DNA of 64,000 bases from Gerris lacustris (Eukaryota > Arthropoda > Insecta > Hemiptera > Gerridae). The DNA lies in assembly GCA_951217055.1 (NCBI GenBank), contig OX578285.1, positions 60,547,102-60,611,101 of the forward strand, given 5' to 3'. Below the pieces are notes generated by a model. It saw only the letters and a list, made by a program, of their open reading frames with translations, was not told the origin of the DNA and did not search any database. The position numbers and the translations under genes are program-made. This document shows, one piece after another, positions 1 to 64,000 of this stretch (positions within the stretch are counted from its first letter, which is position 1; every line of letters starts with the position of its first letter).

Positions 1-265
1 GTCAACATCGATGTTTACCTGAAACATCGAAAAGACCGTTATCGATCCATCGCAGCATAAAAAATGGACGACAACGAAAATGGGGGACGAAAAAGGAGAG
101 ATTTTTTGAAAGTGGTGACTTTTTTTTTTGCTCTTCAGCTTGCAGGGCCGATGTCGATGTATCGAAAACATCGATGTTTTCTTTCGATGTTTTGGCTAAC
201 ATCGATGTTTGTTCTTTCGATGTCGATGTATCGAAAACATCGATGTTTGCCTATCGATGTCCCAA
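1..265. repeat. ATCGAT-rich interspersed repeat
   Basis: The segment is built from repeated copies of words such as AACATCGATGTTT and TCGATGTATCGA. A ~30-bp block at 150-179 recurs almost exactly at 218-248. Many words are self-complementary around ATCGAT. A poly-T run separates the first part from the second. The small open frames here translate only the repeat, so I do not call them genes. It may be the end of a DNA transposon cut by the window edge. Confidence 0.6.
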
Positions 266-284
266 CCCTATCGTATATGGCCGA

Positions 285-356
285 AGTCGGAAAGCGAACG
301 CGGGACCTCCTGCATGATAGTCGAATACGATAGCGATGATCTACCGGGAACCCCGA
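285..356 (-). repeat. tRNA-derived (SINE-like) fragment
   Basis: Read on the minus strand, the stretch resembles the 3' half of a tRNA: an anticodon-arm-like CTATCATGCAGGAGG, then GTCCCGCGTTCGC, a degraded B box. No clean A box or poly-A tail is visible. I infer an old tRNA-derived SINE piece rather than a tRNA gene. Confidence 0.35.
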
Positions 357-389
357 ATGAATCATACCTTCTTTTTCTTAGTGGAGTCT

Positions 390-1690
390 TCTAGTGTAGA
401 GGATTTACTAAGAGATTTCCAAGCAATCCTATCCTCCGCTAACCTTTTGACTTGGGTTTGGACCATGGAATGTCACGCTTTCTTTTAGGATATTGTTTAT
501 GTTGTCTTCCCAAGTGGTTGCTCCTTGCTTGACGTTTTCTTCCTTCAGGTCTGGCTTCGTAGCTATGTTAAGTATACCGACTGTCCATCCTCACAATATT
601 ATGACCGAACCATCGTAGTTGATTTGTGTGTACCTTTTGATCGTATCTTTGATGGAATTTGTTTGTAGCTTGTCTCTACTGGTTTGATTTCTGATTCCAT
701 CTCTCCTAGTCTTTCCTTCTACTTTACGGATATAGGATATATCTTATTTCTTATTTTGTATTGTTTTTTTCTGAAAGGGCCCAGCTTTCAGAAGCGAAAG
801 TTAGAACAGGAACAAATGTGTATAAGCTTTTTGTCTGTTTAGATATTTCCTGTTTACCTAGAAATTTCTTATTCAAGGCTCCAAACAGTTTTTCAGCCGA
901 AAATGTCCTTTATTTCATCTGTTTCAGTGTGAATATGTGGTCCTGTCCACTTCAGTTTCCCCTATAGCCAGCCTGCGAAACATGTAGTGATGGCTCTACT
1001 ATATTCCTAAGCCTCATCTCTAATATTCTACAGTATTTGCCTGGGGCACTAATTTTGAATTTAGATATGATCACTAAGACTTCCCAGTCTTTCGGTATTC
1101 TTTCCTGCTCCCATGATCCCTGCATTACTCTTTATGAAGTAGTTTCTCACCCCCACGTACTTAATTTGTGAGAAGATATCATCATGTCCAGCTGTTTTTT
1201 TAAGTTTAATTTTCCTTACAGCTTCTAATTTCATCTAAAGTTAACTCCTCTATGTTAGAGATATTTCTTCTACCTTCTACATTGGTACCTTTTTTCTTCC
1301 CCTCCATCAAGGTTCTTTCTTTTATATTCTAATACTGTAAGAGCTCTTCAAAGTACTCTCTCCATCTATTCATAATTCTTCATTCCTCTCGTAAGACGTC
1401 TCCTTTTTTGTCATGGATGAATTCTAAAGGACACTCTTTATTTATTGTTTCTCATCCCCTTCAGTACTTTATAAAATAGTTTCTGATTTTCTGACACGCT
1501 CTTCTCCATAAAAATACCAAATTCTTCTCAGGTTCTTTTCTTTGCTTTTCTTATAATTTGTTTATAATTACTTTTCTCTTTATGGATTCTGAAGTTTTCC
1601 AGGTTTTTGCATGATAGATAAATTTTCAACGTTGCCTTTTTCTCCTTAACTGCGTCTTCTTCATCAAGTCCTCATGAGCCATATTCATAT
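390..1690 (-). pseudogene. Degenerate LINE reverse transcriptase relic
   Basis: In several broken minus-strand frames the segment reads as the RT to C-terminal half of a non-LTR retrotransposon. In order from high to low coordinates come a KNLENFRIHKEKSNY-like linker, EEFGIFMEKSVSENQKLFYK, a KKTAGHDDIFS-like RT block, WEQERIPKDWEVL (the 'P..W' RT motif), and near 480-620 a LRWFGHNIVRMD...EARPEG-type C-terminal end. Frameshifts and stops are numerous and no long ORF survives. The YADD box is not recognisable. The RTE-like/endonuclease-RT family is the best fit. It is ancient, and unrelated in age to the young LINE at 24.5 kb. Confidence 0.72.
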
Positions 1691-2880
1691 ATAAATAATG
1701 GGAATTAAAACCTGTCCGTGCTAAAATGTCTCATATACATTATTTTGGTTAATAATGTATTTGAGGACACTGGATGGGTATCCAGTGTTTTTCATGTGAC
1801 AGTCGTAACAGATTTTCGTGGTTAAATTTAATTATTAGTTAACATAATATGATTCAGTGTATCAAACACGTATAACCCGATATTTTCACTGTAGACATTA
1901 TGAAACACGTGTTAATTTTATGTTAATAAGTCTGACAATGATGTACGAGTATTTAATGAATTTTGAAATCTAAAGCAACTTAGGATCTATCTTTTAACGA
2001 TTAAAGTAAAGTTTAAGAGTCACCTTGGATCCATTTTAACAGTATATCAAAGTATTTCCATCTCGAGTTAAGTATCTTTTAATCTCTGCTTTACAAACTA
2101 TTCTGGTATTTTATGCTGAAAGTGAATTAAGTCAGTTTAAACCCGTTTCTTGTTAAGTTGGTATTTTCTAGATTTTAAGGTTTTTATTATATAGTTTAAT
2201 ACTTATAACCCTCTAAGAAACATAATAGTGATAAAGAAATGCTTGGAATCTTGGATTGAATACTAAATAGGGTTCTACAATCACATTATATTTGAAGGTT
2301 AAAATTTTTATCGGGTACGACAAGATTTAAGAGAAAATTATTTTTATTATATTGATTAATCAGAAATTGAGAGGAGTAATGTTGTAATCAATAAGAAACC
2401 AGAATTGGAATTATTCTAGTTATAGTTTTCTGTTGAGGGCAGAGTTAGAAATGTGATGTTTCGATTTCATCACTGGAACCATGTTTAGGGTTCTGAGCAC
2501 CATGTTCCTCAGTTCAATTGGTGATTGCCTTGATCATTCGTTACGCGTCTAAAAACTCTTGAAAATGGTTTTAGTAATGTATGACAAACATCAGACTTCT
2601 CTAGCTAGCAAAAGTAAAAAGCGAGTTATAAGCGCTGGGCCTCTAGATGGCTGTTTTTTCACGGAGTATGTATAAAAGGAAAATTCTAATTATCCTTAAT
2701 TGACATATTGACATTATCGAATTCAGTCTATAATAAATCCTTTGCTATTGAGAATTTAAAAGCATGAAATTTCACACTTTCATTTTAACATTTAACATAG
2801 CAAACGAGACTTACACTTCAATTAATTGATGAATATAAAGTTTTGTGCATCATGATGTTGATTTGAAGAGTACTTGATCG
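1691..2880. other. AT-rich stretch, nothing recognised
   Basis: Noncoding-looking A+T-rich DNA. I see no long ORF, RNA gene, strong repeat or terminal inverted repeat. Confidence 0.5.
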
Positions 2881-2955
2881 ATATCACCAATATCGATATC
2901 ACCAATATCGATGTCACCAATATCGATATCACCAATATCGATATCACCAACTCGA
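2881..2955. repeat. 15-bp tandem repeat, about 5 copies
   Basis: The unit ATATCACCAATATCG repeats at 2881, 2896, 2911 (one A to G change), 2926 and 2941 (partial). Each unit junction recreates an ATCGAT word, as in the repeat at the window start, but the arrays are otherwise different. Confidence 0.9.
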
Positions 2956-3179
2956 CGTATTGGTAAATAATCTCAAGTATCTTAGTATACAATAATTAAT
3001 ATAAGTTACTAAAATTTAGAAAAAGAAACTAGTAAACCTTTATTTCATTTTTGTTTGAATAACATCTGATTTCTAGATATGTTTGATTGACCCATAAGAG
3101 AAAACGATCTATTACATTACAATTTTCAAATTATAGTGTATTATTGTCGACACTTACAACAATACAATAGTGATGGCAA

Positions 3180-3535
3180 ATGTCGACTTCAAAGTTTGTT
3201 GAGAGGGGAGCTTTGATTTTGTCAAAAAGATAAGTTTTCGTTTTGACAAAGTTTTCAACAGGGATTCCAAGTTTTTGACTTTAAAGAGACGAGAGAGGTT
3301 AGGTTTCTGTTTCAATCGAGCGCTTCCCATCCCCCTTACATCGAGGGATAGAATTATTTCGGCAACTAACTCGGTTAATTTGACGGAGCCGCGGTTAGGG
3401 GTTAAAATCGGTTCGGAAGTTTACCCTCGTTCCGCTTGGTCTCACGGCTTGATAGCCGCACTATTTCCACCGGCATAATCGGATTCCGGCATATTTTCAA
3501 GCCTTCGTTTTTATCGTCAGTGAAAATCTTTTCCA
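3180..3535. other. GC-rich island, possible old exon or element
   Basis: This patch is clearly richer in G+C and CpG than its surroundings. A short plus-strand open frame at 3275-3478 (67 codons, ending EVYPRSAWSHGLIAALFPPA) has balanced composition but matches no family I recognise. There is no splice or promoter evidence I would defend. It could be an exon, a retrocopy fragment or transposon debris. Base composition is the only firm observation. Confidence 0.3.
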
Positions 3536-4122
3536 CCTCGATAAAAAAAAAATATCCTATTTATTTGTTATTCAATTTTAAATTAATTAACTTTTTTTTT
3601 TATTGGTAATTTAATAATACGTGTAATTTAATAATTTTTATTTTTATACTTAACAGAATGATCTGGGGTTTATTTTTTACCTAACCAATCACATAACAGC
3701 ACAACAACCTTTATTTCTTGCTAATTCTTTATAAAGTTCACACAGAAATTTCGTTGTAACCAAGTTATTCACATTAAAATTATAAAATTCAAATAATTTT
3801 ATACCGTCAATATAGTTTTTATATAATATATATATTATTTTTAAGTTATTGGAAGTATTCATACTACGGAAAGTTTAAATTTTAATTTAAATCAAATTAT
3901 AATTATTATTAACAACGGGAGACAGAGAGAGAAAAATTCTACCAAAAACTTAAAAATTGAATTTCTAATTGATTGTACTAGGTACAGGTACTAATTGGGT
4001 ACTTTATAATTATAAGCGTTATTTCTCGGTCTAGTTCTATTATCGCAAATATCGATTCCTAAGACGAAAAATGTAAAGCTTAATTCGGGACTTGGTATCG
4101 TTAACGACAGAGGAAATTATTC
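3536..4122. other. AT-rich stretch, nothing recognised
   Basis: Very A+T-rich DNA with short A and T runs upstream of the tRNA-like gene. No ORF or repeat structure was recognised. Confidence 0.5.
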
Positions 4123-4198
4123 TCCAGTGTAGCTTAGTTGGTTAGAGCATCTGCACTGAAAATACAGGAGGCCCGTGGTTCGAATCCCGGCGCTGGAG
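4123..4198 (+). tRNA. tRNA-Phe(GAA)-like gene, possibly a pseudogene
   Basis: A 7-bp acceptor stem forms between TCCAGTG (4123-4129) and CGCTGGA (4191-4197), with one G-T wobble. TAGCTTAGTTGG (4130-4141) is a good A box and GGTTCGAATCC a perfect B box. The anticodon loop CTGAAAA gives GAA, the Phe anticodon. A pol III terminator-like TTTTT follows at about 4202. Oddities: one C-A mismatch in the anticodon stem, one extra T before that stem, and one bulged T in the T stem. These could mean a decaying gene or a tRNA-derived element. The CCA end is not encoded, as expected for a eukaryote. Confidence 0.62.
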
Positions 4199-5463
4199 TC
4201 TATTTTTCTCTGCCTGTCTCCTGTTTTTAATAATAATTATAATTTTATTCATATTATATAAACCATTTTAAATTCTACTATTTTACGACAAATTGTAATT
4301 TTTAATCCTCTTTTTGCACTAGTTTTTATAGTTATTTATAAGTTAGTAGTAGAACTGAATCAGCTGTTAAGTTCCACAGCTGTTTTTTCCCCCTAACCTC
4401 AACATACTAGTTCATTGTTTTGTTAAAAACGTGATTTCTTCTCGTAAAGCTTTACAATTATTTTAAATTATATGGTTTAACTGAATAATAATTAAATATA
4501 TTAAGTGATAAGTAAAGAATTAACTAAATAAGCCAAATTTATGAAAATATAAATAATTTTATTGATTTAAAAAAAGGAAACCGTGTTTTTTTTTTTTATA
4601 ATACTTCATGTAAACTCTTCTGTTTTAAGAGTTATGATTTTATATTTAGGAACGCGGCAGCGTTCCGCCCCGCCAAGTCAAAAAGTCAAAATTTCACAAA
4701 AGCTGCCAGTGTATATATACTGTAGCTGACAAACTAGGGTTTTTGAGGGTCTGCAGCGTGGAATACATACAAGCTACCGAAATAATTGTTTAATATCTTT
4801 AAAGGCCGTGCCCTGTAGATCAAAATAAAAAAAATAAAATGTCGAAATCGGTCAAGTAGAAGTAGAGAAAAATAGGTTTGAAAATGGTAGTTTTGATGAC
4901 TTCTTATTCTTATTCTTATTCTTCCTTAATTTTACGTTGACGCACCTACAGCCTAAACTACTGAACCTATTTTAATGAATGAGGGCTTTTTGGATTCGTC
5001 TAGGGCCCTAGTGCATTCCCCCCCCCCCCTACAATCAATCAACTTATTCCTACGCTGCATGTGGAGCGAGAAACCAAGCTAGCAAACAGTCTAAAATGGG
5101 TAGAAACCAAGTAAGCGTCATGCGAAGTAGTGAGCCTATATTATATTTTTACATATAAAAAATAATACAATATATATATTGTATAATTATACCATTAGTT
5201 ACTTTTAACATATATACTTTTAATTAATTATTCCAATTACTGTACTCTTAAAGAGCTTTTGAACGATATGCATCATGAAGGGTATCCATTACTTTGACAT
5301 TTGTACCCCGTACCCCTGTGTACAAAAAACAAAATTTCGCAAAATCCTTTTTTAGTGGGTGTCTATGATATGAACAGAGTATATCCTCAAAATTTCAAGT
5401 ATCTCGGTTAAGCAGATTTTGCTGTACGTTGATTCTATGTCAGTCAATCAAGACTTTGCCGCT
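4199..5463. other. AT-rich stretch with small hairpin and simple repeats
   Basis: There is a perfect 7-bp hairpin, GGAACGC-ggcag-GCGTTCC, near 4650-4667, a (TTCTTA)n-like run near 4905-4925, and a run of C near 5020. A phrase like GCCTAAACTACTG near 4950 matches the dispersed family described at 21940, but the rest of that element is not evident. No gene was recognised. Confidence 0.5.

Positions 5464-5532
<69 letters not shown>
5464..5532. repeat. (TA)n microsatellite
   Basis: A nearly pure TA dinucleotide run of about 70 bp. An open frame reading YIYIYI across it is an artefact of the repeat. Confidence 0.95.
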
Positions 5533-5537
<5 letters not shown>

Positions 5538-7380
5538 TATTCATGTCAATTTTTAATGGGTTCAGTACTATGCGTTGTTTCTTATACAAAGAACAAAACC
5601 TATGTATATCTCTCAGCACATTTAATCATTGTTGCTGTTTTAAAACTTAATAGCGTTGGTGTTGATGTAACGAGGAAGTAAAAATAGTCAGTTGAACACG
5701 CAACCACAGTCTGCATGGATAATTAATCAAACTGTTGTTGAAAAATAGATAACCTTATTAATAATGTGTATAAGAAAGCACGTTTTTTAACGTGAATTAT
5801 TTTATTAATGGTGGGAAAAATGTTCTTTTATGTTATTCCGCTTTAGAGGATGGAAAAATTCCTTAATGAAACTATTTCTGCAAGCTCGGTTGTCTTGAAT
5901 ATTACATTATTAAGATTTTTATTTTCATATAAACAGTCACTTTCTCTCTAGTTATTATTATTTTTATTTTGTTTTTTACATTTTATTTATTATCTACCCT
6001 ACAAGATAACAGTCAATGTACCCTTCTTATTTTATTAAAAGGTTTAAAAATGAAAAAAAACGGAGAGAGATTTTTTCCCTTATCTATTAATAAAACGGTT
6101 CGAATCTTAATAGAGGTTGGAAAAATCTTAGCTATAATTAAATTTTCTTTAAATTTTAATCGGAGGCAATATATAATGCTTTTCATTTAATAAGTTTTCT
6201 GACCTAATTACTTTAGTATGTTTATTCTATTGTCGGGCGTTTAAGCTCTTGTTTAAAGCTGTGAGTTATCCTAGTATCTTGTTTATGGGTACTTAAGTAC
6301 TTTGCATAATACAGAGTGCCCCAATTTCTCCTCTTTACGGTTAGGTAAGGTGATATTAAGGTTTAAAGATGCCTTTGAGTGTTGTAATTAATTAGCGGAA
6401 TATAACAAGCTAAGTATAGGTGGGTATACCGTAGTTTCTCGGTGTTGAACTACCCCGAGATTACATTATACCGAAACCTCACTATATAATGGTTATAATA
6501 GGTCGCTCGATTCCCTACACACATTGCATGTACTCAAACAAAGCATATCTCATAGCCATATATACCATTAAAAATACCCTTTTGAAGATACCTTCTATTT
6601 ACTTTGTCTAAAAAAATATGTTTAATTTTCTTCTATGCTATTAATATTTTTTTGTTATTTAACTTTCACATTTCCTCTGCTTATTTATAAAGGCTTAAGG
6701 TGCGTAAATATTAATTTTTAACGTGTCAAAAATCGCAATATATGCAGGAATAATAAGTTAAATTTTAAATTAGGTGAATAAATCAGTAAAGAAAGAAAGA
6801 AACTTATTGAAATATTTTTAAAAAATTAAAGGGATAAGTTGAAGATGATAAAGAAAATTTGATTTATCCGACTAAACGTTTATCGGGGACAATTAACTAA
6901 CAACTCTTATTTTGCTTTTACTATCTCATTTATGATGGTTCTGGATTTATGATTGGATGTTTGAGTAGAATACTAGCTGGATTCCAGTGCTTTGCTACGG
7001 AGGTGTTGTTTTCTAATGTATTTGTTTATAAACATGTCATGAAATATTACTTTTTATCTGCTACTCGGCAATGTCTAGATGCCCCCCTATGGATCAAGTC
7101 CCTATTTAGTTATGGACTCTAACTACTGGAGATTCATTTTAAAATTTTAAGTTTTCAGGAAATTCAGGAATCCCCCCTCCTTCATCTTGAGTTGGTACAA
7201 CTCAAGGGAACACTTCACTTAAGTTGTTTACGTCATAAGAGGAAGCAAACTTGTACATGTCAAATTCTGGTGCAATTGGATTCAGAGATGAGATTACTAA
7301 ACATGCAAACTATTTTGCCGTAACCTTCAAAACAATAAATGCATATTAAGGTTACATTAGTACCAAAACAAACCGCAGTT
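5533..7380. other. AT-rich stretch, nothing recognised
   Basis: A+T-rich DNA without a recognisable gene or element. Open frames are short and of low complexity. Confidence 0.5.
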
Positions 7381-7957
7381 ATAATAGTACATTACGCGTC
7401 GAGTGCGGAAAGTAGCATTTTGCATGCGAGTGTGGAGTTTGCACCCGAGCGACAGCGAGGGTTGTAAAACCACACGAGCAATGCAAAATGCCGTTTTCGC
7501 TCGAGTTGCGTACCGTACTTTATCTACGATTGTTAGATTTAATAATAAATACAGAAAAAAATACACTTGCTGTATGTAAGTTCGTATCTCTGTCTTGATA
7601 AAGATGGCATTAATTCTTGAGTTGTATTTTTTGCCGAATTAATTATTTCTGGAGGAGTATTATTCTCCACATTTTCGTCAAAGTCACTTAATTCACTCAT
7701 TGTTTTTCACTAAAAACTCGATATAAACAGCTACTTTAATAAAAGAACAGTAAATTAGTTTTGTTAAATGTAAACAAACTAGCTAACCGTGCGTAAAGCT
7801 GAAGAATTCCTCTTCTTTACCGCACTAGTCTGGTAAAGAAGAGGAATTCTTCAGAACTATGAGACGCGCATGCGTGATAAATACAAGTACGTAAATAATT
7901 ACTTTCAACGCATCTAAACAGAGATATAATGTTTATATTTCTTATCAATCGTAGATA
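7381..7957 (-). mobile_element. Hairpin family with Crypton-like exon, copy A
   Basis: First of six copies of one ~570-bp family in the window. In element orientation (minus) it runs: TATCTACGATTG-like end (7957); a GCGCATGCG word; a 56-bp hairpin at 7799-7854 with perfect 23-bp arms; an AT-rich leader; a short coding exon (7539-7700); the inverted word CAATCGTAGATA; then an imperfect ~132-bp palindrome (7387-7518) ending GTACATTACGCG-type. The pair TATCTACGATTG/CAATCGTAGATA looks like short terminal inverted repeats around the exon-bearing part. I see no enzyme beyond the exon, so the copy is nonautonomous. Confidence 0.85.
7539..7700 (-). CDS. N-terminal fragment of Crypton-like recombinase gene (copy A)
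   Basis: A 53-codon frame starts at the ATG at 7698-7700, just after the leader. The product is acidic and Asn-rich at first (SDFDENVENNTPPEIINSA), then reads PSLSRQRYELTYSKC before running into Phe/Tyr-rich element sequence and a stop. The phrase 'L-S-x-x-R/K-Y-E-L-T-Y-x-K-F' resembles the start of the SAM-like N-terminal domain of Crypton-type tyrosine recombinases of insects. That is a family resemblance from memory and is not tested. The catalytic domain is absent, so no recombinase activity is expected. The same exon occurs in the other copies with replacements such as R/K and S/D, which suggests it once coded for protein. Confidence 0.5.
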   Translation of the reverse strand: MSELSDFDENVENNTPPEIINSAKNTTQELMPSLSRQRYELTYSKCIFFCIYY

Positions 7958-8300
7958 AAAATATTTATTATACTATACTAATTCATTGTTACTAATTAAG
8001 CAGCTGACGCTGAGAACTACTAGCGCTTCCTGTACGGCGCGGCCCGTCCAGGAAGCGGCCGCTTCTCGAACTACTAGTGGCCCTGTAAAGAAAAAACATG
8101 CAGTTTTACACGCCCCAGGGCTGTAAAATGGAACTTTACCGGCCGCTCATGATAGGTATGTTTACAAGTGGAGGGCGATAAAAGATATAAAGAAAATGTT
8201 TAAATATCAATTAAATATAATTATGTTTTATAGTCGCTTACTTAAGTGTTAAAACGATTTATTTTAAATTAATTTTGCAAAGCACGAACAAGCAAAGACC
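7958..8300. other. Spacer with GC-rich imperfect hairpin
   Basis: Around 8020-8060 CGCTTCCTG pairs with CAGGAAGCG across a GC-rich loop, and CpG-rich sequence continues to about 8150. It abuts copy A, and may be part of another element. No ORF was recognised. Confidence 0.45.
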
Positions 8301-8500
8301 ACTGACCGACGATAATCTGGGCTGGACATCCAGAGAATTTACGTAAATATGCTAACTGACGATAATCTGGGTACGACATGCAGAGGATTGACGTAAATAT
8401 GCGAACTGGCGATAATCTGGATACGACATCCAGAGGATTGACGTAAATATGCGAACTGACGATAATCTGGATACGACATCCAGATTATTGACGTATATAC
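8301..8500. repeat. 50-bp tandem repeat, 4 copies
   Basis: GACGATAATCTGG recurs at 8308, 8358, 8408 (one change) and 8458, a 50-bp period. Units share ACATCCAGAGGATTGACGT. The copies differ by a few substitutions. Confidence 0.9.
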
Positions 8501-9030
8501 TGCAATGTAATAAACGCATCGATACGTCTGTAATGCGATTCTATCTTCCTCGACCCAAATTGATATTGATCGGGACGAAAAGCAGGAAAAGAAGTGGGGA
8601 ATGGGACATTATATGCAAGATATGGCTAACCACTCATCTAAACACAACTGCCCGAACACAAATGCGGTTCTATTGCCTAAATGATGTGAGAGCTTTCACT
8701 CGTATCGCATAGATGTGTACAGTCATCTCATTTTCTTTCCATTGTTATCTCTACTAATTTTGATCTCTTCGTTCATAACTCATATTTCTCTTATTGTTAG
8801 CACTGGTTTTGTTTTTTCTTCACATATTCCTAACTCCCAAACAATATCGTGCCCTCTTTTATATTGTACTATTCTTTTTTCCAATAAGATTTACTGATAT
8901 TATTTAGAATATGTGTGCAATAGTATCACTACATCTTTTCAATTTAAATTTAAGTAACAATACTAATTATGTACATGAATAATAGGATTATATGTTTGTA
9001 AACTTTTTTTTTGCAATATCTAGTCATTGA
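8501..9030. other. AT-rich stretch, nothing recognised
   Basis: A short frame at 8449-8712 starts in the tandem repeat and shows no recognisable family. I do not call it a gene. Confidence 0.45.
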
Positions 9031-9603
9031 TAATAGAACATTACGCGTCGAGTGCGGAAAGTAGCATTTTGCATGCGAGTGTGGAGTTTGCATCCGAGCG
9101 ACAGCGAGGGTAGTAAAACCACACGAGCAATGCAAAATACCGTTTTCGCACGAGTTGCGTACCGTACTTTATCTACGATTGTTAGATTTAAATAATATAT
9201 ACAAAAAAAATAAACTTGCTGTATGTAAGTTGGTATCTCTCTTGATAAAGATGGCATTAATTCTTGAGTTGTTTTTGGGCCGAATTAATTATTTCTGGAG
9301 GAGTATTATTCTCCACATTTTCGTCAAAGCCACTTGATTCACTCATTGTTTTTCACTAAAAACTCGATATATACAGTTACTTTAATAAAAGAACAGCAAA
9401 TTAGTTTTGTTAAATGTAAACAAACTCGTTAATCGTGCGTAAAGCTGAAGAATTCCTCTTCTTTACCGCCCTAGGGTGGTAATGAAGAGGAATTCTTCAG
9501 AACTATGAGACGCGCATGCGCAATGAATACAAGTACGTAAAGAATCACTTTCTACTCATCTAAACAGAGATACAATGTTTATATTTCGTATCAATCGTAG
9601 ATA
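9031..9603 (-). mobile_element. Hairpin family with Crypton-like exon, copy B
   Basis: Same order of parts as copy A. The 56-bp hairpin lies at 9445-9500, with CCCTAGGG-like sequence at its tip. The exon starts at the ATG at 9344-9346 but loses one base relative to copy A near codon 23 and stops early, so the reading frame is broken. The copy's end (GTAGATA at 9597-9603) directly abuts copy C, giving a head-to-tail pair. Confidence 0.85.
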
Positions 9604-10164
9604 ATAGAACATTACGCTTCTAGTGCGGAAAGTAGCATTTTGCATGCGAGTGTGGAGTTTGCACCCGAGCGACAGCAAGGATAGTAAAACCCACATGAGG
9701 AAAGCGAAATGCAGTTTTCGAACGAGTGGCGTACCGTACTTTATCTACGATTAGATTTTAATGATAAATACAGAAAAAATAATAATCTTCCTTTATGTAA
9801 GTTCGTATTTCTCTTTTGATAAAGATGACATTAATTCATTAGTTGTATTTTGTGCCGAATTAATTATTTCGGGATGAGTATTATTTTCCTCATTTTCGTC
9901 ATAATCACTTAAATCAATCATTGTTTTTCGCTAAAAACTCGATATAAACAGTTACTTTAATTAAACAAACAGCAATTAGTATTGTTAAATGTAAACAAAC
10001 TCGCTAATCGTGCGTTAAGGTGAAGAATTCAAGAATTCGCCCTAGTACGGAAAAAAAGAGGAATTATGAAACGCGGATGCGCAATGTATACAAGTTCGTC
10101 AAGAATTACTTTCTACGCATCTAAACAGAGATACAATGTTTATATTTCGTATCATTCGTAGATA
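9601..10164 (-). mobile_element. Hairpin family with Crypton-like exon, copy C
   Basis: Lies directly after copy B, sharing ATA at the junction. It belongs to the subfamily of copy D: the exon (ATG at 9919-9921) reads IDLSDYDENEENN..SSLSKEKYELT and then meets a stop where D continues to YRKF. The hairpin is shortened and degraded (about 10020-10070). The palindromic end at 9605-9735 has lost several pairs. It is more decayed than A or B. Confidence 0.8.
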
Positions 10165-11580
10165 AAAATTATTAATTTACTTTATACGTCCCTTATATAT
10201 TTATTTTATCATAGCACTTTCCAATTACCCCTTTTACTGTCACTTATTTTTAAAATAGAGGTTAATAACCTTTTTTATTTCCTATCTACTTTTAGTAAAA
10301 CGTTTTCTATTTAATAATACATAAGGTATTTACACCATGCTCTTAGGATTTCTAACTTATTACAAGGCCATAGCCCTTCTCAATAATTTTCTCTTGAAAC
10401 GGAAGGTGGCAACTATGAAAGTAACTAAATTATTTACGTTGTTTCTAAACGACAGTATTTTTCTAGTCGGTCATTGACATTAAAAGTGCGAAGGAAAGTG
10501 ATAGAAGTACCCTAGCATTATATCATTTATTAAATAAAGCCGTGTAACACATTTCCTGCTTTATTTATCTTCTCGGTTGTTTCACTATTATATTTTTGGA
10601 TGGATAACAGAGGTTTTTTTTTTTTTTGTTGAAAAATGTGTTTAGTGAGAAAGGAAAGGCTGTTGCTTATTTTAGTCACTTCGCTAACTTTTGAAAACGT
10701 CATAAAATATTTAGTGATGGAAGCAATTTTCTATGTTTTAAAAACTTTATACTTTTTTGATTCGGTTTCAAGTAATTGTATATTCAGTTTTAAGATCGAA
10801 TCAGTGCAATTAGCTAACGTTCTAGAGCGTCTTGTTGAAGATGTTTGTAAATAAGCAAAAATTCAAGTCGTAGCAAATGCGTACTTACATTTACCCAAGC
10901 GTATAAAGCCTTGCAGAAGAGCATGCATTAAAACTTTTTTCCTTAAAGCAGTCTACTGAGCTTGCACCGAGAATCTAAAGCTTTATGAAAAAACAGCTTT
11001 ATAATTTCTGTATGCTACTTCAATAAAGCCAGTGAGCCTACCTAATTCGGTTGCACCGGCATACTTAGTTGCTATAGCTACTTCGTTCCACGTTGTTAAA
11101 TGGAAGAAAACCTATTCACAGGCGCTTAATGGACGGGTGTTACAGGATCCCATGAAAGGATAGATTGACTTAACTTGAAGTTTTACCCTTGGTGTGGCAG
11201 GAGTGGCGGATTAGGCCGGCTTTTCTATAGACCCTTAACCAATCTCCTGCTTCTCCCGGGATTTTTTCCTCCACCCAGTTCAGACATCTTCTAATTAAAA
11301 GCTCTAAATCAAAACATGGCTCGAGTCGTTACATGCTTGTAATTCTTTCAATTTGTTCCTTAACCTCACTACCAGCCTCTTAAAAAAAAAAGAAAATTAT
11401 AAAAGTAATTTCATCCTTCTTTGAAAGCAATTATTATCTGGTAATTGTTGTAATTTGTTATATTAACGGGAAACAAGTTTATATTTTATATTCTTCTTTA
11501 TTTTATAAGTCTCGAAACTAGAACTGATATAGAAAAAACTTAATGATTAAAGTTTAAAAGAAAATGACACCAAAATATGT
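10165..11580. other. AT-rich stretch, nothing recognised
   Basis: A moderately G+C-richer patch at about 10960-11300 contains GGAGTGGCGGATTAGGCCGG and similar text, but I recognise no gene or element in it. An AT-rich 72-codon frame at 10636-10854 shows no family signature. Confidence 0.45.
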
Positions 11581-14524
11581 ACTGCCCTCCTTAGCGAAAA
11601 AGGCGTAAGTACATAAAGTACATTTTTGGAAAAATGAGATCAAAGTTTTCAAAGTTTGCGCCCCTTAGGTTTCTGTGCTTTTTGTGCTACAGGGATGTAA
11701 CTAAGCAGTTTAGGTAGAATTGTTCATAAGCTATCGAGCCCTGTAAAGAAAAATTTAATTATGCAACTCTTATTACCTGCAATTAATGAAAATGTAAAGT
11801 ACACGGTACATACGTCAAATTTCTTTACGGTTATTCACTCAAATACTTAGCATTTAATGCGTAAGGTCCCTTACGTTTATTTGAATAAAATATGGTAAGT
11901 TCAATCCTTAGGTGAAAATACGTATAAGCCTAATTTTGGTCCTTCTACACCAAATTTGTCCTTATTCTACGTTTTATGAACATATATTAATATTATGGTA
12001 AATAATTTCGATAAAACGGGTGTTAATTTTGATCAATTAGAAATGTAAAAAAATACATTTACACAAGAATCAAATTTTCTAAAAATATATTTTTAAAAGT
12101 TAATAATTTAATCACAAGCATTATTTAAAATACTCTACCAATTAGTGTGGCACATAGCTTCCTCGCGTTCTATTTCGTAAAATTTAATGATTTTATGCTT
12201 TTAAAACCTATTATTATCCAATTTATTCCATTTTGCCCCGTTTTTTTAAATCTGACAAAACTGTTTTACTTTTTACATTAATTAAAGTATTAATTTAGCA
12301 AAATTTAATGAGCGCAGACGGTTAAAATTAATCTGGGGCTATCTGCGGTCTTCTTTCGACGAACCATCAAAATTTCATAAAAATCATATCAGTACTTATG
12401 AAGATATAGGTGTAAATAAATGTTTGTTTGTGCGCATGTGGAAGAGAAACAAATGCACGCATAAGGTTGAAACTTATATGGAACAATAATGGGCAAATTA
12501 TAACCTACCATGCAAATTTCAATAATCGGACGGGTAGTTTTTAAGATATGTTGGTTCGCAAAATTGAGCTACGACCGACACTCAACCAAAAATGTTTCCT
12601 GATGTCTGAAATGGCTTTCTGTCTTGGAATTTTTGAAATTGGGGACCTAACAATTTTTCGTTCTTCAGAATGATCACATAGCTTCCGTTAGCTTCGGTAA
12701 GCTCGGAAGCAATAATAAAAAGGAAACAGATGAATATAATTTACAAACTAAAACATATTTCAGAAGTAGGAACTTTTATTTATGATCAAAAAAATTTAAA
12801 TTAAACGAGATCTCTTTATTTAAATTAAATCATGTTCTTACAAGTTGTTTGAAACAGGCTAACTTTTCAAAAGTTTGATTCTGTTTTGTGGCATAATTCT
12901 GGTGTTGTCTTCATTACATAGCCTATTTAAAATTCCTTCCTTTCTTTCTGGTGGAATTCTTCTAGGTAGTATCCATTTTTCCGGATCAGGGAAACCATTT
13001 TTTTTAAATATTATTTCGTAAAAAGTCAAGTTCTATATCTATTCCGTGAAGATCTCAACTTGAATGAATTTTTTTTAGGCAGTTACATGTACAGAATCAT
13101 GGACCTTAGTTCGAGGTTTTATTTTATTTAATATATAAACTGATGCAAGATCCTTTCATTTACAAAAATCAGGAAATTTAACCAAAGCTGTTTTTGCTTT
13201 TGAAGTGTGCATGACAGCATCTTTGAAATCTTAAACCTTCCTTTTTTTACTTAGAGATTTCTCCACAAGACGTTGGAAGCTGTCTGCTGACATGAATTTA
13301 TGCCCGAGCTCAAAGTAATAAAAACCAATTTTTTTCTAGGGCAATGGTTGGAATGTTATTAACAGCATAAATAAGAAAAGAAAATAATGCCAAATTTTTA
13401 TTTTGAGCCATACAATTATCCACTCATAATATAATGTGTTTTGTATCCCTGTATTTTTAAAAAATTATAATATGCACTAATGATGTCCTCTTTCATCCTG
13501 CCTCTAATATTTATGCACAACTGCAAATGGGGAGAGCTAACTGCTTGATCTCGCAGGGACAAAAAGTTATTGTATGGCACGAAAATAAATGACTTATACA
13601 AGTGGGTACATTATATCTTTTTGTAAATCTACTGTATAAATAATTTCATTATCAAGGTCACAAGATGGTTTCAGCATTAAGTTAATAAATTTTCCGAGCA
13701 TTTTTGCAAATATCACGTGTTTTTCCCAATTTGTACTTATTTCACACCTATTGTGATTTAAAACAGTTTTCTTGTGCAACATATTTGCCTCACATACCTC
13801 ACACTTTTCGAGACCAAGTTTTATAAATGAAATATTCATTGGATTTAGTATTGATCTGTAAACATTGCAACAAGATTACATTTCAGAATAATTTTCCTTA
13901 AAATTATCGTATAGTTTTGTAACTGATATGCCACTATAGGCAGATATTTCCACCATGGTGCATGCAATCTGAGTTAGTGAGAAACTGTGGGTCTAAAGGA
14001 ATTAACATGATCTTTAATAAATTTTCTATCAATTTTATTGTGAGTAGTATTTGCTTTTCACTTTTCTTTTCTGCATATAATATAAACCATGGAAACTAGA
14101 ACTCATCAAATAGAACCGTGAGTATAGGGCGACTAATGATAATATAGTACCTAAGTAGACCTTTGATTTGCAGTCAGATACGCAATATCGCCTTGCCTAG
14201 CACAGTGAAATACTTAGAGAAAATTGCTTAAGTAACAATTTCTAATCAAAATATACGTAAGTCACTATTACTTAGCAAAAAAGGCGTAAGTACAGTACAT
14301 ACGCTATATTGACCTATAAAACTGTCGGATACGCATATTTCGCTAAGTATTATTTCCAAATTCTAACAAAACAAGAAAACGTAAGTGATTTTTAGACCAT
14401 TTAGAGTAGAGATAGAGCTCTGAAACCTTGAAAAACAGTTAAAAACCACCCCCAAAACCTATAAATGGTCTTAACTCAATTTCGGAAAAAATGGACTTAC
14501 GCGATTTTCGCTAAGGAGGGCAGT
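11581..14524 (-). mobile_element. 2.9-kb DNA transposon with decayed transposase
   Basis: The ends are inverted repeats: ACTGCCCTCCTTAGCGAAAA at 11581 and its complement ending at 14524 (CTAAGGAGGGCAGT), continuing as GGCGTAAGT-type sequence inside. A second partial copy of the left terminus lies near 14270. A transposase-like relic occupies the minus strand between. Target-site duplication is unclear: the only shared flank I can see is a GT dinucleotide, so the superfamily is left open. Left of the coding part, about 11600-12850 is AT-rich noncoding element DNA. Confidence 0.75.
12850..13850 (-). pseudogene. Transposase-like pseudogene of the 2.9-kb element
   Basis: Minus-strand coding traces run in order from 13850 downward: a Cys motif CEVCEAN followed by His/Asn-rich text; EIIYTVDLQKDIMYPLV; then, after a frame change, NNFLSLRDQAVSSPHLQ..IISAYYNFLK; then YYFELGHKFMSADSFQRLVEK near 13300; and PDPEKWILPRRIPPERKEG near 12980-12930. 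Stops and frame changes separate these blocks. The text is like insect proteins of unnamed transposase families that have a 'GH.yM.aDs.H' block, which I recall only loosely. No intact product is expected. Confidence 0.6.
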
Positions 14525-14867
14525 GTAGGTATCGTTAGTGTTACCAAGGTCTGTCTACTAGAAGTGGTTAGCTATTGAAGCTTAAAGACAGGAGTGGATT
14601 TATGTGACGGATCATGGGCTTTTCTGGAGAAAAGCTAAGAAAGCTATGGATTTGGTATGTACGTTTGTGGGAAAAACGGCCACAATCCTTAAGGCAGTCA
14701 TGCCAGATCCCTAGCAGATATGCCACTTTAGTTCTGCGCGCCGGTACCATATGTTTTAAAGTAATAGTTGACTTGATTTATGAATTAATATAATGATTAA
14801 TTAAAATATGAAGTATCTTATTCTGTAATAATCCATTTTGATAATAAAAGAAGTATATCCCCCCCCT

Positions 14868-15560
14868 CTTAACTTTTGAACGGTTTGAGATAAATTATTG
14901 AAACTTGGGGGATCCGTACCATGTAAAGGGTTGGTTTTCATGCGATCGCGCACTCGGGGCAACCACCCAATTTGCCACCAGGCCACACAACTTCAAAATT
15001 TCAAATTGGAGTGTATATTTTTGATAGCATATTCTACAGTGTAAAATTATAAAATTTTACTAGAAACTTTTTTTTTTATCTCCAATATTTAGCCCTCTAT
15101 AGGGGGGGGGGGGGGCAAAGATAGCAAAATAACCCTTCCGAAAATAGTAAAAAAAAAAAAATAATAGTAAAAATCGTTATAAAATCTAAACGGTTTGAAA
15201 TAAATTAATTGAACTTGGGGAATCTCTTTCATGTAAAGGGAAGTGTGTATTCATCTACTCATGTACTAGGAGCCAACCCCCATTTTGCCCCCTGGCGCTG
15301 ATATCTACCAATTTTATACTTTAGTCCCATATCGGGGGCGAAATATAGGAGATAGAAAAAAAAGATTGAAATAAAATATTTTTATTTGAAGTTGATATAT
15401 TTTTATTGAAACATTCAATTTGAAATTTTGAAGTTGGGTGGCCGGGGGGCAAAATAGGTGATTGCCCCTACTGCGCGATTGCATGAAAACAAACTACTCT
15501 TTCCATGGTACGGAACCCCCCAAGTTCCATTAATTTATCTCTATTAGCTGTTCTGTGAAA
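14868..15560. repeat. Foldback element with three related modules
   Basis: A ~140-bp module at 14868-15015 recurs inverted at about 15415-15550. A third, more diverged direct copy lies at 15188-15300. Shared words include GAACTTGGGG, CCATGTAAAGGG and a CATTTTGCCCCC-like block. The inner part has G and A runs. The outer pair could fold into a long stem. No coding signal was seen. Confidence 0.75.
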
Positions 15561-15639
15561 TTGCGACTAACCGGTTGTGTATGCCAATTTTAAAATTTAT
15601 AAAGCGGATGGAGCGACACACTAAATCCGTTTCATCCAT

Positions 15640-15720
15640 GAAATATATAGTTGTATATGCCCTTTGGCAGGCTTAGTCCCTCTAAGGGCTGTTGTGGCAC
15701 AAAGTTAATTATTTATTTAT
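15640..15720 (+). repeat. Possible LINE 3'-tail fragment
   Basis: CTAAGGGCTGTTGTGGCAC followed by an ATTTATTTATAT tail resembles the 3' ends of Jockey-type LINEs. The piece is short and may be coincidental. Confidence 0.25.
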
Positions 15721-15760
15721 ATTTTAGGATTTGCTATTACTTATTTGTGATAGGATTATT

Positions 15761-15988
15761 GGTTCTTCTCTGGATTGTTACTCCCCCATGTTTTTTTCGA
15801 ATGTAAATAACTTTGACTGATTAATTAATAAGACAAAGGGATGTTTAGTCCAATTTACTTTAGGAAATAGATTATCACACTTCTGCTTTTATAAGGGGAG
15901 TAACAGTGTAAAGAAAAACATTCCGTACACCTTCTTTAGATTGTTACTCCTCTTTTTTTTAAGGGGAGTAACAATCTAAAAAAGTGCC
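15761..15988. mobile_element. hAT-type MITE, copy 1
   Basis: A 228-bp element flanked by the 8-bp direct repeat GGATTATT (15753-15760 and 15989-15996). The ends are inverted: a GG..CTT.T.T.GATTGTTACTCCCC type end and its complement GGGGAGTAACAATCTAAA. A secondary hairpin of the same terminal sequence lies at 15943-15985. An 8-bp target duplication is the hallmark of hAT elements. It has a sister copy at 56875 with a different 8-bp duplication. Confidence 0.85.
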
Positions 15989-15996
15989 GGATTATT

Positions 15997-16417
15997 AATA
16001 CAATGAAAGATTACAGCGCCACGGAGTTATTAGTGAAGGAACTCGTGTATTATTATTTGCTCTATAAAATCATATTTGTGTGATGACTGTGATGTTACAT
16101 TTTCCTTGAACTTAAGCTCAAACACATTATTATCCGCTTCGTTAAATTTCCACCATTAAATTGTTATATTTGTAGAAAATATTATTTTGATACGTTGAAT
16201 TGTCATCATTAAAATATTTTTGTATGGAAGTAAAATAAATTATTATTTGAACATAAAAGACATTTTTCTCGAATTCCCTACAAAAGAGTGTATTTTGATC
16301 TGGACTAATAATTTAGTGTTTAGAGAGTTAAAACTCATGGTGTATAATAACGACTAAAAAGGTTTGTCGAAAGTAACATAACAATATGTAATAGTACATA
16401 ACAAGTAACATACATAC

Positions 16418-16420
<3 letters not shown>
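15997..16420. other. AT-rich stretch, nothing recognised
   Basis: No gene or element was recognised between the MITE and the microsatellite. Confidence 0.5.

Positions 16421-16500
<80 letters not shown>
16421..16500. repeat. (TA)n microsatellite
   Basis: A pure TA run of about 80 bp. Frames reading IYIYIY are artefacts. Confidence 0.95.
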
Positions 16501-16504
<4 letters not shown>

Positions 16505-16532
16505 TGTCAGCAGAGTAATACCGTGTTTTTGC

Positions 16533-16693
16533 ACACAATTTGCGAGAGACACTAAGGGATGTGCCACGCAAGCGTGACACATAGGAACTGTTCCAACATC
16601 AGACATAACGTCATTAAGATGTTGGCTCTGTTGGATCAGTTCCTATGTGTCACGCTTGCGTGGCACATCTTTGGTGTCTCTCGCAAATTGTGT
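16533..16693. mobile_element. 161-bp foldback MITE
   Basis: The arms ACACAATTTGCGAGAGACAC (16533 on) and GTGTCTCTCGCAAATTGTGT (to 16693) continue inward with near-perfect pairing through GTGCCACGCAAGCGTGACAC and the AACTG region. Almost the whole element folds into one stem with a short loop around 16605-16616. It sits right beside the (TA)n run. No ORF. Confidence 0.85.
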
Positions 16694-16737
16694 AATATAT
16701 ATTGTTATCACAATTTTATATTATAATACACAAACGC

Positions 16738-16763
16738 GTTTCGACGTATAATATCATCTTCAG
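16738..16763 (-). ncRNA. Hammerhead-like core motif (tentative)
   Basis: On the minus strand CTGAAGA is followed after a short spacer by GAAAC, then GCGTTTG. This order (CUGANGA ... GAAAC) is the conserved core of hammerhead ribozymes and recurs at 45328 and within 61008-61361. The intervening helix is weak, so catalysis is unproven. Confidence 0.3.
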
Positions 16764-16807
16764 TGTTGCATATTAACTTAGATAGAGTTAATTCTATACT
16801 AAGCTAA

Positions 16808-17195
16808 CTATTTTATAAACTTTTATGATTGACAAACTTACTAGTTTACTCAAGGAACCAAGGTAAGGGATATAAAGTTGAGACCCAAGGTGGAACTCAG
16901 TAAAGGTATGGGTCTGGTACCTTTACTATGGATTAATGTATCATAATTTCACACCTGATCCATCTACTATATCAGTTAGAAAAATCGATACTGGATTCAC
17001 TATTTTATAAACTTTTATGATTGACAAACTAACTGGTTTACGCAAGGAACCAAGGTAAGGGATATAAAGTTGAGATCCAAGGTGGAACTCATTAAAGGTA
17101 TGGGTCTGGTGGCTTTACTATGGATTAATGTTTCATAATTGCACACCTTAAGATCCATAGTAGATCAGTTAGACAAATCGATACTAGATTCACCA
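16808..17195. repeat. 192-bp tandem duplication
   Basis: The block starting CTATTTTATAAACTTTTATG at 16808 restarts at 17000, giving two units of about 192 bp, some 90% alike. Shared text includes GGAACCAAGGTAAGGG and GGTATGGGTCTGGT. Confidence 0.9.
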
Positions 17196-17212
17196 CATCA
17201 ATGTTTGTCCAG

Positions 17213-17215
<3 letters not shown>

Positions 17216-17247
<32 letters not shown>
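17216..17247. repeat. Poly-T run
   Basis: About 32 consecutive T. It could be a minus-strand retrocopy poly-A tail, but no insert could be delimited. Confidence 0.8.
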
Positions 17248-17699
17248 CTTTTTTGTATTACTAGACTCAGATAAGTAATCTAGGAAATACCTAACTTTAA
17301 TGCAATAACAAAGCCAGTGTATTAAAAATTTAACATCTCTCTAGATATTAAATCTGTATTATGGATGACTTTTTTGAATTTGGGATTTGAGGAGTCCCTA
17401 AGCCTCATGGATAGCCTAATATCCTAACTTTTTTTTTAAGTATGTTGGTGCTCACCTACAAATGGGCGGTACAGGGTCAAAGTTATGAGCCCCCACCTTG
17501 GCTCTTTGATTTATATGGCTCTAATGATCTCACCATAATCGCTTCGGTAGTACATTGTAGAGTGGTATGATGCTTTGTAAATACTTCTTGCATTATGAGT
17601 CCGCAAGACAGTGAGACATTTTCATGTCTTTGCTCTGCCTAAACTACCGACATAAAATGTCCCCAGGAGACGTGCTCTACTTGGAGATCAAAACTAGTT

Positions 17700-18110
17700 T
17701 GATTGAGTGTTAGGTAGTAGGTAGTTTGATTTAAGGTTTATAAGTGTAGTAGAAGAGCGCTGGGCTACAGGGCTATAGAGTGGCTACAGGCTATAGAGTG
17801 GGGGAGACCCGAAAGTAGCCGAACTACACGTCGCGTCCTCGGTTACCTTTGAGTCCGTTTTTTCCACTCCCTAAAGTCTAGTGCAACTACGATCTACCTC
17901 CTGCAACTATCTATTTTCCTGGTCCAGTGGAACTCTTTTCGATTTTCTTCGGGCCTACGAAGCGCGGTAGGGGAAGGCCCTACAGCTGTAGACTGGATTG
18001 AACACCTCCTACAGCTTTCTAACTCCCTGTCACACTTTTCTGAGTTTTTAAGCGTTACTTTTAGTAACGGTAACGCTTTTTGAGTTATGTTCCATAGCCT
18101 TAACATGAAA
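17700..18110 (-). pseudogene. Possible LINE 3'-end relic
   Basis: A G+C-richer patch. The minus strand reads RPEENRKEFHWTRKIDSCRR and EWKKRTQ, recalling the basic C-terminal tails of LINE ORF2 proteins. There is no RT motif and the reading frame breaks often. Low certainty. Confidence 0.25.
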
Positions 18111-21100
18111 ATGTCAAAAGGGCCTCAATAAGGCCTAATCACCAGGTTCGAACAAGCGTTCCTAGTACCTTACTACTACTACTAGGTGTGTTGACTATCA
18201 AAGAATTTTCCTTAGGGGTGTGTCTATAGGACATAATTAATATCTACCTACGAACTATGTTGCCACCTAACTAATTGAATTCCCCTTTCCATTTATATAG
18301 TTAAAAGGTAGGAGCTAAATTTTCTTGGTGATAAATCTCTTGGCAGTTTTAGTGCCGAGATAAATGTCTCATATTAAACATTTTAAGGATGATATTTACT
18401 TCAGTAGCCCGGTAAATCCTCTCTCAAGATATTAGGGTTTAAATGTTTCAGCTTTATAACGTCATAACTCCGTTGATGACTTTGTGGAGGGTAATAAAGG
18501 TTTAGTTTTATTATAATCTTATTACTCAATAAACTAACATTTCTATTTCATCCCAAAAATCCATTCTATAGGTTTAAAATACCTAAAATCTGTCAATCTG
18601 TGGGACTCGTAAAATAATAATACTTCTAATGCATCTATATAGTTACTATAACGTGTGCTTATTAGCATTTTTTCGTTTACGATAACATTCTTTAGCTTCT
18701 TTGACATGGTGGTGTACACAAAAATGAAACACAAAATAAACAATGTTTATCTGCTACTCCCTCCCATATGAAGTGTTAAATGATTCAATACTTTAGTTCA
18801 TCAAACATAATTTACTAAATAAACAGTTAAGGTAAATACAGAAAACTGTAGGGCAAGAGAAAATGTTATTGAAGCAGTTGGCTTTGATCTAAATATTTCA
18901 CTTCGAATTTATTTATACGTACCAAATACACTGATAGAATTGAATGTGAGTAATTAATTTGATTATTGTTTGTGCATGTATTGACTGTGACACCTTCTGA
19001 AAGCTAATTTGAGACAAATCAATTTAATAGTTAATTTTGACGCTATTAAATTAGCTAATAATCCCCCGTATCTAATCAACTGTTTACCCGTCGCTTGATT
19101 TTGTAAAGCTTTGTCTCTTATTCAAAGCTTTCCTAAATTGAAAACGGTTTAATTCCTAGTTAGGACTTTGAGTAAAGTAGACGCACACGAGTAAATTAAG
19201 TCAACTTATTAGCTCGAACTACTATAATTAGTAAACCATTAATTCATCGGTTCTGACTGGGTTTAGAATCATTACGCTAATTACTACTGAATATTAGAGA
19301 AGTGATTGTGAAAAGTCGGAGGTAGATCAAAGTGCAAAGGCAGACGTGTCAATATTGACACTTTGTGTCATCCCCAATAATTATTGGCATCATCTGATCC
19401 GTCAACCGTTCTTCTTTATTCGAGGCACTAATCAAAAATGCACTAAAATAAATTATTCTGAAGTTCTTGTTTATTCTCTTTCACCCTTGATAACTTCAAA
19501 CTCTACACAGGATAATTAGAAATTTGGAAATTACGTATCTCTGGACATGATTAGTGTCGACATTGCAACTTGCTTTTCAGATTACTTTGATATACTTTTG
19601 TGAATTTAGCAAACTCCTTAATCAGATGTAGCTGGAAATTTGTAAACTTTCTCGTAATTCTCCGAAATAAACTATTCCACAGGCGCAAAGAGTGTAGCCT
19701 TGTCGTTTCTTTGAATTTCATTTTCTCCTGTTAGTTTTCTTGTTTCCTTTAGTAATCCAGGTTTGTGATTTGTGCCTTACATTCCCTGGTTTACGAAAAC
19801 CTCCCTGCTTATATTGCCTACGTGATCTAGCAGAATCCTGTTATATATGAAATTTACTAACTTAGCTGTGACGATTGGTTTTCAGACTGTTTTTTCTACA
19901 GCAATCACACTTATGAAGTTAGCATTCCTCGCATCTTTTTAAGATTAACTCCAATGCGAGCACTGAGACTATAAAGTAAGGCCTATGACCCACAAGCTTT
20001 ACCAAGCAAGTTCCAAATTTTCTTATTTTGTCGTTATTTTAGGCAAGGGGTTGTGCTTCTTCTCCTAGCTTAAAAAAAGCTCAGAGAAGGGGACGGACGA
20101 TAAACGTGAAACCCGCATCTAATCCTTTCGGTTTTCCTTCCACAATCGGGCATTAGTTTAGTAAAAAAAGCAATAACTTTCCGTAATAGAGATAAAAGAT
20201 TAAAACTAAACTAGTTCTGACTTTTGATATCTTCAAAATAAGAGAAGGAATGAAGAGAAATAGATTGATGTAGGGATGAAAAGAAAGATACATGTATGCA
20301 TATATTAATGCTCTTTTGTTAAAATATAATGCAGTAATGAATTAAATGTTAAATAAAGCACCTCTTAAAACAGCCATAAATGAACCACGATTTGAACAGA
20401 CGTAAAAAATGCATAAATTGTTTTATAACTCAACTATAAATCTGAATTTAAGTTTATGAAAATAATAAAAAAAATAACATTAATCACGTCTCAAGAGGAA
20501 ATTGTATTCGCTCGGATCTCAACTAGTGCTAGAATATTAATTAAAATATTTACATTCGAATACAATATATAAAATAACCTTTCTTTTTTTTTTACTTCAA
20601 ATCAGCTTTTGCCATTTAACACTTTTATATCAAGAAATAGGTGTTATTTATTTATTTTTACCTTCAGTTTTATTTTTTAATGCGAAACGCTTTTGAAAAC
20701 AACACGTCGGGGATAAAAAAAAGGGGGAGAGTGTGTAGGTATAAAAATGGAAATGTACAGGTTGTCACATACAGAAGGGAGTGGTTTGTTCTAGAATTTG
20801 TGGCTCCCTTCGCAATTTTTATCGCCTTGCTGTATATTTTTAGAAAACTTTCGCCTCCCCACGGCTTTTTGCATATTCCGTTTTGAAAACCGGTTTTTTT
20901 TTCGTACGTATGTTGAAACCATTAGCAATTCCCTATGGTATTTTTTTATTAATATTTTACGCCTCCCTTCTCTATTCTGAAAAAAAAAAAATATTGGAAG
21001 TACAAGTAAATATTTATTTTTTGCAATAACACAACAGTCAAAAACAGAATATAATATAGAAGAGATTATTCGATAGTATAAATGGTATGTGACAAATGTC

Positions 21101-21939
21101 GGGTAAGGTTTATTTAAAATAAAAAAAAAAATAAAAAACTATAGAAAAATATAAAAAGGGCACTTTTTGCGTTAAAATATATAACTTGAGAGCTGGGAAA
21201 TGTAGGGATTCCATTCCTGGCATTTGGGATCCAAGAATATCTGCATACGGAACATTATTTTTCTCGGTCCCGCGGGTTTGGGATCGATTGTCTTATAAAA
21301 ACTGGGATTTTTTTGCGATTGAAAAGAAGTTACGACATTGATTGAAGAGAAATACCAAAATAAACGAAGATTATACGAGAATGTATGTCGCGACATATAT
21401 TACAATCGATGGATAATACGAAAATGTTTTTCTGTCACAAAAATAAATAGAAGTTACTTTACTTGTGCGATTTATCTGATTTTTATTTGCAATAAATGAA
21501 TGAATAACCTTTTATTTATTATTATTTGACCTTTATTTTATTTGCAATACGAATTCATATTTTATATTCGAGGTTATCTTATTTAAATTATTTACGAATT
21601 ATTAGTTATTTATCAAAGTTGTCTGATTTCAATAATACTGTGTGATTGAATAGGAAGTGATAAAATATTGGTTATAAATTTTAGTTTAGCTATATCCTTC
21701 GCTGCAGCTCGTAGTTCGTAGAACGATGGAGCGGGATTCTATAGTTGTTTTTTTTCATCTTTAAAGTTCTATTTTTTCCGCGAATATCCAAATTCTATTA
21801 GTTATATAGTTTATTTGGTATTGCTGTTTCTCCCGAACTAACTATAGGTCATTCTGTATCAGCTATTTTATTATTAGTGTGAAACAAGCCTCAGATATGA
21901 ATAAAAAGTTTTTGGACAGTCTTTGTAAAGAGAAAGTTT
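18111..21939. other. Long featureless AT-rich stretch
   Basis: I see no gene, clear repeat or element. Several poly-A/T runs occur (20580s, 20980s, 21120s), and short frames near 20641-20980 and 21172-21396 lack any family signature. It could be intron or intergenic DNA. Confidence 0.5.
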
Positions 21940-22150
21940 TTTGATAGCAATCAAATTGTATTATGAGATTTTATGAATTTACAAGTTTTGAGGGGCCCTT
22001 GAGTCCGTAAAAGTAGGTTTTAAAGAATGTCTGTTTGTCTGTTGTCTATAGTTTGTCCATACGCTTGGAGCCTAAACTACTGGGCCAAATTTGATTAAAT
22101 TTGGCATACATGTTTAAAAAAATCTCTTCATTCATAAGTTCTAGATACCC
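21940..22150 (+). repeat. Dispersed 'GAGCCTAAACTACTGGG' repeat, copy 1
   Basis: The text runs: GAGATTTTATGAATTTACA, GAGTCCGTAAAAG, a TGTCTG-rich run, GGAGCCTAAACTACTGGGCC, then AATTTGGCATACATGTT. The same order appears inverted at 42030-42610 and directly at 60250-60560. It has no coding content. Confidence 0.8.
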
Positions 22151-22950
22151 GAACCATTGTAGCCTGTTCCAATTCTCCACGCTCTATTTCACTGCACTAA
22201 TTCCTAATGTACTCGTTCTTAAATAATAAATATGAGTTGTTTATTCTTTCCTATTATAAGTTAATAATGATTAGTTTTTTTTTAAAGGTGAAATGTTTTT
22301 AACAAAAATCTCTACAAGAAAAAGCCTCTTAAGCTGAAAAACTAGTTTAAGCTTCTTTAATATTTAATATTCTAATTTGTACTGAGATTATGCTTGGCCT
22401 AAAACTTTACTAAAATATGGCATGGAAAAAAAGGTCAAAATGAGGTCAGCAAAGTTAAGGTTATATAGGCGTGGCCCTTCTGACCCTTTCCCCTTCACTG
22501 TGGTGACGTCCCTGTACTGGAATCTTGGTGAAAAAAAAACATATTGAAAGGATAAAAGGACAAATGACAAAACCGGAGGGCAATAGTGGAGTTCCAACAA
22601 TTCTAACCTTCAGAAATTCTTCCCGAAAAAGAAAAATAATAATGCTCTATTCCAAGTCTATACAATAGTAAACGTACTAAACGTAGACGTCGAGCAAAAG
22701 GTTTTAAAAGTTTTGCTTTCATTTATTGTCTTTTATATTCCAAATAATTATTTATTATTAAATTTATAAATTTAACCTCTTTTAAGTATACTCAATGTGA
22801 AGCTAACAACATAGAAAAAATAATTTAGACGAAACGTGTCAGTATATAATGTTAGTTACCTTTTCGATTTACTTTATCGATTTTAATTACATGTCTAGCT
22901 TTTGTGAAAATACAGCTTTCACCAGATACATACATTGTTGTTTTGCTTAG
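22151..22950. other. AT-rich stretch, nothing recognised
   Basis: No gene or element was recognised. A 70-codon minus frame at 22388-22600 lacks any family signature. Confidence 0.45.
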
Positions 22951-23060
22951 TTAAAGAACATTGTTAGGGCTTCTAGGCAAAACCGAGGGCCCTTACAATT
23001 TCCTGCATTTCTCTGTCTGTCTGTGGTTAGCACATCTTTATCTCCGAAAGTACCCAATAC
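22951..23060 (-). repeat. Dispersed 'GACAGACAG' repeat, second family, copy 1
   Basis: The minus strand ends GTAAGGGCCCTCGGTTTTGCC and carries a CAGACAGACAGAG run. It matches AAGGGTCCTTGGTTTTGCC and the GACGGACAGACAGAC run at 46800-46880 on the plus strand. Noncoding. Confidence 0.65.
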
Positions 23061-23519
23061 AAAAATTTGAAACTTTGCAGTTACGTTTTGTGTAATATCC
23101 CAAACTCCCAAACGCAGGAAAAGCATAGGGAAACTCAAAACAAAAATCGTACCTCAAAAACAAGTGGTTGAAACTTTTGTTTAACGGAAATGCGTCGTAG
23201 AGGCTGTTAAATAAAAGGGAGGACGCCCTTAGTACAAATATATATTTGTACCTATTCATCTTTGCACCATGTGTCCTTAGAAATTGCGACCCTTCCCATT
23301 TTTTACAAATCTAAAGAAATCGTTCTTTGACATTAGAAAAGGAATCTTGGTTTTTTAGGATTTTTTCATACGTCGCATATTTTGTTACACTGTTCAAACT
23401 GTCTGTATTCAACATCGGCAATTGTTTTGTTGTTTTGTTCTTATAAAAAAACTGATCATTTTTTGGAACGAAGTTCCTTATGGCACGTTCTGGAGCCCGG
23501 GAGTGAATCCGAAAAAAAC

Positions 23520-23590
23520 GACCATCACAATATCACCGTGACAGAATCACCGTCACAAAATCACCGTCACAAAACCAAGCGTCACGAAAT
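23520..23590. repeat. Short imperfect repeat of TCACCGTCACAAAA
   Basis: Three to four imperfect copies of a 14-bp unit, TCACCGTCACAAAA, extend to GCGTCACGAAATC. Too short to classify. Confidence 0.6.
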
Positions 23591-23858
23591 CTACCGATGA
23601 CGATAACTTGAGTAAAAGATGACCGAGTTAGTTGGAATTTGGTATACGTGTTCATTTTACCAATGCCCAGGATGAGTTCGTTGGACAACGTTATCCGCCC
23701 AAGCGTTCACACGCAACGCTCATGTAAACGTAAGCTTCAAATTTAAAATTGGGATTTAGGAAGATTTTAATAAAAATTCATACAAATCGTCTAAAGTACA
23801 ATAATTGAAATAGGCATGTAAAATTTCAACCTGATACAAGCAGAAGTTATTGCGTATT

Positions 23859-24508
23859 AAAGTGATATATTTTAATGATTTTTTTTTTTTTTTTAAATGG
23901 AGTAACAAATATGCCGGCGGAGTCTGAGGAAACAGTCGTGTTCCGTCACTACAAGCATCTGCTCTAACTCTTTTCTCGATATACAATACATTACTTATTG
24001 CAAGACGCTCGCTTAAATGTTAAGTAAATTATTTTCTTTTAATTTTGCCTTAACTCTGCTAAGTAGAAATAGTTGGTTACTTTTAATTTTGTCTCTTTTC
24101 TAACTCCACCATGTATAAGTATGTACTTAGTATCGTAAAACTTAGCTGTGATTTTATTTTTAATTTATATTTAATGAAAAGCGTAAGGAACTTTGTTTCT
24201 ACCGGGTGTCCCGCATTACCACACGCATTTTTTTCATTGAATCATCACCCTAAGTAAGTTCCACGTTCAATCTCTTTAGGTAGAATAAATTTAGTGTCTA
24301 GAGCTTAGTTCATAACTACGTATAGGGTTTCCCATGTTCGTTGTTAACCCGGCATTGTGAAGTACTTGGTTGTGTATGTGTAGCTACAGTACCGACAGTA
24401 GAAGCGTCCGTCGGTGTAGAGGAGTCGAGACGCTGACTCCCACCCATCCCTAAAATATTTAGTAGTAAAATACAGCGTGCTCTGCCACAGACTCGAGTAG
24501 GATGTTAA
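23859..24508. repeat. Left ~650-bp direct repeat flanking the LINE
   Basis: Matches 28791-29437 over its full length. The differences I count are a T-run (16 T here, 13 there) and three substitutions: CGCTTAAATG/CGCTTCAATG, AGTATCGTA/AGTACCGTA and CCACACGC/CCACGCGC. Both copies end GATGTTAA and then diverge. The left copy abuts the LINE 5' end and the right copy begins just after the LINE's (ATT)n tail, which is where a target-site duplication should lie. Confidence 0.95.
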
Positions 24509-24635
24509 GTGCTAAATTGCATATACTAATTAAAACAAATTGACAAACATTCATCATAACCTAGTGTTTTGTTTATAATTCGAGGCAAGAAAACACTTTT
24601 GACAAAGAAGGTACTGTGTGATCGTGTGGAACATC

Positions 24636-24715
24636 CGTAGCTGAGAGGCTTAGGCGCCTGCATACCCGTTTCGTTTTATCTGTATACTTCAACACATCCC
24701 GGGTTCAGTTCCCAT
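24636..24715 (+). promoter_or_regulatory. tRNA-like pol III boxes in the LINE leader
   Basis: GTAGCTGAGAGGCTTAGGCG (24638-24657) resembles an A box and GGGTTCAGTTCCC (24701-24713) a B box, spaced about 60 bp apart. They could be an internal pol III promoter or a SINE remnant captured in the leader. Folding into a full cloverleaf is poor. Confidence 0.4.
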
Positions 24716-24824
24716 TGCTTGGACATTTATTTTCTTTGCTTTCATTTCAATTAAATAGCCCGTTGATCTTCTGCCATAACTGACTAATACAATATTTATA
24801 ATTCTACATAATCGAAGAGGGAAA

Positions 24825-25547
24825 ATGGTGGACGTAAATACTTTAACTGATATGCTAAATAAATTTAAAGAAGATCTATTTAAACAGTTAAGTAAACAAA
24901 CAGAAGATATTCTTACAGGTTTTAATGAGACGTTATGCGAAACTAATAAGCTGGCAAAAGAAAATAGTGAGAGATTGAGCGTCTTAGAGAGGGAGGCGAG
25001 AAGGAAAAATATAATCATCCACGGGCTAAAGGAGAGCGGTCAATCTGAAAAACTTGTAGATAATGTACAGGGTTTTATGAAACAAGCTCTGGACCTAAAC
25101 ATTTTACCGAATGAGATAGATATGGTGAGAAGATTGGGGAAACCAGATGGAAATAAAGCAAGACCAGTTCTCGTCACTTTTACTACTCAATTAAGGAAAA
25201 TAGATGTTTTAAAAAATAAGAAAAAACTGAAAAATTCTGACGTTTTCATTAATGAGGACTACCCTATACATATCAGAGAAAAAAGGAAATCTTTGTATAA
25301 GGAAATGGTAGAAGCAAGGGAGAGCGGAAAATTCGCTATCATTCGATATGATAAACTAATTATTAAGGAAGTTGACCGTAACATCTACGATAAGAAATCT
25401 AGACGACCAAAAAGAGACATAAGTGAATCACCGAACAGTAAGGGCACCAAAGAAAAAGATATTAAGAAAAGTAAGCCAGAGGATCACTCAAGTCGAAAAG
25501 GATTAGACGCGTTTTTTCGTCCCCGATGTGAATCGTGGAAACAGTAA
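24825..25547 (+). CDS. LINE ORF1 protein (coiled coil plus RRM-like)
   Basis: 240 codons, starting at the first ATG after the leader. Residues ~1-60 are heptad-like and charged, fitting a coiled coil (KFKEDLFKQLSKQTEDI, ENSERLSVLEREARR). Residues ~60-165 carry NIIIHGL, then MVRRLGK, ARPVLVTFTT and VFINEDYP, the pattern of the RRM-like domain of L1-type ORF1 proteins (Transposase_22-like), which bind element RNA and form the RNP. The C-terminus is very Lys/Ser-rich and probably disordered. There is no CCHC knuckle. It overlaps ORF2's open frame by about 41 nt and appears intact. Confidence 0.92.
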   Translation: MVDVNTLTDMLNKFKEDLFKQLSKQTEDILTGFNETLCETNKLAKENSERLSVLEREARRKNIIIHGLKESGQSEKLVDNVQGFMKQALDLNILPNEIDMVRRLGKPDGNKARPVLVTFTTQLRKIDVLKNKKKLKNSDVFINEDYPIHIREKRKSLYKEMVEARESGKFAIIRYDKLIIKEVDRNIYDKKSRRPKRDISESPNSKGTKEKDIKKSKPEDHSSRKGLDAFFRPRCESWKQ

Positions 25548-28517
25548 GCGAGAGTGGATAAGTCAAAAGTTTGAAATAAGGAATAACATTATTACTAATA
25601 AGAACTCAAATCTCCTAGAAAGCGTGGTCGGCCAAGGAGATTATGACCTAAACCTCCCAAAAACAAGTAGGGAAAATAGAAAACCCAAGCGGAAAAAAGA
25701 AGCATTAAATATTGGTACTCTAAATGTAAGAACCCTGTCATCTTCTTGGAGACTTGAGGAATTAGACGAGGCACTCAAGAATTCGTGCATTCAGATCCTG
25801 GGATTAGCGGAAGTCAGAAGAAAAGGAGAGAGAATAATAAAACTGAAGTCTGGCTCTACTTTTATGCACTACGGTGAAAGGAACGATCAGCGGGGAGTGG
25901 GCTTCCTAGTTAAAGAAGAAGAGGCACAGAATATAGTTGAGTTTAAACCAGTTTCAGACAGAGTTGCTAGTCTTCGAGTCAATATTGGAAAAGAGAAATA
26001 CTTGACTTTGATTCAGGTATATGCACCAACAATACAATATGACGAAGAAGCTGTAGAAACTTTTTACAAGGACCTTGATGATTGTTTGCTGGCAGCTAAG
26101 AAAATCAAACAAAATTTTGTCATCGTAATAGGGGATATAAACAGTCAAGTAGGAACAAAGCAGTGTGAGGAAGAGGATGTGTTAGGACCCTACGGATTCG
26201 GCTCAAGGAACGACAGGGGAACGAGACTTCTAACATTCTGTAAAGAAAATAACCTAAGAGTCATGAACTCATTTTTTAAGAAAAGAAGAGGAAACAAGTG
26301 GACATGGTTGTCTCCTAATGCGAGTTGTAGAAATGAGATTGATTTTATGTTAAGTGAGAGAAGAGACATTTTTCTAGACGTCGAAGTAATGAGAAAATTT
26401 CCTTTCTTATCAGAGCACCGTGTTGTTAAAGCTTCCCTAAGTTTTCCTAGAGTACACAAACCACGTAAATCTAGTTATACGAAGAAACTCGTTGACTCCA
26501 TGCTTTACATGGAAAAAATCAAGTGTAAAATCAGTCAAATGCAAAGGATATACTTTCGAGATGTACAGGTCAGGTACAATGAACTTGAAAATATATTGTT
26601 GACATCGTCAGAAGAAAGTACAGTCTTAGAAAAACTTAAAACCCAGAAGATGACTGAAAATACCTACAAACTTATTAAAATAAGAGAAGAACTTAGAAGT
26701 AGAAGTGGGAAAAGTGTAGCAGAAAGAATAGAGCTTAGCGAAGTTTGCAAGATAACTAAAGCAGCTATTAGAAAGGATGTCGAAGAATACCACAATAAAA
26801 TAGTAGAGGACTGCTTAAAAAATAACGTGGCAATAAAGAAAGCAAGGAAAATTACAAGTGTGGGAAAAGATTGGATACCTGCTCTTAAGTCAACTAACGG
26901 AGTCATGGAAAGATCCAGAACTGATGTTCTTCAAATAGCCACAGATTTCTATTCTAATCTCTACAATGAAACAAACAAGGAGTCAGAGAGGCTCACACCG
27001 ATTAGCCTACCACTTCATCATGATATTTTTCCATTGATATTAAAAGAGGAAGTAAGGGAAGCCGTTAATAGCTTAAAAAAAGAAAGAAGCCCTGGAGCTG
27101 ATGGTATTACATCTGAAATGATACAAGAAGGTGGGGAAGTTCTAATCGAGGAATTGACAACTCTCTTTAATAAAATCAGCAGCGAAAGAAAAGTCCCCAG
27201 GCAGTGGTGTGACTCGGATATAATTTTAATTCATAAGAAAGGAAGTAAAGAGGAAATTATAAATTATAGGCCTGTAAGCTTGATGTCATCGGTAGGCAAA
27301 GTGTTTGCTAAAGTATTGCAAGCAAGAATGAAGAGTAACATTTGTGAGAGCTTATCATGGGAACAAGCAGGATTTAGAAAAGGCTTCAGCACAGTCGATA
27401 ACTTGCAAGTGATTCAGCAGCTTATAGAGAGAAGCAAAGAGTACCAGAAAGTCATTTACATGGCCTTTATAGACTATTCTAAAGCATTCGATTCCCTGAA
27501 TCACAGTTTCTTGTTCGCCGCTCTAGCAGAGCAAGGGGTTAACAATTGTATAATCGACATTTTAAAAAATTGGTATTATAACAGTCGAGCCAGAGTTAAA
27601 CTGGAGAGAAATGGTATTTTCTTCAATATACAGAAGGGTGTAAGGCAAGGAGACCCATTATCACCAGATTTTTTTCCGCCGCATTGGAGAAAGTCTTTTT
27701 GAAGCTGAACTGGGAGAGCAGAGGGGTTAATATAAACGGAGCTAAGCTGAGCAACCTTAGATTTGCAGACGATTTAGTGGTATTTGCTGAGTCATTAGAA
27801 GAAATCAAAATTATGCTGCAAGAATTAAATGAAGCTAGTGAGCCTGCTGGTTTGAGTGTTAACTTTGAAAAAACCTGCCTAATCACGAATAGTGACGAAG
27901 GGGTATTAAAAATAAGCGGCAAAGAACTTACTTGGGTAAAAGAAACCATATACTTAGGCCAACTCATATCTCTGGACCAGGATGGCAATATGAAAGAAGT
28001 TAAAAGAAGAACTGAGTTGGCATGGAGAAAATTTTGGTCTTTAAAATATATATTTAAGAGCAATATGAATCCTGCATTGAAGGCCAAAGTTTTTAATAGC
28101 TGCATAATTCCATGCTTATCATATGGCAGTCAAACCTGGGCTCTAACAGGGAAAGTTTTGCACCACTTGGAGGTGACTCAAAGGGCTATGGAAAGGAGTC
28201 TACTAAAAGTCAGACTCTCAGACCAAATAAGATCTACCGAGCTAAGGAAGAAGTCAGGGGTGAGAGATGTAAGAGAGGCAACACTTAAATTAAAGTGGCA
28301 GTGGGCAGGACATGTTGCTAGAATGGAGGAGCAGAGATGGGCTCAACGCATCACTGACTGGTACCCCAGGGATGGAGTCAGGAAAAGAGGCAGGCCGGCG
28401 AGAAGATGGAGAGACGACATCACCAACTTTTGCGGTATGTTATGGCATCGTTCAGCAAGAGATAGAGAAGCGTGGGCAAAATTGGGAGAGGCCTATGCCC
28501 GTAGATGGGCTGCTTAG
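25507..28517 (+). pseudogene. LINE ORF2: endonuclease plus reverse transcriptase, one frameshift
   Basis: The ORF2 frame opens after a TAG at 25504 and runs to about 27700, then continues in another frame to 28517 (RRWAA, stop). About residues 58-300 are the EEP endonuclease: NIGTLNVRTL, ILGLAEVR (catalytic Glu), VIGDINSQVG and the closing SEHRVV (His). The RT spans roughly 26930-27960 bp, with SPGADGITSEM, PRQW..DIILIHKKG, AGFRKGFST, FIDYSKAFD (first Asp), GVRQGDPLSP, and RFADDLVVF (FADD box). The basic C-terminus reads WAGHVARME and GRPARRW. A one-T loss in the T run at 27669-27675 shifts the frame between the GDPLSP and FADD motifs, so this copy cannot make full RT. No ATG exists in frame before 25864, inside the endonuclease. 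Confidence 0.93.
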
Positions 28518-28790
28518 AAAAATATTTATTTTTTATAGAAAAATATAAAAAAAAAAAAGAAAAGAAGAAATTTATTATTATTTAATTTTAATTTAAAGGG
28601 TATACATTATCTGAGGAAAAATAAATAAATAAAAATGAGGTACAAATACTTTTTAATTTAAGATTTTTTTAAATAATGTTTTTAAGAAGTGAAAAAATAA
28701 ATAAATAAAATTATGTATAATTTCTCGTTATGTATATATATATATATATATATATTCAATAAAGGCTATTATTATTATTATTATTATTAT

Positions 28791-29437
28791 AAAGTGATAT
28801 ATTTTAATGATTTTTTTTTTTTTAAATGGAGTAACAAATATGCCGGCGGAGTCTGAGGAAACAGTCGTGTTCCGTCACTACAAGCATCTGCTCTAACTCT
28901 TTTCTCGATATACAATACATTACTTATTGCAAGACGCTCGCTTCAATGTTAAGTAAATTATTTTCTTTTAATTTTGCCTTAACTCTGCTAAGTAGAAATA
29001 GTTGGTTACTTTTAATTTTGTCTCTTTTCTAACTCCACCATGTATAAGTATGTACTTAGTACCGTAAAACTTAGCTGTGATTTTATTTTTAATTTATATT
29101 TAATGAAAAGCGTAAGGAACTTTGTTTCTACCGGGTGTCCCGCATTACCACGCGCATTTTTTTCATTGAATCATCACCCTAAGTAAGTTCCACGTTCAAT
29201 CTCTTTAGGTAGAATAAATTTAGTGTCTAGAGCTTAGTTCATAACTACGTATAGGGTTTCCCATGTTCGTTGTTAACCCGGCATTGTGAAGTACTTGGTT
29301 GTGTATGTGTAGCTACAGTACCGACAGTAGAAGCGTCCGTCGGTGTAGAGGAGTCGAGACGCTGACTCCCACCCATCCCTAAAATATTTAGTAGTAAAAT
29401 ACAGCGTGCTCTGCCACAGACTCGAGTAGGATGTTAA
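28791..29437. repeat. Right ~647-bp direct repeat flanking the LINE
   Basis: Partner of 23859-24508, starting immediately after the LINE (ATT)n tail and ending GATGTTAA, after which unrelated sequence (TCCATTAATTG) begins. The copies differ by only about three substitutions plus a T-run length. Confidence 0.95.
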
Positions 29438-32400
29438 TCCATTAATTGTTCATAATAACAAAACTACCAATATACCTAGCTCTAAGACCAGACAGATGAC
29501 AAGTTGCTGAAACATTTTATCAGAATTCACCTAGTTTTACTATCAATCGGGACGTAAATAAAAAGGAAATATATTATATATAAAATCTTTATTATATTAT
29601 AAATAAAATTTCATTTGCATTCTGTCTTTTATAATTTGCTGTAAAATCTATTAAAATACTGTGTATCCAATTGAAAAAGAAAAAAATTATTTTAATAAAT
29701 TATTAATAAAATTTTAAAACATTTATAGAAATTTTAATTTTTAATGATTAAAACAATTTGTTCTATTCTATTATTAAATATCTTTAATAATAAAAGAAAA
29801 ATATTTGTTTACTACCATATTCAACTAATATAATATTAATAGTATTTTTTAAACCATCTAATTTCATTTACTTATTAGTATCGGGGAATGTTATCGTGCT
29901 AGTTTTGTAATATCGTTTGGTTTTTAAATAATAAAATTAATTAATCCTATCAATCAAAATGCTAATGGTATATTTATCTGTAATAAATGTTATTACAATG
30001 AAATAATTTTAAAAATGCCATGTTCGCATGAATTACAGGTTCATTACTACAGTATATGTAATTGAATTCTTAAAACGTTCGTGTGAAGACACAAAAAATG
30101 GTGTTATTTCAGTGAAATATTGGAAAACTTTTTTTTTTATAATGGGCAGTAATGATCTACTAAATGCAAAAAATTTTTTTGTTTTTTTTTTATTTCCATC
30201 CTATCAAATGTAGGTATTCATTTTCAATGGCAGAATAGAGCATTGGCAAAGAAAAAAAAAAGAAGAAAAACAGGTAATTATGTGCTAGGAGAGGTGACAA
30301 ATTGAAAAAAAATTAACATCCTTATCAGACATTTCATTGAAAGAATAACTGCTAAAATTTACATCATAATTAGCATTTTCGTGTTTATAACACATTCGTG
30401 TGTGTTGCTACATTATTTATCTCGGGCATTGGGGAACAACCGTTTAATTATTCCCTGTTTTTCTGTTATAATATATATTTTTTTTAATTTATGTATCCAG
30501 TATACCGCATATAACTATTTACGTAGTGTGTATATATAAATTATATTAGTAATTATAACGGGTTATCATTAAATAAAAACATAATAATGACGTAAAACTT
30601 TTATTTACAACTTTTTAATACTATAATGTGTTTGTTTATGTATATTTTTTTAATAGCCCTTGTTTTTATTATAATTTACGTTCTGTTTGTGTATAATTTA
30701 AATTAATTATAGTGTGGTTATAAGTAAAAAGATTATTACGATTTGTCCTTTAATTATTTAATGGCCGGTTTGATGAACTGATTATGAAAAATTATACATC
30801 TTTGACTGATATATATTTTAATCATAAGTCAATTAGGTTAATAAGTAAGTAACTTTTTTCTTTCGAAGACTGAAGAAGAGTTGCTGTCGGTAAAAAAATA
30901 GAAATAACTATATTGTCCTCGTAAATCAACAATTTACTGTAAAATTGGCAAGAATATTTATAAACCCATTATTTAACTTACAATTTACATTATTTTAGCA
31001 CCCTTTTAATTATCTTCACATGTTTTTCCGGGACACATGTTGTAACCTAAATTGACCCACTTTACGACTACCCAGAAAGCTGAAACTTGCACAAATTATG
31101 CCTTTTCGATGACAATACAATAATAATCAGTAATTATTTTAGTATCAGCCGATTGATTAATTAATTTGCGACAGTTTTTGGTGGTAAAAATAAAATAAAT
31201 TGTAAACAAACACGATCAGGGGCAGATACGAGAGGTCATTTCCATTTAAATCATTTTATTTTTTTCTGCAAAGAGTTCGCTGTTGTGTAGAGCAAGCTCG
31301 GTTAGAACCCTGTTCCACTTCCTTTGGGGCAAGCTTTAGTGCCTCCAAGCAGTCGCTGTTGATAAATCAACCAAGACGGCTACCAGTTAAGTGAGCTTAG
31401 AATAGATTACAAGATTTAACTTGACGAAAACAAATAAGGAGAAAATAATATTATCAACAGTTTGTCATTTGTTGATAGCGCGCCTCGCTTTTATTAGTCT
31501 TTATTTTTAGTGTCACACGCATACACTATGATGGCTCGTGGTACTGTGGCTGTTAAAATTATATTTTTAATTTTAGAGCATTTTCTATGAAAGCATTTTT
31601 TGTAAAATAAAATATATAATATCATTTAAAGAACTATTTGCAATTGTAATAATTATTCAAATATATTTTCTTCTCTATAGTGTATTGGTAAGTGAAATCT
31701 TTATAGTTCTTATTATCTTATATAATTTTCATTCTCGTTGTGCAATGAGTCAGAATATTTTTAGCCTCTTACCACGATATCGAGCTTATGTTACACTATT
31801 GTTTCATATGCTCGGCTACCTGTCATGTATTTATTTATATCTACATGCATGTCTGTATGTCCACTGTATACCTGGGTCTTCTTCTTCTCCTCATACTCTC
31901 TAAAGACTGTAAGCTTCAAACTCATCATTTATTTTGTCACCTAGTTCTGACAATGTACCTTGGCTCAATTCAACTTTCTTTAAAAAAAGACTACTTATGT
32001 GTCATCTAGTTTTGTCTTGTTTCTTATCCATTCATGGTCTTGATCTTTTTTATCTTTTCTCGGTATTCTAAGCATATACCTATCCGTATTTGGGTCGCTC
32101 TAGATTTTCTCCCGAACTTTTGAATCAATAGGCAATCAAAAAGGCCCTTAAAACTTTCAAACAAATAGTCCCTGATTGTGGCCCCGCAGGCTTGATTGTA
32201 GAGAAACCAAAGCGTCTAACAATAACTTAAGTAAAAGTTAACCCATACCGCTAAAATCTAGTGCACGTGTACCTTTTCAGATCAATGCAGAAACTTTTGC
32301 TCGAGTGTCTGTCAGCAAAGTGTAAATTTATCTGACGATGTCTTGAATTGTAGTCAAACTTTAGTTTAAGCGGAAATTTTACCTTTGCAATACTCTCCCT

Positions 32401-32546
32401 ATGATACCTGGTTTGTTTGACTGTGGTATAACCGTATTAATGCATCTCATGAGTTTATTAAAAGCTATTCTATTTAACTAAATGATTATAAACTCACTCC
32501 AATATAAATAAAAATCCAATAATTGTGTTAGTTTGATTGTTCTCAG
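29438..32546. other. Long AT-rich stretch, mostly featureless
   Basis: A less A+T-rich patch lies at about 31240-31400 (GCAAGCTCGGTTAGAACCC, GCCTCCAAGCAGTCGCTG) but shows no family I know. Short frames such as 30028-30213 and 31685-31903 have no signatures. No RNA gene or inverted repeat was recognised. Confidence 0.45.
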
Positions 32547-34216
32547 TTATGTGTAATCGTATCCGACGGTAAATTTAGTACTACTACTATTTAACTGAAT
32601 GTATAATATATACACGTTTGTTTTATCGATGCAATGGTTGTGTTTGTCATTAGCATATTTATAATCGTACCCGACGATAAATTGAGAAAAAGTCGTTCTA
32701 TTCAACTGAATGTATATAAACGTTCGTTTTATCGATGCAATTGTTGTGTTTGTCATTAGCATATTTATAATCGTATCCGACGATAAATTGAGAAAAAGTA
32801 GTTTTATTCAACTGAATGTATATAAAAGTTCGTTTTATCGATGCAATGTTTGTCATTAGCATATTTATAATCGTATCCGACGATAAATTGAGAAAAAGCC
32901 GTTCTATTCAACTGAATGTATATAAACGTTCGTTTTATCGATGCAATTGTTGTGTTTGTCATTAGCATATTTATAATCGTATCTGACGGTAAATTGAGTA
33001 CTACTACAATTTAACTGAATGTATATATACATGTTCGTTTTATCGATGCAACTGTTGTGTTTGTCATTAGCATATAATCGTATCCGACGATAAATTGAGA
33101 AAATGCCGTTCTAATCAACTTAATGTATGTATAAACGTTCGTTTTATCAATTAAATAGATGTTTGTTATTAGCATATAATCGTATCTGACGGTAAATTGA
33201 GTAAAAGTCTTACTATTTAACTGAATGTATATACACGTTCGTTTTATCAATGTAATGGTTGTGTTTTTCATTAGCATATAATCGTATCCGACGATAAATT
33301 GAGAAAAAGTCGTTCTATTTAACTGAATGTATATAAACGTTCGTTTTATCGATGCAATTGTTGTGTTTGTCATTAGCATATTTATAATCGTATCTGACGG
33401 TAAATTGAGTACTACTACTATTTAACTGAATGTATATATACACGTTCGTTTTATCGATGCAATGGTTGTGTTTGTCATTAGCATATTTATAATCGTATCC
33501 GACGATAAATTGAGAAAAAGTCGTTTTATTCAACTGAATGTGTATAAACGTTCGTTTTATCGATGCAATGTTTGTCATTAGCATATTTATAATCGTATCC
33601 GACGGTAAATTGAGAAAAAGTCGTTCTATTCAACTGAATGTATATAAACGTTCGTTTTATCGATGCAACTGTTGTGTTTGTCATTAGCATATAATCGTAT
33701 CCGACGATAAATTGAGAAAAAGTTGTTCTAATCAACTTAATGTATGTATAAACGTTCGTTTTATCAATTAAATGGTTGTGTTTGTCATTAGCACATAATC
33801 GTATCCGACGGTAAATTGAGTAAAAGTCATACTATTTAACTGAATGTATATATACATGTTCGTTTTATCGATGCAACTGTTGTGTTTGTCATTAGCATAT
33901 AATCGTATCCGACGATAAATTGAGAAAAAGTCGTTCTAATCAACTTAATGTATGTATAAACGTTCGTTTTATCAATTTAATGGTTGTGATTGCTATTAGC
34001 ATATAATCGTATCTGACGGTAAATTGAGTAAAAGTCTTACTATTTAACTGAATGTATATATACATGTTCGTTTTATCGATGCAACTGTTGTGTTTGTCAT
34101 TAGCATATAATCGTATCCGACGATAAATTGAGAAAAAGTCGTTCTAATCAACTTAATGTATGTATAAACGTTCGCTTTATCAATACAATAGTTGTGTTTG
34201 TCATTAGCATAACAAT
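32547..34216. repeat. ~105-bp satellite array, about 16 units
   Basis: The unit carries ATCGTATCCGACGATAAATTG, then AACTGAATGTATATAAACG, TTCGTTTTATCGATGCAA and TTTGTCATTAGCATA. The CGTATC[C/T]GACG block occurs near 32560, 32667, 32773, 32869, 32980, 33079, 33181, 33285, 33388, 33497, 33596, 33697, 33801, 33907, 34012 and 34115. Two main variants alternate, one with GAGAAAAAGTCGTTCTA and one with GAGTACTACTACTATT or GAGTAAAAGTC, suggesting higher-order units of about 200 bp and more. Minus-strand frames across it only translate the repeat. Confidence 0.95.
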
Positions 34217-35309
34217 ATTATTTAATGAAAAATTAAGTAAATGTCGTTCGTCAACTGAATCTCTGTATAAATAGTATACACTTACGATAAATAGTAAACA
34301 CGTTTATTTTTTCAATGCAATGCTACTGTCAGAATGTAAGGTCAAAACGTGAAAGTAACTGGTAACTTAAATCTATTTAAAATTTCAATTATTTATTATT
34401 ATTATATTTCATTTAGCCCCCCCCCCCCCCCCCTCGAAAAAAATCTATTGATTTCAATTATAAATGTAGATGATAAACAATTTTAAAAATATTTTAAACT
34501 GCAAATCAAATCGCAAAATACAAGTCACTTAATCAAACTCTGTGTCGATAAAATAGTTTTACCATTAAATGAATTTATGGAGTGAATATTGTTTAATTAC
34601 GGGGAATATTTTTTTCATTAATATGTATGTATTAATGTAGCGTAGCACATTAAGCAGTTTAAACTTATCGGAATGTTAAATCATGTATTATGTTTCAAAC
34701 ATCTATTCTCATCATTAGTATCAGAATGTATTGAATTATCGTAGATTTTTCTCATTTGAAAACGTTAAACTAATCGGTATTAAAATGTATGGATTATTAA
34801 TAAATTATAAATTACCATTAATTATTGGTGATTTAGACTGTATTTCCTCTAATATTCTATTCCATTATTGTTCCAGAAATATTTTATTTTAAAATAATTC
34901 AATTATCTGTATTAATTTATAACAGTAATATATCTTCTACACATTTATTCTTAGTACAATTCAGAATTTTTATAATTTTACGAGGAAAAAAGACTTGGAA
35001 TCAGCATTTATATAAAAATAATTCGCTGAAAGTCTTTCAGCAGGAAGACCGATTGATTGATTGCCGTAAGTTGTTAGACATCTTCGGAGCTTTGTAATTA
35101 TTGTCATTGTCAAGGAAATAAATAAGTATATCGGCAAAGACTTTTATATATTGTGGAAAACTAATCATCGGTTATCGTATAAGAGCTAATGAGTCATTTA
35201 TATCGATGAGTTTTGTCCACTCTGAGTCAAAGATTTGTAGAACGTTTATTCTTAAAACTTAAAGCAATATTATGTTTGTTATGAATCGAGGGGAGAACTA
35301 AAGAGTAAT
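34217..35309. other. AT-rich stretch with a poly-C run
   Basis: About 16 C in a row at 34417-34432. Otherwise AT-rich DNA with no gene recognised. Confidence 0.5.
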
Positions 35310-35405
35310 CCAGCAGTAGAAGAAGAGGACAACGACCGAAGATAACTTGCGAAGAATAGCTGAGAAAAATCTGGGAATAGACGTATCTAGGAGCCAATGG
35401 AAATG
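35310..35405 (+). pseudogene. Short LINE ORF2 C-terminal relic
   Basis: Broken plus-strand frames read like the end of an RTE-type ORF2: an RRRGQRPK-like basic stretch, then NLRRIAEKNLGIDVSRSQW. Only about 30 codons are recognisable. Confidence 0.4.
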
Positions 35406-35429
35406 AGTATGGTACTAAATATATAATAT

Positions 35430-35620
35430 ACGAGCCTTTAAGCCCGTGGCAACAGCCTTTATTTTATATTTAGAAAAAAAAATTAAGTAAATTCATTTTG
35501 ATAAGTAATTAAATCTATTTGAAGACTAGCAAATAAATGTGGTTTCCTTAACTTAGAAATAAGAAATGATTTCAAGGTGAGTTGTCGCCGTCGGGACAAT
35601 ACTCGATTATAGGATAATTT
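35430..35620 (+). repeat. Dispersed repeat, mate of 47520-47760
   Basis: Ordered words shared with the reverse complement of 47520-47760: CCGTGGCAAC, TTAAGTAAATT, AATAAATGTGGTT, AATGATTTCAAGGTGAG and CGCCGTCGGGA. The two are inverted relative to each other about 12 kb apart. Function unknown. Confidence 0.7.
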
Positions 35621-36189
35621 ATACAGATGTCTGTGATGAAGTAATGCCTGAATACAACTCATAATCCGGGAACTGATTATTTGTTATACTCCCCTTATGA
35701 GCTAAAGGAAATAATTAAGTGTACTAAATATATTATATAATGTGAGCTTATAGTATGAGCTTGTTTGTGTCAATTTTATTATGGATGTCCATGATGAGGT
35801 GAATCCTATAAATTCTGAATAAAATGTATCATAAGTTATGTATCTACTTATGTATTAAACATTTTCTATTGGGGTTTAACAATAAACTCAGATCACAACT
35901 TTTTGTATTTTCTTTTAAGTATGGAATTGGTCATTGTCATTGCTTACGTTTTTAAATATTTTAGTATTTCTATATTTTTATTTATTGTCTAAATTGTTAT
36001 TGGTTGTTAAAGTTGTGATCGTTTTGTTTTTGTTAATAGATTATGTGAAGATCTTACGTGGAACCAGAGGAGTAGGCGAACAGCACCACCACGAAACATT
36101 ACTTGCCCAACAACGTATTAGAAAGGCAAAATTTAAGGAATAAAGCTTTCGAGGAGATGCTACGCACCGCCTATGATCTAATGGAATTA
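35621..36189. other. Stretch with no clear feature
   Basis: A 69-codon frame at 35934-36143 begins hydrophobic and ends GEQHHHETLLAQQRIRKAKF. I do not recognise it, and its A+T-rich start argues for chance. Confidence 0.4.
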
Positions 36190-37740
36190 CATTTATTTAT
36201 TTATTCATATTTTAAGAGCCCTCAACGGCAACAAGCCACAAGTGAGGCACTCTTGGTAAGGCGAAAATAACAATCTGTTACGTTAACATAATAATATAAA
36301 TAATATAAGTAGTAACATTAAAAAAATAATAAAATGTATGTACAAAAACAAAAGCTATAATAGATAAAAAACGAAAACACAACAAAACTTATTAATTTAG
36401 TATGCCTAGGATAGGATGGGATATGGGAGCGGAAAGAAAAGGTAGTATGGCGGAAAGACGGGAGAAACATTCGATATGACTACGGACACTATTAACAGGG
36501 ATAGCTAACATATTGAAAGAATTAACACAGCGGACCAGAGGACTAGAAGTAGATAGATCTCGAATATATAGAGCACGGCCACTTCTACGGTCAGGGGGGA
36601 GGACTACAACCTGAGAGATTTCCCTACAGAAAAGTTTAAGCGACAAAGCTTTCGAAATAAAATGTATTTCATAAGCCGTTCGTCTTAAAGCTAGAGACTC
36701 CAAATCAAGGTGTTTACATAAGTGGTCATAAGAATAATAAATACGACGAAACAAATAACGATGGTAACATAAACGAATAAAATTGCGCTGAACAGATTCA
36801 ATATTGGCTGATTTGTACTGGGGTAAATTATTCCATATTGGGACTGCGTATTCTAACAAAGGACGGACAAGGGACTTGTATAAATGAATGAAGCACTCAA
36901 GTGAAAGGTCACGACAAATATTACTAATGAGACCAAGAGCACGGGACGCGCGACGCACTATGATATCGACAAAATCGTGGAACTGGAGTTTGGAATTCAG
37001 AGTGACACCAAGGTCAACAACTGAGGAGACATGTATAAGAGAACTGTCATTCAAAATGTAATTAAATTTTATAGGGTAGGATAAACGAGTGAAAGTTATG
37101 GCACTACATTTAGAAGTATTAAAATTCATGCGGTTTCTAAGAGCCCACATTGAAAGATTTGTGATGTCATTCTGGAGGAGATTGCAAGATGTCTCGTCCT
37201 CGATAGTCCGAAATAGCTTAAGATCGTCAGCAAAAAGTACATAATTACTTGTGATCGAAGAACCTATGTCATTTATAAACACTAAAAAAAGCAGGGGACC
37301 TAGGATCGACCCTTGAGTGACTCCTGACTGAGAGTGGAAAGGTGCAGAATAGCTGGAAGATATCCGGACAGAACAATAGTGGAAGGAAAGATAGTTGGCA
37401 AACCATTGAACCAGTAAAGGACAGAGACCAAACTTCAAAAGTTTTGAAAGTAGGATGCCATGATGGACAAGATCGAATGCTTTGCACATATCAAGGTAAA
37501 CAGCGTCGACCTCGAGTGGAAACAGTTTGGTTTGTAAGGGAGACGAAGGAAGCAAGGTTGGTAATAGTAGATCGTTGAGATCGAAAGCCATGCTGGTTAG
37601 GGTCAAGGAGAGGCTCAACAAGAGAAAAGATATTAGTGTGTATGACTCGTTCCAAAACTTTGATATATTAACTTCTTCGAAAAGCCTCTTTGTCAAACAT
37701 CCAGGAAACATACAAATATTTAAATTTTGACAAACATATT
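36190..37740 (-). mobile_element. 5'-truncated Jockey-like LINE
   Basis: A minus-strand non-LTR element containing the RT and C-terminal half of ORF2, then an AT-rich 3' region and a (AAAT)n tail at 36191-36205. Just before the tail is TTGCCGTTGAGGGCTCTT. The 5' part (endonuclease, ORF1) is missing, as is common after incomplete reverse transcription. I see no certain target-site duplication. Confidence 0.85.
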
Positions 37741-37759
37741 TTGAACTATCAGAGTTCAA
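36392..37759 (-). pseudogene. Jockey-like reverse transcriptase, frameshifted 5' end
   Basis: A 455-codon open frame. Its first ~75 codons are the wrong frame: the genuine RT text there (HGFRSQRSTITNL) lies in a neighbouring frame, and joins the long frame near 37500 at VDAVYLDMCKAFDLVHH. From there the RT is continuous: first catalytic Asp in YLDMCKAFD, QSGVTQGSILGPLLFLVFIN, then VLFADDLKLF (FADD). The C-terminal part has LVRPLLEYAVPIWNN and SVQRNFIRLCYHR, typical of the Jockey/I-like group. The enzyme would copy element RNA at a nicked target. Truncation and the frameshift make it inactive, though the long intact stretch suggests moderate age. Confidence 0.88.
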
Positions 37760-38637
37760 AAGAGCCTAAATCTAGGCATGTTTGGCTAATTTTCAAAACC
37801 AAAGGCTCAGTATTGCCAATTATTAAGTATTGCTCTGGATTAAATAGGAAGACAACCAAAAATGTAAATTTTGCGATCAGGCAGATAAAGAAAGTGTACA
37901 AGATTTTGTAGCAACTTGTTTAGCCCTGAATTATAAGAGGAAACAATTTTTGGGGATAGCGAAACTAAACAGTGATCTTATTTTTTAAATATATTAATGG
38001 GATGGATTGGAAAAAGATTGCCTTGTATTTGAAGGCAGCATTGCAAATAAGAAAACAAGTACACTAAAAGAAAAATATATTTATATTCTTAGATAATTTA
38101 TACATAATATATTATATTTAATAGTACATTTTATATACTTTACTCAAAACATTAGATTTCTAGTAAAAGTTCAAATCAACAATTTTAAATGGTCAAATAG
38201 CGAAGATTATCCTAAATAATTAATGTTTCATATTTAAATCAAAGATTTTATGTATTTCTTTAAAAAAGTAGTTCTATGATTAGGAATTTCTTGACAATTA
38301 TTATCTTTTGACTTTTGTCGGAAATTATTTAAATACAGATTATTATTGTTTGCATTGTATTACATTCATGTGGATAATGTTTATTTTGATAATATGGAAT
38401 TAAAGTCATGTTTATTTTTTAATTATAGAGATTAAGGTATTAATCCAATTCTAGCTGACGGCCTAGGCTAAGCTTATTAATGTTTAATTATGGTAAACAA
38501 ATTTTTAAAACAAACGTATTATTAATAAACATACTACTGCATACTAGTATATATAGTAATAGCATGTTTTTTGGCAGTTTAGTTTGTCAGATGTCCGTGA
38601 TGTGGTACAGTTTAGTATTACCAAATGCAACTCATAA
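37760..38637. other. AT-rich stretch, nothing recognised
   Basis: No gene or repeat recognised. Near 38585-38632 a phrase like CAGATGTCCGTGATG also occurs near 35625. Confidence 0.5.
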
Positions 38638-38807
38638 AGGCCGGGCCACACCTGTCCGCACCGTATGACGTCCAACAAACGCCCGTGTGTTGGACGTGAT
38701 ACGGTGACGGTGAAGGGAGGCCACACATGCCCGCACCGTATGAGGGCTGTTCTTTCTATCTCAACTCAGAGTTTGTATATTTGTATACGTAGTTTTATTG
38801 TTACAAA

Positions 38808-39168
38808 ATGTTAAAAAGTTTAACAAATAGTGAATTAGGGGTGGTAGCACTTGCGTTAGAGGAAGAACGTAATAATTGGAGAAGAATTCAACGCAGAATT
38901 CGGAGAAGAATGTGGGTTCACAGCGCTTGGAAGAAAAAAAGATCGGTTCAAGGCGAGTTTTGCTCGCTGCAGCCTCGCTTCTGACGATGAAACCAAGTTT
39001 TACAAATATTTTAGAATGTCGATGTCCACATTCAAACTACTAGCAATTACCTCCCAAACACGTTTATTCTCTGCATTTCTATACTTTTCACTCGACTGGT
39101 CACACAAAACTGGGAATTTTATAATTAATTCAATTCATTTTTCGACCTCCATTTTGAATAGAAAGTAA
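38808..39168 (+). pseudogene. Harbinger transposase N-terminal remnant
   Basis: An ATG at 38808 opens 58 codons with an Arg-rich stretch (NWRRIQRRIRRRMWVHSAW, KKKRSVQGEF) ending in TGA at 38982. The sense continues one frame over from 38980 as SDDETKFYKYFRMSMSTFKLL, then unrelated text to a stop at 39166. 'WVH..W..R...GEF..L...DDE.FY.YFRMS...F..LL' is the classic start of PIF/Harbinger DDE nucleases. The catalytic DDE part and the Myb-like partner are missing, so the element would depend on an autonomous relative. Confidence 0.8.
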
Positions 39169-39309
39169 AATAAATATATAAAGTGTTGTAATGCAATTAA
39201 TAAAGTTCTAAACATTTAAATAGAATATTTATAACAAAGAAAGTTGAAGATGAATGTGAAGTTTTTAAAAGGACGACCCGCACCGTGCCCGTCAAAAAGT
39301 AAACAAAAA

Positions 39310-39747
39310 TAATCTAAGTGTTGGTGCGGTGTCGGTGCGGAGAGGTGGGGGACTACGCCTAACATTTCCTTAGGTTTATTCCTCACCGAGTGTTGTCCAA
39401 CACATGGCTTACACACGGCCGTCATACGGTGCGGGCACGGTGTGGTGTCGGTGCAGACAGGTGGGGACTACGCCTAACATTTCCTTAGGTTTATTCCTCA
39501 CCGAGTGTTGTCCAACACATGGCTTACACACGGCCGTCATACGGTGCGGGTACGGTGTGGTGTCGGTGCAGACAGGTGGGGACTACGCCTAACATTTCCT
39601 TAGGTTTATTCCTCACCGAGTGTTGTCCAACACAAGGCCTACAAACGGCCGTCATACGGTGCGGGCACAGTGTGGTGTCGGTGCGGAGAGGTGGGGACTA
39701 CGCCTAACATTTCCTTAGGTTTATTCCTCACCGAGGGTTGAGATAGG
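39310..39747. repeat. 115-bp tandem array, about 4 copies, within Harbinger element
   Basis: GACTACGCCTAACATTTCC starts at 39351, 39466, 39581 and 39696, exactly 115 bp apart. Units contain GGTGTCGGTGCGGACAGGTG-like text, GTTGTCCAACACA and GGCCGTCATACGGTGCGGG, resembling the element's own subterminal sequence. Units are nearly identical, so the expansion is recent. Short frames here merely translate the repeat. Confidence 0.95.
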
Positions 39748-39763
39748 TGTGCCCGGCCTTTTA

Positions 39764-41099
39764 CTCCGAATTAGTTATATCCGTGTTTGCTTTTTGGTGA
39801 TGCAATTGTCATCGATTTGTATGTATAAAAACGAACAATAACAATGTAGGTTGTTGAAGTAACTTTAGGCTTCTCAACCTATTCTATAAGATAATGTATA
39901 TTCTTAAGTAAAACCATTATTTTTACTGTTAAGTACAGCCACAATAAAAATAAATAACTACGAAACATTTTTAAACCCATAAAATGTTCGTCGTACATTT
40001 TTCTTAAAGATACCGGTATACTTAAAAGAAACTCTAATTTGAAGAAATATATTAACATTAACTATTTATTATTAATAAAAAAAAACGTAAAAATGATAAC
40101 ACTTTATAAAATATTGAATAATTTAAGGTTTAAAAATGATAATAGAATTATTTATGAACATCGTGTTATTATATTTATTAATATTTTATGTAAGTTTTAA
40201 AACTGAATTTGCTGGTTTAATTTAACGTTGTGGATAATTAACCGATACTTTTTTTTAAGCATCAAAAAAAGCGGGTTGTGTAAATATTTTCATAAATGAC
40301 TAAGGAAATCAATATATATTTTCATATATGTCTAAGAAAATCAATAAATATTTTCATATATGTCTAAGAAAATCAATAAATATTTTTTAAAAAGCATATC
40401 ACTCAATATTTGCTCAAGTGCAAAGTTTAACCACTTAATTATCCCCAAAAGCAAAGTGTGACCACTTAATATTTTTCTGATGAATAGTATTATACCAAAA
40501 CCATGAATTGTTTCAGCTATATGATGATCAATACTACTTACGATTTATTAGTTCAGAATATTCTTTAAATAGTATAGAATGAAGATTGCCTTTTAAATTG
40601 AAATTAAATTTCAAGTTGTGAAATTTAAAATAATTAGTTTTCATATCTTAACCTTTTTTAATTGTAGCTAAAAATAGAAAATATTAAATTTACATTTTTG
40701 GAAAGAGATTTGTCGGTGAGTTTTACTAATTTTTAATAGAACTGTGTTATTTCGTCTTACCTGTAAGCTAATTTGGTTTAGAATTTCAAATTAACTTGGT
40801 CTGAGAGTTTGTTTAAATTTAAATATAATTTTATTACGTGATGAAAATAAGATTTTTATCATTTAAAATTATATTGAAACGTTTAACCCATTTTATAACT
40901 TTTTAATATTTACTCTTGGTTTTGGTTTGTTAATCTCACTTTAAAAAAAAATGAGTTTATTATTATAATTTTGAAAGTAATTGAAACATTTCGAGCAAGC
41001 AATTATTTTGATGGATACCGGTTTGTGTTAATTCAGTAATGGCACGCATGGGCAGCCTACAGCCCGCGTGTCGTAGGCAGCACATATGGAAATGTTTCT
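39764..41099. other. AT-rich stretch, nothing recognised
   Basis: A short local duplication (AAATCAATAAATATTTTCATATATGTCTAAG-type, units ~40 bp) lies at about 40300-40390. No gene was recognised. Confidence 0.5.
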
Positions 41100-41990
41100 T
41101 ACGTATATCTTATAAATCGTTCACACGTAAGCCCAGTCTACAGGAGAGTTAGGGCCCCTCTGCCGCAGATGCAGCAGAGAGACTGAAACACCAGCACATG
41201 TGCTTGGTAATTGTCCAAATAACCTGCTCCTCATTACTCGCCGTCACCATAACGTCAAGCATAAGATCATTGATTTAATATAGCAAAAGGGGTATACTTG
41301 CCATGAAGATTGTTAGAGGTCTATACCATCGATTCTAATGGTTCTACTTAAGGGAGCCTGGGTGGCTCGGAGGCTAGAGCGCTTGCCGTGCGATAAAGCA
41401 AGTTAAGCAGCATCGAGCCGGGTCAGAAGGTGACCGCAGCTCTGGGTTCGATTCCCGGACCAGGCCCCCCGCTCAATTTCCACCCAGCATTGTTTAAATA
41501 AATGGGAAGCTCCTCGAAAGAGTGGCGCCACCAGGTTTAGGCCTGGAAACCATGATGATGACACTCCTGGTTGTATTACAACCCGGAGGGGAGTCATGGT
41601 TAACAACCATATCTTCACAAGAGTGTGAAGATTTCGGTTCCTAACCCGGGTTTGTTCAATGGGCCCACTAAAGTGGCCTGCGTCTTCGGGCGTAAAAGCC
41701 CCCCGGAATAAAAAAAAAAAAAAAAAATGATTCTACTAGGTATGCTGACATTGTTGCTATTAAAGAAAATAGCAAGGACGCTTTGGTGATAGACCCTACG
41801 GTTAGATATGAAAGCAATGATCTACAGCAAGGAGAGAAGGTCCATCTTTAAAAGAAGGGAATTTATGACAGCTGTCTTAATTATAACCGAGAAAAGTTTT
41901 TGGAGGAGCACGGTCTAAGAGATTGTCATATTAAAGGACTTTGGTTTTGTTCAAGAGGAGATAGATATAGATAAAAATCGGTCCGAGACA
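41100..41990 (+). pseudogene. R2-like LINE C-terminal region, interrupted by a SINE
   Basis: Before the SINE, one plus frame reads LCRRCSRETETPAHVLGNC, a CX2CX8HX4C zinc-binding motif, followed by RRHHNVKHKIID. After the SINE, the frame reads YADIVAIKENSKDALVIDP, TVRYE, and later IYDSCLNYN and a downstream tail. The zinc motif next to a restriction-like endonuclease core (PD-like 'AD..DALVID') is the C-terminal layout of R2/NeSL-type LINEs, whose nuclease nicks the target. The AD pair replaces the usual PD. A stop (HL*KKG) and stops upstream mark it as dead. RT is not present. Confidence 0.75.
41349..41725 (+). mobile_element. tRNA-derived SINE with poly-A tail
   Basis: The head has a TGGCTCGGAGGCTAGAGCG A box (41363-41382) and a GGTTCGATTCC B box (41445-41455), with acceptor-like GCCTGG/CCAGGC ends. 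About 50 extra bases lie between the anticodon region and the B box. A ~240-bp body unrelated to tRNA and a 19-base A run follow. AATGGTTCTACT (41337-41348) and AATGATTCTACT (41726-41737) flank it as a 12-bp target duplication with one mismatch. It interrupts the R2-like relic. Confidence 0.92.
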
Positions 41991-42029
41991 ACTCAGACAA
42001 ACTTTCTCATATACGAGTTCATAATTACA

Positions 42030-42610
42030 TAGCCCAGTGTTTTCCATTTATTTGTTTTCGTATGTACATTTAATTATTATTGAACATTTCATCAAAATTT
42101 ATCATAAAAATAACTTCTCCTGGGCGGGGAATCGAACCCGGGCTCTCTCCGTCCGCGTTTTAAGCTATTTTCTCAGGAACTAGATTTTTCCCGGGAAAAC
42201 GGCTTATATCGTTGGATTCGTATTCCAATGGACTACATTTTAGAATTTTTTAATCAAAATCGTCGGAACCGTTTTCGAGAAATAATTTTTTTCCGGTTTT
42301 TTCAGAGTTTTTGGGGGGTAGCGCCCCCAAATTTAGAGCTAAAATTCATTTCTCGATTTCGCCTCGGGGTATGATTTTTCTGAACATGTATGCCAAATTT
42401 CGTCAAAATCGGCCCAGTAGTTTAGGCTCCAGGCGTCTGCACAGACGACAGACGACAGACGACAGACGACAGACGACGGACAGACATTTTTTAAAAACCA
42501 CTTTTTTGGACTCAGGGGACCTCAAAACGGGTAAATCCATCAAAATCTCAAAATCGAATTTTCGCGCCATCACAATACTTTCTCTTTATATGAGAAAGTA
42601 AAAAGGAATT
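42030..42610 (-). repeat. Dispersed 'GAGCCTAAACTACTGGG' repeat, copy 2 (fullest)
   Basis: Minus-strand order: TACTTTCTCATATAAAGAG, TATTGTGATGGCGCGAAAA, CCCCTGAGTCCAAAAAAGTG, a (GTCTGTC)n run near 42440-42485, GGAGCCTAAACTACTGGGCC, AATTTGGCATACATGTTCAG, a poly-A/G patch, and finally a tRNA-like B box GGGTTCGATTCCCC at 42128-42140. The B box sits near the 3' end, unlike a normal SINE. No protein is encoded. Confidence 0.85.
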
Positions 42611-43019
42611 GACAAGAATAGCTGAATTAATTATTTTAGATTCGCTTGGCATTTTAAATTATCATATTATATACGCCTAAACTTAATTTTATTTTTGACA
42701 TTTTGTTTATTTTTTTGTGACAAAACAAATATCTTGACTAAGTTAATTTATATTATTATTTTTTTTTTTTATTTTTTTTTTACAATTTACAAATAAATAT
42801 TTGTAAATTGTGCATTATTTAATTTATTTTATAAGTTATTGTCTGTTAAAATGTTGATTCAGTAAGCTGGGTATTTAGCAGCTCATTATAAATGAGCAGC
42901 CTCATGTATGTATTTTTTTTGTAAAATATATTATGTGTCTCTCTCTCTCTCTCTATAATTTTTAAGTGAAGAACCATTTAGGGTCAAGAGACCATAATTA
43001 AAACCCTTTAACTTTTACT
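42611..43019. other. AT-rich stretch with simple repeats
   Basis: T-rich runs near 42760-42780, a short ATTTACAAATAAATATTTGTAAAT palindrome near 42785-42808, and a (TC)n run at 42939-42953. No gene. Confidence 0.55.
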
Positions 43020-44340
43020 TAGATCTATATGTCGAGTTGTCATTTCAATACTTAATATGCTTATCACTTTAATAAGCATCCATCGAGTAATTATTTTGAT
43101 GCCTGTATTAAGTGTTCACAGTGTTTATATCGAATTATTACTCTAACAATAATTTTCTTTTTCAAATTTTTGTCTTTGATCCTCAGCCTGCATATCGAAC
43201 GACGATTTTCTTTCCCGTGTTTACTCAATACGCTACTTTTAAGTTATCAAATTATTATGTCTGGTTATCACTTCGATACTCAATATTATGCTTGAATCAA
43301 GTTATAATAGCAATTCTTATACCATGTTATCACTTTAATTCTTTACCTTATCACTTTCACATGATTATCACTTTAATAAGCTTCCATCAAATTATTATTT
43401 CGATGAATATATTATAACTATAACTTTTCAAAATGTTTATATTGAATTATCACTCTAGCATTTTTTATTCTTTGATTCTCAGCATGCAGAATTCTGAATT
43501 CAATACTCAATATACTAATTTTAAGTTATTAAGCAGATGCTCAACACGCTTATGTCGAGTCACTTTGATACTTAATATTATGCTTATATTAAGTTCATAG
43601 CAATTCTTATACCTCGTTATCACTTAAATCCTTTACCTTCGATGCTTAACATGCAATTTAACATTTTATCACTTCGTTACTTGATATGCTTACTTTGAGT
43701 TATCATTTCGATTATTATGTCTGGTTATCAATTCGATACTCAATATCATGCTTATATCAAGTTATCATAGCAATTCATACATCGCGTTATCACTTGAACC
43801 CTTTAACTTCGTGTTATCACTTCGGTACTTAATATGCTTACTTTGAGTTATCATTTCGATTATTATGTCTGGTTATCAATTCGATACTCAATATCATGCT
43901 TATATCAAGTTATCATAGCAATTCATACATCGCGTTATCACTTGAACCCTTTAACTTCGTGTTATCACTTCGGTACTTAATATGCTTACTTTGAGTTATC
44001 ATTTCGATTATTATGTCTGGTTATCAATTCGATACTCAATATCATGCTTATATCAAGTTATCATAGCAATTCATACATCGCGTTATCACTTGAACCCTTT
44101 AACTTCGTGTTATCACTTCGGTACTTAATATGCTTACTTTGAGTTATCATTTCGATTATTATGTCTGGTTATCAATTCGATACTCAATATCATGCTTATA
44201 TCAAGTTATCATAGCAATTCATACATCGCGTTATCTCTTGAACCCTTTAACTTGGAGTTATCACTTCGGTACTTAATATGCTTACTTTAAGCTATCATTT
44301 AGATTATTATGTCTGGTTATCACTTGGGTGTTTCACGACT
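43020..44340. repeat. Degenerate GTTATCAC satellite, left block
   Basis: The stretch is a loose array of ~25-30-bp phrases of the type 'GTTATCACTTCGATACTTAATATGCTTA'. Copies diverge strongly on the left and become a clean higher-order array on the right. Related text resumes at 45410-45930, so the two blocks were probably once continuous. Confidence 0.85.
43640..44335. repeat. 148-bp higher-order tandem array, about 5 copies
   Basis: TATGCTTACTTTGAGTTATC recurs at 43685, 43833, 43981, 44129 and (with changes) 44277, exactly 148 bp apart. Middle units look identical over long stretches. Each unit contains several of the short GTTATCA phrases, so this is a recent amplification of an older degenerate repeat. 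Confidence 0.95.
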
Positions 44341-44397
44341 CGCTTATTTCATAATACATAACAACTAACAACACGAACCAAAGATAATATTAAGTTT

Positions 44398-44545
44398 AAA
44401 CAATTTTAATATGTAACAATTAACATTAACAAGACCTATTTGAATAAATAATAAATACAAGACTGGCCACTACAGAGTGTAGTGCTGAGTCTTGCATTTA
44501 TTCAAATAGGTTTGCTTAATGAATTGTTACATATTAAAATTGTTT
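44398..44545. repeat. 148-bp near-complete hairpin
   Basis: The outer 24 bp pair perfectly (AAACAATTTTAATATGTAAC.. with ..GTTACATATTAAAATTGTTT). Inner pairing continues through ACCTATTTGAATAAATA/TTTATTCAAATAGGT, CAAGACT/AGTCTTG and CACTAC/GTAGTG. It abuts copy D exactly. Confidence 0.9.
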
Positions 44546-45130
44546 ATCTACCTACTATTGATACGAAATATAAACATTGTATCTCTGTTTAGATGCTTAG
44601 GAAGTGATTCTTTGCGTACTTGTATTCATTGCGCATGCGCGTCTCATACTTCTGAAGAATTCCTCTTCTTTACCACCCTAGGGTGGTAATGAAGAGGAAT
44701 TCTTCAGCTTTACGCACGATTAGCAAGTTTGTTTACATTTAACAAAACTAATTTGCTGTTTGTTTAATAAAAGTAACTGTTTACATCGAGTTTTTTTGTG
44801 AAAATCAATGAGTGATTTAAATGATTATGACGAATATGAGGAGAATAATACACCTCCCGAAATAATTAATTCGGCGCAAAATACAACTAATGAATTAATG
44901 TCATCTTTATCAAAAGAGAAATACGAACTTACATACAGGAAGTTTATTATTTCTTTCTGAATTTATTATTAAAATATAACAATCGTAGATAAATTATGGT
45001 ACGCAAATCGTAAGAAAACGGCATTTTGCTTTGCTCGTGTGGTTGTACTACCCTCGCTGTCGCTCGAGTGCAAACTCCACACTCGCATGCAAAATGCTGC
45101 TTTCTGCACTCGACGCGTAATGTACTATTA
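44545..45130 (+). mobile_element. Hairpin family with Crypton-like exon, copy D
   Basis: Plus-strand copy with all family parts: an altered TATCTA end, the 56-bp hairpin at 44652-44707, the exon at 44808-44960, CAATCGTAGATA near 44980, and the palindromic end at 44997-45125. It shares exon variants (SDLNDYDEYEENN, SSLSKEKYELTYRKF) with copy C. Confidence 0.85.
44808..44960 (+). CDS. N-terminal fragment of Crypton-like recombinase gene (copy D)
   Basis: 50 codons plus stop. An acidic Asn/Pro-rich start (DYDEYEENNTPPEIINSAQ) is followed by ELMSSLSKEKYELTYRKF, then IISF and a stop where the element sequence resumes. The latter phrase resembles the first helix of the SAM-like DNA-binding domain of insect Crypton tyrosine recombinases (from memory, untested). 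Compared with copy A, the shared coding part differs by several synonymous changes and conservative R/K swaps, consistent with descent from two active source genes. The catalytic R-H-R-Y part is absent. Confidence 0.52.
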   Translation: MSDLNDYDEYEENNTPPEIINSAQNTTNELMSSLSKEKYELTYRKFIISF

Positions 45131-45327
45131 TACTTAACATTATTTTTGTTACATGTTGTTAGTTGTTATGTATTATGAGATGAAAAAAATGTATCAAATT
45201 TAAATTTTATTGGAATCTAGCTTGACTTAATTTATTTGTTATGAATCTTTTAAATTATGACTTTCTCTTATGGAGAAGAAGAATTATAGAATTACAGAAC
45301 TAAACAGTTTAATAAATAAAGCTATGA

Positions 45328-45359
45328 CTGAGGATAACCTTACAAAGAAGGCTCGAAAC
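45328..45359 (+). ncRNA. Hammerhead-like core motif (tentative)
   Basis: CTGAGGA, then an ACCTT..AAGG(C)T stem, then CGAAAC, then GTC: the order and spacing of a hammerhead core with a short helix II. Similar motifs occur at 16738 and 61008-61361. Cleavage is not demonstrable from sequence alone. Confidence 0.35.
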
Positions 45360-45409
45360 GTCTCATTGAAAATGGTTTAATTTGTATTTATTCACTCCTA
45401 AAGTGGTCC

Positions 45410-45930
45410 ATCACTCATACGTTATAATATTCAATCGAAAAGGTGTCGATCCCAACATATTCTAGACAAGCTTATGTTGAGTTATTATATCAATACTCAA
45501 TTTGTCAAGTAATCATATCAATTCTTCCACGTCATCACTACAATTATGAAAAAAAAAATTATTTTTCATTGTTGCTAAATATGCATATTATAGTTTCCTG
45601 TTCGATGTTTAACATGCTATTTTCTAGTTAACATTTGGATACTTATTATTCTAGTTGTAAGTTTTCTTTCCAATACTTCATATGCCTACTTTGTTATCAC
45701 TCAATACTTAAATATTAAATTATTCTCTTTAATGCTAAACATGTATATCGTTATTTCTTCGATGCTTACCATATTAATACCGAGTTATCACTTTAATACT
45801 CGATATTCTTACTTTGAGTGATCTTAAACTATTATGTCTGGTTATCACTTTGATGCTTGACTTAATAATATTAAGTTATCACTTTGAAGTTTAACATGTA
45901 TAAATCAGTTTAATAATAACGCTGAATATC
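45410..45930. repeat. Degenerate GTTATCAC satellite, right block
   Basis: Resumes phrases such as GAGTTATCACTTTAATACTC and TATGTCTGGTTATCACTTTG after the nested insertion. Strongly diverged copies. Confidence 0.75.
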
Positions 45931-46690
45931 ATGTGAGGGGTTTTCACATGCAACATGCTTATTGACATCAATAAATAGGTTTTGACTTTCTTATAATGAC
46001 AGTCACTTATTTTTCTTAGTCTTAGTTTATTCATAAATAAATATTCATCGCCGATATTTATTTTAACATAAGTATATGTTTGATTCGTAGGATTTCATAA
46101 AATATAAAACAGTTACTTTGAATTATAATGTAATACACTTTTAATTAAAATACAAAATAAACAGGTCAAGTGTGTGCTAGTCAGCACACAGCGAGGGTCC
46201 GTAGGCCACACTGTATAGTTTAAGTAGTACCCTATTGATGGTGTTTTTTTTAAAATGCTAAACAGCTTACTTTGAACTATCCTATGGGTCTGATATTCTC
46301 AAATCACATAAACAAACTTCTGATAAAGTATTTTTTTGCCACTGAACCGAACTATAACCATATAAATACATCGAAAAGACCATAATTATAAAAAATAGTA
46401 TTTTGTCAATAAAAAATATAATAATATTTTTTCGAAATTTCCACAAAGTGGTATCTTTACTTTTGGTCGAAGAACGTTCAGGATTTTTTTTCAGATTTTT
46501 TGCACTTCACGTAAGTGAGATAGAGGGGGGGGGGGGGGGCACATTTCACACCCACTTCAAACTTGCCTACGCTCGACCTATCAAAGTTATAACCAAAGAA
46601 TTATATATTTTTATAATCAGCTTGACGTATCCTTTCATATGATACCCCTCACGGTGTCGAAAAAAAAATTAACCTTAAGTTTTTTACCCT
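45931..46690. other. Stretch with poly-G run, no gene
   Basis: A run of about 15 G near 46526-46540, and AGCGAGGGTCCGTAGGCCAC near 46190, possibly another piece of the GACAGACAG family. No gene recognised. Confidence 0.45.
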
Positions 46691-46880
46691 AATTTTTTTG
46701 AATTTTTTTTTTTAAGTTGCTATATTTTTAACATGTGTGGGTAGGTACAAGACATATACATGCCAAATTTCAAAGTCATCGGATGAAAGGTGTAGCCGTG
46801 AGAGCAGGTGACGGACGGACGGACAGACAGACACACGCAGGAAAATATAAGGGTCCTTGGTTTTGCCTACGGACCCTAAT
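46691..46880 (+). repeat. Dispersed 'GACAGACAG' repeat, second family, copy 2
   Basis: CATGCCAAATTTCAAAGTCA, a GACGGACGGACAGACAGACA run, and AAGGGTCCTTGGTTTTGCC. It matches the inverted text at 22951-23060. The layout (target-like phrase, GACAGAC run, GGGTCC tail) parallels the first dispersed family without being homologous throughout. Confidence 0.65.
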
Positions 46881-47519
46881 TATTAACCGACCGAGACTGC
46901 GAGACATGATTAAAAAAATGCGTTGTAACCTTTTTTGAGAACGGGCTTATAACTTCACCTATACTCAGTGTTGCCAATAATAATATTAAATTTAAATTTA
47001 AATCATTTTTTTTTCTCCAACAGTAGGTATATGTTCTAACATTAATATTTGTATTACATTTCAGTTCGAATACAAGAAATGGAAATATTCAAGCTTTCTG
47101 TCAAATATGAATTGATAATTGAAGCTACTTTTAAAATCAAGTCAGTCAATATGGTATACACGATATTTACTAGATACCATGATCACGTTTCGTGTTCTAC
47201 CTATAGTATTATGTACGAATCGATTCAAATAACTCTATAAAATCCGTTTAATAGCTATAAGCCCAGATATTAGGCTGCATTACCAAGAACTCTCTCAGTA
47301 TATTCCCTCTTAAATAACTATTTAGAACTTAACCGGTTTCGAATAATAAGTAGTTTCCTCAATGTAAATGGCTAGGGTTGAAACTTCTCTATTACTACAT
47401 TTACCGGCCCTTTCGTATTATTACAAGTAGAATCCCTGAAATTTAACTTTGACTTTAGTATAAGCCCATCAGATAGCTTAGTCAATTCAGATAGCTATAG
47501 CCATTGTTCAACTTCATCA
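46881..47519. other. AT-rich stretch, nothing recognised
   Basis: No gene or repeat recognised. A 63-codon frame at 47049-47240 lacks a family signature. Confidence 0.5.
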
Positions 47520-47760
47520 TTTATAATCGAGTAGTATCCCGACGGCGACGTCTCACCTTGAAATGATTTGTTATTGCTAAGCTGAGGCAACCACATTTAT
47601 TCCAATAAAAAATAAATGTTAGTTTTGATTTGTTGGTCTTTAAATAGATAAATATAACTTATCAAATAAATATCTAAATTAATTTACTTAATTTTACTTT
47701 TTTTCTATTTACAATATAAAATTAAGGTCGTTGCCACAGGTTTTACTAAAGGCGTCGTTC
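47520..47760 (-). repeat. Dispersed repeat, mate of 35430-35620
   Basis: Reverse-complement match in order (CCTGTGGCAACGACC, TTAAGTAAATTAATTT, AATAAATGTGGTTGCC, AAATCATTTCAAGGTGAGAC, GCCGTCGGGATACTAC). Slightly longer than its mate. Confidence 0.7.
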
Positions 47761-48258
47761 CCGTCCTTTCCAAGTAATATAAACCAAAGAAGTACATAAC
47801 GGTTTAATTCTGGAATCTTTTTCATTCAAGTCTAATATAACAGAACTATAATAATACAACCACAGAATCTAATAATAAGTCTACAGAGAATCTAATAAAA
47901 AACTACGCGGAATCTGATACAAAAAAAAATCAATATATATATATATATAAATGTAATAATAATCTAAAATTATTATTACATTTTTTATTTTTGACATGTC
48001 CCCATGACGCCGCTCTGGTTACTTTTCAAAGATTTTCAACAACAATCTTAACGGCTTATTTATTCATAAATAAATAAATAGATTTATATATATATTGTAT
48101 ATGTATGAAGAAATCGTATAAATTAGCTAAAACGAATCGTTGACTATTTTAAGGTCAATATTAGCATTTTTTTTTTATCCGTATCATTTAATTTAAAACA
48201 TTTCTTTCATTAAAGGTCAATTGATATACCCTATGTATCGGGGCATATACATACCCGA
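47761..48258. other. AT-rich stretch, nothing recognised
   Basis: Includes short (TA)n runs near 47935 and 48088 and a small palindrome AATGTAATAATAATCTAAAATTATTATTACATT near 47950-47982. No gene. Confidence 0.5.
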
Positions 48259-48306
48259 TGTACCTTAGAATCCAAGGTACATGGTTGATCTAAGGCTTAG
48301 ATCAAC
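48259..48306. repeat. Two adjacent perfect palindromes
   Basis: TGTACCTT-agaatcc-AAGGTACA (48259-48281) and GTTGATCTAA-ggc-TTAGATCAAC (48284-48306) are separated by two bases. Origin unknown. Confidence 0.85.
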
Positions 48307-48761
48307 GAGTAAGATTAAGATGATGAGTCCGGCTAAAACACGTACTACAGCTGTTTTAAGCTGGTTTAGCCTACATCAGTCTTAAAGTTACAACGGCCCT
48401 CATTTACATATTCCCCTGGTAAGCATTACAGTAGTAGTACCACTTACATAACTTCTCTATTTCGGTCTTCGTTAGACCACATTCGGATCGTTTTGCGTCA
48501 CGCTGTTACTCGATTGGATAACCGTATTGATAAACACTCAAGTACAACTAGACTAGTTTTGGCAACTTACGATAAAGTAACGGAATAATACATTTCTTTT
48601 AGAAAACTAACTAGAAAAAAGTTTTGTGATCTTAAAATCTAAAAGTAATATTGCTTTACCGTATTATTGGTTTGATCTAACTCTCTTGGGATTTCAATGA
48701 GTACATTAAAAGTAATTGAAATAATTAAATTAAAGCAAGATATAGCTAAAAATGTTTCGCT

Positions 48762-48763
<2 letters not shown>

Positions 48764-48813
<50 letters not shown>
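48764..48813. repeat. (TA)n microsatellite
   Basis: A pure TA run of about 50 bp close to the foldback element. Confidence 0.95.
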
Positions 48814-48818
<5 letters not shown>

Positions 48819-48876
48819 AAACAATTAAACTACGGGAGACAGAAACAGAGACAAATATGCTCTGGCTTTAATATAT

Positions 48877-50192
48877 ACAGGGTGGGCAAAAAAAAAAAAA
48901 AAACGCACAAACACGCAACAAAAATTTTTTGAACACTTATAGCTCAGCTTCTGTAATAGATATGGGGTTTGCGGGGTCTGAAAGCTACATTCTTCTATTC
49001 TAAATTGCATATATATAACTTAAAAAACTATTGGGTAAAAGCTATGCAATGACAGTTTGAATTAGGGTCTTATAAAAAGTCGTTGTCCGGGTAGTAACCG
49101 TTGTCTGGTATTATAGTTTTGATAGAATAAATGATCATATGGGGGGGGGGGGGGAGGTAAGTTGGAAGAGTCTCTCAGTGTTATACCAAACATTAAAGAT
49201 GTGTTAACTACAATGTTGCCTGAAATTGAAGATCAAATGCCAAATACACGTTTATGCAAGATGTTACCCCGTCCAATCGCTCCTTACAAACATTTCAATA
49301 CTTGCAAGAGAATTGCCCAGACTTTATTTAGGTGGCATTTTATTTTATTTTATTTTTACGAGTGGCATTTTATCTTCAATTTCAGGCAACATTGTGGTTG
49401 ACACATTTTCAATGTTTGTTATACTAAAAATACCTTCATTCGTCATATGATCATTTATTCTATCCAGTGGCGTATCCAGGGGGGGGGGCCCAGGGGGCAC
49501 GTGCCCCCCCCCCCCCCCCCAGACGGGCCCAGACCTGATAGAGTAAAAAAAAAATAAAATAAAAATAAATACGCCGTATGTTTTTTTTTAATACATATTT
49601 TTATATTTACCTCATATTCAATTTGACCTCAGAAATGCATAAAAGCGCTGTTTTGAGAGTAATATTTTTAAAATTTTCCGGGAGAGGTCCCCCGGACCCC
49701 CCACCATAGATTCCCCCTCCCAATAACTAACTTCAGACGACGCCCATGACTTACAGTATGATATTGTACTGCAGTAAGCATCAACATAACATTTTCTAAC
49801 GAATACGTGTGGTACTTGGGCGCGGAGATTTTTTTTTTGAGGGGGGGGGCTGCTTTGATGAATAAATAGTACCCTTTTCTTGTTTCCACAATCCCCCCCA
49901 ATCTAAACTGACTTAGAATGTGCCCCCTCCAGACCTAGCCGCTGGATACGCCACTGATTCTATCAAAACTATAGTACCAGACAACGATTACTACTCAGAC
50001 AAAGATTTGTTTAAGACCCTAATTCAAACCGTCATTGCATGGCTTCCACCTAATAGTTTTTTTAAGTTATAGATATGAAATTTAAAGTAGAAGAATTTAG
50101 TTTTCAGAACCCGCAAACCCCATATCTCTATCTATTAAAGAACCTGAGGTATAAGTGGTAAAAAAAGTACGGTTTGTTTTTGCCCACCCTGT
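48877..50192. mobile_element. Large foldback element with ~350-bp arms
   Basis: The termini ACAGGGTGGGCA (48877) and TGCCCACCCTGT (to 50192) lie in TATATA context, as in Tc1/mariner-like elements. The arms are complementary far inward: TATGGGGTTTGCGGG.., TTATAGTTTTGATAGAATAA and ACAATGTTGCCTGAAATTG on the left all recur inverted on the right, to about 49231 and 49370. Only ~140 bp of loop remains. A G run (about 13) near 49140 interrupts the left arm. A hAT element is inserted in the right arm. No transposase found. Confidence 0.88.
49465..49956. mobile_element. 492-bp hAT element nested in the foldback
   Basis: Perfect 15-bp terminal inverted repeats CAGTGGCGTATCCAG / CTGGATACGCCACTG with the 8-bp target duplication ATTCTATC at 49457-49464 and 49957-49964. 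Both features are diagnostic of hAT. The interior has long G and C runs near the ends and no transposase, so it is nonautonomous. Confidence 0.95.
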
Positions 50193-52317
50193 ATATATAT
50201 AAAAGACAGTGTAAGATGTTAGTATCATCTTTCAAACTTAATATATAATACAATAGGTAATGTTGGCCAAGCACTAACACAATGTTTAACAAAGCTTTTG
50301 ATTTAAGATATATAATATCTCACACGAATAATCCGTATCATTTTTCTATCCTGTCAATGGATCTGATAATAAAGTATATGGAGAAAAAAATGAGAAAACG
50401 GCCGTACTGTATTTCATACTAACAAGCTTCTTCCATAGTATAGATTTACAAGCAACGTTTTTTTTATTTTATTTAAGGGGGTGTAATATAAAGGTATATA
50501 TTAGCTGGATCCCTAAAGCTAAAGTTATTTGTCATAAAAGCAAGCTTAATTCCAAATTTTAAGATTCCTAAACAATCACTTCCGGAGATATCGTTATCAA
50601 ATTTTGAATATAAATGGCCGCCATCCAATAAATATGTCCATAAATCAAAACGGTGGATCGCTCAGGGGCTAAATCCAGATCAGTGTTAATAAGCGATAGC
50701 CCACTCGTTGCTAATTTTCCCACTTTCCTAATAGGTAATTTTTAAGTTTGGGTTAAAAAAAAAAAAAAAAAAAAAAAAATCTTTAATTCAGAATAATAAA
50801 AATGTTTTTGTGTAAATTTAAATTTAAGAACTTGATTCAACAGGCAAGACTACAATTAGGATTTGCGAGCTGATGCAATCTTCTATAATACTCTTACATA
50901 TTTAAATTAAAACAACATTTGCCCTTGGTGACAAGAAGATTGAGAAAGACAAAAACCAAATCAATTAAGTGACTTGTGAAGATAAGCGTTATTTAATCAT
51001 CGTCTTAATGAGTGTTACATAATTAAGCAAAAAAAAATTAAGGGAGCAATTACTTAATCATATTATCAGCTTACCTCGGGCAAGCTTCATTTATTCACAA
51101 GTTTAGGAAGCTTATCCGAAGGAAGGCATTCATTAAAAAGAGATTTCGTTTCTCAAACAAAAAGATCATCGGCCGATTTTTTTAACCCCTTTTTGGGGTT
51201 TTATAATTATTATTAAATCTCTTGGCTTTATAAGAAAGTCTTTTTCCATTTTAAAGCAAAGAAAAGAAGCTTGCAATAACAATTCCTCGCCGACTTGTAG
51301 ATGCCTTAATTAAAATTATCAGTGATGAAAAATGGAAATTAAGAGAATAATGAAGAATTAAATATGGAAAAGGTTCTTTTGTATTCCTGTCCATTTTCAT
51401 ACTAACTATATATTTCTTTTTATTGTATCCCAAAAAAAAACAATATTTTTCATTAAGTTCTTTTGTAAAATTAAAATTTAATATATATTTCAAATATATT
51501 TCAATATATTTCAAATATTGTAATATGTGAAGTACTCCGAAGATTTTAGGAATTCGGTTAAATAATACTGATTAGATCAAATAAGATTTACATAATAGAG
51601 GGCAATGTACAGAGAAGTGCACTGCCAGTATCAATTTACCCTTGCCTTTAATTTGCCGACAACCAAATATCTTATTACTATCAGGGGAGACGATCACTGG
51701 AGAGAAATTGTTTTCATTGTATTACCCGTTTGCTATTCATTTGTCAGGCCCTGATGAATTATTTTATCTCCTTTGGGAAAAACTTTGGACTTCTTGCCTA
51801 ATCTTCCAATAGACCCAGAACGAGAATGACCGTTTTATTAAACAGGGAACGAAGAACCAAGTCACTTCCGTTTTGCTTAGCTAACCCGTTTATTCAAGAA
51901 CCCGTTATAAGCATCAATGTTCTATGAGTGCCACACAAATTGTCCTGTTTCGATAGGGTTCCTATAACATAAAAGTTAATATTATAATATTTGGCGTAAC
52001 AGCCGGCGATGGACTTTTGCCTACCAAAGAGCGTATACAACTTTATTTATAAAATATGACATAGGGTTAGCTTTATAAACCTTAGTATTGGCTCTTAACC
52101 AGATGGACGCCACTTTGCTGAAGCAGCTGGATACAAGCTTTGCTGAATACTGGATGAACACCAAGCGTGGGGGTCCCTTGCCGGAGTCGGGCACCGAAGC
52201 TGTAACCTCAAGATTCCTAAGAAAAGATGACAGCAATGATCTGCCGTAAAATAAAGTAATAGTACATTGACTATATATTGTGAGGAATAAATTATTTATT
52301 TATTTTATTTATTATTA
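50193..52317. other. AT-rich stretch with a 25-base poly-A run
   Basis: The poly-A run is at 50755-50779, preceded by GGTGGATCGCTCAGGGGC-like text that might be a retrocopy, but no head or duplication could be found. Short frames (51251-51514, 52021-52236) have no family signatures. Confidence 0.45.
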
Positions 52318-52877
52318 TTGCGCGTCTAGTGCGGAAAGTAGCATTTTGCATGCGAGTGTGGAGTTTGCACCCGAGCGATAGCCAGGGTAGTAAAACCACA
52401 CGAGCAAAGCAAGATGCAGTTTTCGCACGAGTTGCGTACCGTACTTTATCTACGATTGTTGGATTTAAATAATAAATACAGAAAAACATATTTATTAAAC
52501 TTCCTGTTTGTAAGTTCGTATTTCTCATTTGATAAACATGACATTAATTCATTAGTTGTATTTTGTACCGGATTAATTAGTTCGAGAGGCGTATTATTCC
52601 ACATTTTCGTCATAATGACATAAATTAATAAATATTTTTCACTAAAAACTCGATATAAACAGTTACTTTAATTAAACAAACAGCTTTAGTTTAGTTAAAT
52701 GTAAACAAATTCGCTAATCGTGCGTTAAGGTGGAGAATACTTCTTTTTTACTTCACTAGGGCGGAAAAAAGAGGAATTATGAAACGCGCATGCGCAATGA
52801 ATACAAGTACGTAAATAATCACTTTCTACGCATCTAAACAGAGATACAATGTTTTTATTTAGTATCAATCGTAAATA
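52318..52877 (-). mobile_element. Hairpin family with Crypton-like exon, copy E
   Basis: Minus-strand copy. The palindromic end, leader and CAATCGTAAATA end are recognisable. The exon has lost its ATG (ATT) and the hairpin near 52735-52785 no longer pairs well. A decayed member of the C/D subfamily. Confidence 0.8.
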
Positions 52878-52974
52878 AAAGAACTATATCATCATTATCT
52901 AATTGTTTTATTTCGTGAGATTATGGTTCTTACAATCGACTAGCTTAGTTCCAAAAGCTTGTTGTATCAACAAA

Positions 52975-53946
52975 CGAGGGTCGTCCAGAAAGTAAGGTTA
53001 CAATACGTCTTAAAAATCGAAAAATGAATATATTTTTATGTAATTCACAGGATATATGACAAAATATGTTATTATTTCTCCACATAATCGCCGTCAAGAT
53101 CAATACATTTCTGAAGCCTGGGTACCAGCTTTTGTATACCCTCCTCTTATACCTTCGGCTCTACCTCTTGAAGTCACTTTGCCACAGCCTCCTTGACCTC
53201 CCCGTCGTTAGAAAATCGCTGTCCACCCAAAAACTTCTTCAATTTAGTGAAAAGATGGTAATCCGATGGTGCCAAGTCAGGAAAGTAGGGTGGGTGAGTA
53301 CAATATCCCATCCAAATGAAAGAAGCAGGTCCTTAGTGAGCCGGCCCCGTAAGGGGTCTGGCGTTGTCATGAAGGAGTGACGCACCACGTGTCAGCATTC
53401 CTCTCTTTTTGACTTTATTTTTTTTTTTTTTTTTAACTTCTTAAGGGTCCACAGTATGCAGCAGCATTGATAGTGGTCCCTTTGAGCATAAAATCGATCA
53501 ACAAGATCATTGCGACCATTTTCTTTAACCCGCTGCACAAGCTCTTCTGAAATGACAGACGGTTTCCCACTCCTTTCTTCGTGGCGAGTGTCAGTACGAC
53601 CTTCCTTTAATAACCTAACCCACTTGGTAACATGCTGACGTGTCATTTTTTACCTCAGCACCATAGGTTTCTACAAGCTGGTGATAGATACTGGCCGCGG
53701 ATTCGTTACGCAAATTGAGGAACCAAAAGAATGAGCAAATCTCATACCTGCGGTAGTTGGAGCGAACGGATGTCAAACTATTTGACGTGTTTGGTTGCTG
53801 CGACGACATTTTGCAACAGTCTGAGGCTCTCGATGGCTTAATTTGACCATGAGGAACCCCTCTACACGCCATGGGTGCCAATTTTTTTAAAAAAAATCTC
53901 CATGTTCTACACAGCCCTTGTAACCTTACTTTCTGGACGTCCCTGG
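52975..53946 (-). mobile_element. mariner element, internally deleted
   Basis: The inverted ends GTCCAGAAAGTAAGGTTACAA (about 52984-53003) and its complement (to 53946) enclose a minus-strand mariner transposase. A TA follows the right end; the left TA is not evident. The coding region joins N-terminal and C-terminal parts across a deletion, so it is nonfunctional. Confidence 0.88.
53080..53809 (-). pseudogene. mariner transposase, middle deleted
   Basis: A likely ATG at 53807-53809 opens MSSQQPNTSNSLT, then ICSFFWFLNLRNESAASIYH (first helix-turn-helix); after a frame change near 53645 comes RQHVTKWVRLLKEGRTD and RSGKPSVISEELVQ (second DNA-binding motif and GRP-like box). Then a break with a T-rich insert near 53410-53430. 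The C-terminal third resumes near 53380 with a weakened LLHDNARP-like block (second catalytic Asp) and PDLAPSDYHLF (third Asp) near 53280, followed by IQKLVPR..KCIDLDGDYVE. The first catalytic Asp region is missing. Frames shift several times. Confidence 0.85.
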
Positions 53947-54097
53947 TAATTTAAGCTCGACTTTTCTTTCCCATGCTTTTCATAGCGTCATTAGCTCACA
54001 ACCTAAGAGATGCGGCTAAATGTAAATGTTTTTCAGTACTATTAAAAGCTAACTTCTCTATGTCGAGTAACGTATTGTTTGTTCCTAAGTCGGTTAC

Positions 54098-54235
54098 GAT
54101 TTGAATCCTGAACTCACTATAGAAATAGTGATTTGAATCCTGAACTCACTATAGAAATAGTGATTTGAATCCTGAACTCACTATAGAAATAGTGATTTGA
54201 ATCCTGAACTCACTATAGAAATAGTGATTTGAATT
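54098..54235. repeat. 32-bp tandem repeat, 4 copies
   Basis: GATTTGAATCCTGAACTC starts at 54098, 54130, 54162 and 54194, with a partial copy at 54226. Copies are identical. Each carries CACTAT-agaa-ATAGTG, a 6-bp hairpin, between 16-bp spacers. Confidence 0.95.
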
Positions 54236-55296
54236 ACTATTTAACTCGTAAAAACTTAATCACTAGTTAACTCAAGCTGTCTTAATTTAGATGAATATGA
54301 ATAGCACTTTTTATGGCCAATCTACAAAACATTAAGTTATAAAAGAACAGGGGATTTATAATATACAAGCCAGCGCTTCTTAAACTATGGATCGCGAAGC
54401 GGAATGCCGGGATCGCTAAGATAAAATGCAAACACTTGGATTTCAAGTTACAAAAGAATATAAAAAAACTTATTGTTACAACCAAAAGTATGTTGGCTAT
54501 CAAGAGGGCGTTTTAAACAGATTATTGTTGCTAATAGAAATTATTATATTTTTAACCGATCAATAGATCTTTCTCTTTTCAAAATGACTATCAGCATTCA
54601 AAGTTAAGCTATTTTCCAGATATTTTTGAGAAAATAAACGATCTCAATTTGTTTCTTCGGATAGAAAGAAAAGCGATAACTTTACTTCTAATGACAAAAT
54701 TGAGGGTTTTATTAAAAAAAATCAACATAGGTTGATTTTGGCTGGAAATTCTAAATGTTTCCGGCTATCGACAATTTTACAATTGTAAAAATTCAATTTT
54801 GACATTTATTATTACAGACCACTTAAAAAACATGAATAAACAATATAAAAAATATGTATTTCATATCGAATTTTATTTCAAAAGTTATCTTCCATTCAGA
54901 AACTATTGTCAATTGTCAATAATTATAAGAATTGTGCCGCATAAAACCCGATTGGCTCCTTGAAACTTATATTCATAACAATCTTTGACCGAATTCTGAT
55001 TTTTCCCACAATTTCTGAAATGATATTACATGTTCTTCTCCAATTAATTACACCAATATGTATGCGTATGCAATGTCAAATATTACTCCACTGATTAGTT
55101 TGTTATGCAGTGAAAAACAAGAACTTCCATCACATTGATTTTTTTTTTTACTTTGCGGTTTATTTTTGTACTTGAGATAAATGCTAAAACAGATAATATA
55201 ACTGCTATTTTTATACTTAGGTATATTGTTAAATTAAACCAATATTAGCTAATAAATAAAGGTACTGGAATAGTCGAAATTTTAGCGTACTTGCAA
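54236..55296. other. AT-rich stretch, nothing recognised
   Basis: Very A+T-rich. A 73-codon minus frame at 54282-54503 looks hydrophobic by composition only. No gene called. Confidence 0.5.
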
Positions 55297-56010
55297 CTCC
55301 GCCTGAAACCAAGGTCAAAACACCGACATTGTTTGGTGAGTTTGAATCCCAGAGAGGTGAGACATGTTGCACACTGATGGACACATCGAGTAGATGACTA
55401 AAGTGACTGAATCCTCTCTCCTGTAACAACCTAATCATGTGTTGATCAGGACGTGAAAGAAATAGTCAAACAAACCTGAAACCAAGGTCAAAACACCGAC
55501 ATTTTCTGGTGAGTTTAAATCCCAAAGAGGTGAGAAATGTTTCACACTAAAACACAGTTCAAAACACCGACATTGTCTGGTGAGTTTGAATCCCAGAGAG
55601 GTGAGACATGTTTCACACTGAAACCAAGGTCAAAACACCGACATTGTCTGGTGAGTTTGAATCCCAAAAAGGTGATACATGTTTCACACTAAAACCAAGG
55701 TCAAAACACCGACATTGTCTGGTGAGTTTGAATCCCAGAAAGGTGATACATGTTTCACACTGAAACCAAGGTCAAAACACCGACATTGTCTGGTGAGTTT
55801 GAATCCCAGAAAGGTGATACATGCTTCACACTGAAACCAAGGTCAAAACACCGACATTGTCTGGTGAGTTTGAATCCCAGAAAGGTGAGACATGTTACAC
55901 ACTGATGGTCACATCGAGTAGATGACTAAAGTGACTGAATCCTCTCTCCTGTAACAACCTAATCATGTGTTGATCAGGACGTGAAAGAAATAGTCAAACA
56001 AATAGCTAAT
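55297..56010. repeat. 71-bp tandem array bracketed by a ~110-bp module
   Basis: AAGGTCAAAACACCGACATT occurs at 55311, 55484, 55627, 55697, 55768 and 55839, plus an altered unit at about 55555; the later copies are 70-72 bp apart. A separate module (CACATCGAGTAGATGACTAA ... GTGAAAGAAATAGTCAAACA) occurs at 55380-55475 and again at 55908-56003. The unit includes TCTGGTGAGTTTGAATCCC. Confidence 0.92.
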
Positions 56011-56084
56011 ATTAAATAGAAGCTATTAAGTTGAAACCAGCCCAAAATTATGTTATGATAGAACGATATGTATCACAGGAGTAG

Positions 56085-56155
56085 ATAAGATGGTCTATGT
56101 GAAACATGTATCACCTCAACATGACTCAAACTCACCAGATATGTCAATGTTTGGA
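56085..56155 (-). repeat. Inverted diverged copy of the 71-bp unit
   Basis: The minus strand reads TCTGGTGAGTTTGAGTCATG and GGTGATACATGTTTCACAT, matching the array's unit. It lies ~80 bp beyond the array in opposite orientation. Confidence 0.8.
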
Positions 56156-56874
56156 TTTTTGTGTTTAGAAAGAGGGTAGGGTTGTATTCTAATTACGGAA
56201 ACTGGCTTTACAAAATATTTGCTCTTGTTGTTTAAAAAAATAATCAACATTTCAGATAATTTCCATCTAAAACTCATCAAGTTAAAAATTATTCAATTCC
56301 ATTTTCTAATTGTTTTTCAATTTGGCATGAACTCAATTCTTTTTTAAGTTTATTATTTCATTATTACTGCCTTTGATCCTATATTTTTTTATACCGTTAT
56401 AATTTCATGATAAACATTTTTGGAATATTTTTTAAATATATTTGAAATTTCAATTATTATAATTGAAATGCTGATAAATTCTGTTTCGTGATTAATATTA
56501 TTTTTTTTAGTATTGATTTTTATAGCTATTAAAGTTCTCTGTATTCTTCTTCAATGTTCTAATAATGATAATAAAATGGGGATTTTAGCCAACTTGGCTC
56601 AATTCAATTACCTTTATAAAGAGTTATTTTCTTCTTTTTTTTATTAACGGTTTGATTTAGAAATAAAAATGATTTTCCAACAATAATACCACAAAAGCTA
56701 TTCAATAAGTCATCATTGTTCTTTTCTTTTACAAAAAAAAGGGATAAAGCCACTCTATAGCGAAGAACCTATTCGCTGTTAAAACAATATTCAACTTTAA
56801 CATTAGCTATTGATTATTAATGTTATATTAAATTGGCTGGAATGTCCTACATCTTGATTAATTATTAAATTCTG
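56156..56874. other. AT-rich stretch, nothing recognised
   Basis: No gene or element recognised. Confidence 0.5.
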
Positions 56875-57112
56875 GGCACTTCTTTAGATTGTTACTCACC
56901 TTATAAAAAACATAGGGTAGTAACAATCTAAACAAGGTGTACGGAATGTTTTTTTGTAGCCTGTTACTCCCCTTATAAGAACATAAGTGTGATATTCCTT
57001 TGTCCGAAAGTGCATTGGACTAAAAATCCCTTTGTCTTAATAGTTATTTAATCAGTAATTTATACTCAACTACTTAAAAAAATACGGAGGAGTACAAATC
57101 TAAAGAAGTACC
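56875..57112. mobile_element. hAT-type MITE, copy 2
   Basis: A 238-bp sister of the element at 15761. The flanking 8-bp direct repeat AAATTCTG is perfect (56867-56874 and 57113-57120). The ends read GGCACTTCTTTAGATTGTTA and a CTAAAGAAGTACC complement. The terminal sequence is again duplicated inside as a hairpin (56879-56940). Confidence 0.9.
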
Positions 57113-57145
57113 AAATTCTGTATCTCACTCTACTGTAATTTTTTT

Positions 57146-57728
57146 TATCTACGATTGATACGAAATATAAACATTATATCTTTGTTTAGATGCGTAGAAA
57201 GTGATTATTTACGTACTTGTATTCATTGCGCGCATGCGCGTCTCATAGTTCTGAAAAATTCCTCTTCTTTACCACGCTAGCGCGGTAAAGAAGAGGAATT
57301 CTTCAGCTTTACGCACGATTAGCGAGTTTGTTTACTTTTAACAAAACTAATTTGGTGTTCTTTTATTAAAGTAACTGTTTATATCGAGTTTTTAGTGAAA
57401 AACAATGAGTGAATCAAGAGACTTTGATGAAAATGTGGAGAATATACTCCTCAAGAAATAATTCATTCGACAAAAAATACAACTCAAGAATTAATGCCAT
57501 ATTTATCAAGAGAGAGATACGAGCTTACATACAGCAAGTTTATTTTTTTCTGTATTTATTATTTAAATCTATCAATAGTAGATAAAGTACGGTACGCAAC
57601 TCGTGCGAAAACGGCATTTTGCATTGCTCGTGTGGTTTTACCACCCTCGCTGTCGCTGTCGCTCGGGTGCAAACTCCACACTCGCATGCAAAATGCTACT
57701 TTCCGCACTCAACGCGTAATGTACTATT
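57146..57728 (+). mobile_element. Hairpin family with Crypton-like exon, copy F
   Basis: Plus strand, right beside the hAT MITE. TATCTACGATTG at 57146, hairpin at 57251-57306, exon ATG at 57405-57407, SRERYELTYSKF at about 57505-57545, palindromic end at 57587-57724. A one-base loss near codon 13 breaks the exon frame. The longer frame at 57494-57754 runs from the exon into the palindromic end and is probably not a real protein. Confidence 0.87.
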
Positions 57729-58428
57729 GTGGCTGCATTAACCTTGTTAGTTAGTTGTGATAAGTAAATATTGTTACTTTTTTGTTTGTAAATAAAGAGA
57801 ATGACTGCTCAAGTTTTTCCTATCACATATCGAGTCATGGGAACAACAGTTAGTGGAAGGTCTATATCTGCCAAAGGGCTTATGATGACACGGGGTTAGT
57901 GTGTCGTTCCATTAGCAATATAAACCTTATAATTAGCATCCAATACCAGTTAGTCGACACTTCACATAAGCTACCCATTTATATGGCGATGCTTGGTGAA
58001 AACCGAGTGATGGGAGGGGTAGGGGGAGGTCTGCGGCCACCCCTCTAAGTTTTGACCATTCTCGATACTGATTAACTTTATATTAGAGCTAACTGCTCTC
58101 CTGTACGAGCAACCTTGGCCCCTATAGTATAAATATAATATATTTAGGCTAAATAAACAACATATTGTGTTGTTTATTTTGTATCTTTATATGTTATTAT
58201 GTTTCAATCTTTTAGTTTAACGTCTACCTTTCGCTCCTTTCCGGGACATATTCATGATTTTTTATTTTTATTTTATTTTTATTTATTTTTTTTATTATTA
58301 TATATTTATATTTTTTTAATTCTATATTTATTTTTTATAGAACTATTTATCCACCAATGTCTTGGTTTCGTTCTTTTCATAATCATCCCTCTTCATCATA
58401 AAACAAAATGTTCCATGCAAAACATATA
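57729..58428. other. Stretch with no clear feature
   Basis: A small palindrome AATAAACAACA..TGTTGTTTATT near 58154-58179 and a T-rich run near 58258-58340. No gene. Confidence 0.45.
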
Positions 58429-58509
58429 AATAAATAACATTAACAAAGAACAAAGAAATATAACGTAGTGAACTCCACTATTTCTGTTACTTTGTTAATG
58501 TTATTTAAT
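58429..58509. repeat. 81-bp hairpin
   Basis: TAAATAACATTAACAAAG pairs with CTTTGTTAATGTTATTTA, and an inner GTAGTG/CACTA(T) pairing continues the stem. Probably a tiny MITE. Confidence 0.8.
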
Positions 58510-58632
58510 TATTTAAGTTTTAAATTGAAACGTCTTGTAAGGACGTATGAATAAGGAATGTTACGAAATGAACGTAACCAGTTAATCGGTGGATAAATAC
58601 TGCTATAACAAATAAATACAAAATATAATATA

Positions 58633-58893
58633 TTAAAAAAATCGTGGCAGAGCATGAATATGCCCTAGAGAGGGGCAAACTAAGCAAAAAGACTTAAATA
58701 TTCCGTTATGCCACAATTGCCAAAAAAATATAGTTTTATAATGAGTACCGGGGACCGAGCGCCCACGGTTCTCAAAAGGAAGAGCATACACCTTAACAAA
58801 ACCCCTCAATCTTGGGTTGATTTTTCTCCTCTCACCGTCCCCTATACACGGAAGCATACGGATGGCACGGTTTAGATTCGGTTTTGGCGACAT
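58633..58893 (-). CDS. Unrecognised 86-codon open frame
   Basis: The frame begins SPKPNLNRAIRMLPCIGDGE and contains RRKINPRLRGFVKVYALPFE, with a Cys/Trp-rich tail. Its composition is more balanced than the surrounding AT-rich DNA, and CAAAG precedes the ATG, which could be a splice acceptor. I recognise no family. It may be an exon, a transposon relic or chance. Confidence 0.25.
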   Translation of the reverse strand: MSPKPNLNRAIRMLPCIGDGERRKINPRLRGFVKVYALPFENRGRSVPGTHYKTIFFWQLWHNGIFKSFCLVCPSLGHIHALPRFF

Positions 58894-59690
58894 CCTTTGT
58901 TCAGAGATTTATATATTAAAGAGAATGCAAACGAATGCATTTGTCTTTAACAATGCACAGAAATATTGTAAGCATAATTAATACTGATAATTTTATAATA
59001 CCCTCTTCCTGCATTTAAAATGTATTAATATTTCTACCTCTAAATTATGAAACAAGGTGTGAACATTTTAATTAAATGTGTAATTATTTTTCATGTTGCT
59101 CTATATAACTCTTCAGGTTTTAGACGTATTGCAAACCTTTTGTAGTATTTTCATCTACGTTGTTTGTTCACGTTGAGTGATGCAATTTACCCCTTATTAC
59201 ACTGTTATAAAAGCGTAACAAGTTCACTCTTGTAATTTTGTTTTTTTTTATTTTGCCTTTGTTAATGTTTGTTTGACATTATGCTTCTTTGCGATTATAT
59301 TAGCCTCTTATTACCCTTGTTAATTATACCTTTATTATTGTCGCCCCTATATTATTAATAGGTATTTCATGTTCTCAAACATGCTTATTAAACTGATGTT
59401 GTTTTTTCTTTATATTCACGCTTTCAACCCTGTTAATTTTTCCCTATTAAAATTCTTAATTATTATAATTTCATTTTTTATAACAGGCAATCATAATCAG
59501 AATGGTCTATATCTATTTTATAATTTATTATTTATTTCATGATTTGCTTTCTCATTTAAATAAATTTACATCAGGTTTAATAAACATGGCATAAAACAGG
59601 ATATATTTTACTGAATGTTATTTATTGAGTAATTTTATGTAACTTTTTTTTTCAAAAGTTATAGATCAAAATTTATGATTATATTGTCAT
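58894..59690. other. AT-rich stretch, nothing recognised
   Basis: No gene or repeat recognised. Confidence 0.5.
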
Positions 59691-59696
59691 AGATCA

Positions 59697-59825
59697 AAAT
59701 TGATAGTTATGTTACTATAATTTTATTACTATAATTATATTATTACTATAATTTTATTACTATAATTATATTATTACTATAATTATATTACTATAATTAT
59801 ATTATTACTATAATTATATTTCACA
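59697..59825. repeat. TTACTATAATTATA-type low-complexity repeat
   Basis: Imperfect tandem units of 13-16 bp made of TTACTATAATT and TATATTA. Confidence 0.9.
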
Positions 59826-60022
59826 ATACTTGATATTTATTAGAGAACGGTCATTGCTGATACTCATTTATGCTGATAAAAAATTATGAATGTATATTTG
59901 AGATATTTTGTTACTTATTGTTCAATTAATTACAATGGGTAGATACTGCCTGTGAACGGATTTGCACTGCAAAAGCCGTTTACAACGGCTTTTGTAACTA
60001 TCACTTGCGTGTGATACATAGT

Positions 60023-60081
60023 CGGATCTATGTTTCATAGATCTCACTTCTGTGATACAATGTTAAACGTACATTTCATCC
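60023..60081 (+). repeat. 59-bp direct repeat, first copy
   Basis: CGGATCTATGTTTCATAGAT through GTACATTTCATCC recurs at 60654-60712 with two changes. It contains an ATCTATG..CATAGAT hairpin. The dispersed repeat at 60250-60560 lies between the copies. Confidence 0.9.
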
Positions 60082-60249
60082 GTAGTATGAAGCTAATGAT
60101 ATTTGGCATGACATTCGAAACTGGATAGATACCTAATTATGTGAGAGCTTGTATTTCCCAGTAGAAGTCTGAGGGGTCTTTGTTTAATACTCAGGTACAT
60201 ACTACTTGATACTCAGGTACTCAAGTAACTAAGTATCAAAACGTATGAC

Positions 60250-60560
60250 AGTAATGAGCTACTTTACTTTCTCACATTCGTAGTAAATATAGGGGGAAAG
60301 TATTGTGATGGCGCAAAAAGTCGATGGATTTACAAGTTATAAGGTGCCCTGAGTCCAAAAAAGTTGTTTATAAAAAGTGTCTGTCTGTATTATGTCAAAA
60401 ATCTAGTGCCTAAGAAAATTGCCATAAACATGGACAATGAGAGGCAGGGTTCATTTCTCCGCCGGGAAGGAGTTACTTTTATGGTAAATTTTGACTATAT
60501 TCAATAATAATTAAATTTAACCACGAAAACTCGAAACAACAAAAAAATGGTAAACATGTT
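60250..60560 (+). repeat. Dispersed 'GAGCCTAAACTACTGGG' repeat, copy 3 (internally deleted)
   Basis: Starts TACTTTCTCACATTCG, TATTGTGATGGCGCAAAAAG, CCCTGAGTCCAAAAAAGTTG and TGTCTGTCTG, then jumps to the 3' part: GGCAGGGTTCATTTCTCC (degraded B box), TTACTTTTATGGTAAATTTT. The central CATACATGTT part is missing compared with the copy at 42030. Confidence 0.8.
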
Positions 60561-60653
60561 TACCATCACATTATCTAACACAACTTTGTATATAAGTCTT
60601 AGTTTATTAACTATGATACATAGTAATAACTATAATTCGACATTATAGTTTTA

Positions 60654-60712
60654 CGGATCTATGTTTCATAGATCTCACTTCTATGATACATTGTTAAACG
60701 TACATTTCATCC
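60654..60712 (+). repeat. 59-bp direct repeat, second copy
   Basis: Mate of 60023-60081, same orientation. Confidence 0.9.
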
Positions 60713-60994
60713 TATAAAAACCCATAATTCATAGTTAATTTTATGTCACCGTTTTATAGTTTATTACATATGCCTGATTTTTTTCAGTGATTGGACCAAG
60801 TTATTAGTACCACACAAATTTTATGAGCTACTGTTTATCCCTCATTGTTTACGTACAGTACAACCTCTCTATAACAAACTAATAAGAGCTAAGGGTTATA
60901 CGTTATAATGAAAGTTATTTGAAATATTACCTATTGAAAAATGGCGTAACTCAATGAAAGTGCAGTAGGTCTAAAAAGTGTTTACTATACATAA

Positions 60995-61403
60995 AATTAA
61001 AGATAGCTGTGAGGGAGTTAGTGAGGTACGGTCTAAAGAAAAAACTTGTTTACCAACTAGTTTCGTAAAATATATTTACATCATCAGGGTAACATTTATG
61101 AACACAATACAAGACTTAAAGAAAGTTCTATGGTAAAGTTTGGAATGTGAATAAGTGAGATTGGAGAAAACAGAGTTTAAGGATTGGATTAGTTAGAGGA
61201 ACACAAGGGTGGGGAACAAAATGGAGATGAGAGGATTAACAGTAAGTGATCAGGTAAAGGTTGCAAGTTAAGGTATTTACCCTGATGATGTAAATATATT
61301 TTACGAAACTAGTTGGTAAACAAGTTTTTTCTTTAGACCGTACCTCACTAACTCCCTCACATCTATACTTTACGGTTGCTAACTTCATCTTAATTAAAGA
61401 TAG
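60995..61403. mobile_element. Inverted-arm element with hammerhead-like motifs (Penelope-like?)
   Basis: The arms 61008-61092 and 61277-61361 are near-perfect inverted repeats of 85 bp. Each arm contains CCTGATGATGTAAATATATT, TTTTACGAAAC and TAGTTGGTAAAC: CTGATGA, a 5-bp stem (GTAAA/TTTAC), then GAAAC, the layout of a hammerhead core. AATTAAAGATAG stands at 60995-61006 and again at 61392-61403, a likely 12-bp target duplication. Penelope-like elements have such inverted terminal repeats with hammerheads, which is why I suggest that group. No RT or GIY-YIG domain is present. Confidence 0.55.
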
Positions 61404-61935
61404 CCTTAAACATAAGTTTAATGTTGACGAATGCTTAACAAAACTGGATAAAGGATCTTAAGTCGAGTAGCAATTTGTGGAACTTTATAGAAAGACTCGT
61501 CAAGTGCTGGTGTCGAATTTATTGAATAAAGACAATAACTCATTATTATAAATAAAGATTACAATTTTTAGGGTTTTGTTGGTGAAACTAAATAATAATA
61601 AACCCTAATAGATTTTTTGCTGTGTCTGTCACTTTGTAGGGTTCCAATAACTTTTGAATCAAAATAGATAAAATCATTAAACACTGCACTGTTAAAGATC
61701 TTTTTTACTATGTGATGTTATAATTTTTTTTATCCGTTATAAGCGAAGTCCGTTTTAGTAGGTTCTATTTTAATTATTAAAAGAAGAGAATTTACTGAGA
61801 AGAAGTTTCGTGTTTCAATCCAAAATATCTTCTTTTCTAGAAGAGGAATTTTGAAGTCTTGTTTGATTTTAATTGCGTTTAATGCCTCAGTTATTTTCCT
61901 TAACACAATTATAAGATTGAATTTTGATGTATAAA

Positions 61936-61938
<3 letters not shown>
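61404..61938. other. AT-rich stretch, nothing recognised
   Basis: No gene or repeat recognised. Confidence 0.5.

Positions 61939-61972
<34 letters not shown>
61939..61972. repeat. 34-base poly-A run
   Basis: A pure A run. It could be a retrocopy tail, but no recognisable retrocopy lies upstream. Confidence 0.9.
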
Positions 61973-61976
<4 letters not shown>

Positions 61977-63169
61977 CTGTTCCATTAATCCTCAGTAATA
62001 ATCAAGGGATTTTGTTCAGTTTTTATTATTTTTTAGTTGTTTAATTTTAATTGTTTAATTTTTTTTTTTTTTTTAACTGAATCAATTATTAGTGATTAGT
62101 TTGCAATCGCATAAAATCTAAATTTATTTATGTTAAATCTAAAATACATTTTGTTAAGGTTGACAGAAACGAAATTAATAATGAATTGATATTTAAAATT
62201 TAATTGAATAAAAATGGGAATCACAGAGGTTATCTTATTACTCATTATATAAAAAAAAGTGAATTTAATTTTTGTCACAGGATGTGCCTAAATAAGTCAG
62301 ACAATGTGACTATCTCCGACTTATATTTTCTACAAAATAAAAAATAATGAAACTCAACTATCCGATTATTAATTTACTTTAATTATCATTGCACTCCTGG
62401 ACACCTCTTAAGTGGTTAAAATCCACTATTTTTAATGAGAGGGTTTACGTTCTGTAAAAAAATTAATTAATTAGTTTTGTAAATGAGAATTTTCGTTCAA
62501 CCTTTTTTCCTATATGTGAGAGCTGTCGAGGAATATTATATGCAGATGTGAGTAGTTGTGCAGCCTATCGATATACTGAGAGGGTGTGTGTAGAAATAAC
62601 AAATGTCTTCATTTTAATAATTTTGGTAATTCTTAAAGCCATACATCTTTTGGTTTTCCAGTTGAATTTCACGTCACGAACGATTTAATGTCCGACGTTA
62701 TGCTTCCACTCCTGGAAGCATCTTTGGGGGGGGGGGGGGGTTGAGCTTTTTGATTTTAATTCAATGCAACAACAATTAGGTTAAAATTGATTGGTGACTT
62801 GAAGCGGTTTAGAAAAAGGGCTGTTATTCTAGACTAGTTTTATTTGTTTTAATTTTGACAAGTGTGTATTTTAGTAGATGGTTTTGTTAGTATTTTGAAA
62901 TTTGTTAACAATCGAAAGGCATTGTATAGGTTGTTCAATAAAGATATTGAAAAAGGAAAATCCAGTAAAATATTTATGATGACGCTTCTATTTCATATTT
63001 TTGCCATCACATTTAGGATTGAAAAACAATGTCCTCCTTCGCTTAGTCATGAATTTACACTCTCGATTAACTTGGCAATAATTCTCATAGACTTTCACCT
63101 CGATATCTCACGTTGACGCATTTATTTTCATTCTAAAGTACCGGGATAGAATAAGTTAGGGAAAAACCC
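61973..63169. other. AT-rich stretch with a poly-G run
   Basis: About 16 G near 62726-62741. An 84-codon plus frame at 62862-63116 lacks a family signature and is not called. Confidence 0.45.
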
Positions 63170-63620
63170 GCATTTTCAGAACGCCTAACAGCTACAAATC
63201 GATGTGCTACAGCTCACGTTCAGACTTGTCGCAGTGTAACTGCGATCTTTTGTTCAGACCGACGTGAATGCTTGGGCCCATGTGATTTATTGTTGCCAGC
63301 TGACCCGGTTTCTCCAAACTTATTGATCAGCCTTTAAAATGAAGCCTCGTTAGATGCGTTGGAAGATTCCACGAGGTTTTCACATAGCTCTCACTGTACA
63401 TTTGAGTGGATATTCACTACCATAATGAGTTGCTCAGTTGTAGCTTTCTCTATAAGAACAGAAAAAAACAGCTAAACAATAATTGCTCGAATAATCCGAG
63501 TGGTAATAGTTAGCAAAAATTATTTGAAAAGAGTTGCACTTTAATAGTGCGCATAAAGAAAACGGCGTCCTCAATGGGAAACCCTATATTTAGTTGCACT
63601 CCCTGTTAAAATGATTATAA
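63170..63620 (-). pseudogene. Relic of Tc1/mariner-group transposase N-terminus
   Basis: Broken minus-strand frames read EKATTEQLIMVVNIHSN, then RLINKFGETGSAGNNKSHGP, KHSRRSEQKIAVTLRQV and AVAHRFVAVRRS. 'KF.ETGS..N....G...R..R.E..I..V...V' is the helix-turn-helix start common to IS630/Tc1/mariner-group and DUF4817-type insect transposases. Stops interrupt it and no catalytic residues are seen. The end near 63590-63615 reads TAGTTGCACTCCCTGTTA and may be a terminus. Confidence 0.42.
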
Positions 63621-64000
63621 TTTCTACCCATTTTGTAAAAATAATTAGGATTTAAATATCACTGCACTTAATTACCAGAAAGAATCGTTCTCATATGAAA
63701 TATTTTAATTATATAAACTCAAAACTACATTAACAAAATTTTTATCATATTATTATGCGTTTCGAATAACCGATTAATCGTTTTAATATAATAAATATTA
63801 ACAATCATAACCGTCACAGAAATTAAAGATCCGTTAAGATCAAAAACATCCTTTTTGTCGTGAGAAAATTTTATTAATTCTACTGGCAACAATAGAGAGG
63901 TGTAGATAAAACCAGATGATAATAGATAACATTCAGTAGTTTCATTCACCGTTTTAATGGTAATATTTAGTGTAGTACTAAGTAAGATAGACCTTGATTA
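63621..64000. other. AT-rich stretch, nothing recognised
   Basis: No gene or repeat recognised to the window end. A 74-codon minus frame at 63725-63949 has no family signature. Confidence 0.5.

What the first reader, a model, noticed from the sequence alone, without database searches (positions are those of the whole stretch)
23859..29437. LINE flanked by ~650-bp direct repeats: an exceptionally long target-site duplication
The repeats touch the LINE exactly at its 5' leader and after its (ATT)n tail, and unrelated DNA begins just beyond each. They differ by three substitutions and a T-run length. LINE target duplications are usually from a few to some tens of bases, so ~650 bp implies second-strand nicking very far from the first. 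The alternative is insertion beside, or recombination with, a pre-existing repeat.
Basis: partly seen in the sequence, partly recalled or inferred. Interest (0 to 1): 0.8.

Follow-up and report, generated by a model that had tools for sequence, protein, structure and literature searches.

The report
LINE insertion with 651-bp target-site duplication
A shortened LINE retrotransposon landed in a 937-Mb genome, probably an insect's, and left 651 bases of its landing site on both sides, where the sister copies that were measured show only about 9 to 15: real and unusual, but of a kind already described for human LINE-1.

Summary
A 651-bp segment (23858-24508) recurs as 648 bp at 28790-29437, directly flanking a LINE (24509-28789), with 3 substitutions and a 3-nt T-run difference. 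It is best read as a target-site duplication. Its right 269 bp was found only twice in the 937-Mb assembly, in these two copies. Its left ~375 bp belongs to a dispersed repeat that runs across the left cut in 25 of 28 other copies examined. In 17 other measured copies of this LINE (4 with the full leader, 13 truncated) the best flank match is 9-15 bp and no long flanking repeat was found; this copy is 1 of 18. One correction: the window LINE is 5'-truncated by ~320 bp, joined through a 3-nt microhomology. Its 3' junction resembles its sisters', so the oddity lies in joining the 5' end to a break ~650 bp away, on the same duplex or a sister chromatid. Large duplications are reported for human L1 in cultured cells (PMC5223499, passages) and a tumour (PMC7058536, passages). 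New member of a known kind.

The parts
23468..24233 (.). Dispersed repeat copy (internally deleted near 23762 relative to the aligned copies) that was the pre-insertion target and spans the left cut
   Evidence: blastn against 28 other copies L003-L030; alignment of 14 of them; 25 of 28 span the cut
23858..24508 (.). Left copy of the target-site duplication, 651 nt
   Evidence: full-length genome matches only here and at 28790
24240..24508 (.). Single-copy part of the duplicated target; 100% identical to 29169-29437
   Evidence: exactly two matches in the 937-Mb assembly, both here
24506..24508 (+). TAA microhomology between target end (GATGTTAA) and LINE leader (GCTCTAA in copy D) at the 5' junction
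24509..28789 (+). LINE, 4281 bp, 5'-truncated by ~320 bp relative to sister copies that carry the leader
24825..25547 (+). LINE ORF1, 240 aa; named relatives are lepidopteran proteins; no significant Pfam family
25528..27702 (+). LINE ORF2 first part: endonuclease-like (Pfam match below its cut-off) and reverse transcriptase; frame interrupted near 27680
27684..28517 (+). LINE ORF2 remainder (end of the reverse transcriptase domain and C-terminal region) in another frame
28756..28789 (+). LINE 3' end and (ATT)n tail
   Evidence: same end in sister copies
28790..29437 (.). Right copy of the target-site duplication, 648 nt
29438..29900 (.). Right flank, single-copy host DNA
   Evidence: one full-length match genome-wide; the only other match covers query 297-366 at 81%

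Best explanation
A LINE RNA was inserted by target-primed reverse transcription. The element's endonuclease nicked the bottom strand at GCGTAT|TAAAGTG inside an old dispersed repeat, and the freed 3' end primed cDNA synthesis on the (AUU)n tail. Synthesis stopped ~320 nt short of the RNA 5' end. The cDNA end was then joined, through a TAA microhomology, to a top-strand break 651 bp downstream instead of the usual ~9-15 bp. Filling in left both sides with the same 651 bp. Shown: the pair, the single-copy status of its right part, the empty-site structure on the left, the truncation, the microhomology, a sister-like 3' junction, the absence of a long duplication in 17 measured sisters, and divergence compatible with one event. 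Inferred: the order of steps, and whether the second break lay on the same duplex or on a sister chromatid (the confidence covers both versions).
For: The pair abuts the LINE to the base. The whole segment is matched in full only by the pair; the right 269 bp has exactly two matches, 100% identical; the right flank is also single copy. The dispersed repeat spans the left cut in 25 of 28 copies (alignment of 14). The three substitutions, polarised against those copies whose sequence a pattern could read: site 1 C in 8 of 9, left has A; site 2 T in 19 of 19, right has C; site 3 A in 17 of 18, right has G, as expected for mutations after duplication. 17 of 17 measured LINE copies have best flank matches of 9-15 bp, 12 of 17 starting TA like the window's TAAAGTG, and no repeat of 60 bp or more at 80% or more in the flanks held. 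Control: 12 bp or more in 11 of 17 true pairs against 6 of 272 mismatched pairs. Window-private LINE substitutions: 14 of 3882 gap-free sites (0.36%), against 3 in about 1296 (0.23% per copy) for the pair, so the duplication is not older than the insertion. L1 duplications of hundreds to thousands of bp: PMC5223499 (passages). An L1-bridged direct duplication: PMC7058536 (passages).
Against: No empty allele or read data were seen, so an assembly error is not formally excluded. The right end of the segment lies in single-copy DNA, so the empty-site structure there is inferred. Truncation does not explain the length: the 13 truncated sisters measured also lack long duplications. In human L1, truncation goes with shorter duplications (PMC2912911 passages; that study covered 5-30 bp only). 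Six of the 17 sister readings (9-10 bp) are individually within what mismatched pairs give (44 of 272 reach 9 bp); for those only the lack of a long duplication is firm.
Confidence: 0.85

Rival explanations
1. Sister-chromatid (or homologue) bridging: the cDNA made at the left cut joined a double-strand break 651 bp downstream on the other chromatid, giving a LINE-bridged direct duplication. This is one of the two versions inside the main explanation; it differs in where the second break lay.
For: Predicts the order left flank - X - truncated LINE - X - right flank. Proposed for L1 in a tumour (PMC7058536 passages). Microhomology and truncation suit end joining.
Against: Nothing in the sequence distinguishes it from a distant nick on one duplex; the direct duplication described in the passages I saw is 22.6 Mb long.
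Confidence: 0.4
2. Two steps: a normal insertion with a full leader and a short duplication, then a later microhomology-mediated join between an empty homologue (broken at the end of the 651-bp segment) and the filled homologue (broken ~320 bp inside the LINE).
For: Explains the loss of the leader together with the long duplication; the 3 differences between the copies could be haplotype differences rather than later mutations.
Against: Needs a second rare event at the same place; one-step routes are described in print.
Confidence: 0.1
3. A pre-existing tandem duplication of 651 bp (breakpoints sharing TAA), with the LINE inserting later exactly at the junction with a 3-bp duplication.
For: The junction bases allow a 3-bp TAA duplication.
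Against: Requires insertion exactly at the junction in a 937-Mb genome; the 17 measured sisters show matches of 9-15 bp, though the six of 9-10 bp could be chance; the pair is not more diverged per copy than the LINE, barring gene conversion.
Confidence: 0.03
4. The 651-bp segment is an LTR-like terminal part of the element, or a repeat that this LINE targets.
For: Part of it is a dispersed repeat, and one other LINE copy (L077) also lies inside a copy of that repeat, at another position.
Against: No long repeat on both sides of the 17 measured sisters; its right part is single copy; the boundary lies inside, not at the end of, the dispersed repeat.
Confidence: 0.01
5. Assembly artefact.
For: No reads could be examined.
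Against: A mis-join would have to coincide with a LINE truncation point and a base-exact boundary; the copies differ by 3 substitutions, so one is not a plain duplicate of the other; no third copy of the single-copy part, such as an empty haplotype, is in the assembly.
Confidence: 0.04

Closest known systems
Human L1 insertions with large target-site duplications in cultured cells (PMC5223499, passages seen)
   Same: LINE insertion with direct duplication of hundreds of bp of target; that paper states over 100 bp in at most 10% of recovered HeLa events, and a median of 1495 bp in repair-deficient lines
   Different: Those are engineered L1 events in human cell lines; this copy sits in a genome assembly, belongs to another LINE family, and its 17 measured sisters lack long duplications
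L1-bridged tandem duplication in a tumour (PMC7058536, passages seen)
   Same: LINE at the junction of a direct duplication; the authors propose that the cDNA strand joined a break downstream on a sister chromatid
   Different: Somatic and 22.6 Mb long; here 651 bp
RTE-clade LINEs (SR3 paper PMC1291365, passages seen)
   Same: Reverse transcriptase ORF with an endonuclease-like part; short 3' UTR ending in an AT-rich trimer repeat; duplications of 10-12 bp in SR3, like the sisters here
   Different: This element has a 240-aa ORF1; no tree was built here, so the clade is unresolved

Membership tests
Target-site duplication made by LINE insertion | Direct repeats directly abut both ends of the element | tested here: met
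Target-site duplication made by LINE insertion | Repeat is host target DNA, not part of the element | tested here: met
   No long flanking repeat in 17 of 17 measured sister copies; right part has only two matches
Target-site duplication made by LINE insertion | Pre-insertion site recognisable as left flank + one segment + right flank | tested here: inconclusive
   Met on the left through the dispersed repeat (25 of 28 copies); the right side is single copy and no empty allele was available
Target-site duplication made by LINE insertion | Duplication as young as the element | tested here: met
   0.23% per copy against 0.36% window-private in the LINE, a rough upper bound; only 3 substitutions, and gene conversion not excluded
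Target-site duplication made by LINE insertion | Length typical of this LINE family (9-15 bp) | tested here: not met
   651 bp; 1 of 18 measured. Length is typical, not defining, so the filing stands
RTE-clade LINE | Reverse transcriptase plus AP-type endonuclease in one ORF | tested here: inconclusive
   RVT_1 2e-19; Exo_endo_phos_2 below its cut-off, 19.6 against 27.4 bits
RTE-clade LINE | Short 3' UTR ending in short AT-rich repeats (as stated in PMC1291365, passages) | tested here: met
   28518-28789 with (ATT)n tail
RTE-clade LINE | At most a very short ORF1 (43 aa in RTE-1, as stated in PMC1291365, passages) | tested here: not met
   ORF1 of 240 aa with lepidopteran relatives; not filed as RTE
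RTE-clade LINE | Position in a reverse-transcriptase tree | not tested
   No tree was built

The most novel reading that the evidence does not exclude
A germline LINE of an insect-like genome made a duplication by bridging sister chromatids: LINE cDNA joined a break 651 bp away on the other chromatid, so that LINE insertion itself is a source of small direct duplications of host DNA outside mammals.
Probability: 0.35. Interest if true: 0.5.

Novelty: new member of a known kind. Interest (0 to 1): 0.38.

Why it matters
It is a clean natural example, with 17 measured sister copies from the same genome as comparison, of a LINE insertion whose first cut looks normal and whose other end was joined some 40 to 70 times further away than usual. 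It suggests that the large duplications seen with human L1 in culture and in a tumour can also arise in a germline with another LINE family. It also leaves the element bracketed by a 651-bp repeat that could later recombine and remove it (inference).

Tried and rejected
Considered and rejected: LTR-like part of the element; insertion beside a pre-existing repeat (the repeat runs across the cut); an older tandem duplication. I first thought the segment might hold the last exon and 3' UTR of a host gene; the short ORF behind that idea lies in the dispersed repeat, so I dropped it. I also first read the other copies as starting at 24509. That was an artefact, because the query itself began there, and the first flank comparison used the wrong 5' end; the flanks show ~320 bp more leader.

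Led nowhere: a phage-collection search (no match); Rfam on 23400-29600 (none); PDB and Pfam for ORF1 (nothing significant). Literature searches returned no paper and one search returned one. In the listings, judged by titles and starts of abstracts, and in the passages seen of seven papers, I saw no natural LINE duplication of this size outside L1. That is a limited search of an open-access library, and absence from it proves little.

Limits of the sister count: one search scored 40 of 133 first-look candidates. Of its 22 non-window rows at 90% identity or more, 17 were measured. Not measured: C1:148.6M (only its 3' side read), C11:20.26M, C1:160.8178M, C1:160.8115M and C1:56.49M; also C1:136.26M, known only from its 5' side, and the older copies below 90%. 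Of the four copies called 'with the full leader', A (C1:156.9M) has lost ~330 bp internally; C11:55.16M is also internally deleted. Two readings are soft: L076 (low complexity, 15-nt gap) and C1:86.79M, where the script took a match in the tail and my hand reading is TAATATTAG. Exact matches can include a few bases shared with the tail. Control on mismatched flanks: 44 of 272 pairs reach 9 bp and 6 of 272 reach 12 bp, so the six readings of 9-10 bp are not individually significant. Flanks held were short for L072 (left 451 bp) and L078 (right 186 bp).
Full report
What was checked. The window lies at C11:60547102-60611101 of an unnamed 937-Mb assembly in 69 contigs. The repeats are there: 23858-24508 and 28790-29437, 651 and 648 nt, with three substitutions and three extra T in the left T-run. 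Between them lies a LINE with ORF1 (240 aa) and an ORF2 interrupted by one frame change. ORF2 carries a reverse transcriptase (RVT_1). Its best named relatives are proteins of Lepidoptera at 37-41% identity, and the named relatives of ORF1 are lepidopteran too. The host is therefore probably an insect, but it was not identified.

Is the segment host DNA? A genome search with 642 of the 651 bases gave 41 rows. Only the two in the window cover the whole query; the other 39, at 79-88% identity, lie within query positions 1-385 (only 40 of 2834 first-look candidates were scored, so the repeat is more numerous than listed). The right part, 24240-24508, gave exactly two matches, both in the window and both 100% identical. 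The right flank 29438-29900 is also single copy; its only other match covers query 297-366 at 81%. The segment is thus part of a dispersed repeat plus single-copy DNA.

Where does the left boundary fall? The dispersed repeat extends left of it: window 23460-24238 matches other copies on both sides of 23858. In an alignment with 14 copies the majority line reads GCGTATTAAAGTGATATA straight across the LINE's 3' cut, and 25 of 28 copies have an alignment spanning at least 10 nt on both sides of it (missing L004, L008, L029). So before insertion the left flank and the segment were continuous, and the right-hand copy begins in mid-repeat because the LINE's 3' end sits there. This is the logic of nested-transposon target analysis, mentioned in PMC2912911 (passages).

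Is the LINE complete? Other copies at 97-100% identity continue upstream of the window's 5' end with a shared leader of about 310-320 bp. The window copy is 5'-truncated there. At the junction, target GATGTTAA and leader GCTCTAA share TAA.

What do sister copies do? For 17 other copies (4 with the full leader, 13 truncated at different points) the longest exact match between the end of the left flank and the start of the right flank is 9-15 bp, and none shows a flanking repeat of 60 bp or more in the flanks held. As a control I compared flanks of different copies: 11 of 17 true pairs reach 12 bp, against 6 of 272 mismatched pairs; 17 of 17 true pairs reach 9 bp, but so do 44 of 272 mismatched ones. 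So about 9-15 bp is the rule for the family, yet six single readings of 9-10 bp could be chance. What is firm for all 17 is the absence of a long duplication within the flank lengths held. Some have extra bases at the 5' junction. In 12 of 17 the match starts with TA, next to the (ATT)n tail, as in the window (TAAAGTG). The first cut and priming therefore look ordinary in the window copy; what differs is how far away the other end was joined. One sister copy (L077) is itself nested in the same dispersed repeat family, at another position, with a 14-bp match.

Timing. The three differences between the copies were polarised against the repeat family: one is derived in the left copy (C in 8 of 9 readable loci) and two in the right (T in 19 of 19; A in 17 of 18). 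All three lie in the dispersed-repeat part; the 269-bp single-copy part is identical. That is 0.23% per copy, against 14 window-private substitutions in 3882 gap-free LINE sites, 0.36%, a rough upper bound for mutations since insertion (five other copies for the 5' half, seven for the 3' half). The duplication is not older than the insertion, unless gene conversion has reset it; with three substitutions this is a weak clock.

Mechanism. The main reading is target-primed reverse transcription that stopped short and was sealed to a distant break. PMC5223499 (passages) states that L1 duplications over 100 bp never exceeded 10% of recovered HeLa events, reports a median of 1495 bp in nucleotide-excision-repair-deficient lines, and suggests a distant or chance second nick. 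PMC7058536 (passages) reports a 22.6-Mb direct duplication bridged by an L1 and proposes joining to a break on the sister chromatid. Both give the order seen here; the sequence cannot tell them apart. A two-step origin by later joining of homologues is possible but needs more events.

Verdict. The find is a well-controlled natural case of a known but uncommon outcome, in a LINE family other than the one where I saw it described. It is not a new kind of element or mechanism.

Noticed in passing
24640-24712 (LINE leader): The leader holds stretches resembling Pol III A and B boxes (TAGCTGAGAGG ... GGGTTCAGTTCCC; the box motifs are recalled, from no call), but neither ARAGORN nor Rfam called a tRNA there.
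   Followed up: partly
G000 C6:278446-280671 (L042, L048, L052-L062): In a diverged relative of the LINE (74% identity) the ORF1 stretch matching query 415-469 recurs: 38 matching rows, mostly 42 bp apart.
   Followed up: no
23468-24233 and L003-L030: An unidentified, numerous dispersed repeat of roughly 0.9 kb with GGAACGAAGTTCCTTA near one end and its reverse complement near the other.
   Followed up: partly
7375-7987, 9030-9615, 9601-10184, 44518-45132, 52317-52884, 57135-57736: A ~600-bp repeat with six copies in the window, in both orientations, 82-94% alike.
   Followed up: no
32548-34272; 43057-44325; 55302-56002: Tandem or near-tandem arrays seen in the self-comparison.
   Followed up: no
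36392-37759 (-): A second reverse transcriptase fragment on the other strand (RVT_1, 6.7e-17).
   Followed up: no
L078 (C3:90.99M): The copy truncated at LINE position 3401 has its 3' end over 1 kb further on than expected, as if something inserted near its end.
   Followed up: no
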